The notes under the pieces were generated by a model. The model ran no database searches. It was not told where the DNA came from and saw only the letters and a list, made by a program, of their open reading frames with translations. 64,000 nucleotides of DNA. Source: Owenia fusiformis (Eukaryota; Annelida; Polychaeta; Sabellida; Oweniidae). Shown piece by piece: positions 1 to 64,000 of this stretch (position 1 is its first letter; each line of letters starts with the position of its first letter). The stretch covers positions 755,341-819,340 of the forward strand of contig CAIIXF020000008.1 in the NCBI GenBank assembly GCA_903813345.2, given 5' to 3'. A program made the translations under genes and the position numbers.

Positions 1-3000
1 ACCTTTCCTGTGTTAATATTAGCAAATGCATGACTTGTGCATCTTCCATCCAAATATGTAAATTGCCAAGTACAGGAGACTGAAGCTAATTAATTAGGCA
101 GTTAATTAATTAAGAATGTCTAGATGCTGCATTGCTATGTTATTGCATAGTCTGCAATGAGGAGATACATGATATAATTATCCCCCTAGGTGGACCATTA
201 ATACCAACTTCTCCCCAATTTTGATTATTTGGACATGGCTATGAGTAATTAACTGCTAGTAATATAGTAATCAAGCAATGAGGTAAGAAGAAACATTTGT
301 TGATGGCGTGGGAATTCAGGGCAGGTGGAGAATTGACCATCTTGTCTATGTTTTTATAATTTGTAAATACCTTCACATGGGATAACTAGCCCCTATTGTT
401 TTATAGATTGCCGTGCAACCTTCACTCCTATTTATTATCCGAACACTTGAATTGCTGTGTTTAGCTAGATTTAAATGTCTGCCCGTGTGTTATATTCATA
501 CCTCTGTATTTTCTTAATAGGAAATTTAAGAAAATTACAAAGATTTAAAAGCAATATTGAAATATTTTGCACCAAATATAACATAAACTAAATTATAACA
601 GAAATATATGATGATGTAATTGTGAAATAAAACATTTTTGCGACTGTTTTGAAATTTATTGTGGGGGTAAAGGTACACATAAAATTTAACATTTAGCGTC
701 CTGGGTCGCTATTGGACAATGGTACGTGGGAAAAACGAACAGGTGGCGAGAGTCGTTTTCTAGATCTCCTAAATTCTACAACCAATTCATCCAATCCAAA
801 GTCCATTCACAAATAAACCACATAATTAGCTTAAATGGAATATTATCGCTGGCCGATTATTGTAAAAACTAAGAAACTGATTAGTTGAAACGTGGGAACC
901 TGTAACTGAAACATATGTCTTGGAATTTGGTGATTTTCAATGATTTTAATCATTCCTTTGTTACCATCACAGATCAACCCTTGCAGTAAAAAAAATAAAA
1001 ACAACAACACCTTCAGATAGACTAATAAATAAAAAGGAAATTCATTTATTTATTATTTTTTATGATTCTTTTTCTTTAATTCATTAAGTTATTTTGTTTC
1101 GGATGATTTTTCATTTTGATTTTGCTAATTACAATTTTAAGAAGACATATGAGTTTTTGAAAAGAGAAATCACAAAAGCCACCAGTGATCTGTATGAAGG
1201 TCATGGCGATTTGGAAAAAATACATAATTAATTGGTATGGATATTTCTGCGACAGATGCAGCGCAATAGGATTAAAAACAAGAGAATTTCCAACAAGTTT
1301 TGATTGCTTTTAATTACCGTGTGAATGAATTAAAAGACAAGAAGAACCCTCATTGTTCAATTACCGCCCCCACTATCCCAGATTAATTAACGGAAATCAA
1401 TATTTAACTCTATACTGTTTCAGCGCCAAAAAACTGGCGGGAAATCAGAAACCGCTAATAACTGACCAACGGAATATTGATTCCGCATTAATAATTCATG
1501 CCTTAATTACACAAAAGAATCTAACAAAAAATCAGATTTAATTCAATTTTGTCATTTCAATTGATCTTATTCATTTTATTATAGTTTTAGAGCACTTCTG
1601 TAAATGTCAATATCTGAAGAGTTATATGGGTCTTTATTGACTCAACAGTCTAAAAATGAAAGATTTATCAAGAACAATATGAATTTGATCATAAAATATT
1701 GAGGAGTTTGTGTATTGTGCAGAAGTCTGGTAAACAATTAAATATTTTGATTTCTTCTGTATGTAAACGAAGCCTGAATTCCTCCGCATTTAAACTTCGG
1801 ATCAGACATTTTTGACTTCAAACAAAATCTTCTATTGATGCTAACCAATATTTGTAATAAGTTATTAATAAACTATTATACTTCAATTATGTAAAGACCA
1901 AATAGCAAATGAGGAAATATTCAATGGGCCATAGAGCAACACTAAGGTCTGGTTAGAAACACCATCATGATTCAAACACTAAAACAATTAAATCATGAAT
2001 GCACCATGAACAGGGCTGAAACTAATAAAGTCAGTCATTTAATAATGTATAATAATACATAAATCAAGGAAAACTGCCAACTAATATTTTGATTCCCAAG
2101 TGGGAGACCAAAGGGGGGGGGGGCAGATCCACCACCATCAATCAAACACTTAAAACAATTGAAACATAGCAGGACTACAGCCCTTGTAAATTGCAATCAG
2201 ACATACCAAAAAACATGAGAGTATATTCGGAAAAGACATATAAGGCCACTGGATGTCCAGGTAGAGTCCCATACCTGTGGCTTAATTAACATTACCTATG
2301 TTACCTGTGGCATTGTCTTGCTATCATTGCCTTTTGATTAAAGACAGGTAAATTAGATGAGCTTGATAAGAGGCAAGCAAAATAATAATAAGGAAGCAGG
2401 GGATAATAGATGTGTAAGACATAGTACTATAAGGACCATTGAAAACTGTGGGAAAATGGGGCAGGTGTTTTCAGTCCCCAAAAATATCTGTACACACGAA
2501 ATCTTATATCTTAACTGTCCACACCTGTATAAATCATAACATTGGGTTTATAGGTGAAATCATAACTGGATTCACAGTTTGTTTTGAAATCGTTACAGGT
2601 GTGTGAAAGTTCGTTAAAGGTAATGTATAGGTATGACAATACAGGTGAGCCTATTAGAGAAATGCCCTGATGAATACCAATGCATGCGCTACCTCATTTC
2701 CATATGTTTACTCTCTTCAAATTTACTTCTACCTTTAGTGTTTTCACTTCACCTTTGAGATTTATTCGCATACGCTCCATTATACTTGAAAACATCCCAT
2801 GCATTAACACAGAAATTAAAGTCTAAATGCCTCTTTGTTTTGCATTTTAGTCATTAATAAGAGGTTAACAAAAAATATAAATGCATTTTCAGGCTAACAT
2901 GAAATCATAATTTCTGGTTTCTTTATGGCACTAGATCTAAATGGTAATTATTTCCTCAAAGAAACATCAAATAAAATTGATAATGACAAACATTAAAATA

Positions 3001-6000
3001 TAACCATGGCAATGTTCATTTATATTTTATTAATATAAGTGTGTCATGGAGATTTTTTCATACATCATAAAGTCGCGGATCCCTTCTCTAATTTCTGTAC
3101 TTTCTTATCACCAAAATGAGAGAGTTGGTGTTCACTACATAAGTACTACATTATAAATATTTCTTTTATTGACAACTCAAATCAAAAAAGAATTATTAAT
3201 ACAGAAAGCCTTCCTTTTGTATCATCTAGCTCCTCCTCTCTTCCAAGCCTCCCCTATTCTTTTTATTCCCTAAAGGAAAGGGGATACTGGGGGAGGGGGG
3301 GGGGTGATAGGGACTTTTGGCCACAGGTCTAGTCACTTGTTGTCATAGAACAAGTGGACATGCACTCTAAGCTGCCAATAAACCACTGAAAACCACAAAT
3401 GTCACCACAAACTCAAGCCACCACAAAACTCCAGGCAAAATCAAACAATAATGGTAAGGGCATACGAGGACATTCGTTTCTAAGAAATAGGACAAAATCC
3501 GTAAATAAAAGACACCGCAAAATGGAAGTTTCAGTGGCTCAAGGGTATTTGATAATAGTTGAATCACTATTAATTGTTAAATGTGGTGAGATAAGATTGT
3601 CACACACTCAACTGATTTCCTTAAACAACATACCATATATCCAAACCTAGCTCAAAATAGTCCATTTTATGAGTTTGTCTCTTTAGGATAAACTATTAAA
3701 ATGTTTTAATGTTTCCCTCTGTTTTTTCACATTTCTACTTTTGTATAATAATAAACGGATGCAGACTTTTCGACAACGATAAAAGAGCCATGTTTAGAAA
3801 AAAGGAAATCATAAAGTTTGCAAGTCTTAAAATAATCCCAAAACTACCCCAACATCTTTCTAAATAAGTTTTATTTCTATAGGTACATAAAATGATGCTC
3901 ACCAAAAGAATGGGGTATACTGGTGCAAATGATTCATGTATTCTTCACAACTTCAAATTACTTTATAAGGCAAAGTACATAATCCAATGATGGGAATTGT
4001 TATTATTCATTCAAGAAATCACCACCAGATGGCTACCAGTCTAGGGGACATTTGACATATTGGAGATCAAAACAAACCTCAATTCCCTCATATATGTGTG
4101 TAGTTGTTTACATATGAAAATAATAACAGATACATAATTCAAACAGATAAAGCCAACCTTAAGAAGCAATATTTTGTCCCATTGTCTCCTCATATCACCT
4201 TCCCCTGTGATAACCCCCCCCCCCACTGTCAGTATAATAAAATAAATAACTTGTGTTTCTTACAGCTCCGGGTTAGATAGTACAGGTTCTTACATGTTTA
4301 CACTTTACAGCATTTCTTAGACATTTATTATAGGAAACATTTGTTGTTTTTCATACATCATGCAATTAAGTCCCAGTCAAAACTGTCCCCTTAGGCCGAA
4401 AGGGGGACAACTTGGACCTGCTAGATGGAGGGTATCACCATAGAAACCTGTCACATCAAATAAGTAAAGTAAAGTCAGATAGTTGAAAAGCAGGCTTCCT
4501 GTTAACTACCTTTTCATTTAATTATGATTTAATTACTTCTACTGGTTCCTTGGTAGCCTGGAATGGGAGTTAGGTGTGTAGTTACTATAGAAACCAGTGG
4601 CAATTACTATAGCAACCAGAATTTTAATGTGTTCCACTTACTGCATCATTTAGCATGGAGTCTTCTGGGCTTGTGGTTGTCATTTCTAGCAGAATCCTGT
4701 CACAATTCTGTCCTTCACTCTGACAGCAAACCCTAATAAAACTTGATAGGCCCATTTATTGGAAAGACCCAGTAATAACCCTTGCTTAGAATATCTCCCA
4801 TTATACACCTTCTATGCTTTTAAATCTGCTTTTCAAGTATTTCATACAATTTCAAGTGTAACCTACATGCTTGTTCCCTTTATTTCTTACTTATCCTCTC
4901 TCTTTCATGCTGTTTTTCAATTTGAAATATGAAAGATGACTATGTCTTTTTCCCCAAGGGAGGGACACTCCACATCACATGTGCTTTTCAAGGTTAATGT
5001 ACCAGGCCCATGAAAACTCTTAAAATAGTATTAAGTTTTTTTTTCAAAGATCAACTTGAATAAATCTGCTCAGAAGGAAATATAAATTCTGAAGAAAAAT
5101 TCCTGTGAAAGATCAGAAACGTATGTCCAACCCAAAAAACATATTTTCCATGTTATAGCAAATGATTACAGTTGTGGTATCAACAATATACAACACACAC
5201 TTACCAACCATTATAAAATCTAAATTCAAACCAGATTGCTAATTTCAAAACAAAAACCAGAGTCCCAAACATAGCAATAAGTTATGCAAGAATGCTTGGA
5301 GGGTTTGAGGTTGATATATGTGAGAAGGAAATTAAAAGGAACAAGATATGAAAATGACTGCTGTTTCCTGTAGTGCTAATTCAAGCATAGGGCACTTACC
5401 CCAGTTAATATGGGACTTATGTAATCCTAATTGATTACTAGAATTTTGAAAAATCTGAAAAACTCCAAATAATGAAATGTGATGCACATAAGCATGAGCT
5501 CTGGACTAGTGTATATTCTACCAGGAAAAACCCTTTGTAACCTAGTAGTAAGGTCCTTTAAACCAGAACGCTCTACATCACTAAGTCCGGTTAAACAAGA
5601 ATGCTTATTGCATCACATTCACAACAGAGACAATTGAAACATCAACCACTTTTTGCATTAAACATAAAAATGAATTAAATATTTTTGTTTTCAGGATATA
5701 TAGCAGAGAATGGTCTACTAACTGGCCATTAACTGATAACACAACTCATTAGCTAGGCCATTCTGTTTAAAACAACAATTAACAAATCCAGTCCAAACAC
5801 CAGTGAAATGAACCTGATGGTGGAATATAGAACCAATCCTTAAAATAATACAGTGAGTCAGACCTAAATGATTTCTAAGTTTCCTCAGTTTCACTTATAC
5901 ACTGCTAATATTCCACAATGTTGATGCTATCAAATCCATGTTGGATCTACTTATACTAATCATAATAAGCATTGAATTTAATCTGGAAAAATATTTACAA

Positions 6001-7073
6001 AGAACATATGCCTGTAAAAAATGAATTCTCAATTTAAAAAACATATTGAAATAGAAATAAGTTCCTGTTTATTTAAACTTTTATGTACATGTTTTCTAGT
6101 TAATGCGTTTATTTAATCTTATTTTTTATGTCTATAATGGGTCGTTACAATTATATCTAAATATTCTATCAATCAACATGCAGTTCATCAAACTCTGTTT
6201 TTACATCAAAAATACCTAAACACCTTTCAACATTCATTTCAACTGGACAATTATGAATCAGACTTTTGATGACAAATATTTGATAAAATAAACTCATAAC
6301 TTGTCACAAGATGGCAGCACCTCCTTATAGGAAAATATGTCGCATTCAGGCATATTACAGATGAAAATCCTATTATCATAACCTTTTCAATTGATTTTCT
6401 TCTAACAACAGCAATTTAACAATTTAATTTAAAGGAATTCTCAATGTATATGTCTTTCAAGATTAAACTAACCTCGTGTCTATATCCATCATAAGTTTCT
6501 TGAAAGACCATGGAAGATGGCAATATTTTTAATTCTATTTTTCAAGGATATTGTACTTTCATGCTTATGGCTTTTATTGCAATATCAACCTGAACTCAAA
6601 ATTGTATCAACCAGTTTATTTCTTATATTTTTTCAACAGCACAACAAAAATATGTAAGACAATAAAGCAAAATCAGTAGTCAAAAGCCTCTCTTAGTAAA
6701 ACTATTATATAAAATATTTAGATACACTACCCGTTTAAATAAATCCTAATGTTAACATATGACTTCATGTTTAATAGAAAATAAGTGAAACCATAAACTC
6801 CTAAATCCCCACTTGACTAAATGTACAGCAAGCTGGCAAATTGTTTAATCTGCTAATCCATGAGACTATTATAGAGATGAGGTCATCTGTTAAGTCCTCA
6901 TAATCCATTAATTCTGAGCCCCCCCCCCCCCACTTGACTCTCTTCCTCCTCTTGTTTTCTCCTAGTGACATTGTATATATCAATTCAATTGGTACATCAA
7001 TTTCAAACTTACATCAAAAATTTCAATTTGAGAGAAACATTTTACATTTCCATTCTTTTCAACCTTGTGAGGG
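1..7073. other. No gene recognised; 3' flank of RAD51B
   Basis: AT-rich DNA with short ORFs (up to about 80 codons) that have no recognisable motifs. Homopolymer-rich spots occur at 2114-2124 (G), 3290-3306 (G) and 4216-4225 (C); a C run also lies at 6919-6931. The missing last RAD51B exon could lie here. Confidence 0.6.
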
Positions 7074-7345
7074 GAAGTAGACTTGGTGTAAGAGGCCAAA
7101 GACTTGGTGCAAGATGGCAGACACGGTGCAAGATTACATAGACACGGTGCAAGAGGGTAGACTTGGTGCAAGATGGCAGACACAGTGCAAGAGGGCAGAT
7201 TTGGTGCAAGATGGCATAGACTTGGTGCAAGAGGGCAGATTTGGTGCAAGCTGGCAGACTTGGTGCAAGATGGCATAGACTTGGTGCAAGATGCCATAGA
7301 CTTGGTGCAAGATGGCAGACTTGGTGCGAGATGGTAGACTTGGGA
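7074..7345. repeat. Minisatellite, about 20-bp unit GACTTGGTGCAAGATGGCA
   Basis: About thirteen imperfect copies of (A)GACTTGGTGCAAGATGGCATA. All frames of the minus strand are open over it, which produces spurious Leu/His/Ser-rich ORFs. It abuts the TTAA MITE at 7372. Confidence 0.9.
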
Positions 7346-7371
7346 GAAATTTGATGCACCACAACCCTTAA

Positions 7372-7973
7372 AGGGGTATTCCTTGCCAGACCATCTCTCT
7401 CCTAATATGGTAGCTATAACCATATACATACTTTGCAAGTTTATCAAAAAACAGAAAAATGTTTTGAAATGGTCAATATTGATCACTTAAAAATGTAGTG
7501 CTCAATTCCAGTAGGCTGCCATCTTTTAAAATTTCACTCGGGAAGTGATGTCATCGACTCTCAACTTTGCATATAACATTAGGTAAGGAGCTATTAGAAT
7601 TACTAAACCAGCTGAATATTTTTTTCAATTTGGTGTATGATTAAAATCCTTTTGATGATCTCTTCTTTAGTTCTAAGTTGACAACTCTTGAAAATATTTT
7701 TACACAAAAAGATAAGGGCTTCTTGTTTAGAAGTAATTTTGTACTTCTTTCCTATACTGTAATAGACAAGGCTATAACAGGTGAGAGTCGATGACATCAC
7801 TTCCTGAAAGAAATCTGAAAAGATGGCAGCTTACTGGGAATGAGTACTACATTTTTAAATGATCAATATTGACCATATGAAATTTTTTTCCAGTGTTTTG
7901 CTAAATATGTAGAGTATATATATGATTGTAGCTACCATATCAGGAGAGAAATAGTCTGGCAAGGAATGTTCCT
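7372..7973. mobile_element. TTAA-flanked MITE with long inverted repeats
   Basis: 602-bp element with roughly 190-bp imperfect terminal inverted repeats (left AGGGGTATTCCTTGCCAGAC, right GTCTGGCAAGGAATGTTCCT). It is flanked by TTAA at 7368-7371 and 7974-7977. The central part is AT-rich and non-coding. The TTAA duplication fits piggyBac- or Kolobok-type mobilisation; which one cannot be told from the ends alone. Confidence 0.8.
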
Positions 7974-8758
7974 TTAATGCATTTACCAATTGACTCCTGA
8001 CAGGGGCTTATAACATTAACTGGCTAAATTGATGCTACCCTAAATTCTTAATGTTTATTTAGGTAAGTGACAGACAGAGTAAGCCACATGTATTGGTCAC
8101 ACTTACAATTTAGACATGAATCCCTTGCAGAAGTCTCACAATTCACCCCCTTGGTCTGAATATGACTCTTAAATCGTCAAATATCCAACAAAATTTGAAC
8201 TTCCTAAATAAAGCATATCAAGAGAATAAAACTATGAGATGAATAGATTCCAACATTTTGGACAGGTAGAGGTAGATCTGTTAATCCATTGGTTATAACT
8301 GTGATGATTTACTAGGACATCAGTTTATTCAAGCACTTAACATCAATTCTGTACTAGGGTCTAACCGGGAAATAAGTTGCACATATATACAGGCATCCTT
8401 GGCCCAAGGGTATTTCACTTCTTTCCATATTTAAGCATAAATGAAGTCCTTTGAAGAAGGATGATATACAGGATAACAGATTCATTATTTTCCCTTTCCT
8501 TGTACATATGCTTTCATGATATTCGCAGATATAGAAATTGTAACATGTTCACCCAAAGGGTTTTGGACACTTTAAAGTTCCTCTAAAGCTTGATAGAGAG
8601 ACGAGAGCCTTTATAACCCACTTTGGGTTTTGCATATTTAAGATTGTAAATTGAAAGTGTTTTAGATCTGAGGAGAGGGTGGTGGGTTAAATAGATCTTA
8701 TTTAATGTCACCTTTGTAACAATACCACAAGTATGAAACAACAAATCTATTCTCCTAC
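7974..8758. other. No gene recognised; region after RAD51B exon 8
   Basis: If the exon 8 donor were not used, the frame would read on to a stop at 8583 (GRRIDLLFHTCG...RLSIKL). That tail has no resemblance to RAD51B C-termini, so I treat it as intron read-through. Confidence 0.5.
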
Positions 8759-11700
8759 CTTGCAGTACAATGCCTTTGTCCTCTATTGTATAAGTAAAAG
8801 CAGCAAATGGCGCAACTGGCGATTTGGCGATAAGGATCTGCAAGAAAATGCACAAAATGGATCTACATCTTTTCAAAATGATATCTTAAATGTAACAAAA
8901 AAATTGTAGATTAGAGATATTTAATACATCTATATAATCCATAATGATTAAGGCTTTCCTAGGAAATGAACAAAAAATTCCTATTAAATCCTTATTGACT
9001 GGAAGGAATCATATTTGATCAAACTCATACAGTACGCTCCTTTGGCCAATATCAAAATATCCCTCCAAGTAAAACACATATTCAATCCCTCCCAGTAAAT
9101 AACCTATATTTATCAACTCAAAGCTTACTTGTCTTTTAACATTGTCTAAATACTGCACTATGAGGCGTGTGTTAACACTATGTGACCAGGTGTTGCCTAG
9201 TGCCGCTGTCACATAACCCCCATCCCCATCCATACTTGACATGCCATTTACTGAAAAAGAATAAAAATCAATTAATTATAGTATTTAGATGCTGGGTATT
9301 TCTAATGCTGCCCTTTAAGGTCATTGACTTTCTAATTACTGCAACCATAAGCAGAACTCCCATTTCATTTCACCAGTTTTATTTCGCTATAATTTTGGGA
9401 GTGAGTACAGTGCATTTCATCCGCAATAAAATTTAATCTGATTAAACGATCTTTCATTTCACTTCATATTAGTTGAAAAATTAATTTAAAACATCATTTT
9501 TCATTTGTTTAATTGTTTTTTATTCAATTTGGAAATCCTGTTTTTAACCAAAACATTGTATTTAATCAACATTTTAAGATTACAGACACAAAAGACACAT
9601 ACCTGACATATCATGATTGACATCATTCCCTGCGTCAGATGTATTACCTTGTCCGTACCGTGTTGTAATCTGATTGGTTACCACGACCTGAAAGCATAAA
9701 CGGAACAAACAAATAAATTATTTTTTTTATGAAGAAAGTCATTCTTGACAGTAATTTAAATGATTAGTTCCAATATTTTGAATTATATTACAAAGGTATG
9801 GTTGGTATTTATAAATATAACAGTAGAAGGCTTATAAGTGCATAATTCATCCGTGTTTACATAGAATACAATTCTAATATATCACTTCTTAGCCATGGCC
9901 ATAAACAAACCTGAAAAATTCTTTTAATATCTGTACGGAGCTGAATTTAGGTGAAAAGTGAAGTTGTCGATTGAACATATCAATGCAAGAGCGAGTTAAT
10001 TACTAATGCTGTTTATGCAACGGCTGATGGATGGGGAGAAAAGGTCAGAGATGATAAAAGGTGAAAAATATCATGGGAAATAAATGATAAGAGAGGTGTA
10101 ATAGTAAATAAGGAGCAAGGTTAGACAGAACCCAGTGAATGAGTGGTTTGAAATGTTACACATTTAGGCTCATACATTGTGATTCAACAGAGGAAATAGT
10201 ACTGTAAAACTGCTATATTCTCTGCGTAACATCTGCCCCAGAAAAAATCATTTTTAGGCCCTAATATGATAGGCCTCACTTTGATATCTTGGTGAAAAAG
10301 TCAATTTCTCTAAACCAATAAAAGTAAAAACTAAGATCAATGCTATAAATTAACAGCATCAGAATTCCTCATTTTTATCAATGCATTTTTGTGTTTCATA
10401 AGAAGATTTTGTTCAAATAAGTTCATAACAAAAATGCCTCTCTCCACTAGAAAAACCAAGCTATGGCTTATTTGAGATCTATAGACTTCAACATTTGTAA
10501 ACAAAGCAAGAAGGCATAGCAAGACAAAAGTTAATTGGCAAGAGATATTATGACCAAGGTGGGTAACTAATCTTATGCCATGCTATTGCTACCTTTATCT
10601 GAAATAACAGTCTGTGAGAAAAATCAAGAATGGCCTGGTGAAAACCATGGGCTTTCTCTTGAAAAGGTAAAACAGACTCTAAAAGTATAATATAGAAATT
10701 CTAGGAAATGAAAAAAAGTCTCGAAACTGGAGGAAAAATGCAAAGAATAGGCAGATCGCTATCATCAACAACAGAATATCAAGTTAAACAGTGAACAACA
10801 AAATTGACCATCGATGTGTTCCTCCATTACCTCATTCAGACAGGTTATATTTGCTCAGCTTGCCACGGCAAGCAATCACTGAAAACTGACCTATGTATGT
10901 GTGGATAGTATGACCTATGCCATGCCAGATTATGTCGTTTTGTAAATATTTATTTTCGCCAAATTAAATTCAGAGCGATTTGGAGATGGTGTTCTTAATG
11001 AAGTCTACCTGCGAAGAGGATTTTCACCCAGGCAACCTATGACCTTTCAAAGTGCCGCAAATCATTAAAACCATGAGAATTTTTGTTAACTAAACACCAG
11101 ACAGATTGGCCATTAAAACATTAGTTTAGATTTTTGCAATCTATATTTTGATAATGCACTAATTACAGGTAGTGTTACCCGAAAAAGATGTTGAAATAAT
11201 ATCTTTGTTTTGACAGACCAGTTTTCATATGGTAAACCCTAGATATCATATTCAGTATTTGTAAATGCACAAAGTTCCCACAAATATTGTTTGAACAGAT
11301 TGGTGCTGTATTTATGATAAGCTATTTCGATGTCAAAAACAGAGCCAGTAATGATAGAAAAAACCATGTTTTGGTTGGTTTTATTTTACATTAGCTTAGC
11401 AAGTTCTGTGTTCCTTATCTGTATGCTGTTTTCTTTTTATTTAATTGTCTGGGGGAGTCTAACTCTTGAGCTTACATCTGATTCTAATAGCTGCCATTTA
11501 GGGAATTCCAAAATATCCCATTCCCATTTTTTATAGAATTCAAATAATAAGAAATCGTGAAAATGACTCGCAAAATGAAAAAAAAAATCCAAATTTAAAT
11601 TGCATCACATTGACAATGCAGTGCATTACTGCCTTATAATGCACTGCAAATCTGACTAGCCTCAAGGTAGAGAAATGTTTAATGAAACAAAATGACAAAA

Positions 11701-14700
11701 GGGTACTTGGGTCACAAACTGAAATTGAAAAAGAAATTGATGTTGAATACAGGTAAAAACAGGGATGACTGCATAATTAAAATGCTATTGTAACGCAATA
11801 TCACACATATGCCCCACATACTCATGCTGGTGCCAGTTGCCAGTCAGCGTGAGCAACTATTAGCCATTAATTTCAATTTTTTATGCACTGTAATGTAAAT
11901 CTAAAATAATATTTTCAAATGATGGACATATTGCATCAATTTCCAACTGTGGGTGCTAGAATGTTGATTATTTACTTGACACAGTAGATCAGCCTAGAAC
12001 ATATGCCAACACTAGTCTTATATAAATATTATCTCCACCAATTGATTTATTTTATTAGGCCTATGCCCATGTGTAGGACTTACTGTCCCTGTTTATTTTC
12101 GTATGCCACAACCCGAATTACACTTTCAATTAGTCTATGAACTATTACACTCAACCTGCAGATGTGAAATGTATTTATCTCCAAAATATGGTCAGAAGGA
12201 ACAACTGGCAACATCTGGAGAAAACAATTACATTAAAACACCAATAAACAGTATAAATTAGTGATCATGCCAATAAGGCAATTGACATGGTTGATTGTGC
12301 AATTGTGCTTGGTGATTGTGCTATTATATTTTGATTGTGCTCATTCATTTCAAGTTAATTTTGCCTTTGTGTTAGGTTACTACACCATTCTGATTCACAA
12401 GAGCCATGTTTTAGAGTAAGATATATTGGGGGCTACAGAACACAATGGTGAGATGCCCATCCACACACATATTGAAACAATCCATCACATTACATTGCAA
12501 TGTACCTACCTATATATTAACATGACATAACAATTTCTCACAGTTCATGATTAACATGTTTATTTTCCCAACTGAAACATATACACCACTCATTAGCCAG
12601 TGTGCCTGTAAGTATTCCAACTCCATATATTGTATATGATGTAATAGAAATCATGAGGATTCCTCCTATGTGCCAGACTAACAAAATAACAAACTTTAAG
12701 AGTTCTGTCTCTGAGAATCATATCTTGTGTTGATACTAATTAATCATCTGCTGATATATACATATCTTCATCATCACCATAACAACTGGTAAAAATAGAT
12801 ACAATATGCTGGATTCAGGGATAACACATGTATCAATAATAAAGATATTAGTAACTTTTTGGTAGATGATATACATGTAAAGTGAAACCTATAGGTCTGA
12901 ACAACTCTCAATGTGAATATGTTTGACTTACATAGTTGTAAAACCTTGAAATGTGAGAACACCAGCTAAACTGAACACTTTTGGACAGTTCCAAAGGTGT
13001 TCAGATTAGACAGGTTTTACTAAACTTGTTTGAATACCTCATCGTTATATAACCTGGGCTACCTGAAACATTTTCCCTAAAAATATTGATGTCTTTGCTT
13101 ACCACCTTATGGTTTGATCTTCCTTAATTTAAGATTGCCCAAATGTTAAGAAGATTTAAGATTTAAGTTAAATAATTATTGAGAATTATCATTGCATACA
13201 TCACCAAATGAACTTTTCCTAATCTAAATAATCTGCTTAGCTCAAAGTGAATACCCACTTCAAGATAAATCACCAGTTTATCTTACAATCTTCACAATTA
13301 ATAATAATGAAACACCTCAGCTTATTATCTGCATATATCATAACTTGCACTTTGACGGCTAATTGATCTAACAATTTCAGATAAAGATAAAATAAGGATT
13401 AACACTCACAAGATAGAAAATACTACACTCATGTGAGCCAATTTATTGCAGTGACATCTTTCAATGATAATGATATTCATTTAGCCAAAGGCAAAGCCAG
13501 AGCTAACCCATACCCAAATACTACCAATAGTTTGTGTTGAATCATGATTGCCACAATTTGCCAGATTGGCAACCAGCATTTCAAGTTCAATGCTAAAAGG
13601 CAGTCTGGACCACAAATAGAATTTAAATATTAAATTCTCAAAAATATTTATTCCAAACTCTTCTTTTCTTAATGAAAAAACCTCCATATTTCTAAAATCT
13701 CTAACAAAAGAGATGCCAAAACAAAGAATGCAATACATCCCTCCTACTACCCTGCGCGCAGAGTCTAGTTAAACTACACTCTGCCTAGTAGAGACCATAT
13801 TACAGTTTAGTAGCCCCGCCCCCAAGACGGGTACAGCTGTCAGTTTGGGTAATAAATCACTTCTGACCGACGCGCTGATCTTTCTTCCAACAATCAGCGA
13901 GCTTGAAGAAACATACGCCAAATGCGTGCTAATTAAATATGAGCATGTCATTGGTCAATTCCGGTCTCAACGATGACGTCAGAAGGAATGACCATATATA
14001 GAACGTCGGTCAAATTTGGCCGACGAACACTGATTGGCGCGGTGAGTTCACGGGTTTATTTTAGTTTGAAAGAGTGAAGACGAAGCTCTCTTTTAAGAAG
14101 TGAAGTCAAACGATTGCAAAGGGTACCCTCCTACATTTTATAAGAGGATGGGAAATGATACACAGAGGTATCCAGAAAGAACATTATGACACATTCACGA
14201 TTTCAAAATGCATAGTGCAATATATACCTACTACATATTTCAAAGACAGAAGATGGTATGAGGTGCATAGACATGCCCGTAGCCAGGGTTCGCTCGAACC
14301 CTGCAAACCCCCCTGACCAAAAATTCTTTCAAAATCATGCAGTTTTTCACCATTTTGAGCACTTCTCAAGTGATTTTAGCCATATTTGGGCCAAAATTGT
14401 CAAATGTGAACCCCCCTGGAAATTTTTGAAAACTGAACCCCCAATGGCAAATCCTGGCTACAGGCCTGATAGATATATAGAAAGAACAGATGACTAGAAC
14501 AATCAAGGATATCAGCTGACAACCAGAATTTCTCTTGACATTTATTGATGCAAAAAACTCAAAGCAAAACATAGCATCATGTGGACATAAAGAATATGGT
14601 GCTTCCCCTTACAAACGCACATTCATTCACATCCTAATCACTTTCCTCTTAAAATATCAAAAATTAACAATTCATTTTTATTCAGTTCTGACTCTTTCAG

Positions 14701-17700
14701 TGGCTATGAGTTTCTTATAACAGCCATCCAGTTTTAGTTTTCCCAAAGTATTAATTTTCCCTGTTGAGTTTTACATGGCTATTTGAGAGATTCCAGTAAG
14801 GTGTGTTTGAATATAAGATTCCAACAGGTGTATCCAAGCTCTAACAGTCTTTTCCATATTCTATAACTATTTACAGTGTATGTTTACAAAATATGACAAT
14901 CGTTATAGGCTGAAAAATGGTAGAATTGCAGTAGAATAATTTTCACACGCCATTTTGGCCCACGAATTGTGAACTCTGCAGATAACAATGATAGTGAAGC
15001 CCTTACTGTAAATTATGTCTTGGGTTTCTACAACAACAATGGATATAGGAGATGGATAGAAAACAGTGCTATGAAATCTGTTCCAACATAAATTGGAGAA
15101 AGAGTAAATGGGGCAACAAGCTGTAATAGATATACTGTAGTCCCATAGGGAACCATAGGGGGAGATGGAGCATGGAAGATGGGAGGGGTGTAATAGATAT
15201 ACTGCAGTCCCATAGGGAACCATAGGGGGAGATGGAGCATGGAAGATGGGAGGGGTGTAATAGATATACTGTAGTCCCATAGGGAACCATAGGGGGAGAT
15301 GGAGCATGGAAGATGGGAGGGGTGTAATAGATATACTGTAGTCCCATAGGGAACCATAGGGGGAGATGGAGCATGGAAGATAAGAGGGGGGGGGTGTAAC
15401 GAGTTAAAAAAATAGATCATTCCCTTGTGATCTAATATTACACAAAAATATTTTCATGATTTTAAAGCACTTTTTCAACAAAATCACAGTGATCCCTTGT
15501 TTTGACAATTCCAAAAATTACATCATTAAGTATTGTAACAGTAATTATAATGAGAATATGAGTATCTGAGATACAGGCTTACCACACCATAAAGGCAATA
15601 TATAAACATTGATATCTGATGTATTTTAAGGTAAACAAACTGGTTGAGGTTAATAACCAGAAAATGGTATAAATATATCGTGTTCATTGAAACTTCATTT
15701 GGTTTGCATGATCTATTACTCTCATCACAAGCTTTGAGATTCCATAGAGCTGGTTCAACAACAGCCAACAAGTAGTTCCTGAACTTTATGAAACTGAAAT
15801 TTACCAGAAAAAGCAGAAAGGATAACAATGAAGCAGAATTGAACAACAAAAACAAGCCATCAAAATTCCAACCTCATCATAGATGACAAACCCACTCCTG
15901 TATATGATAGATAGGAACATACTGTCGCATGGTATTTTCCCACACTTTGTCTATGTAATAGAGAAGGTACAATTGCAGAGCTTACATTCCAGCAACAGTC
16001 TTGTCATAGCTGATTCAGAATCTGTCAAAATTGGTATGCATCCTAGTAAATTTTCTATGATGTCTTATGGCTCAAACAGGTGCAAATGGGTGCATATCCT
16101 TACCACAAATATCATTGAAATATTATTAAAAATCGAAAATAAAGTGAAAATGAATAAAACAACGAGAAATAAAGTAATTCACTAAAACGTTAACACTGTT
16201 AATCATGCATAATGCCCAAAAATTTAACTCTTCTTCCAAATCTTAAAGAGTAATTGAAAGGAATGGGCGGGCAGCAGACGGATTTTATGTTTTGGTACAT
16301 TCAGAATATTTCAGCATTGATCCTTAGAATGCAATTTGAAACTAAACCACTGAAAGATTTATATAATTGTCCTTTTAGACCCCTACAATTTCTATAAGAG
16401 GCAGGATTCGTGATACAATCCTTTCAATTAGAGTCAAGTTTTGGTTGATTGTTAGAGGCAAATATCAAGTGATTCTTGTTTTAATTAGTCTGTCATAGAT
16501 TACCCAAATGTCTAATCTGTTTAAGCAGACTGTACTTATTTACTGCACCATTAGACTTTCTAAACAGGCTGACCTGTCAGAAAGTTCTGTATGGACGGTT
16601 GGTGAGATATGATTGCTTTAGGGAATTATTATGAAAATTTCATTCATGTTTTATAGCACATTACATAACTGTTCCCATTTTTATTTTGGGCAGTTGTCTC
16701 AATACAAAATAACATATAATATCTATTCACTTTTTTAAACTGTAATATTAAGGTCCTGTGTGGTGCTTTCTCAAACTCTATCCCCAACTCCCACAAATAG
16801 GATATATATTGATACAATAAAGACCCAGAGGCAAGCGCTTGGGTCTAGCATTCCTCATTGTCCAAATATTTTTCATCTAGGGCCTTTGAAGGTGTTGAAG
16901 GTGAAGTGAAATTCTAACTTGATAGCCATTACATATGTTACATATTCCCCATATTAAAGTTGATATATTGAGTAGTGAAATCTGGGAACAGGGGGAGGGG
17001 GTAAGGCTCAATAGATAACCAGTACCTGCCTTAAACAACATGTCACATTCCAACTCCAGATTCTTAATTTATTCACCAAAATCTCTAATAATGATGAGTG
17101 TGGTCCGAATACTTCTCTGACTGACACAAATAAAGATGCACAGGTGCATTATGGTCCGCCCATGGGGTGTCTCATCAGGAATTACCTTCCCTGCACCAAA
17201 AGTTTCCCAGATGTTGCCTTTTCTTTTTTTCACTTAAAAATTTGAATAAACATGCTCATTTTCTTCCATTTTGATATATTTGAGAGTGTTTAGTTTCTAC
17301 CTGTTTATTCTATTCCTTGCTGAATTCTCTACATTCCTCTATATTTCATGTTTCATGGCCTCCATGAGGTTTTCCTCATACGTCAAGATAAGGCAGAATT
17401 TTCTTCCTGAGGAAAATATTTTATTCTGAATCATATAACTCATTTCTTTAACAGGAATGAAATAAATAATAATGATATTATGTCAAAACAGGCAATAAAC
17501 AGAAACTGATTAACAACCCAAGAACCAAGTTAACAGTCAAAATTATACACTTCTGTAAATTTTACAGAAAATACAAAAATGTAGGATGAACACAAAAACA
17601 AATTTCACCCTTGGGTACACAGTAATATTTCCATAGATGAGATGCTTTACATAATCGTGACTCACAAATCTGATACTGACTTTGAAGTTACGAAGTTTAA

Positions 17701-20700
17701 AATTCCCGATGATGTTACACAAGTTCCCGCTGAATCTACACCTTAGATTGAGAAGTAACCGCTTCAGGTGCTGACCCGCAGTAACACAATATGTCTAAAT
17801 TATGCACCCCTCTTTTGAAATCAACTTGCGCAGATGTAAATAAGTTTCCACAAGTGGATAGTTTGTTGGCTTAATGATGTTGAGGTTTAGAAAGTTTTAA
17901 AATGACACCGTTAAACAGCTGGCTTGTTAGGGTATCTACTGAGAAAGCCATGTATTTTCTACTAAATTTGGTCCTGTTGTTTGAAACATGCGGATACTTG
18001 TACATTTCGCTGTAAGTCGTTGATCCCACATGGAACCTTGGACACATAACACTTGCAACAGATTTCATTTGATCTGCTAGTAAATAAAACCTTATGCCAT
18101 TTTTCCATTGGTTCGAAGCATCAAAAGAGATGGTTAAAGAACCCCATTTGAATCTCAAACTCATTGAATTAGTCACTCGGCATCATTTTTTGAGGTTGCA
18201 ATAAAGTAAACTGAAACCTGGCGACCAAATCACCAGATAAGTAGTATAAACTTTGTGGACCACAACCACATTCTATATAATGACCTAGGATGTGCTATTA
18301 TCACACTTACCACAAGAAAAACATTAAAATTCTTCAAGAATGATCCAAACATATCTGTTAATACCCTTATAATTGACCAAGACCCTTAATACCCCTTGGC
18401 ATTTTTTACAGATTTTCGAACATTTATCATTACAACAAATTAATTCCCACGACAACATCTCATCAAATGTAAATATATTTTTCTGTTTGATATGTTTGGT
18501 CTATATAATACAGATGGAATTAAAATATAATATTTCTGTAAAAATTGGATATATTAGAAATCAACATCAAATTCCATTGCTATTAAAAGTGAAGAGAAAC
18601 AGCTATGCACGTAAAACAGGGATGCCCATTTTAGGATTCATAAAATATTTAGTAGTATAGATAGTGACTCCCAGACCCCCTGATCCCAGCATATAACACA
18701 TTATCACCTCCTCAAATACAGGATAAAACATTATAAATACCTCATGAAGAAGATACCATTTTGGGCATATTTAAGAAATAAAGTAAACAGGCATGTAGTT
18801 AACACTCTAAATTATATAGAAATGAAACAAAATCAGATACACTTTATTCAAAAAGATTTGTGAAAATTGAGTGAAATAAGCATGATAAGCAGACAAAGCA
18901 GAATAACCAGAAGAGAAAGGTTTGCAGCAATATTTAAATCATATCATAATTTCAAGGTATCATAACAGAACTTCAGGGATATTATTCTTACCCCATATAG
19001 CTAGTTGTAATTAGAAATTCCCTGATGGTTTTCTGTAGTGGCAGTTAACTTAGGGATGCTGGGGTGCTGATCCTTATCAATGATTTAATATTTTAACCGT
19101 CATGGTTTGAATGATGAGGCCCAGATCAGATGTATTGCAAATTACACCCCTGTAACATAGGGGAAGATTTTGGTGATACAACATACTGTTTGAATGAAGT
19201 TGAAAATGGGTTTAAACAAAATATTTCACTCACATTAAAACTGTTTCTGAGATCCACATAATAGGTAGGGGGTTTTCAGTAAAGTCTTCCGCCTTGTAAG
19301 AAAAGACTAAGCTATTGATAAAAACTTCTGTCACAAAATCTTTAGATGCTTATCTATAAGAATCTAAAAAATTCATTACAAAATTTTGAAGATTGAAAAA
19401 GCCTTGAAAAAAAGATGCAGAAAGAAACTTCTAGGTTTTTCGTATGTGAGTCAATGTGAGTTGGGACCAAGAAAAGGTGTTCACATTACAAGGTATTAGG
19501 ATTAGATAGGTGTTCAGATATAAAGGTTCTACTGTGTATAATTAAAAAAATTAGAAACTTGGAAGTGTTTTTAAACATCAGATGATATATCAGCTAGTGA
19601 TAAATCTACAACTGTGAACTAAAATATTTAACCTGATATGCAAGATTATCTTAGTTTAGTATTTTCATATTTAGTCTGTTTACGCTAAACATCCTTTGGT
19701 TTATTATGCTTTTACTAGGGCACCAACAGTCATAAGTGTTATACAGAGGTATCTGTTTTAAAAAGCTATTTTTATTATGTCAACATCCTTTTCAAAATTC
19801 CCCCCTCCCCCTACCCCTCTTCATAAGCACAAGTCTCATGCATTATGTATATATGCCAAGCCCATGTATATATGCCAAGCCCATTAGGGAGCAAATATCA
19901 AGGAGACAAAAATATATTTTACTTCATATTATGTAATCATTGCTTGATTAGTGAACTGAGAGAAATAATAATAGGTACAGCTTCAATGTACAATTTTAAC
20001 AAGGTACAGCATAACATAGGTATAGACTCAATGCAGGTACAGCTCATTGGAGGTACAGCCTGGACAACCTTATTGTGCAGGCCTATGTATAATTTGGTTG
20101 CGTCAATCAATGAATCCTCAAGACCTCATATTCTGAATGCATTCCCCAATTTGAATACAGACATGTTGTCAATAATATTGATAGGTACGCCTGCTATGGT
20201 GATTCAATTGGACCTGTTTCCCATGGTGTCAAATGTACTGGACAGTTCATAAAAAACTGATAAGCCAAAGAGTAAAAGACAGGAGCTGATAACATGAAAG
20301 GCTGCTAAGGACCTGTTGATGTGTGAAACATGGCCAAAACCCATTGATAAAACACAAGATGGCCATATTTTCATACTGAAATAGAGTCAAAACGAATGAA
20401 TATTATATAAAAACAAGGAAATTATGATATGCCTAACACTCTAAATTGTTAAAAATTGCAGTAAAGTCATGCATTTCATATAAGATTTAAGAGAGGAATG
20501 ATGCAAAAAGCATGCCCAGTGGTGATATTTTAAACATGTACACTGGGATAATCTACAATGCCAGGTGTTGGATGCAGACATCAGAAATTGGATTCCTATG
20601 AGTCTATTGACAAAATATAACACAGTGCACCCATATCTTAATAACAACAAGACAACAAGTGGAGTGGCTGAGACGAGTGTTGGGTTACTTTTTTTATTTT

Positions 20701-23700
20701 TGTTTATTACACTTGTATTCACCCTTGGAATGAGCTAGAATGAAGAAAGTAAAAGTGCAAACTGGTCATAAACAATAGGACTGGCAGAGAATAGTGTCAG
20801 ATTTGATTCAAATCACCTTAAAGAGTTTATGATGCCAAATTCAAATACATTGATACATTGAGCATCTAAGCCCATGTTTTTATCCAATTTTTAGCAGAAA
20901 TAACATTAAATCTGCATTTTAAAATTGAATTAATAGGAAATGCTTATACTTGTATACATACATTGTATCTGTATGTCTATCATAGTTTCTATGATCTATT
21001 TTCATTGCCCGCCAAGCCAACATCTTGGCTCCAGAAAATGATCCTGAATGTGAAGAAACCCAAATGATAAAATGCAGAATCAAGAAGTGAGTCTACACTG
21101 AAGATATTCCAAGGTCTCTATTTGCTGATAAAAGCCTGAAATGTTGTATTAATGAGTTGTTTTATCTGAATCTATAGACTGGTCAGCTTTCTGTAAATCA
21201 TAAAGTTTCACTTGGGATGTGGGAGAGTGGGAAAAAGATAACACGATTACAGACAATAAATCGCAATGGTTCATTGGTTCATTCAACTTTTAGAAAAATA
21301 GAAACATTAGACAATGCAATGTCAGGTGTTACAATATACATTATATTAAATGTAATGTTAGATGATAAAACATTTAACAATACAATGTACATGAAAAACA
21401 ATACAATGTTAGTTAATATTGCAATGTGAGATACTACAAGTCAGGAAATACAATGTTAAACAATACAAGTAACGATCTAATAATGATACAGTACAACATG
21501 ACAGTTTAATGTTTAACAATGTAATGTTGGACAAATACTATTAATAAATCTTTTATTATAGTCTAATAGAAGAACTGGATTCAAAAATAACTAAACGAAA
21601 AGCCGTGTTCTCCTACAATCTGATAATAGAATGGGCCTTTTTCACTTATCAATGTTTTTTAACAATTTAACAGTAAGCTCACCTGGGGATCATTAGCCTA
21701 TCTATCTCACTCATTCTAACCATTCTATCTATCTCATATTACCACACCTTTAGCCAGATGGCCCATTCTTTATCAATCTTGTTTATTTTTTCAGCTACCA
21801 CTCCTGTTCAGGCTGCAGAAATTAACAAGTCGTCAGCACCATAAAGTTATCTTTTATCAGAGCTCATTAAAGTTAATGCAGATCACATCTGTGGACCACT
21901 TTATATTAAAATTCTGGAAAATGCATTATCTTAATAGCAAAACTGAGTTTTATATGCTTAAAGAATGGCTCTGTTTATCTTCTATGTTACATGACAGTGA
22001 GCAATTATAATGATCACTAAATCATTCTTAGAAAAGCCAATATTTTGGCAATAAAGCTGTTTTCTAGGAACATCAGAGTCAATGTCCTCATAACAATTGA
22101 AAAGGTAAATAGGTAGCAATTTGGAGTCTTACACCTTTTATCCAATACATACATGTAGCTTAACAAGTGTACCTATCCAAACAAGGTTCTGTACCCAACA
22201 AACAAGGCCCTGTATCCAACTAAACAAGGCTCTGTGCCCAACTTAACAAGTGTCTACACCAATTTAAACAAGGCTCTACACCCATTCAAACAAGGCTCTA
22301 TACCCATTCAAACAAGGCTCTACATTCATTCAAACAAGGCTCTGTACCCAACTAAACAAGGCTTTGCAAGGCCTACTCTTTTAAACAAGGCTTTGATTTG
22401 AGGTAATATAGGCTCTTAACAAGAAGGCTTAGATCTAAGGCAATCTAGGATTCCAAAGAACGAGCTACTGATTTTAACTACTTCAAGTGCTGAAAATTAG
22501 GGGTAGAGTACTCTGATCCAATTAAGCATAACCACCAAAAGACACTTAAGGAAGTAAATGAACCATTAAACCGTAAAAGACATAACTTACTGAATCAGGG
22601 ATCTAACTGATAAATAACGATGTAATTAAAGCTTTTACTTATCTTAACCAAGGTGTGTTAATACCTGTACAGTGTCTGTCAAGCAATACCTTCACAAATA
22701 TCTTGTAATCTAGGAAATGTTTCCTGTAGTATCCAACAGGCGTGGTAATTCAATTAAACGCATGTCAGAGCATCGTGTTTCTAGATGCACATGAATTATG
22801 TGCCACAGGGCTTGAATGCAACAGGGGTGAGTCTCTAGGGTTTCATCAAGTGAAGGAGTCTACCCCACACATCAATTCAAAGCAGAGCATATCACATGAA
22901 AATATAGAATTATCAGGATAAATTACGTTCAAACAATAGCTCAAGAGTAAAAATTACTCATACTACTAAATTTCCATATTTCGAGCATTGCTAAAAATTA
23001 TAAATGAATTTTTTGTCTGGAAAAATGGTCACAAGATCAAAATTTCACCTCCAGCGCACAAGATGATAAATAAATTAGCCATTTTAACATCCCACACCTT
23101 GTACAATGTCCTTCGAATGACACAAAATGTCATTGTGACACACCAAGACACAACGCAAGTTTCAGTATGATAGTGACATCTATAGCACTCTTAGTGTGGC
23201 TTATAGTTTTATTTGCTCAAAACCCTACTTAATAATGTATTGGTGAGATGTGAAAAACTTCAGCTTACTCATCCTACATGAATCTCAACCAGTAATACGA
23301 ACACTGCATTTATGAGGTAAAATGAGATCAAATGTGGCTGCAAAGATTTTCTGCTTATTAGATAGCTTAGCCACAGATTAAACCTTATCTAATGTGCTAA
23401 TATAGAGCTAACTGAAACATGTATCAATTACCCAAATGCGAGTAGGTAGTTACCAGTTTCACCACCAGGTGGCTGATTCGGGTCAAATAACATGGCAGGT
23501 ATATAAGAAAGTTCCCTTAAACTTGAATATTATCAATTTAAGTGGCTCAGTTTTCATATAACCCTTATGTGTCTAATACTTATACTAATGAAATTATGTC
23601 CAGTAAAGCAAAATATTATCTGTCAACTAAAAGAAAAGATATTTCATTTTTTGTGATTTTATAGCATGGGGTCTATGGGGAATCTCCCCGAGCTAGAAGT

Positions 23701-26700
23701 CACATTTTCAAAGAAAACTAATTTTTCAAAGTTTATAAACACTTTTTAAAACCACATTTCTAGATGTAATTTTACATGTAAATTTCAAATATGATATTAC
23801 TTTGACTGAATTTAGAATTTTTAATGACGTAAATCAAGATTATTTCTACTCGCATCTGGGTTATTCCACACCTATAAAACAGATAGCACTGTTTAGTGTA
23901 TTTCATCAGGGTAAGCTTGAAAAACAATTTTTCACACGATGACAACAACCCTTGAAACAATAGGTCATCAAGCACAAAGATGAGATAACACCCAGTGTCA
24001 ATTTCCTCATTTTAAGAAATACAGCAATAGGCCCAGGGTTGCGTTTTCTTTGATTGTATTTTTTCAGCATAAACAATATGTTAGATCTGAAGATGTATTG
24101 TTTTGATCTTATGTCACAATGGTGTAAGTCTCCCATCATGTGATACATTACATCAAAACATTCGAACTGGGTGGTTTCTTAATGACCCCCGACGTGATTT
24201 TCTCTCCGATCATGCCAATTTCACATGATTTCTCACTTATATTTCAATGAAATCCCTAATTTTCTTGCATTTCTGTACAATTCAAAGCATTGACTACATG
24301 CCTGTTAACTTTAATCCTTGCTGATTCCACTCTTTTTCACTCTATTTTTCATTTTAAAGCATGACCACCACAACTTTTTCCCTGGGCCTATAGTGGCACA
24401 ATCAGTAGCTATCAAGAAGTCAAGAGGAACTATACGTTTTGATACCCTATGTTTTCCAACTACTCCCAGGGTGGTTTTAACTCTTGTTTCCAATGAAAAT
24501 CAACATGTACTGCTGCTTTTAATATACATGTATATCAAAAATAACATTCAGCACCTCTTTTTAACTTTTTTTGATCGATGCTGCAAAATTTTCAAACATA
24601 AAAAAAACTAAAAAAGCCAATTTTAATCTAACTTTGTTTGGATAAAAATGTTTTCTTGCGTAAATTAATTTACAAAAAATGCAAAAACAATAATTTTGTT
24701 TTGTTTCAATTATTCCAATTATTCAATTATCTAAAGCTGCTGAGTTGTTTTAGGATGTAACGAGGACGGGTTGTGTGGTCTGCCCGCCACGAAAGATAGG
24801 CGACAAAAAATAGATCATGGTGTTAATTGGAAAATAGCACGATTTAGTGAAAACTGAAAAGTATGAAGCAAAATTACAATGAAAAAGTCATTGTGAAATA
24901 ACGGAAAATCAAACACATTTCACAATCGAAGAGGAGAAAAATTCGCAAAGAATGACAAGGGGAATATTCCATTGGGAACATATGAAATAGGTGATGAAAA
25001 TATGACACATTTTACATCATCAAATGAGCTCAGAGTTCCGCAGTTGTTTATATTGGATGTTTCCTATGTTTATCCTTCGAGTACCATCATAAGAAAAAAT
25101 TCCTGGAAAAACAATACAATATTCATTTTTTCATTTATGCTAACGGAAACAATGTTGTTTCATAATATAAATCAGGGTGGGGGGACTTGAGATAAGACCT
25201 CCAAGAAAAAATGAAATCCATGTTGTGAGTGAGACACATATTATATTAGACCACCTATAAACTTCAAGTAGATTACCTCACCTTGACTATAAAATTGAGA
25301 AAACATTATGTGATGAAAAATCAAGTGAATATAAAGATCGATGAGATAATGGATAAAACTCATAAATAAGATCTCTGGTTGGTTAGTTTTAAAATACAAA
25401 ATAAAGTGAAAAAAGTAAAAAAGCACGGAATAAAGTAAATGGACACGTAGTAAACACTCTAAATTAAACAAATATGTTTAAAAATCAGGCAATTAATTCA
25501 GCCACAATTTATTTTTCAGATAAACGTGATTTAATGAAACTTTAGCTCCAGGTAGACAGGGAGGTTGGATGCAAGGTGTTTAAGGCTGCCTGTTGCCTGG
25601 TAAGTAGATCAGAGATGAGTCAACTGCTGCAGGTGTGAGCACTTATCCACAAACATATAAGCTGTTATATCAACATACACAATTACTTACCAGGCATGGC
25701 TATAACCTTGAATAGTAACATCATTACATAATTGACAATTCTGTCAGATTTCTGCCTTATTGGTATGGATCAGATCACCAAATAAGACTTGAAGAGTAAT
25801 TTAATAAGGATGGAATATTAGAGTTTTAAACCACTTCATATCATTACTCATTACAGCATTTTATATTCTTTGAATTATTCCTATCGGGGTGATCTTAATA
25901 ATGTTTTATTATTGTATCCAGTTTTTTCTCACGTTTTTACAAATGTTCCCCTTGCTACTTTTTATTTCACATTTCCATTAACCATATACTATTCTACAGT
26001 GTTTTTTCTTTTCATTATATGAGATCAACTTCTTCAAAATATATTCTCTGATCTATACCATCTGTACACTTCAATTAAACAAGATGAATGAGTAATTTTC
26101 TATTTTTATCAAATTAAGCTTTTTAGTCAGTGTCAGTTATTATCCTAGATAAGGCTAATGTATTATGTCTATGAGATCATTTGTCAGGAAGACCTGCAAT
26201 TATCTCATACTCCCCTTTGAAAGCCTGCTTTGCAAGCACATGCTCAATTCATTCCTTCATGATTTTGCTATTTCCTTCTTTTAATCGCCACAATTTAAAG
26301 ATATAAAAGCTTGATAATAAATACAATATTTATATTTATGCATATGTACCAAGTCAGATAAAATTGAGTTCTAAGCCTTATATATACTTTCAGAATATAT
26401 ATTACTAAAATATTAAATGTAAATCTTCAATAACAGAATCATAAGGTGAAAATAAATATGATGTAATATTGAACTCACTAGATTTCACCTTGATGAAAAA
26501 ATTAGGAAATACTATGCATCGCAAACTGCTTACAAATCGCAAAAATGCAGATGGGAAAATACCAAAAGTGAAAAGCACCTGAAGGAAGAAGTCTTTGAAG
26601 TGGAGTACGAGTACAAATGATACATGTGTAGGAAATCGGCACAAATTCTATTACAACAAACAAATGGTTTGGCTTATGAAGTGTTTGGCGCTTCTAGCAG

Positions 26701-29700
26701 ACTATAGAGATATTAATTAGCAAGTTTGCTCCAGTTGTAAATCTGTTTGTATTACAATAATTGTAACCAGGGAAGAACATCCAGGGTGTAAGTAACCACA
26801 CGCTCTATGAGTCAACGAGAGCCAAAAATACACGCATGTGAACGCTTGGCTTTAGTGGTGTAAATTACTTGGAAAACACCAGGGCATTAGTTTATCAGGC
26901 AACCCCCATTTAACAAATTATTAAAGGTATGCCAGATAGATTGGTTAATTAGGCACAGGTTGCTGCTGCCTGAGCTCAAAGGAGTACAGTTAGTAAAAGT
27001 GTCACTTATGCACAAAATGTAAAATGATGTAACAGAGGAGGTTTGTAGGACATACAATAAACAAATATAAAAAAATTATTCTCATTTGTTCAAAAACCCT
27101 ACAGTTAGTGTTAACAAAAAATTAGGAAATAAGATGTTTTTCAAATAATTTTCATCATGAATAATACAAATAATTAGATTCATATCAATATGAAGTCCTC
27201 AGATTGCTTCATTTTTTAGCTGACTCAGCTTAATATTTCAAGTCTTTAATGTCTTAAGTCTTTAATGTTATGTTTAATTGCCATATATTCAATTTTCTCC
27301 GGAAATGCAATTAATATTTAAAACATCTGCCTCTTTTTAGGTTGATAAAAAATAAATAAAAAATAAAAATAAATACAAAACATGCAAGTTCAATGTCCTT
27401 AAAATAAGTTCAATGTCTTCAAACATCTGCCTCCCTAAAAAAACTTTAAAAAATATTAAAAATAAATGACTTTTAAGTAGGGATGGGACGGTTCGTTTCG
27501 GTTCGGTTCGGTTCGGTTTTTCGGATCATCAGCCGTCGGTTCGGTTTTTTCGGTTCGGTTCATTCATTTTAAGGATTTGTATTGATTGACATGATTAGCT
27601 GCTTTGTCTCTGACTTCACTGCTGACTGTCCCTTTCTTTTAATACAACCAATAAAATAACTAATTTATAATCTTCATTTCTTTTGGGAAAACGGGAATTT
27701 GAGATCCAGACGCCATATTTGAATGTATTGTGGGTGCGCACAAAATAATACCCTATATCGAATCTGCAGATAAATTTGCGCAAATCTTTGTATCAATTAT
27801 GCCACGTTATAACAATATTTTATAGATGGAATTTTATGTTATAGTATTTCATGAACAATACATATTATTTAGAATACACGACTAAAGAATATAGTACCAG
27901 GGACCACATGATTGATTACCGAGGGATACGAATACGCGGTATTCGGTATTTCGGTTATCCGTCCCACCCCTACTTTTAAGTTCAATGACCACAAAGATTA
28001 TTAAACAGCACTTTAAATAACTTTGTCTGGAATGTTATAGCCATATTATGATACGATATTACAAAACAAAGCATACTTGAAATTCTATAGAAGTGTAAAA
28101 AATCAAACGCTTTATTCAAAATTCATGAAGGAATAACATATAATGATAAAAAGTATGCTCAGAGATCAATTCTGGTGTTTGGACTTTTCTGTTGGGATAG
28201 GTGTAAGATACAGTTATTTACCTCTCATTAAGGAACTAATTAGTAGATGATTACTGTAATTAAACCAAGGCTCAGGTTAGCTTGAGTTGCACTTACAAGA
28301 TTGTATCTAATGTGACATAACATCATCCAAAATAAATGGTTCCTTTGAGATGCTGGGTGCAAACAAAAAGACAGACAGTCTAGAAAAATATAATGTAAAA
28401 TATAAATGGCTACTAAATGTATAATGTGTAACTCTATTTATTTTATTTTTATTTATTTATTTGGATTCTACGCTTTTATAACAGCGGCACTACAATTGTG
28501 TGCGTCCGGTTGAACATTTACATACAATATTAGCATTTTTTCTAAAACATGTTTAAAACCAGCTTTATGTAGTCTGTTAAAGTACTAAAATAATTGTTAT
28601 GCTAAAATACTGACTTTAAAAAACATTTACTAATGTTGTCAAAAGTGTGACCCATATCGTGTCCACCTAGGTTATAAGCCTCATCCCCGATAATCCATTT
28701 TAACTGCTGTAGGGGAGGACTTTCAAAGAATATGTCAGAAAGATTTTTGGGTATCGTTTTGCTTATAGTTTCATGGAAAATAGCTCGGTCAGCTTGAAAT
28801 TGTGGGCATATCGTAAGTCTATGCTCCAGATTTTCTATTGTGTCTGGGCACCATTCGCACGTGGGAGATATGGGGGGGACTATGTTCTTCCATTTACTCT
28901 TTTCATCTCGCAAGTTGAACTTCCCTGCACGTGCAAGGAACTTAATGCGGGCACTTTTGAAGTCGAAATCATTTTGAAGATAATACGCAAAACCATTGTC
29001 TGGCTGTAAATTTAGGGAATTGTAAAGGTTAAGACTGCTTTTCTTTGCAACTCCCTCCGATATGTAATCGTTAGACATTGTATGAATTCTTTCTGTGTAA
29101 AATCTTCTAATATTTTCCTCTGGCTCTTTACTCCCACCTGAGAAACCTAACTTAATCAATGCGCTATGCATAAAATGTACATAATTCCAAGGATTTCTAG
29201 TTCCACATTGCATCCGCTTCTCCATTTGGGATAAGAGAAATGCGTTAAGCGAATGAGGCTTATGGTATTTTACATACAAAAAGTATTCTATTTGCCTTTT
29301 AAGGATGACAAATTTAATTGGAGACCAACCAAGGTCTGCTATAATAGCCTCATAGGCTGGGGTACCTTTAAGACTTAAAATTGCTCTCCCAGCATTGTAC
29401 TGCATGGATTTTAAGTTTGAGTCATTGGTTTTTGTATCGGATGCCCAGATTGGGCATGAGTGAAGTATACTCGATAGAAAGTTACTTTTATATAGCTGTG
29501 TACCGAATTCGAGGCGTTTTACATTAAGGTGTTTATTGAGTGTGTAATTAATAAAACCGTTAAGCTTCTTGGATTTAGGTATCATTAGGTTTATGTGTTC
29601 AGTATCTTGTAAGTTTTTGTTAAAATAATACCCAAGATACTTGTATGACTGAACTTCTGAAAGTTTCAAGTCACCAAAGGGCCATTCTTTACCTTTATCT

Positions 29701-32700
29701 GTTTTTTGACCGACAACCATGACTTTGGATTTTCTTTCGCTAAATGAAAACCCCCATTTAATTGCAAAAGAATTTACTATCGCGAGCATTGTTTTTAATT
29801 CTTGTTCTGACGTAGCAAAGAGCACAATATCGTCGGCAAACATTAGAGCGGGAATGTGTTGTTTGTTCAATTTCACTCCGATGTTGGCCGCTAATAGCTG
29901 GTCTTGGAGATCGGACATAATGATTGAAAACAGTGTTGTAGAGAGCACACAGCCCTGTTTTACTCCGAAAGAACTAGAATACCATTCCGTTTCATAACCT
30001 TCACCAAAAACGACTTTTGTTTTATTATCGTTATACATTTCCCGAATCAATCTCCATATCTTGCCTCTTATACCTTTCTTCCATAGGGTTAAAAACATTA
30101 AGTCGCGATCTTCTTCTTATCTATCTTCTTATCTTCTTCTTCTTCTTATTTTCAAAAGACAAAATGAAATGTATGTTACCTAAAGATATGAAAGGTAAAA
30201 AGGTGGTAAGTTCACAGGTAAATTACTTCACATAATTATAAACTATTTTCTTAAGTTTTATCTGAGCATGCTTAGTCCACATTTAATGAACAGGGATATA
30301 TAATACTCATAATATCGCTAGGAAATCCTTAGAATTTTTCAGTTTATTGTAAAAATATAATATATATTTTTGGGAGGGCAGTATCAGTCCAGAAATTATT
30401 CAATTTCAAACACACTGACAGAGTTGAATATAATAGATGACCAACGTCAAACAAATACAAACAGTAGATGCAAGACAAGAAAATACTGTTCAATTATCCT
30501 GAATTCTAACAAGCATCAAATCAACACTGAGAAAGAAGATAAAGCATGTTCTTGTTAATGGCAAGTCAGTTCAGAGTTTTATATCTGAGCTACAAATATC
30601 CCCATTACCCCTCCCATACCTGGAGATAATTATCAGACTTATATCTAATTCATATTTCTAGTAAAAAAATCAGAAAAAAACATAAAAGTTTCTCCAACAC
30701 TAAGGTCATTATCCTCTCTTGCGTCAATGATCATATTCAATACTGCATCCACCCTTTTGTTTATTTCTCTAATTTAAAACATATGGAACCAACAAAGACA
30801 TTTGTCTGATTACTAAGAAAACTAACTGGCTATATCTCCATTTCTCAATAACTGTGATAATGATATAAGAAACTTAAAAGAAACTCCCACACAGCAAAAC
30901 AATGTTGTGATATGTGAGCTCGGTGAACAAACAAATAACTTTGATATCAACTAACCAAACACTGATCACTTCTCCCGGCTTGATTAACCCAGAATTTCAC
31001 AAGAATATCTCAACAATGACACAATCTCATCCTGTCCTATGTGAAATACACTTCTCTTATCGAGACAGACAGTAGTCAAATAAATAAATATCTGAAATAT
31101 TGATTTTAATATCAGTTATTGATTAATCATCAAATATTAGCAAGATAGAGTTATCATTTCAGAAGCTAAATATTTGAATTATTTACCAATAGGCCACCCA
31201 GAGATGTTACATTTCAAACTGGTTTCATTCTCATTTTTCAAAATTCATTGAGGGGTGGGTTGCTATTAGTGCCTGGTATATCTATAATTACTTCATTAGT
31301 GACATGGTGTAGAAATGTATGAAGTGATTTTTCTTGTAAACATGCTTTTTAACTTCACAGTCTTGTGTCTTGCATGTGATTCATTTGTTGGAAATAACCA
31401 TTGCACTTTGTCTTTACACTCCCCCCATAAATTTGTCAAAAATTTCTAAACAATTTTTATAATTAAGTAACAAAATTCAGATCCAAACATTGAGAAACTT
31501 TGATATGCTGTCCAACTTCCAGTTGCCAAACTTATGGATGGGGAGTGTACATGCTATGATACCTTACAACGGTTGTCCAAGTATTGAAACAAAGTACAAA
31601 CTTTGATATGCTGTCCAACTTCCAGTTGCCAAACTTATGAATGGGGAGTGTACATGCTATGATACCTTACAACGGTTGTCCAAGTATTGAAACAAAGTAC
31701 AAACTTTGATATGCTGTCCAACTTCCAGTTGCCAAACTTATGGATGGGGAGTGTACATGCTATGATACCTTACAACGGTTGTCCAAGTATTGAAACAAAG
31801 TACAAACTTTGATATGCTGTCCAACTTCCAGTTGCCAAACTTATGGATGGGGAGTGTACATGCTATGATACCTTACAACGGTTGTCCAAGTATTGAAACA
31901 AAGTACAAACTTTGATATGCTGTCCAACTTCCAGTTGCCAAACTTATGGATGGGGAGTGTACATGCTATGATACCTTACAACGGTTGTCCAAGTATTGAA
32001 ACAAAGTACAAACTTTGATATGCTGTCCAACTTCCAGTTGCCAAACTTATGGATGGGGAGTGTACATGCTATGATACCTTACAACGGTTGTCCAAGTATT
32101 GAAACAAAGTACAAACTTTGATATGCTGTCCAACTTCCAGTTGCCAAACTTATGAATGGGGAGTGTACATGCTATGATACCTTACAACGGTTGTCCAAGT
32201 ATTGAAACAAAGTACAAACTTTGATATGCTGTCCAACTTCCAGTTGCCAAACTTATGGATGGGGAGTGTACATGCTATGATACCTTACAACGGTTGTCCA
32301 AGTATTGAAACAAAGTACAAACTTTGATATGCTGTCCAACTTCCAGTTGCCAAACTTATGAATGGGGAGTGTACATGCTATGATACCTTACAACGGTTGT
32401 CCAAGTATTGAAACAAAGTACAAACTTTGATATGCTGTCCAACTTCCAGTTGCCAAACTTATGGATGGGGAGTGTACATGCTATGATACCTTACAACGGT
32501 TGTCCAAGTATTGAAACAAAGTACAAACTTTGATATGCTGTCCAACTTCCAGTTGCCAAACTTATGGATGGGGAGTGTACATGCTATGATACCTTACAAC
32601 GGTTGTCCAAGTATTGAAACAAAGTACAAACTTTGATATGCTGTCCAACTTCCAGTTGCCAAACTTATGGATGGGGAGTGTACATGCTATGATACCTTAC

Positions 32701-35700
32701 AACGGTTGTCCAAGTATTGAAACAAAGTACAAACTTTGATATGCTGTCCAACTTCCAGTTGCCAAACTTATGAATTGGGAGTGTACATGCTATGATACCT
32801 TACAACGGTTGTCCAAGTATTGAAACAAAGTACAAACTTTGATATGCTGTCCAACTTCCAGTTGCCAAACTTATGGATGGGGAGTGTACATGCTATGATA
32901 CCTTACAACGGTTGTCCAAGTATTGAAACAAAGTACAAACTTTGATATGCTGTCCAACTTCCAGTTGCCAAACTTATGGATGGGGAGTGTACATGCTATG
33001 ATACCTTACAACGGTTGTCCAAGTATTGAAACAAAGTACAAACTTTGATATGCTGTCCAACTTCCAGTTGCCAAACTTATGGATGGGGAGTGTACATGCT
33101 ATGATACCTTACAATGGTTGGCCAAGTATTGAATCAGTACTGAACCCAGCTGAAATTTCACCATACCTTTCACCCAGTTTATAACATATTTGCACCTAAT
33201 TAAAAATTTGGAAAGTCAAGAAAAATTGTGATATATCAGTTGAGAGGAGAGATTGAGAAAAGTGCCTTATACCTTCATGCAGATCTTCAAAAGGGATGTT
33301 AAATATAGAAATGATGTCATGTATCATCAAGGATTGGGAGGAAATATAGATATTTTTTATTGACTGTTAGGAAATACCTGAGCAGCTCAAGGTATTTTAT
33401 AAATCAATAATAAGGAAGACTGGGTTTTATTACAAAGTCTGTTTCAGTCATTCACCCTGTCAGCTGTCCAAGAACTGTTCCACGAAAAACTAGCGAACAG
33501 GAAGTTAACACATCCTTTTATGAAAAGCCATTTTCATAATTTCAAAGACTGCGAAGGCACCCCATAGAGAACAGTCTTTTCCTAAGAATGGAATAATTAG
33601 AATGAAATGTGACTAAAATGAGATATTCAATTTGTGACTGAACAAATTGTTTATTTTTGCACAATAATTGAATGGCATAGGAATTAAATAAAATGTGAAT
33701 CAGGATTATCCCGAAAGGAGTCTCTTTGACAAGTGAAAAGTCAAAACAATATTACAAAATGAAGAAACTGTTGATCTGATCAGAATAATTACACTCATCC
33801 ATGAACTTCCCTTTTACACGTGTACTGCTATCAAAATTTATCATTTTGAGTGTTTATACAATGCTGAGGACAAAGACAAACAAGCACCAGCAAAATGCAC
33901 ATAAAACACTACCTTTAGACTAAACCTCTCTCAAAAATAACATTTTGTGGTAACTGGTAAGACACGTTTATAGTTATCAAGTAAACCCCAATGTTTAGAG
34001 ATTCGTGGTGTAGATCTATAATTGTCAAGGAGCACACCAGGATTCGACAGGTAAAATATCCCTCCAGAAAGTAGCGCCAAAATCCTCTCTGAAGTGCTCA
34101 ACAGGCTCCACACATCTACTGCAATAATGAAACAATTTTAAATGAAATATTACAAAATTATTAACAGATTTGGTTATGAGTTGGATGTCTGAGGAAGTTG
34201 AACCCTACTGTTCCAGTCAATCTCTCAACTCAACTTTCACCGCATTTTAGCTGAACTGATTTTCCACATAGGGAAATACCCGCAGATTTCAAGGATTGCT
34301 TCTTATGTGTTGTATTGGGTGATTGATTACGGGTCTTTCCCATAGGGGTGACCCATAAAACATCATCACCCAGGGAGAGTCTAATGGTGGTAAATCTAAA
34401 AATAATTTTCCTTGGAATAAAAGTGCAACTAAGTCATTTGACGACACTAAATCACTGCAACAAACAAAAATAATACATGTGTTTTAAATAAATAAATAAA
34501 TGAAGGTGAATTTCTGAAATAAAAAAAACTTTTACGAAACATCTTTAAAGAACTCCGCACTTCCCTATATCTTAATTTCCCAGATCATAAATTCCTATAA
34601 ATTCAATATTTATTTGATTTCATAATTAGATATATCTCAGGTGATATTTCAGATAAGCTTTCAATGCCTCATATTTCTGCCAGGTGATTGCACACCTTTA
34701 ACGAGTTTACCTGTAAGTACCAACTTGTAGCTAGCTGGCTGTCAGGTGTAAATGATGTGGATCAAGGTAGGCACCCAGCATCCCTGCTACATCACTCTTA
34801 GATGTATTCTATTGCTTAAAGGATTAAACTGTTTCTATTTGCTGATAGGTTGGGGCACCCCAGAATAATGAGCTACTTGGTGTATAGGTTGGGGCAAATT
34901 TGTGTAGGGCACACAGGAAACATTGTAAAGCGTAAAATGAGTTTTTCAATCGATGTCTTAATGCATTGCCTTACTTTTCATCAAAATTTAATACCATGTT
35001 TGATGACCACTTTAACAGCCTCAACATCTAAATAGTTATGAATGAATTAATTTGAATGATGGTTTTATTTTGTCAATAGTCAAAGAACCAAGTCAATGTT
35101 TAGGGGAGGGGTGAATAAAGACTCTGCAAGAAAAATGTTGATTTTCTAGTGAAGCTTAATTAAACGACAAATCAACATTTTTAACAATATAACAATATGT
35201 CATCACTTGTGGTGGTGACATAAAAGTAGATAACTTAAAACACAAAATTACTTGTGGACAATAGAAGCCACCACAGACACAGGTACCTCTCAGGTAAATC
35301 TACCTGTAATTGCAGTAGCCTACTGGCAATTAATATGATAGCTGCATCAGTATATCTCTGAGTCTGCAGGGATTACCTGACTGCTGCATGGGGTACGCCT
35401 ACATTAATTGCAATTACCTGGCTAATGTCAGCTTTAGTGGCAAATAAAATGCCAGAAACATGATCATGTATGTCTGCAGTGACATATCAAATATATTTTG
35501 GGGCTTGCGATTAAACTGTTTAGCTACATTTATGGCACTGAATGTTCTTCATTGGCTATATCACCCCCCCTCCCCCCCGCCCCCCTAGTGATTGGTACAA
35601 ACACATTTTCTCCCCGAAAATATGAAATTTTTGTGATCAGATAGTGCACTTCCTGAGTGTAGACCATTTTGGATTATCATAATAAACAAACTGGCACTAA

Positions 35701-38700
35701 TGACTGATACAATCAGGTATTAGATTCGATTATGAGAAAAGTAAACACATTTATTTACAAGCATAAAATCAACAATCGTGTTGTGATACTGCCAGTCTGT
35801 CAGATTTAAGATACAAGTACATGTTAAATTACATTATTATCTGAAGATTACCAATTAACCAATGGATTCATTTCTGACACTTCACCTCCTCCCATTTTCT
35901 CTAAATTCACTGGTAGCCCAATGGAGAATAAGGAATGTAAATTAACTATTAGCTAGGTAGGCAATCAATGGTAAACACTGGGCCAGATATTTTCATACAC
36001 TAGGGGGTCAGCATGGGAAAATACACCAGAAATCAATTAAATGTCACAAAATAAAATGTAGGTTTTATAATTAGAATACCATTGTAATCATTTCAAGCTC
36101 AAATATGTGTCTTTGAAGAAGTAAGTAATAAAAACTGATATTTATCACAATGGTGGCGATTAGATTTCATTTTAGATTTGAGGAATGACTTTTCCAATAT
36201 TCAATTTACTGCAATGCAATCAATACCTTTCCAGGAAAAAAAACAAAAGACAATACTGGTTAGAATATCCACCTCACTGTGTGAGAAACTAATGGCATAA
36301 AAAAATTTCCCAACTTTTCCAGATGGTCTTTCGAGGCCCCTAGATTTCCCAGTAAAGCAACAGCATGGAAACATCTGGAAAAATTGAAAAGTCCAGTAAA
36401 ATTATATTCCCCTTAAGTCTAAATGTTTACAGAAAACACATGAGAATTAAAACAGCTGATGTTCTACTTATGTGAGGTTCTAAAAAATGATGCATTGACT
36501 AATGACTACTGACCAATCTATGCAACCTGTCTATGAAGTATTGCAGTGTTTAAGTGTCATATTGTTTTTAACTCAAAATATATTAGAAAAGAGGAATTTG
36601 GCCAAAATACAATAACATAATAATGAAATTTGACTTTATTCGGACAAAATCAACATTTTGTGTATAACATTAAAGCAGGAGGCATGCCATTTTAAAAGAA
36701 TTATTTCTGCATGTTGTACTTTGTTGATAAGAATAACTCAATTTGTTTCCTCAAGGGGGCAGCACCTTACAGGGACAGATGACGTAAAAGATTCTGAAGA
36801 ACTAACATCTTTTTAGTTTTTATTAAATACAGTCTGGAGATGGTAACTGTATCCAAATCCAACGATAAAAAAAAAAATATGTAAAATATTATGCAAAGTG
36901 AGAGCCCTATGCATTGTTCAAACAATACAAAAACAATCAATGATTTTCTATCAAAATTGCACGTGTAAGAATTGACCGATAGGTCAAGTCACCCCCCTTT
37001 GTATTGACACAATGTATTGACCTTGTCCAAAATGCAAACAATCAAGCAATTTAATCATAATTTTTTGATATGTCAATTCAGGTCAGATTGTCTTATCCCA
37101 ATGCAACCACTCGAAATATGACAGAGTAGCCTCTCGCATGTTTAACATTGGGAGATTACACGTTAATAAAACTATTGATGATGACTCATAGTGTTTTATG
37201 TTCTTAACGTCAAGATTAGACTTCAAGGCTACATACAGGTATTCTGCGCCAATATGAAAAAATTATACAATTACGGACAAACGTTAGCTCACCATATGTT
37301 TGGTATTATTGGGATTATTTGGTTAATTTTTATATGATACCTGCATACAACTTTCTTGTATATTTATGCAGATTGCTTTCATATTAATTGTTTGCATTGC
37401 CTGCTTCCTGCATATTATACAGTATTAGACATTGATAGCTCTGTATTATTGCGTGGTATTATTCACTAGTTTGTTTAACAATTGCTTAGTATAACTTGAT
37501 TGTTTAACAATTGTTTGGTAAAACTTGATTGTTTAACAATTGTTTGGTATAACTTGATTGTTTAACAATATTGTTTGGTAAAACTTGATTGTTTAACAAT
37601 TCTTTGGTAAAATTTGATTGTTTAAAAATTGTTTGGTTCAACCTGATTGTTTAAAAATTGTTTGGAACAACTCGTTTGTTTATCAACAGTTTGTGGATGT
37701 TTCATCTTTTATCTAACTTCCAATTCAAACTTATCAAGAACTCAATCTAAAAACCTAAAATAGTAATTATATTGAGAATATACCATCCCTAAATAAAATG
37801 AACTCCATGTCCCCTCATTACCAGTCAATACTTATAGAGAAAAGGATTAGAAATACAGATTGATGAGATGAATATAATAACATCAATTAAGAATACAATA
37901 ACAATCATTTTAATCCATTATGGTTCAATCATTTTTGAAATTGCAATTCATTATTTATAGTCTTGTTATTATTTGGAAAGAGATTAAGCTATCATTGAAC
38001 ATGTTCCCAAAATAATATAATTGGAATGTACTATAATAACCTATTATAAAGTATGTACTATAATAACCTATTAATAACTATGCCAATACAAAGGGCAACA
38101 TTTTCACAAAAAGTACAAAAAATGAACAAGGGGCAAAATTAGTAAACTCTAGTCCTGTGATGTCAACTCAACCATCATGTCTGAAATTCAAGTGCTAATG
38201 AAAAAGGTATAATATCCTAAGACTATTTCTCCTTTATTTGCAAAGACCATTACATTATCCATGTAATTTGACATTGTCAAACATTGGCTATAAATCTATA
38301 ACATCAAGGTTCTGAACTGAAACAAGGTCCTCATACTATTAATAGATTTTACAGATATGCAAATATTTGAAGGAGAAACTTACTTTGTGATACTACTTCA
38401 AGGTTCCTTCAAAATATTTGCTGAGGTTCAAACACATTTAGAGATGTTGTAGTATTGAATCAGTGTTTGTACTGAATTTGCCACTAGATGTCAGCACCTG
38501 ACAGGGCATTGTTATCATTATTCAGCCAATAAGTGATTATTTGAAGGTTATTTAGCATCCTTAGTCATTGGTTTCACTAGAATCTCTCACAACAGGCTGA
38601 ATAAATGAAAACAATAGGCAAAAGTAATGGAAATCATTAACATGGAAAAGTTGAAGTCACTAAAAACAACAGGCGATTTTGTGAAAACAACCGGTGAAAA

Positions 38701-41700
38701 TCGCCTGTTGCCTGTTTACTAATGAAACCCCTGGTTAGTTAACTGAATCGAACAAAAGCTATGAAGGATTTTGATGAAGGATGGTCACAAAAAGGATCAG
38801 TATGTTTATTAAAGTATCCTTCTAGTTTTCATTCAAAATAAACATCCATAACTAATGCAGGACATGAATACTGCTATGCATTGAATCGTTTGTATATAGA
38901 TTTGTTTTCATAATATACATGATGTACATGTAGTCAGAAATGTATCATATCAAAAAAAATTGTATTGTACAATCTCAAATGTACATGTATTAGGTACAAC
39001 TGGATTTTCAACTTGGTCAGTGGTAATAGTTAAGATGTTTCAATACAAAACATTGGGGAGATCAAAGTAGGGAAGAAGTTTGATACTTACTGGTATCTTG
39101 AAAGACTCTGCAAGATACTTCAAAATTGCTGCTTCCTGAGCTAAAAGGTTTGTTCGCTGGGTGATATTTTTTGTACCCTTTGTGTCAAATTCCTTGCGGA
39201 CCAAAGATGCTACAGAATCCAGTACGATGAGTTTGATGCCCTTAGATATGATGTCTTCCTCTAAATTTTGTAACCTAGGAGAAATGGTAAATTCTTACAA
39301 ACATACAAGTCAAATGTAAATGAAATAAAAATGAATATGCAAGTATTGGTTTGTACTGTATATGCAACATATAATTCAACCTTCGACTAATGCTGCCATC
39401 TTTTAAAATGATACTTTGCTAAAATGGTAAAGCAGCAAAGGTGAATAAAGATAGATATTAATGGATTAATAATTGTGTAAGAGTGTTGGGACATTACAAC
39501 AAGTGAATTCTTGGAGCCTTTATCCCCATTTGTCATGTACAGCTTGGAAAAAATTGGAAAAATCTTAATTCTTAGTTAAAGGAGGAATTAAAAATGGGTA
39601 AACTCACCCACATAAACATATTACTGAATTCTCCACACCATCTAAATCTAGTGAAGAGCTATAAAATACCTTTTAAATAAACTGCTACATGTCGATTCCA
39701 AGTACACATGCACTCGAGTTGCAACTTTCAGGATGGACTCCTCATTGTTAATCAAATCAGGAAATCTACATTGTGCCATTTCTGCTAACCTCTCTGCACT
39801 AAAAGCTGATTCTGTGTCAATATAGATGACACCACCATCAAGGCCGCCATTTTGTATTGGAAGAGTAGCAAGGAGGGATAGCATTATCGAGAACTGAGTT
39901 TTTCCGCAACCTGAGGGTCCAGCAATCTGAAAAGATTATATGATGTGTACTTTAAATATATATCATAATTTACACCCCAGACCTCATGTTATATTTGAAT
40001 ACAAAAATGGAAGAATAAATACATTATCCATTATATTGCATTTTGGTTACCACCATATATTCACAACCAAAACCTCATTCATATATATATTCTGTATATA
40101 GCTCTAGAGACAGAGAAAGAAACCCTCCTTTGGAGAAATACTGTGTTCTTTTATGTGCACTGGTACGCAGACATAGTACACAACACAACCTTTTTATAAG
40201 AGTTGTAGATCACTCAAACACTCACATTTACACAATGCACAAACAAATTTGTATGAACTGGGAATCAAACCTGGGGCCAAGTGAAAGTGGTAACTTTGGC
40301 TCTTGCAACGAACCATAGCATTTGACTAAACTACAGGGAATAACATTCCAACACATACCTCAGTGATGGTTCCTGCTGGCAGGCCACCATGTAAGACTCT
40401 ATCAAGCTGATCAAGGCCAAGAGGGAAGAAATCTATGAAGTCATCTTTCTTCCCTGGTATAAGATCTCTTGCCTGTATGTAACAATAAAAAAGTATGTTG
40501 GATTTTAACACATGATAGAGTATGTTCTCATAGTTTTATCCCATATGCTTTACCTTGTACTTGTACTTGTTGATTCTACAATTGAATCATGGTTTATGAA
40601 TCAAGAGACTTTTCCCTTGCAGCCTTTGCTTCATTTACATAACTTTTTTCCAAAAAAATAAAGGCCAATAAAGTAAGGAAATGTTACTTTTTACAATATT
40701 GCATCTTTTTAAGATAACTGATTCATCAAATATTTACTATATCTAATATATACTGTTACAGTAGTGTTGTCGCGATTTATCGATACATCGCGCATCAAAG
40801 TCTGAAACAAAACATCGATGTTTTTAAAAAATTTTAATTTGCTAAAAATCGCCCTTTCTTATCTTATTTTGACACAAATTGCTTACCTTTTTTCATGTCT
40901 TATTTCATTTTCAAATGTTTTCTGATATTCTTTCGCTTTAAAACTGTTTTAGCTAGTCGAAATGAACCACTAATCTAAAAAAATTACTTTACTTTCATTT
41001 CACCGTTACTATGTTCCCGGATGTACCAGCGTACTCTTATTAATTTGTTCTGTTCGATATTTTAGTGCATTAGCGTTCAGTATTTCAGTGCACTTTCTCG
41101 AACTTTTTCTCGATGTACATCGCGATGTGCATCGATGTTTACTACTGAAAATTGCCGATGCATCGATGTACGATTATGGCACATCGCGACAACACTGCTG
41201 TACAGTACATGTACTCTGCTACCAGATAGTGTTCACTCACAGTACAGTATTGCATCTTTGTAAGATAAGTGATTCATTATTGTACATTTATATACTATGT
41301 ATACTACTTCCAAATAGTGTTCACTCACAGTGCATGGCTTTGGAACAACCGCATGGCTGACTTTCTCCATCACTCGCTGAACCTCAACATCACTGATGTT
41401 CAACATTCTCAAGAGTTCGAGTCTCGTCTTTGATAACACATCCTGAAATATTGATGTTGTTAGTCTTGCGTAAAGGACGGAGAATTTGCAGTGAAGCAAT
41501 TATGAAAGCCACACTTCAAACTCGACCTGAACACCTGAACTAAGCGTACCTGCGCTGGTTAGTAAAAAGGTTTTGTTTTGGATGAAATGAATCTCAATAT
41601 TTCACAAATAGCCGAGTTGCATAGTGATTTCTGTTATTCAATCTGTTTGGTACGGTAGTCTGATAAAACAAGATCTGGGATTCTATTCACTTCTCACCTT

Positions 41701-41781
41701 GCAAGTTTGCAAATTCTGCCTGTTGAATTTGTCTTTTAATTGTTGACTAAAACCCAGTCTCTTCAATCGTTTGCTAGCCAT
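8759..41781 (-). CDS. RAD51B: RAD51B, DNA repair RAD51 paralog (8 exons found; 3' end not found)
   Basis: RecA/RAD51-family ATPase; in animals a member of the RAD51B-RAD51C-RAD51D-XRCC2 complex that assists RAD51 loading in homologous recombination in the nucleus. Minus-strand exons, read from the splice sites and similarity to vertebrate RAD51B: 41781-41698 (starts MASKRLKRLGFSQ), 41442-41329, 40472-40359, 39926-39670, 39274-39091, 9687-9603, 9250-9129, 8837-8759. All have AG/GT borders and join in phase to 346 codons plus one base. Walker A is GPSGCGKT (about residues 107-114), followed by YIDTESAFSAERL; Walker B is LIVLD (about 205-209); then VTNQITT and GNTWSHSVNTRL, and the conserved end LIAKSPVAPF...IVLQ. 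The intron between exons 5 and 6 is about 29.4 kb. After exon 8 a donor (GGTAGGAG) follows; reading through it stops at 8583 with no family similarity, so the short last exon was not identified. The start fits the vertebrate N-terminus. Divergent partner: HAAO. Confidence 0.93.
12880..13021. mobile_element. MITE-like repeat related to 45752-45981
   Basis: AGTGAAACCT at the left and AGGTTTTACTAAA at the right form an inverted pair; the interior GGTGTTCAGATTAGACAGG matches the 45.8-kb copy. Non-coding, in the large RAD51B intron. Confidence 0.5.
13749..14123. mobile_element. Diverged or partial relative of the 59308-59690 MITE
   Basis: Shares the right end (AAGCTCTCTTTTAAGAAGTG through GCAAAGGG, then TA at 14124), the GATTGGC(G/T)CGGTGAG block and a CTACCCTG(C/T)G(C/T)GCAGAGTCTAG block with the element near 59.3 kb. 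The left terminus is not a clean inverted repeat here, so its outer border is approximate. It lies in the large RAD51B intron. Confidence 0.55.
14275..14465. mobile_element. Short MITE-like repeat with GCC(C/T)GTAGCCAGG ends, copy 1
   Basis: 191-bp segment whose ends GCCCGTAGCCAGG and CCTGGCTACAGGC are inverted. The interior AAATCATGCAGTTTTTCAC...TTTTGAGCACTT is shared with 62204-62365. Non-coding, in the large RAD51B intron. Confidence 0.65.
15120..15395. repeat. Minisatellite, four copies of 67 bp
   Basis: Units with TAATAGATATACTGTAGTCC and CCATAGGGGGAGATGGAGC recur at 67-bp spacing (TCCCATAGGG at 15141, 15208, 15275 and 15342). Three minus-strand ORFs over it are repeat artefacts. Confidence 0.93.
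19440..19535. mobile_element. Partial MITE-like repeat related to 45752-45981
   Basis: The right part only: GGTGTTCACATTACAAGG, GGTGTTCAGATATAAAGG and the terminal TTCTACTGTGTA. A left terminus was not found. Confidence 0.35.
21290..21535. repeat. Degenerate ACAATACAATGTTA repeat
   Basis: About ten irregular copies of an ACAAT(A/G)(C/T)AATGTTA-like word separated by short AT-rich spacers. Confidence 0.6.
22161..22400. repeat. Minisatellite, about 22-bp unit AAACAAGGCTCTGTACCCAACT
   Basis: About eleven imperfect copies, with sub-variants ending CCCAACT and CCCATTC. In the large RAD51B intron. Confidence 0.88.
27478..27972. mobile_element. hAT-type MITE with perfect 8-bp target duplication
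   Basis: Terminal inverted repeats TAGGGATGGGACGG (left) and CCGTCCCACCCCTA (right) bound a 495-bp non-coding element. The same 8 bp, CTTTTAAG, flanks both sides (27470-27477 and 27973-27980). The left end has subterminal GGTTC repeats and the right end has related ATTCGGTATTTCGG repeats. An 8-bp duplication and TAGGG termini fit the hAT superfamily. No transposase is present. Confidence 0.88.
28433..30108 (-). mobile_element. 5'-truncated non-LTR retrotransposon (I/L1-like RT), C-terminal half
   Basis: LINE fragment in the large RAD51B intron. ORF 30098-28602 is 498 codons and open through the preceding RDL, but begins inside the RT domain: motif A is missing, motif B is FGVKQGCVLSTTLF and motif C is FADD (LMFADDIVLFA), followed by FSERKSKVMVV. 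A late Cys/His cluster, CEWCPDTIENLEHRLTICPQF, resembles the zinc-knuckle-like end of such ORFs. The 3' tail is A-rich (AAATA)n, seen as TTTAT repeats at 28433-28463 on the plus strand. The 5' break at about 30108 abuts a TCTTCT-rich microsatellite. The exact clade is uncertain. Confidence 0.85.
30109..31501. other. Non-coding intron segment
   Basis: Starts with a TCTTCT-rich microsatellite (about 30109-30150) at the truncated LINE end; the rest is AT-rich with nothing recognised. Confidence 0.5.
31502..33145. repeat. Satellite-like array, 16 copies of 103 bp
   Basis: Units beginning GATATGCTGTCCAACTTCC recur at 31502, 31605, 31708 and every 103 bp to 33047 without indels. Copies are almost identical; a variable site reads ATGGATGGGG or ATGAATGGGG (copies 2, 7, 9), and one copy (13) has ATGAATTGGG. 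The last unit decays at CAATGGTTGGCC. The array lies in the 29-kb RAD51B intron. No coding capacity. Confidence 0.96.
33146..39090. other. Last part of the giant RAD51B intron
   Basis: Nothing coding was recognised. Contains the 29-bp minisatellite (37471-37685), a C-rich tract at 35564-35585, and a possible small foldback at about 38565-38735 whose ends GGTTTCACTAG and CTAATGAAACC are inverted. Confidence 0.5.
37471..37685. repeat. Minisatellite, about 29-bp unit TTGTTTAACAATTGTTTGGT
   Basis: Seven to eight units at 29-31-bp spacing. Each holds the short palindrome GTTTAACAATTGTTTG followed by AAAACTTGA. It decays toward 37680. Confidence 0.85.
40060..40337 (-). mobile_element. Possible tRNA-derived SINE
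   Basis: On the minus strand a B-box-like GGTTTGATTCC (plus 40261-40271) follows an A-box-like TAGTTTAGTC (plus about 40324-40333), then about 200 bp of tail with GAGTGATCTACAACTC. The A-to-B distance is longer than in a normal tRNA and there is no clear tail repeat or target duplication, so this is tentative. It lies next to RAD51B exon 3. Confidence 0.35.
40762..41197 (-). mobile_element. hAT-type MITE, TAGTGTTGTCGCGAT family, copy 1
   Basis: 436-bp element in RAD51B intron 2 with ends TAGTGTTGTCGCGAT and ATCGCGACAACACTG. It is flanked by CTGTTACAG on the left and CTGTACAG on the right, an 8-bp duplication with one inserted base. The interior is palindromic near the ends (repeated ATCGATGT-like words). 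It is in the opposite orientation to the copy at 53233-53702. Non-coding. Confidence 0.82.
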
Positions 41782-42151
41782 ATCGATTCTATAAAAAATC
41801 TTCGTTGCTAAAAGTGTCAATACTAACATAGATTCAGCTGCAAAACGACTTGTTCACAGATTTATTGCGCAGAAAAAGTTTTAAACTTTTTTAAGAAAAT
41901 CATGGCGGCCTTTGCTTATAGTCTCAAAACCTATGCATTTAATATTGATATAATAGCCTTTATCATGAATATTGTTCAATGTTCAACATTGTATTTGATC
42001 AAATATTATTTATTTTAGTCGGAATTATAATAATTTGGTGATTTTATTTGTCTTTATGATAAGTTTTATATTTTCGTTTTTGTCTAATTGACCTTGAGAT
42101 AAACAAACTTTAAAACTTTATTTGAGGCCGTTCTACTTTTAATCTCAAATT
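41782..42151. promoter_or_regulatory. Presumed bidirectional promoter between RAD51B and HAAO
   Basis: Only 370 bp separate the two start codons, on opposite strands, so both 5' UTRs and core promoters must lie here unless there are upstream non-coding exons. A CATGGCGGCC at 41901-41910 contains ATGGCGGC, the core of the YY1-type motif often found just downstream of starts in metazoan TATA-less promoters. I see no clear TATA box. Promoter function is inferred from geometry. Confidence 0.6.
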
Positions 42152-45100
42152 ATGAGTACCAACGAGAAGCCAGTGTTCTACAACGTTGATAAATGGATAG
42201 ATGAAAACAAGAAGTTCTTTTTGCCACCAGTTTGCAACAAGATGATGTTAGTGAAGTTTGAAATTTCATGATTTCTTTAATTCAATAATTTTGCCCTGAT
42301 TTTTAATTTTGTGTGCTTTGACATGTCTATGTCTATGTCAATAATCCGCAAAAGGCTAATAAGCCCATATAAAGCAGATATATAATTTAACAGTGATAGA
42401 ATTTGAATAGAATATAATTTAAAACCTTAACATTTAAAAATAGATCTATGGTTTACAACTCATTTTACCTGGGGAGACTGTCAGGCTAACCGCGTTGACA
42501 TCACCCCTCTTTACCAGTAGTGCAGGCTTGTTGCTGTGCACTGGGGACCCTTTACATTAAAACATAGATCTATATTAAAAACACACCTATTTAATTGCAG
42601 TTATTGACATAGGCATAGTATGATGATTTAAAACTACTTAGACTGTCACAGTCTAAGATGTCACCAGGTAGAGTGTTCCATTTAGCTATTGTCCTAGGGA
42701 AATAGCTAAATTTGTATGCATCCGTTCTAGTTGATGGTTGTATGAACTTAGAAGGATGATACAACCTAGTGTTGGTATTGATCTGTTGGCGGAAGTATGG
42801 AGGCACGTCGATGGCTGCTAGGTTCTGCTTTCCTTTGTAGAAAAGGAAAACTCTAGCAGCCTCTCGACGCTCCTTCAGTGGCTCCCACTGTAGGTCTTGA
42901 AGAGCTTTGGTGACGCAGCCTGGTTCCCTTGAGTGACATTTGGTTACAAACCTGGCTGCTCTTCTCTGTACCTGTTCCAACATATCAATATCTTTTTGTC
43001 GGTACGGATCCCATGCCGAGCTGGCATACTCTAAATTAGGCCGGACTAGTGACTTATACGCCTGAGCCTTCACTTTTTCAGGGCATTGATGGAGGTTGCG
43101 CCTGAGAAATCCAAGCACCTTATTGGCTTTGGATACAATAGTTTGAATATGTGTAGTCCAGCGTAAGTTATTTGTGATGTCAATTCCTAGGTATGGGATG
43201 TGTGTTACCGACTTAAGGTTTTCCCCTAGCATGGTGTAATTGTGCATGATAGGGGATTTACCTTTGTGAATATTTAGCACATAGCATTTTGATGGATGGA
43301 GTTTCATTTGCCATGTTGATGCCCAGGAGACCAGTTTATCAAGATTCTCCTGTAGTGTTAATGCATCTTGCTTGCTTTCGACTGTCATGAATAAAAGGCT
43401 GTCATCGGCAAAAAGCTTAAGACTGGCTGAGGATGATAGGTTATTGCCCATATCATTGATATAAACAAGGAAACAGAGTGGTCCAAGAACTGTTCCTTGA
43501 GGAACTCCTGATTTTACTGGAGTTTTTGAACTTGATTCACCATCGAGCACTACCTGTTGTGATCTTCCCACAAGCCAGGATCTGAACCAGTTCAAGTTAT
43601 TATTGCGAATTCCATAATAGTCGAGTTTGAGCAAGAGGCGTTCGTGAGCCACCGTGTCAAACGCTTTGGAAAAGTCTAATACCAACATGTCTGTTTGTTT
43701 ATTGTTGTCGAGGGCCCGAGCTATATTCTCTATTGTATTGACAAGTTGTGTTTCACATGAGTGCTTTGACCTGAATCCATGTTGGAATTTTACTAGAATT
43801 TCATAGAGGTCAAAGTGGGCCATAACATGATGGAATATAATATGTTCCATTATTTTACATGGAACTGACGTCAGAGATACAGGCCTGTAATTCACAGCCT
43901 CATCTCTTCGTCCCTTTTTGTAGATAGCAGTAACATTGGCATGTTTCCAGTCCATAGGCACTAAGCCTTCATCGATAGACTGTTGAAAAATTATTTGAAG
44001 GAATGGTGATATGCTGTCACTGCATTCCTTCAGGACCCTAGTCGGAATAAGATCGGGTCCAGTGGCTTTTGATGGATTTAGGCCAGTTAGCAATTTGTGA
44101 ATTCCTTTTGTCGAAATTTTGATATTTGGCATTTCAGGAATTTGACTAGGTACCATTGTCGGTAGAGTGGCATCCTCATCTGTGAATACAGAATTGTATT
44201 GGTCATTGAGGATGTTTGCTTTCTGGGCGGCGTCTGTTATTTCGTCGCCATCTTTGTTACGCAGCACGCTGATACCTGATACATCTTTGCGTTTAGACTT
44301 TATGTAGCTCCAGAAGCGTTTGGTAATGCCTTTGTGCTGAACATTCTCATTTATGATTTCGCTTTCATCAATGTCAAGCAGATCGTTGATGTAGCGCTGA
44401 TGTTCTTTACGAATTTCACTATGGATTAATTTCCGTAGTGATTTGTATTTATGCCAATGATGAGGTTCATTTGAACGTTTGGCAACATTATATCGTCTTT
44501 GTTTCTGTCGGATCATTCTCAGTATTCTGGTGGTAATCCAGGGTACTTTGAATTTCCCGCTTAGAGTTTTACTTGGAATATGCTCATTGATTGACGATAT
44601 TAATGTAGATTTGAAGGAGGACCAGTTGTCTTCAACTGATCTACTTTCACAGTTCTCTTTGAATTCGCTGAACTTACGAAACATGTTTACATTTTTAAAA
44701 TATTAGCATATTGCGTGATTTGCGTGATATTTTATCATACATGCTAAATTGATGCATGATTTCTATTTTTCCAGCAAATGCGTGACAATCATGTCTAATG
44801 CTTGAGGGTTGACAGGGCTGCATGTTGTGAAATGAATGAATTTAGGAATGTCTGGTGCATTTTGTTGTATAACGTTCCCTTCTTCTAAGGCCACTATATT
44901 GTCCAAAGATAAATCCCCTATTTTCAACATTTTTCCACATCACAATTTGAATTTCGAGTTTTGGTCTTATTACCGCACCAAAAATTCTAAAACACACATG
45001 AAGTGATCAATGTATTAGTTCACATCTTCTGGATCGCTAACTTAGAATTTACAGCCAGTTACTAATGTCCAAAAAGGCAGAAATTCTTGAAATAAAAGGG

Positions 45101-48100
45101 AATGTGAAAACAGCTTAGGCGAATTGATAAAATTCTTGAAATGGCGAAACAGGCTCAAGCAGCGAAACAGTTATTTCATTTTTCAAGAAGTATCAATTGA
45201 AATGGTTGAAACGGTTTCGCCCCGGCGAAATTCGTGAACTTCCAGTTGAAAGTGTGATCCTCTACTGATTGAGTTATCAAGCTGAGCTGTAGTACCCCTT
45301 ACCCCTGTGGCACCATTCGTATCTAACTAATGTTTTCATCAGATACAAGAATTAACATTTAAAAGATAAAATGGAATGCCCCAAGACACTGCTCACAACC
45401 CCCAGGTATTGTCTGAGACCCTCCGCCCAAATCCCGGGCCCAAATCCCATCTGATAAACTATTGGTTCACTCAAACAATAAAATTGAATACAAATGGTAA
45501 AACTTTCTGGGGGAAAGGGACAGGCCTCTGGCAACACTCCCCCTCCAAATATCCCACTATCAAATGTGCCCTCTCCAACCCATGTAACCAACAAGAATTG
45601 GCCACTATAAAGAATGCACTACCAGCTGCTAAAACATTATTGAATATTTCTCCAGGCCAGGATTAGCCATATATTTGAGTAATGAGGTAATAAAAATGCT
45701 ATATTGTAACAGGAAAATCTCTAAGAATGTTAAAAAATATAAACAATATTCTGTAAAACCTATCTAATCCGAACGCCAATGAGACCAGCTGAAAGCATTT
45801 GGATTAGGAGGTGTTCAGATTTTTGAATATGATTATGAGGGTTCACTTCAAATTAGGAGATGTTCAGATTTCAAGGTTTTTTAACATGGGACTCCATTGG
45901 AAGAAACAGGACTGGAAACAAGTGTTCAGATTGGAAGGTGTTCAGTTTAACTAGGTGTTTTGATATACAGGTTTCACTGTAAATTAAATACAGATGTAGT
46001 TTCCTTCTTCTGCAGGCATCAGGTTGGCCAGATGAAGGCATTCTTTGTTGGTGGTCCTAACCAGCGGAAAGATTATCATATCGAGGCTGGGGAAGAGGTT
46101 AGTAAAACATAATGAGAACCCATAATTTCAACAATAATGCAAAATTTGTGAATTAGGAAATGTGCCTATATTTAAATACTATAGTACTATTTATTGTCGA
46201 GTTCTCACTTTAACATTAATTTATAATTTCAAAACATACCCAAAACATTTTCCAAGGACATTTGTACAAAGATGTCTCACTTGCATGCATGGTGCTTTGT
46301 CTTCCAGTTGTTCTACATGTTAAAGGGAGATATGTATTTTGTCTTCTAGTTGTTCTACATGTTAAAGGGAGATATGTATTTTGTCTTCCAGTTAATCTAC
46401 ATGTTAAAGGGAGATATGTATTTTCTCTTCCAGTTATTCTGCATGTTAAAGGGAGATATGTATTTTCTCTTCCAGTTGTTCTACATGTTTAAGGGAGATA
46501 TGTATTTTCTCTTCCAGTTGTTCTACATGTTTAAGGGAGATATGTATTTTGTCTTCCAGTTGTTCTACACGTTTAAGGGAGATATGTATTTTGTCTTCCA
46601 GTTGTTCTACATGTTAAAAGGAGATATGTGCCTCAAAGTAGTAGAGAACAACAAACATCGGGATGTACATATCAAAGAAGGGGAGGTATGTTACGTGTTG
46701 TGTGTTGGTTTTATCATCCCATTGAATGAAGTTCGGCGAGATATAGAGAATATATAGGCAATAACTCAAATTCTGTGACCAAGTATCATTTATATTTAAT
46801 AATAACACATAATACACATAATGTCTATATATATGGTTCAACTTATGTTTGAAAATTTGCCGCCATTTTTCAATGATCTCATTCAACACATGAATCAATC
46901 TTATAAACTTGTACTGTTGACGTCGTGATCTTCTTGTAGTTTTGTTGTTCTTCCATTCACCACATTTGTTCTTAAACTGAAGTTCACATTTGTACCCAGA
47001 CTGCCCTTCATACCTGTCATGTACTTACTTCTTATCCCATTCAACACATACTTTGTTTTTCCATTCACTACATTTGTTCTCACACTGTAATTCAATGTAC
47101 GCTGACCGCTCTTCTTAAATGTCAAACACTTACTTTTAATCTCATATAACACAGCCTTGGTACATACACTGGTGATAAAAATGAAAACACCCTGGCTCGC
47201 ATTTAACACAATGAACACATAAATAATGGCCTCATTATGCACAAAAGGCGCAATGAATCCAAAGATCCATGTAAAACCCATAATGATAAAGAGCTTGATA
47301 TAGACATCTAAATGGAAATTGTTTCCATTGGAGACCATTTTTGTTTGTTTCCATGTTGACTTTAGTGAGAATACAGTTAATATGTACATAATTGTGTTGA
47401 ACACAATCATAACTCCTAATGGGCAGGCAAAGAACAGTAATGTAGCATATGGATTGCTCATTTGACATGTTTGGACATTTGCATCCATGTTTGATGCACG
47501 TGACTCTAAGTTTGGCGTACTTGGTACTGGTTTTACTGTACCAAACTCTGAGTCTGCTGAGTCAGACACTGAATTACCATAAAAAGGCTTGAACCTTGTG
47601 CCATGATCCAATGTAACTGCCACAGATATTATGATTACTGGTAGGAACATTGCTATAAACACATAGAGAAGAATTCTTTTCCATCCTTTAGAGTTACGAA
47701 GAGTTGACCTAAATGTCAAATACATGTCTAGGGCAATAATTGCCATCCATGTGAAAGATACCAAGAAGAAGTAGTGAATCAGGATCCCAATAGCTTTACA
47801 AAGGCTTGGTACATCCATCACCAAAGGGCCAATCAGATACAAAATATGGGAAACACACAATGAGGATACAAAACAAAACTGGATTTTACCAGCGAATGAG
47901 TGATAGATGCTGATAAATGTTTGGAAGATGAGACGAATCAACATGGATATGATTGAGAGTGTCAAACATATTATAGTGACCAACCCCATTATTTCCGTAG
48001 ACTGAAGGCCAACCTTTTTGACCCGATTTTGTGTCTGATTCAGGAATGTACCATTCAACCAATCATAACATGTTACAAAATTGACCAAATCTATGCAAAT

Positions 48101-51100
48101 AGTCAGTGTGTCAAAATCAGAGTCTTTATCTCCTGATGAAGAATGTTCTTCCTTCGTAGAGTTTATTATGGCATCCACAGTTTCATTGTGAAATTCATGC
48201 AAGGTTAAGTTTGTTGTAATTGGGAGCTTCACCTTGAACTTAGCAACAAACACTCCATTTAGTCTCTTATCATCTGTGTCATAGTCTTTTGAGAAGCTAT
48301 ATGATATGTTCCCTACAAGTCTTCTGGTGAGTGTTTCTGAAGCATCTAATGCAAATGACAAATCAGAGATGAACTCACTACTGGTGTCTATAATTGACTG
48401 CACTTCTCCAAGAACAGTGTATTCGAATGATGCTGTAAGAGGTTCCATGTTGTACATGAAAACACATTTATCATTTTGTAATTCATATCCAGCAGTACAT
48501 GCATCATTACAGTTAGTAAGTTTATCACAACGGAATGATCTCTTTTTACCTTTGATGTGATATTCAACTGTAAGTTCTCTGTCTGGATTGATATTCATCA
48601 CCAAGGAAAATGAAAAACTCGGGAATATTGGCATATAAGAACCTTTTATGTTTGAACTGCAATGTTCCCCTGGCCAATCGTTTGCACAAATAGCGCAATA
48701 TTCATTTTTGTATACATCTTTATTTGTGGCATACATCTGTACAGACTCAGTGTCACAGAGTGTTTGTATAGTTTCATTGAATTCACAGTCGGGATGGCAG
48801 GTTGATTCGTACTTCCAACATTGATGTCCAAGTTGATCGAATACCAATTTGCAAGTCTTAGTATATATAGCTTGTTGCAGTTCTTCCATGTTGTAGGGCT
48901 GTATAAAAGGAGGACATGTAACTTCAGTAGGCATTTGAAGCTCACCTCTCGTGAAGTTGTTACATTTTGCACAGTAGTCGTTCAAGTAATACAGGCCAGT
49001 ATTATTGTCAAATACTGGCATATAACCTTCAAGAAGGTCCAAACCAAACAAATCACATGTTTTGTTACTAGAATGTGGACATGTTGTTATCATCTTTACA
49101 GCTGCACTATGTTTCTTTGTCGTACAGTTCAATTGGATTTGTTGGTCTTGGACAGACTCCATGATTTTTTGTGAGTTTTCTGCCATGACAGGACAAAGTT
49201 GTGCAAAGTCAGAACAACAATCTTCATTCACCAAACAGTACACATCACACGCACAATGTCGATCTGGACTTGTTTTATTACCACAGTTACCATGACAACT
49301 GTAGAGGTGAGGCATATATGTTGTACAGTCCTTTACCTCATCTAAAGCTGTCTGAAGTGTCTCCTGATTCTCACATGGACTTACATATTCAGGATGTAGA
49401 GTCATAAATATCATAAGTGGTGAAGATGTTTCTTGTTGAGTTGTGAATGGGTCTTCTGTGTTATATTCTGCTGTCACATTGAGTGTTGACAGTGAAGTCT
49501 CCTCATTGGTGTGTCCATTTGTCACATTAAGGCTTGCTTTTGTGTCCTCTCTTACATATGGATCCGTTGTATTTGGTGATTCAGTTACATTAATGTTTCC
49601 TGTAGTGTCATTTTCGCTTTTTACATCAAATATAGCTTTAATATGTTCTGTTTTTATCTCACTCGTAAGATAAGAATCTGATGTTTTATGGTTTCTGCTT
49701 TGGATTTTTGTATTGTTACCAACTTGGCTTGTGTCTCCACAAAACAAAAGTAGAACAATAAGCATGAAACTGTACAGGGATATTCTCAGTAGTGAAATGA
49801 CGTTCATCTTAACGGTTGTAATTTATATAAATATGCATCCAACTCTAATCCTTTACTCATTCACTTTGAATGTCTTATGATATATTTTTCCTTGACTGTA
49901 TCTATTACTTAGGCTTCCTTTACAAGCACATGCACTTTACCTTTTTATCACAGATGATAGTTTCTCTTAATTTTGCAACACTACATTCATCTTAAGAAAA
50001 GAAATATTACTTCTAAATCCCCATTTTATCCTTCAGTTCTTAACCTTCAGTTTCAGTTTGTTTTGTTTTCCTTTTATTGTACATATTAATAAAGATTAAA
50101 CCAGCATTGATCTTATCTTAATGCTTCTAATACCAACAAGTCCTCCATCAACATCATTCATCACTATTACTGAATTAATTAATTTATATTTCCGTTGTTA
50201 AAGGTTCTTTTAAAGCAATTTTTATCACCGTAGGTGCAATATTGTCATCAGTTTGCTGGGTGGATGGGTGGGTGAGCGTCCCACTTAATTTTATCCACAT
50301 GTTTCTAAGCAAATGGTTTGAAGGATTAAATTTTAAATTTTCAAAGATGTTTCTTGTATGAAAATCTCGAACTGATTCATTTTGTCCATTCTTGGTAAAT
50401 AAGGATGCCAATTTTGATTATCTGTCTTAAAATCCTGTCTGCTATGTCTTGTCTAAGAATTTTCAGGTGAACTGTTTGACGGATTGATTTCAAATTTTCA
50501 GGGATATTTTTCAGGGATATTTTCAAAATGATTAGATTTTGGGCATTCTGGATAAATGTGGCCATTTTAAGATTTTCCATTCTTAAATCTTGTCCGAAAA
50601 GTCTTTTCTATACATTTCTAGGTGAACTGTTTGATGGTTTGAGTTAAAATTTTCAGTGTTGGAACATTCTGGTAATTGTTGCTATTTTGGATTTCCGTTC
50701 CAAAATCTCATCTGAAGAGTCTTGCCTATATGTCTCCAGGCAAACCATTTGACGAATTGATTTCAGAAAATTTGGGTTGCTCCTCGATATGAAAGTTTAG
50801 AACTGCTTAGTTTTTGGCCATACTGCGTAAATGTTAAGATGGCCATCTTGGATTTTTCACCCTTTAATGTTTAAGGGTACGATTCTATTTACCCTGTGTC
50901 TTGGAGTATGACTCATACAGGAGTATGTGTTGTTTATAACTCGGAATAATCATTTCCCAGTACACTAATGAATCAGTTCCAAGACTGATATACCAGTTTA
51001 TCTGAAACTATACAATAAAAGGTCACAGTGAACAGGATCTTTGAATTATTTCTATACAAGATTTAAATGCAATTATTATAGGAGAAGCTATTTTGCATTA

Positions 51101-54100
51101 TTCATAGGTTCATTACAAACCTGTTAGTGATTTAAAGTGATTTATCTGTTTTGATTGATATTTTAATAGAAGTCATCAGACCCACTATTGTTGGAGACAT
51201 AATCAAGTCTACTTTTATCACAGAAAGTGCTTGTTAAATGTAATTTCAAACAATTTCATCATATTTTCCTCACTATTTTATTTAAATGGTTCATTTATTG
51301 TATTGTTTGAAGGTTGTATTTTTTGTTAACTCATGGTAATTTCCCCTTGTGATTATCATTATTCACCTAGAATGATGGAGTTTTAATACTACAGGCATTA
51401 TCAAAGTTCTCCTACACATTTTTATAATAGATGTGCAAAATAGAGCCTCAAATTACGCTCCTTTATGACAAATAAATGACGCTTTTGGATTAATACATCA
51501 TAAGAACGATGAGAGATTTGCTGATTGCTGAAAAATTAACCATTTCATTGCTTTATTTGATTGATGAAAGTAAAGAATATTAAAATCACATCTGGCACCC
51601 GATGTTTTGTAGATTTTCCTGCTTCCTGGCAACATTGCACATTCCCCACAAAGAGACGCAAACACTGTAGGGCTAGTCATTGAGAGGGAACGCTTAGAGG
51701 AAAAGGGCGAACTGGATGGACTTAGGTATACTATTAGTCTTTGAATTATGGGAATACACTGAAGGGCTAGTCATTGAGAGGGAACGCTTAGAGGAAAAGG
51801 GTGTATTGGATGGACGTAGGTATAGTATAAGTCTTTGAATTATGGGATTACACTGTAGGGCTAGACATTGAGTGGGAACGCTTAGAGGAAAAGGGCGAAC
51901 TGGATGGACTTAGGTATAGTATTAGTTCTTCAATTGTGGGATTACACTGTAGGGCTAGTCATTGAGAGGGAACGCTTAGAGGAAAAGGGTGAACTGGATG
52001 GACTTAGGTATAGTATTAGTTCTTCAATTGTGGGATTATACTGTAGGGCTAGTCATTGAGAGGGAACGCTTAGAGGAAAAGGGTGAACTGGATGGACTTA
52101 GGTATAGTATTAGTTCTTCAATTGTGGGATTATACTGTAGGGCTAGACATTGAGTGGGAACGCTTGGAGGAAAAGGGTGAACTGGATGGACTTAGGTATA
52201 GTATTAGTTCTTCAATTGTGGGATTACACTGTAGGGCTAGTCATTGAGAGGGAACGCTTAGAGGAAAAGGGCGAACTGGATGGACTTAGGTATACTATTA
52301 GTTCTTCAATTGTGGGATTACACTGTAGGGCTAGTCATTGAGAGGGAACGCTTAGAGGAAAAGGGTGAACTGGATGGACTTAGGTATAGTATTAGTTCTT
52401 CAATTGTGGGATTATACTGTAGGGCTAGACATTGAGTGGGAACGCTTGGAGGAAAAGGGTGAACTGGATGGACTTAGGTATAGTATTAGTTCTTCAATTG
52501 TGGGATTACACTGTAGGGCTAGTCATTGAGAGGGAACGCTTAGAGGAAAAGGGCGAACTGGATGGACTTAGGTATACTATTAGTTCTTCAATTGTGGGAT
52601 TACATTGTAGGGCTAGTCATTGAGTGGGAACGCTTGGAGGAAAAGGGTGAACTGGATGGACTTAGGTATACTATTAGTTCTTCAATTGTGGGATTATACT
52701 GTAGGGCTATACATTGAGTGGGAACGCTTAGAGGAAAAGGGTGAGCTGGATGGACTTAGATACAGTATTAGTCTTTGAATTGTGGGATTACATTGTAGGG
52801 CTAGACATTGAGTGGGAACGCTTGGAGGAAAAGGGCGAGTTGGATGGACTTAGATACAGTATTAGTCTTTGAATTTTGGGATTACACTGTAGGGCTAGTC
52901 ATTGAGTGGGAACGCTTGGAGGAAAAGGGCGAGTTGGATGGACTTAGATACAGTATTAGTCTTTGAATTTTGGGATTACACTGTAGGGCTAGTCATTGAG
53001 TGGGAACGCTTGGAGGAAAAGGGCGAGTTGGATGGACTTAGATACAGTATTAGTCTTTGAATTGTGGGATTACACTGTAGGGCAAGTCATTGAGAGGCAA
53101 CGCTAAGAGGAAAAGGGCGAGCTAAATGGACTTAGGTATGGTATAAGTCTTTGAATTGTGGGATTACACTGTAGGGCTAGTCATTGAGAGGGAACACTTG
53201 GAGGAAAAGGGCAAGCTGGATGGAATTAGGTATAGTGTTGTCGCGATGTGCCATAATCGTACATCAATGCATCGGCAATTTTCAGTAGTAAACATCGATG
53301 CACATTGCGATGTACATCGAGAAAAAGTCAGAGAAAAGTGCACTGAGATACCGAAAGCTAATGCACTAAAATACCGAACAGAACAAATTAATAAGAGTAC
53401 GCTGGTACATCCGGGAACTTCTAGTAACGGTGAAATGAAAGTAAAGTAAATTTTTTTAGATTAATGGTTCATTTCGACTAGCTAAAACAGTTTTAAAGTG
53501 AAAGAATATCAGAAAACATTGGAAAATGAAATAAGACATGAGAAAGGTAAGCAATTTGCGTCAAAATAAGATAAGAAAGGATGATTTTAAGCAAATTAAA
53601 TTTTTTTAAAAACATTGATGTTTTGTTTCAGACATCGATGCATCGCCAGAATCAGCTTTGGCGATGTTTATCGCGATGTATCGATTAATCGCGACAACAC
53701 TACTTAGGTATAGAATTAGTGTTTGAATTGTGGGATTACAGTCCATTAAGACCCATAGAGGCATCATCATCATTTCTTAAAAATTGCAAACAATCGTGAC
53801 GATTATATGTTGGTCTTTCTTTGGTACAGTTTTAACTTACACCTTTTAAAAATGCATAAACTGATCGATGGTTGATAATCTACAGCTACGTATGTTAAAT
53901 AATGAAAGAAAACCAACATTTTTATTTGGAATTGTTTCAATGTTCATTAAAATTTGTTTGCAGGTATTATGTAGAAAAAGATGGAGAGAAAACTCTAGAG
54001 TCGCTATATGAGGATTGGTTTTACTGCACTGACCTTGGAAGCCAACTAGCTCCAGTAATAAAAGCGTAAGGAATTAGTTTACAAGTATATCGCTACTATT

Positions 54101-57100
54101 ACATTGTAATGACATTGTGATAATTTTTGCCTGAAGTGTGGCCGCTGCTTGTATTAGTTATCCCATCGAACAAAGTTCCGAGGGATATAGGGAACGCCTC
54201 TGTCCGTCCGTCTGTACGTATGTCCGTTCATCCATCCGTCTCCGTAACTCAAATACCGTTGACCCGATTTTGTTCATATTTTGTACACACATACCTAATG
54301 AGGGTAGAAGTTCTGCTCGAAAACCGATTTTCAAAATGGCTGCTCATTTTAAAATGCAGCCATTTTAGTGCCGATTTTACAGTGATTTAGGTACTGCATA
54401 TAAAACTGTAATAGCAATATGTTTTAAATGTAAAAAAGTTATATAGGACATTGATTAAGTAAGAAATGTAAATAAAGAAGAAATACATGGCAGCCATCTT
54501 GAAACATGGCTGCCTTTGCACATCATTTTATGATTTTTGCTATAATTTGAAAAGTAGTGAAGCGATTTTTTCATATTTGGTATGGGAATTCTTTAAGCAT
54601 GGCACAATGTCTAATGACATTTTGGGTAGTAGACAGCCATTTTTACGTGTGTTATTTTACATTTTTTACTATAACTCAAAAAGTAGTTGATCGATTTTGT
54701 TCATATTTTATATGTGAATACTATAAGCATGGCACACTGTCTAATGACACTTTGGGCAGTAGGCGGCCATTTTGAAAAATGGCTACCATTTTTTATGTTT
54801 TTAGTATAACTTGAAAAGTAGTGAAGCGATTCTGTTCATAATACTTTAAGCATGGCACATTGTCTAATTAAACTTTTGGGAGTAGTCGGCCAATTTGAAA
54901 AATGGCAACAATTTTTATGTGTGTTATTTTACATTTTTTATTATAATTCAAAAAGTTATAGAGCGATTTTGTTCATATTTGATATGTGAATATAAGGATT
55001 GCATACTGTCTTATGACATTTTGGGTAGTAGGCGGCCATTTTAAAAAATGGCCAGCATTTACATGTATGTGCGATTTTTTAAAAATCTTTATATGTACCT
55101 ACTTAAAAGCATATTGCTTCTTCTGATGACAACTTGGCTAGTGAGCAACCATTTTGAAAATGGTGGCCTCTCTTATGGGTGTTATTTTATGATATCTGCT
55201 ATATATTTTGTTTGTAAAGCCAGCCATTTCTGTTCGATGGGATTCGCTACGCTTTGGCGTTGCCGTTGTTCTGGTTAATCTTCCTTGGATCACTCAGAGG
55301 TGAGGGGTTGATTTTAGCACATAGGTGGGAAGTCAGTCCAAAATCGTGATAGTAATTCCATGTTGAGTGTGCCAAGTAGAGACCCTTTTCATGTTCACAT
55401 GTAGCATATGTTGGAAACGCAGTACAGACACTATGGCAATGTGGGTCCAGACATCATACATAATTGACAAAACTGGAAACTAGGTGACAGCAATGTTCTA
55501 CTGTCTACGATAATTATACATATTCTATCTGCAATTTTTCACGGGATTTGGACATGCTTTTTTGGTGAGTTACCCTGCCCCCCCCACCCCCATAGTTGGT
55601 GATGATGCTGTCGACTCATTGTCATATTGTAGAAAATGACTGTGCCACATTTCCGACAAGTTCAATTTTGTAAGCAGATTGTGAGAAAAATAAACAAAAG
55701 TTTCAATCGTAACACTGGTCAATGCCTGATCAGAAATTTCTATGGATTTACACACCTTGAAGAATTGTTCACCGAATGTGAAGCATGAGTTCTCAAAAAC
55801 TTACCTATGTTTCGAGGACATGGAGGACGAAGTGGCTCCGTAATCGGAGTTGCCTCCATTTTGGTCTGTAACATGTTGCAGCCTCGTTTTGAACAGCTAT
55901 GCGTTTCTGCGCTGCGTTACCTATCTCCACCTTGCATTGGCGGATCCAGGAGCTAACAAGGGGGGCCCAGATTTCAAGTTCTCAAAAAATGTTGGGCCCC
56001 AAAAACCAAAATTTGTATATGTGATCTCATTATGTTCTGCTTGCCCTTTTTGGAATATCACTCCACACTGGTGGATCTGGGGGGGGGGTAATTTGAGTGT
56101 TGCAGATGAATATTGATGCAAGAATGTGAAAATATTTGCAGTGAAGGACATTGACACTTACAATAAAAGAATAACAATTATCCCTTTGAAATAAAAAACA
56201 GGTTTATTGTAAAATAATAGCCTTATAAACCAATGAAATACATACTGCAAAGCTCTGGAAAACAAATTTATGAAAACTAATATTTGTGACTTGTATTTTC
56301 CAGGTTCGTTGCTTCTGAGCAATGTAAGACTGGGAAGCCACTTCCAGGTAAATTCTATTTACACATTTACTTGTATTATCCCATCAAACGGAGTTCGGAG
56401 GGATATAGGGAACACCTCTGTCCATCGATCGGTATCCAAATGTTAGTCTGAATTTATCTTTGTGGAAAGATTGTATGCTTCAGTTGCTCTTTAACAAAAC
56501 ATGTGGGACAGTGTATCAATATATTACAAGACGTCTGTACATCCATCCATCCATACAACTGTCTGTCTGTCTGTCTGTATGTACATACGTCTATCGGGAT
56601 GATAACTAAATTTGTGAACCCAATTTTGTTTAATTTTGTACACATGTGCTCAATAGGAGTAGAAGTTCTGCTCACAAGCCGAATTTCAAAATGGCAGCCA
56701 TTGTAGTGCTGATTTTACAGTAATTTAGGTACTGTATATAAGACTGTAATAGCAATATGTTTTAAATGTTAAAAGGTTATATAGGACATTAATAAACCTA
56801 AATATAGATATTTAAGAAATATATGGCGGCCATCTTGAAAAATGGCGGCCTTTACATGCTATTTTACGAATTTTGTTGTAACTTGAAAAGTAGTAGAGCG
56901 ATTTTATTCATATTTGATATGTGAATTGAATACTCATAAGCATGGCGCATTTGAAAATGGTGGCCATTTTTATGTGTGTTATTTTATGATTTTTGCTAAC
57001 CAGAAAAGCATTTTGTAAAAATGGCAGCCATGGCTGTTCGATGGGATTTGCTACGCTTTGGCATTGCTGTTACCTACTTACTGATTACTATTGTATCTTG

Positions 57101-58487
57101 TTTTTTATGTAATGTGTATTCATTAAATCATATTTAGATTATTTCACTAGCATTGAATCAAAATTTCTCTAAATCTCAAACAATGATGCTTATAGATGTT
57201 TTATGCATGGAACACCAAACATACACAAGAGAATTCAAGAAAATTTCAGCATATTTAAAAATTAGTTGCATATTTTGGGCCACCCTGTAGCATCTGTTTA
57301 CTTTTAGATCTGTATAATATTTACCTTTACCTACATGAATTCAATAAGCATTTGTACACTATTCATCATATTAAAGGCACCATACCAGAAAACGCTCCAA
57401 TTGTGTTGGACTATATACTGTATAATATATGCCTTAACCTACATGAATTCAATAAGCATTTGTACACTATTCATCATATTAAAGGCACCATACCAGAAAA
57501 CCCTCCAATTGTGTTGGACTCTGAGAGAAAGCTGGAGGATCCATTCCCCCTAAAAGACTGGATCAACGCTAACAGGGCAGAGATTGAGGCTAATGGTCAT
57601 AAAGAAATTTTTGGAAATGGTTATCAATTTCAGGTGAGTTCAAAGGTCAGGGCAGATGCACTGCTCAGTGTAGTCTGATCTGCGGGACTGTGTTTGTTAT
57701 TGTGAATTGATTTGAAATAAAAAGTATTATACATTATTTTAAATAAAAAACCAATTGAGGATATATAAGTGGTTTATCTTGATAACTGCTTTGTCATGGT
57801 CGGGAGCTGTATCATCTTTCCTACTGAAGTGCACATACATGTATGTTCTTTAGTGGCTGGTGGGCTAACCGTACTTATGATTATCTATTTCCACAGGTGG
57901 ATATGTTTGGTAAAGGGGAGAACTCAGGAGGAAATGATGTTGCAGAGATCTGGATTTGGCAGATGGTAGGTCACTGTGGTTGTCATGTTTTGGTTACACT
58001 AGTCATGTTTTGAAATAGACAATTTGATAAAAACAGTGATAAGTGAAAGATATATGAACTGGGAAAACTAAGATACAATAGAGAGAGAAAATATTAAATG
58101 GGAAAAAAAGTTTATATACCAGTAATTCAATGTTGTCTAAATTTCCTCATATTGTCCAAAAAATGAAATATTGAAACATATTATCTTCTGTGTTTCAGGA
58201 AGGCAGTTCAGAGGTGACAATAGATGGCGAGCTCTTCAAACTCAGTGAGAATGACAGCCTTCTTATTCCAGCTGGAAAACGGTATAATTTATTTTATTTG
58301 AAATTCAATGGACTGCACCTCAATAAATTAACAAAGTTTTCATTTTTAAATGTATCACAAGTAGATGAGACCAATGACGGAATAAGTTAAATGAACCAAT
58401 CATTGTTTTTCCAGATATACAGCAAAACGGGGAGAAGGATCACTTGCGTTGATTTGCTTCCAAGATCCTTTTAGAAAATACAAGTAA
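42152..58487 (+). CDS. HAAO: 3-hydroxyanthranilate 3,4-dioxygenase (10 exons, 297 aa)
   Basis: Cytosolic non-haem Fe(II) cupin enzyme of the kynurenine pathway: 3-hydroxyanthranilate plus O2 gives 2-amino-3-carboxymuconate semialdehyde, the precursor of quinolinate and NAD. Exons: 42152-42246, 46016-46097, 46602-46685, 51613-51725, 53964-54065, 56304-56347, 57485-57633, 57897-57965, 58199-58281, 58415-58487. They total 894 bp, all with AG/GT borders and matching phases; 297 residues against 286 in human. Start [15 protein letters not shown]; exon 1 ends VCNKM as in the family. Metal ligands expected from the family are present: H53 and E59 ([11 protein letters not shown]) and H97 (HSPQR); substrate-side R49, R101 and E111 are also present. 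The end is [10 protein letters not shown]. Intron 1 holds a LINE, intron 3 a nested receptor gene, and introns 2, 4 and 6 carry tandem copies of the adjoining exon borders (separate entries). I chose the acceptors and donors that give family-like length; real splice choice needs RNA. Confidence 0.94.
42440..44704 (-). mobile_element. Non-LTR retrotransposon (jockey/CR1-like group) with intact RT ORF
   Basis: LINE antisense in HAAO intron 1. ORF 44684-42591 codes 697 residues without interruption. The reverse transcriptase has NYRPVSLTS (about 265), catalytic motif [11 protein letters not shown] (about 335-344), motif [12 protein letters not shown] (about 392-402) and motif C FADD (425-428), then the usual thumb and C-terminal region ([10 protein letters not shown]). 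There is an in-frame TAA at 44705-44703 and no endonuclease domain, so the copy is 5' truncated. About 150 bp of 3' UTR follow on the minus strand, but the outer ends are approximate and no target duplication was found. The intact ORF suggests a young insertion (inference). Confidence 0.88.
45752..45981. mobile_element. MITE-like repeat with CAGT(A/G)AAACCT ends (pogo/Tc1-like)
   Basis: Begins TGTAAAACCTATCTAATCCG and ends CAGGTTTCACTGTA, an inverted pair. The interior repeats GGTGTTCAGATT-like words. Related pieces lie at 12880-13021 and about 19440-19535. The right end is only about 35 bp from HAAO exon 2, so it borders the pyrimidine tract of that acceptor. The family assignment is from the ends only. 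Confidence 0.5.
46294..46601 (+). repeat. Tandem array of HAAO exon 3 acceptor, exact 42-bp period
   Basis: Each 42-bp unit has a pyrimidine tract and AG (TTTTGTCTTCCAG) followed by the first 27 or so bases of exon 3, coding [11 protein letters not shown]-adjacent unit starts are at 46308, 46350, 46392, 46434, 46476, 46518, 46560 and 46602; the last is the true exon. There are no indels. 42 bp is 14 codons, and from 46350 onward the frame stays open into exon 3 (repeat peptide [14 protein letters not shown] with small changes). Using the first copy would meet an in-frame TAG at 46347. The array fills most of the 504-bp intron 2. Confidence 0.95.
46901..49807 (-). CDS. Somatomedin-B plus seven-transmembrane receptor, methuselah/adhesion-like, intronless
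   Basis: An uninterrupted 968-codon ORF inside HAAO intron 3 on the opposite strand. Residues 1-23 form a signal peptide (hydrophobic run [11 protein letters not shown]). Residues about 30-140 are a Ser/Thr/Asn-rich stalk with many N-glycosylation sequons. A Cys-rich somatomedin-B-like module (CHGNC...CACDVYC...DCCSDF) sits at about 170-206, followed by more Cys-rich ectodomain to about 590. Seven hydrophobic helices follow at roughly 604-628, 640-665, 672-697, 712-734, 788-812, 836-858 and 861-884, with GFTWIFGF in helix 6 typical of secretin/adhesion-class receptors. C670 and C781 could form the usual extracellular disulfide. I see no clear GPS autoproteolysis site before helix 1, as in methuselah-type receptors. 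The cytoplasmic tail repeats a short element ([11 protein letters not shown] and [12 protein letters not shown]). The ligand is unknown. A single exon suggests origin by retrocopy or an expanded intronless family (inference). Confidence 0.88.
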   Translation of the reverse strand: MNVISLLRISLYSFMLIVLLLFCGDTSQVGNNTKIQSRNHKTSDSYLTSEIKTEHIKAIFDVKSENDTTGNINVTESPNTTDPYVREDTKASLNVTNGHTNEETSLSTLNVTAEYNTEDPFTTQQETSSPLMIFMTLHPEYVSPCENQETLQTALDEVKDCTTYMPHLYSCHGNCGNKTSPDRHCACDVYCLVNEDCCSDFAQLCPVMAENSQKIMESVQDQQIQLNCTTKKHSAAVKMITTCPHSSNKTCDLFGLDLLEGYMPVFDNNTGLYYLNDYCAKCNNFTRGELQMPTEVTCPPFIQPYNMEELQQAIYTKTCKLVFDQLGHQCWKYESTCHPDCEFNETIQTLCDTESVQMYATNKDVYKNEYCAICANDWPGEHCSSNIKGSYMPIFPSFSFSLVMNINPDRELTVEYHIKGKKRSFRCDKLTNCNDACTAGYELQNDKCVFMYNMEPLTASFEYTVLGEVQSIIDTSSEFISDLSFALDASETLTRRLVGNISYSFSKDYDTDDKRLNGVFVAKFKVKLPITTNLTLHEFHNETVDAIINSTKEEHSSSGDKDSDFDTLTICIDLVNFVTCYDWLNGTFLNQTQNRVKKVGLQSTEIMGLVTIICLTLSIISMLIRLIFQTFISIYHSFAGKIQFCFVSSLCVSHILYLIGPLVMDVPSLCKAIGILIHYFFLVSFTWMAIIALDMYLTFRSTLRNSKGWKRILLYVFIAMFLPVIIISVAVTLDHGTRFKPFYGNSVSDSADSEFGTVKPVPSTPNLESRASNMDANVQTCQMSNPYATLLFFACPLGVMIVFNTIMYILTVFSLKSTWKQTKMVSNGNNFHLDVYIKLFIIMGFTWIFGFIAPFVHNEAIIYVFIVLNASQGVFIFITSVCTKAVLYEIKSKCLTFKKSGQRTLNYSVRTNVVNGKTKYVLNGIRSKYMTGMKGSLGTNVNFSLRTNVVNGRTTKLQEDHDVNSTSL
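50270..50880. repeat. Degenerate tandem repeat, three to four copies of roughly 180 bp
   Basis: Recurring blocks: GTGAACTGTTTGA(C/T)GG, TTGATTTCAAATTTTCAG, a (C/G)ATTCTGG(A/T)AA stretch, ATGGCCATTTTGGATTTTCC and AAATCTTGTC(C/T)GAA. Copies are old and diverged. It lies between the nested receptor and HAAO exon 4. Confidence 0.55.
51662..53740 (+). repeat. Tandem array of HAAO exon 4 end plus donor, 17 copies, exact 94-bp period
   Basis: Units start at ACACTGTAGGG; the GGG of successive copies lies at 51670, 51764, 51858 and so on every 94 bp to 53174. Copy 1 is the end of true exon 4 (coding [20 protein letters not shown], then AG before the GT donor). The others are copies in intron 4 of the last roughly 60 coding bases, the donor and about 35 bp of intron. 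Copies 12-15 have AGATACAG in place of AGGTATA, so the donor is lost; 13 of 17 retain GT. Copies 6-7 and 9-10 are near identical at a 282-bp distance, a three-unit higher-order repeat. Copy 17 is split by a hAT-type MITE (53233-53702). 94 bp is not a multiple of three. Confidence 0.95.
53233..53702 (+). mobile_element. hAT-type MITE, TAGTGTTGTCGCGAT family, copy 2, inside the 94-bp array
   Basis: 470-bp element with ends TAGTGTTGTCGCGAT and ATCGCGACAACACTA, flanked by ATTAGGTA (53225-53232) and CTTAGGTA (53703-53710), a 7 of 8 match. The interior matches the 40762-41197 copy reversed. It split the last unit of the HAAO exon 4 array at its donor site, so it landed after that unit formed. Small ORFs crossing it are chance. 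Confidence 0.88.
54168..55262. mobile_element. Foldback-type repeat with TCCCATCGAAC ends, copy 1
   Basis: TCCCATCGAAC at 54171 and GTTCGATGGGA at 55232 form inverted ends. The interior contains a TCCG-rich simple stretch, then four to five degenerate tandem units of roughly 170 bp, each with GCATGGCACA.TGTCTAATGAC, GGCGGCCATTTT, a TTATTTTA stretch and AGCGATTTTGTTCATA. It lies in HAAO intron 5. Non-coding; the superfamily was not recognised. Confidence 0.6.
56379..57060. mobile_element. Foldback-type repeat, copy 2
   Basis: A second copy in HAAO intron 6, with TCCCATCAAAC at 56379 and GTTCGATGGGA at 57036, the same GAGGGATATAGGGAAC start, CTGT-rich microsatellite and AATGGCGGCC units, but fewer internal repeats than copy 1. 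A fragment of the start also occurs near 46712-46760 (CCCATTGAATGAAGTTCGG). Confidence 0.6.
57310..57525 (+). repeat. 108-bp tandem duplication across the HAAO exon 7 acceptor
   Basis: Two copies, 57310-57417 and 57418-57525, covering the end of intron 6 and the start of exon 7. The true acceptor is taken as 57484/57485, the copy at 57376/57377. 108 bp is 36 codons, and the stretch from 57377 to 57485 has no stop in the exon 7 frame, so use of the upstream acceptor would add 36 residues in frame (starting [12 protein letters not shown]). The copies differ at a few bases (for example GCT versus CCT). Confidence 0.93.
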
Positions 58488-58604
58488 ACTCTAGCATTGA
58501 TGGAATCCTGAAGTGTCAAATCTAAACATTCCTATACCTGTGTACAAAGGAAGAACATATATATATACATGTCTCAAGCAAATAACAATTTCATATATTT
58601 TGTC

Positions 58605-58610
58605 ATTAAA
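58605..58610 (+). promoter_or_regulatory. Candidate HAAO polyadenylation signal
   Basis: ATTAAA 118 bp after the HAAO stop codon, followed by a T-rich stretch. It is the first recognisable variant downstream; not proven. Confidence 0.35.
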
Positions 58611-59307
58611 AACATGTTTTATTACACTTAAATAATGAATGTACCGGTATACAAATTTAAAATCAAATGCAGTACATTTTTATTGTAGGTTAGTATTTAC
58701 ATATAATCCGTGGTTTTACCACAAAGTGATATTTTGTATTTTGTAAAATCCAATTGAATGTTTCCAATGTCATCTCTCTAAAAATCTGATTGGTCAATGT
58801 TATTTGAAGGCAAGTTCTTTAGGAGTCTTTGTCTCAGAAATATTGTGAATAATAATTCATGAAATTATACTGTGTTCAAGATATATTGCCAAAGTTATAA
58901 GATATATTCAATGTAGGATTAATATGTATAATATTTTTGATAGAACAAGCCATATGCTCAAAATAATTTACCTATGGAGGGCAATACCTGTTCATCTTTC
59001 AGTGATCTCTGCAGGGAGATTGTTTATATTGTTAATATAATATGATCACATGGTGCCATGTTAACCAATCAGAATACTGGAATTTCAGCATGAATTTGAA
59101 CATGTTAAGGAGGTCAAATTCATTGGCGTCAGAAGGGGGAGGGCGTTGGGGCCCCCACCCCCCTTTTCCCAGATCTTTTTAGATTTGAAACCGAGCCTAG
59201 AATTGAAAGCTCTGGAGCTAATTAAAGTCAAAGTGTAATAATGGCATAGTTTCTCAGGAACCCATACAATATGTAAATAGGCGACTTTGAAGAATTGCAA
59301 AATGTTA

Positions 59308-59690
59308 CCCTTTGTATTCGTTCGACGTCACTTCTCAGTTAAAAGAGAGCTTTGTATTATTCTAACTAGACTCTGCACACAGGGTAGCAAAATGTATATT
59401 ATAGTAAATATCAAAGTTTTTTTAGTCAAAGTCGAGCTAGTTTTCTAAAAACATAATTTTTTCTTATTTTTCTTGTTGGGAATACTGTGCTGAGATGTGT
59501 TCAGAATGCACCAGAGAGGGTCTAAATTACGTGCTAATTATGCGATGATGTCAGAGAAAAGGACCATATAGAAAGTTGTCCGTATTATGATGAACTCTGA
59601 TTGGCTCGGTGAGATGAGAGATTTATTGTAAACTGAAACAGCGAAGACAAAGCTCTCTTTTAAGAAGTGAAGTTGAACGGATGCAAAAGG
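59308..59690. mobile_element. TA-flanked MITE with about 45-bp inverted repeats
   Basis: 383-bp element between HAAO and ALKBH1. The left end CCCTTTGTATTCGTTCGACG and the complement of the right end, CCTTTTGCATCCGTTCAAC, continue as inverted repeats through AAAAGAGAGCTTTGT. TA dinucleotides border both ends (59306-59307, 59691-59692), fitting a Tc1/mariner-like or other TA-targeting family. A diverged relative lies at 13749-14123. Confidence 0.7.
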
Positions 59691-60753
59691 TAATTACTGT
59701 AGGGATTATGTGCCTGATACCATGAAGTTTTATGATCAAACGCGAGGTAGATGTTTCAATTTAATCAAAAGTAATTATCGCAACATTACAAAAACTGCTT
59801 AAAATGTGTAACAAACTCGTATATTTACTGCATAATAACATAATGTTGACATATACATGTAATAATATATACATGTTGACATATACATGTAATAATATAC
59901 ACATGTAACAGCTGATATTCTGAATACCAAATGCTCTGTTAGTCTTGATACAAGACAGTCATTCTAGAAAGTGAAGAGAATATATGTCTCTGGATTAATA
60001 AATAAAAATGTATTAATGAAATAGCAAATCATTAGTTTATGCTCGTAATAGATTCAGATGAATGGAATTATATTACATGGACTTGAATAAGATAATGATT
60101 ATTATTAGAAAGGTGTACTGGAAAACTGCCATACCATGTTGTTAGTCATTTTCTCCTGCTTTACTGTCTACATGCATCGTGGTAAAACACGCCCTCTCTA
60201 TCTCTATCCTTCTGGATAGCATCTGCGATGCAACAGAGAGAGATGCTATGAGTATCAGAATGGTCTACATGGTCAAAGATACAGTAATATCTCTATACTT
60301 AATCTAAGTAATACTTAACTTACGTAATTAAATGAGGTTGAAACTCTTGTGTGTAAAAACCTTGAAATCACAAGGTTTGACCAGTACAGGTAGGATTTTA
60401 AATGGCGTGATTAGTGCCACTAAATGGACAAATTATTTGTTGAGACCTAAATTATTGTTATAATGATGAGATTAGAATTTTTATGAATGTACATTTAAGT
60501 CGCATTGGATGATCTATATTGTTAAAGATAGGCAGCTAGTGCATGTCTTTCAATCATTGTTACATTGTACAATAACCATGGAATAAAATATTGAATTTTC
60601 CATTACAATAAATATTTGCTTTTGTTTCTGTATGTATAATGCAGTTTTCATGATACATTCTAAAACATTCCAAAATATCAACTACACTGGATTGAACAAA
60701 ACAACTACACCATAATGATTGGGGAATAAAACTCACGATGTAAAGGTATAAAT

Positions 60754-63700
60754 TCAAGAGGCCATTTGATCTGGGAACGTTTCACCTGGCTTAAACACCT
60801 GTCTAACGTTCAGATTCACTCTAGTTTCGTTCAAGTAGTCCTCAAATAAAACCCAATCAGCGTCAGACACTGTAGCTTCATTCCAACATGGCTCATCATT
60901 GCAAACACAGGGTGTCGTTGAATCCTTTACGCTCTTAGGATTATGTCCTGGTGTCCCTGGGGGATTCTTAATTTCTGTCTTTGCACAATCTACATCACAA
61001 CCTGCAATTTGTTTAGCATCACCCGATTCAAAAAGTTCAGCAGTCTTGTTTGAAAGACACTCTTCTAATTGGAGGCAATTAGTACAATTTTTTTCATCTT
61101 TGTTAAGATTTTTATCCAATGTTTTCTGCCCAACTTCTTGATTTGAAACCTCCAAGGCTTCCATGTCCTTTGAATTGAGAATTTTTGGCACTGCATGATA
61201 GAATTTCCTAGCTGGGCCTGCCATTATGATGATGTCACCATCTCGGAGAAACATCGGGGCAGGAGCCGTATCTTTGGTGTCCCCGCCAAGTAGAAATATT
61301 GCTGGCTGACCAAAGCTGAAAAAAGCAATTAGTCTCATGATTTAAATAGTGGATACCCTATGACCTTTAAGTGATTAGATTTTTATCCACAAATGGATAT
61401 GATATCTGCATGAGTGACATTAGTAAGAGACTACAGAGTGCAGAAATTAATATCCAGTGCATAAAAATCATATCACGAGTTAATTATTGGATAATACTCT
61501 TATCCATAGTTGAAGGGTGCTTGTAAAAAGCTTCCAAAAGTCTGATAAGCTAGTGTTACTGAAAGCTTTGTTTTAATCAAGTAACAAAATCCATTGACAA
61601 CTGAATATGGCAGCGTATCTCATGGTTTAAAAGCCATATTAAATGGTGTAATGAAAATTTGTCAAAGATTTTTCCACTGGTTACAAAAATAGCATTTTTG
61701 TAATTTGACAAGATATGCAATGAATCACAGTAACTATGGAATTATCGCAATACCTTATTGACAGCAGTGGTGCTTCCATGTCGTACTCTGAGTGATCCTG
61801 GTGCCCTGCTAATGTAGAATACATGCGATAGTAGTTGACTACAGCAGCCTGTGGGGAGTAGGTATGATAACCAAGTACATTGGTAATGTATTTGCTCAGT
61901 TGAGCAAGATCACTGGGAAATGAAGTGACATCATCTGGAGAGTATTCCTGCAAATAAAGAATATTACTTTTAGTTAATGGTAAGATTATTACATCTAATC
62001 ATGAGTATAAATGTATTAAAAAAATGTAAAATCTAGCATTGCAAATTGAAATTGGATTTTTAAAGATATAATTCCAATCTCAATTGGCAACATTTCATAG
62101 TTAAAATATGATATTAATTGAAATATGATATTAATTTGACACACTCAATGTAAAATAGGTTTTAGAAAAATGAGGCTTCCTTTCCCTTGATATTGATTGG
62201 CAATGGGCCAAGCTTGTATACCAAACAGGGGGTTCGAAACCATCCAACTGGCCAAAAATTCTTGCAAAATCATGCAGTTTTTCACAATTTTGAGCACTTT
62301 TCAAGGGACTTTGAGACAAAATTCTAAGATTTGAACCTCCCTTGGCAAAAGTTGGCTATGGGCCTGAGCTCTGAAGAACCTGCAACAATACTACAATACT
62401 GCCTTTATTACCTTAGTGTCCCAGTTATGATGGTATCCCAAAGTGACCCATCTCAACTTGTACATGAGAGTTTTCTTCATCTTCAAACTTGGATCATTTC
62501 GCCTGAAAAAGAAAAACACAACATCTGAACTATTTTTGCTGTGAAAATAAATGGCAACAAAATTGAATTGTCATGACAATCACATGTGATAATTAGAATT
62601 TTAAATGGAAGATTCTAGTTACAATTAAGACATGTGAAGGTCACATCAATAGGTTACATTCATACCAATAGGTCAAGGTCACATCAATAGGTCACTGCAA
62701 TGCCAATAGTTCAAGGTCATATCAATAGGTCACTGTCACAACAATATGTCAAGGTCACATCAATAGGTCACTGCCATAACAATATGTCAAGGTCACATCT
62801 GATCAATATGTCAATTTCACACCAATAGGTCAAGGTCACCTCAATAGGTCACTGTCAAACAAAATGTTAAGATTCTACAATACAGCAGTATTTCTAGATC
62901 TGTTAAGATGTAATACAATCCTAATTTCTAGTTTGCTTTTTGTTGAGATCTACACCTGGGTATAAACTATGAACATGTAGAGGCCTATTGTTAACCCTTT
63001 TATATATCACTTTTCATGTTCCTTTATCTTCTAATCACTGTATATCACTAAACTTACAGTCTAAGAGGATGCCTCTCAATACAGCTCATGAACCCAACCA
63101 ATGTCTCAAAATGGATTTGATAATAGAAAAATGAAGAAATACTTACATTAGTTCGAATGAGTCATCCCAGATGTTTTCTTGAATTGAATCAAGGTTAAAA
63201 TCGTTGTATAGTTTGTTGCATCTATTGCGGTTTGTTGGGAAATCATGGATACATCTGTGAAGAATCCTTCTGTGTAAGTTTGGTTGGAATGGATTTTTTA
63301 TAAATGAGAACCCTAAAATGAATGAATGTTCAAAACATGTACACTGTACATTCATGACAATTGTAAGGCTGAAAATGAGAGCTTTCCAAGATCTAGCATA
63401 CCAAATGTCAGAGAAAATATTGAACTATATGTATAGCATCAGCTTTAAAAATTTCAATTGATAATTCTGACCTGGAAGTTCATCTAGAGTGTAGACTTTC
63501 CATTCAGCTGGTGGAATAAGACCACACATTGATTGTTGATGACTGAGGCCATCCATATGTGCTCCAAGAGGAACTGTTGTATAAGCATATCCAATGTCCT
63601 GAATGAGAAACATGAACATGAACATCAGAGGGGTCACTACAAGAGAGTTCCCTGCAGTTGAAGAGTCTGTAGGTTTTAGCATGTTGGAACCATAGGTGTG

Positions 63701-63942
63701 TTGGGAAAAATATTATTTTATTCACTGTTTACTTACAAAATTTCTTAATTTACAATTTTCCAGAAACATTTGCAAGTCTGAAGTCCTACCTTGATATTCT
63801 CTGGTCTGTAGAAATCAATCACTTGACTGTAATCTGGGGTTGGTTTCTTGCATTTGTAATATTTAAAACGTTGATAAAATGGATCTTGTTCTTTACTTTC
63901 TCCGTCACCAAGAGGGTTGGTGAGAGCCTCATTGGCGGCCAT
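60754..63942 (-). CDS. ALKBH1: ALKBH1, Fe(II)/2-oxoglutarate dioxygenase (6 exons, 430 aa)
   Basis: AlkB-family dioxygenase; animal ALKBH1 acts on modified tRNA (m1A, and cytosine-34 oxidation in mitochondria), and histone and DNA substrates have also been proposed. Minus-strand exons: 63942-63790, 63598-63472, 63312-63147, 62502-62412, 61947-61754, 61315-60754; all borders are AG/GT, phases match, total 1293 bp. The start [10 protein letters not shown] is the first ATG; an in-frame TTG lies upstream. Landmarks: [15 protein letters not shown], then the iron ligands H228 and D230 ([10 protein letters not shown]), [13 protein letters not shown], and the distal His H284 (KFYHAVP). The 2-oxoglutarate arginine motif RxxxxxR (R409, R415) lies near the end. 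Between about residues 293 and 385 there is a Cys-rich segment with eight Cys, roughly 60 residues longer than in the human protein (389 aa). Exon 6 carries the whole C-terminal part. The gene converges on HAAO. Confidence 0.93.
62204..62365. mobile_element. Short MITE-like repeat, copy 2, diverged
   Basis: Shares the interior AAATCATGCAGTTTTTCAC and TTTTGAGCACTTTTCAAG, and a degenerate end (TTGGCTATGGGCC), with the 14275-14465 copy. It lies in ALKBH1 intron 4, within about 50 bp of exon 4. Confidence 0.55.
62636..62865. repeat. Minisatellite of AGGTCA half-sites in ALKBH1 intron 3
   Basis: About ten irregular 19-20-bp units of the form AAGGTCACATCAATAGGTCA. Five exact TCAAGGTCA words occur, at 62673, 62711, 62749, 62787 and 62830; these match the ERR/SF-1-type nuclear receptor half-site. 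The repeat is clear; any regulatory role is inference. Confidence 0.85.
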
Positions 63943-64000
63943 TGTTGTTGTAGTCAAATTGTGCTGTTGATGAAAATAATTTTCTTAATAAAAGCTTATA

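Follow-up and report, generated by a model that had tools for sequence, protein, structure and literature searches.

Tandem arrays that span exon borders are a habit of the Owenia fusiformis genome and are common in its ordinary genes. The eight-unit array at the intron 2/exon 3 border of HAAO is probably a mirage of this kind, in which the exon-nearest (eighth) acceptor would mostly be used and units 1 to 7 would leave with the intron. This reading was reached from the nucleotide sequence of a 64,000-nt window (contig CAIIXF020000008.1, positions 755,341 to 819,340, forward strand) and of gene loci sampled elsewhere in the assembly. Positions are those of the window unless another contig is named.

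HAAO is complete in the window, with ten exons on the plus strand (42152–58487) encoding 297 aa and no stop: exon 1 (coding part, from the ATG, 42152–42246), exon 2 (46016–46097), exon 3 (46602–46685, 84 nt from the eighth acceptor), exon 4 (51613–51725), exon 5 (53964–54065), exon 6 (56304–56347), exon 7 (57485–57633), exon 8 (57897–57965), exon 9 (58199–58281), and exon 10 with the stop codon (58415–58487). For exon 1, the donor GTTAGT was the one among the frame-keeping GTs that gives the peptide closest to aligned relatives. The predicted peptide matched the Pfam 3-HAO profile at 2.6e-60, and its nearest solved chains were 3fe5 (1.7e-96, the best) and 2qnk (6.4e-94), and besides fitting the 3-HAO profile, the gene resembles animal HAAO along its full length. 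Of the matches listed genome-wide, the 14 to the protein and the three to the family profile all lie inside this locus; a second HAAO copy was not found with protein and family queries in the 498 Mb searched (498.3 Mb in 525 contigs, from which stretches of the genome may be missing). The locus has one match in the genome, so the array is seen in one copy. On the spliced peptide, the last residue of exon 2 is E59, which we take to be a metal ligand by likeness to known HAAO enzymes. Intron 2 would be 210 nt long with acceptor 1 and 504 nt long with acceptor 8; intron 3 measures 4,927 nt. The introns also house other reading frames on the minus strand: a reverse transcriptase frame (RVT_1) of a retroelement lies within intron 1 (42591–44702), and a single 973-residue open frame, encoding a secretin-family 7tm receptor with a somatomedin B domain, is nested in intron 3 (46901–49822).

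At the exon 3 border, TRF reported a single array (46296–46629) with a period of 42, 8.0 copies, 94% matches, no indels, and a score of 577, in agreement with the eight acceptor copies at an exact 42-bp period that an earlier note on this DNA had described. The array comprises eight 42-bp units on the plus strand (46296–46631) that join the end of intron 2 to the start of exon 3; units 1 to 7 are decoys and unit 8 is authentic. Each unit has 12 nt of intron (pyrimidine tract plus AG) followed by 30 nt of exon 3 start. The intron part, from the end of intron 2, reads TTTGTCTTCCAG. The exon part, put earlier at about 27 bases, is 30 nt long: 28 of these align to exon 3 with a single mismatch, and the final two nucleotides (AT) are absent from both flanks. 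As the earlier note held, the AG is kept in every unit (8/8); the AGs end at 46307, 46349, 46391, 46433, 46475, 46517, 46559, and 46601, and the base that follows each is the first exon base, which accounts for the junction positions 46308 to 46602 given there. The predicted reading frames also came out as it had them: reading from acceptor 1 reaches an in-frame TAG inside copy 2 (46347–46349, plus strand), and acceptors 2 to 7, six of the seven decoys, are in frame and open through to exon 3.

Acceptors 2 to 8 have near-identical splice signals, with pyrimidines at 13 or 14 of 18 positions and the same repeat as upstream sequence, and the original intron sits upstream of acceptor 1 alone among the eight. 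Perfect branch-point motifs were present upstream of acceptor 1 (CTCAC, 46276–46280, plus strand, 28 nt upstream) and acceptor 4 (TTAAT, 38 nt upstream) only. Acceptor 8 has no perfect yTnAy within 16 to 50 nt, and the same is true of one of the eight other authentic HAAO acceptors (58414). Acceptor 8 is distinguished by the length of its exon, the exon 3 donor lying 84 nt from it and 126 to 378 nt from the others. By hand count, the changes within the repeated part of the eight units were 2 silent, 5 missense, and 1 stop, and the 126 possible single changes in a unit divide into 18 silent, 98 missense, and 10 stop; the unit changes look neutral, without coding constraint. Unit-by-unit comparison showed variants common to neighboring units 3-4, 4-6, and 5-7.

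Besides the array that the earlier note described, HAAO contains two further border arrays on the plus strand. The unit of the first (51662–53236; 94 bp × 17) runs from the last part of exon 4 through the donor into the beginning of intron 4; GT is kept in 13 of its 17 units, units 12 to 15 having lost it, and a three-unit pattern was visible by eye in units 4-6 and 7-9. The second (57310–57520; 108 bp × 2) joins the end of intron 6 to the start of exon 7 and is in frame and open, with a second reading frame open as well. The presence of arrays at the exon 4 donor and the exon 7 acceptor supports the mirage reading of the exon 3 array. Within the last exon 4 donor unit lies an insertion (53233–53702) that resembles a small DNA transposon, its ends being perfectly inverted over 15 nt, and repeat-like sequence resumes beyond it. 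Near-perfect arrays were also observed at 31495–33133 (103 bp × 15.9, 99%) and 15122–15389 (67 bp × 4, 98%) in the window.

To sample the rest of the genome, we chose loci via gene family and not via repeats. The CCT family had 60 matches and the myosin-head family 92 (152 in all); 26 loci (214,423 bases) cover 119 of them, and 13 arrays spanned an exon border in these loci. The acceptor arrays were those of L008 (30 bp × 2), L010 (83 bp × 9.1), L013 (96 bp × 4.2), L014 (86 bp × 1.9), and L022 (91 bp × 11.8 and 260 bp × 4.2), and the donor arrays those of L006 (154 bp × 2), L008 (48 bp × 5.3), L013 (53 bp × 20 and 28 bp × 16.6), L021 (34 bp × 4), L022 (83 bp × 7.2), and L026 (41 bp × 4). A kinesin replicate of 9 loci (52,509 bases, 41 matches) was taken before the arrays in it were viewed. 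Its loci were picked by eye from 13 clusters in which at least 4 matches begin inside 8 kb (a 10-kb limit gives 14 clusters), a choice that was not wholly blind because stops inside some listed matches could hint at arrays. Eight border arrays were present: acceptor arrays in L033 (42 bp × 3.5 and 93 bp × 3.9) and L035 (76 bp × 4.2 and 154 bp × 7.7), and donor arrays in L034 (91 bp × 16.7), L035 (39 bp × 19.6 and 57 bp × 16.9), and L041 (47 bp × 2). Altogether, the three families yielded 21 border arrays in 266,932 bases, distributed over the twelve loci just named out of 35; L008/L009 and L011/L012 are contig neighbors, so there are fewer genes than loci. Borders are putative in that each was identified by reading, as exon peptide beside GT or AG.

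Several observations were made alongside this sampling. The kinesin locus L042 (contig C2:23266200-23270200) has an exon-start acceptor array of 159 bp × 17.9, and the 17 extra acceptors listed for it are out of frame or stopped; it stands outside all counts, having been chosen after its repeat showed in the match listing. On contig C9 (37986009-37994334), twelve consecutive matches fall on the same stretch of the myosin-head profile (about positions 18 to 84) and are perhaps a cluster of mutually exclusive exons. The CCT gene on contig C222 had no match among the other sampled loci, hence no haplotype pair for array length, and a COX1 search of the assembly at E 0.001 gave no match, so no mitochondrial genome was found there. 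A Hox gene on contig C1, where the strongest homeobox matches lie at 17.97 to 18.47 Mb, encodes a Lox5-type homeodomain followed by KLTGP, a combination that we take to be a spiralian marker.

Array periods showed no bias toward the reading frame. Including HAAO's three arrays and leaving out L042 (159 bp, a multiple of three), 9 of 24 periods are multiples of three, compared with 8 expected (P = 0.41). Acceptor arrays account for 6/12 of these and donor arrays for 3/12; frame selection on acceptor periods was considered on account of the lean to 6/12 and was rejected as not significant (P = 0.18). The predicted products of decoy acceptors were then compared where the decoys have exact letters, a scope that leaves aside L008, L035c, L035d, and the L022 260-bp array. 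All eight listed decoys of the nine-unit array in L010, a gene that we take to be CCT8, are out of frame or stopped, and all 11 listed decoys fail in myosin L022, as do those of the L033 93-bp array (3/3) and L014 (1/1). In-frame open decoys were seen in L013 (3/3) and in the L033 42-bp array (3/3). CCT8 is generally regarded as essential, and the CCT8 query had one match in the genome. If genes such as CCT8 work, the spliceosome here would pick the exon-nearest acceptor, because the CCT8 and L022 arrays leave no other acceptor productive.

Whether exon borders are preferred over other places depends on the null. Under null A, in which whole arrays were slid around each locus, none of the five settings gave an excess at exon edges; with a period of at least 25 and a 20-nt tolerance, 11 edges were hit where the shifts averaged 18.6 (at least 11 in 1945 of 2000 shifts), and 10 arrays touched an edge versus 10.6 (1368 of 2000). 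We set null A aside as unsuitable, a judgment made after its result was known, because an array of kilobase length, when placed at random, covers exons that no real array was ever inserted into. Null B collapsed the arrays, placed one unit of each at random positions that were not wholly exonic, and counted the arrays that touch the edge of a family match; this count is by position and does not correspond exactly to the arrays read by eye. With a period of at least 25 and no tolerance, 10 of 40 arrays touched an edge in the CCT and myosin loci versus 3.85 expected (reached in 12 of 5000 simulations), 5 of 10 in the kinesin loci versus 2.20 (178 of 5000), and 15 of 50 in the sets combined versus 6.09 (2 of 5000). 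In the CCT and myosin loci the result weakens when cross-search exons are added, and the weakest of the 16 settings gave 11 versus 6.65 (225 of 5000). The weakest kinesin setting gave 5 of 15 versus 3.35 (1101 of 5000), and the weakest combined setting 28 of 5000. Arrays within one gene are not independent. An excess at borders, about two- to two-and-a-half-fold under null B and nil under null A, is likely but not proven.

Three other explanations of the exon 3 array were weighed against the mirage reading. The earlier note had proposed that use of acceptors 2 to 7 could give a set of length-variant enzymes, with one to six 14-residue blocks added directly after E59, that is, between GDM and CLKV. 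The exon structure places the insertion point where the note had it, the period of 42 is in frame, acceptors 2 to 7 are open, and the signals around acceptors 2 to 8 are nearly alike; furthermore, the exon 7 array and the acceptor arrays of L013 and L033 (42 bp) are in frame and open as well. Yet the three solved HAAO relatives that were aligned, of 15 listed, have no insertion at this point, the unit changes show no coding constraint, the periods show no frame bias, and the product of acceptor 1 stops. The openness of the exon 7 array is weak evidence, since its second frame is open too. We consider useful length variants unlikely. A further possibility is that acceptor 1 wins most of the time, so that its transcript meets the TAG at 46347 and is degraded, and HAAO output falls because of the array. 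The perfect branch-point motifs upstream of acceptors 1 and 4 only and the TAG in copy 2 would favor this, as would the preference of human splicing for upstream acceptors (PMC9225289, in excerpt) and the inhibition of splicing when two acceptors are occupied concurrently (PMC5389562, in excerpt). Against it, HAAO is otherwise intact and the genome search found no second copy, and CCT8 tolerates a nine-unit acceptor array that is out of frame; such a lowering of output as the main effect seems quite improbable. Finally, tandem arrays are hard to assemble and there is one copy of the locus, so the array or its copy number could be wrong; however, the differences among units are structured and many loci carry similar arrays with different units, which makes an assembly artifact very improbable indeed.

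The mirage reading is supported by the frequency of border arrays, by periods that ignore frame, by unit changes that look neutral, and by the regular splicing reported for such arrays in lancelets (PMC3087553, PMC3902484). It is weakened because acceptor 1 alone keeps the original intron and a perfect CTCAC, and because the human acceptor preference is upstream for such an exon layout. In human data, as excerpted, upstream acceptors are favored overall, and an exon that follows a short intron and precedes a long one behaves as under intron definition; with long introns, the sites closest across the exon are preferred, in agreement with acceptor 8 (PMC9225289). A share of wasted transcripts from use of acceptor 1 is plausible, since this acceptor keeps the original intron and the CTCAC motif and its product stops at 46347. 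In line with use of acceptor 8, in a globin model with duplicated acceptors, exclusively the distal site was spliced, very inefficiently, according to the excerpted report (PMC5389562). Between the two outcomes that the earlier note had offered, choice of the eighth site is the better supported, because the arrays are common, their periods ignore frame, and in CCT8 and myosin only the exon-nearest acceptor is productive; length variants have less in their favor, although acceptors 2 to 7 are indeed in frame and open. The expectation that either outcome would be unusual did not hold, as such arrays are frequent in this genome and are known in lancelets (PMC3087553, in excerpt).

We propose that the exon 3 array arose by minisatellite-like tandem expansion of a segment spanning the HAAO intron 2/exon 3 border. 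A small tandem duplication, probably made by end joining with a 2-nt filler, would have copied 12 nt of intron and 28 nt of exon, and unequal exchange would then have enlarged it to eight units. By eye, the junction of the donor array has an ACA common to its two parents, and those at exons 3 and 7 contain AT and TATATA, respectively, letters present in neither flank. Because the junctions show shared ACA or filler AT/TATATA, small tandem duplications by end joining followed by unequal exchange fit all three. In splicing, pairing by the spliceosome across the 84-nt exon 3 would mostly link its donor to the eighth acceptor, leaving units 1 to 7 to be removed as part of intron 2.

Excerpts of the lancelet literature describe mirages as minisatellite-like duplications of intron-exon boundaries in which splicing was reported to be regular (PMC3087553, PMC3902484). 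The cases are Adh3 and the globins BflGb6 and BflGb9 (PMC3087553), together with PGBD5 and troponin C (PMC3902484); somatic instability was seen in the Adh3 mirage, and the origin of mirages was called unclear (PMC3087553). Like the HAAO arrays, mirages are border-spanning tandem units at 5′ or 3′ borders. Many but not all of their copies keep AG/GT, compared with 8/8 AG and 13/17 GT in HAAO, and their units are 10 to about 160 bp (PMC3087553, PMC3902484, in excerpt). Further traits by which mirages are recognized are inner units that evolve in concert and array lengths that vary among haplotypes or cells. In contrast to lancelet mirages, the arrays described here occur in a spiralian, reach about 20 copies, and number three in one gene, and the 42-bp HAAO unit has only 12 nt of intron and is in frame and mostly open. 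The hosts of the mirages found in the literature are cephalochordates and this one is not, but the mechanism is defined without reference to the host. Two related systems differ in other respects. In potato RdRp, an intron was gained via tandem duplication across the intron 1/exon 2 border with splice signals inherited (PMC4974935, in excerpt); that case has one duplication and a new intron, whereas HAAO has eight units and no sign of a new intron was detected. In human genes, minisatellite repeats at exon-intron boundaries can yield new introns (PMC2812944, in excerpt); those internal tandem repeats lie in recent segmental duplicates, while HAAO and CCT8 have no recent duplicate in view. Among openly licensed papers on mirages or border repeats and on Owenia, no title or opening of an abstract reported a comparably array-rich genome, and in the Owenia genome paper the sole passage containing "tandem" concerns LTRs. 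What is new, on our best reading, is the frequency of splice-border arrays outside lancelets, with the HAAO array being a mirage rather than a one-off isoform device.

An array-rich genome outside the lancelets is a more interesting result than the single HAAO array, as the literature searched has border arrays from lancelets and single cases elsewhere, and here, in a distant animal, many ordinary genes carry them. The arrays form a natural set of competing, near-identical splice sites and bear on how the spliceosome chooses one of many equal sites, as well as on the question of whether tandem duplication is drawn to splice junctions and thereby contributes to intron gain. We tentatively raise the possibility, itself rather doubtful, of a mutational process aimed at splice junctions, in which expansions would start preferentially at borders, reach about a third of the sampled loci, genes regarded as essential among them, and be tolerated via exon-nearest pairing. 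If this is true, arrays that keep the frame, like the one at HAAO exon 3, would constitute a standing supply of length-variant proteins.
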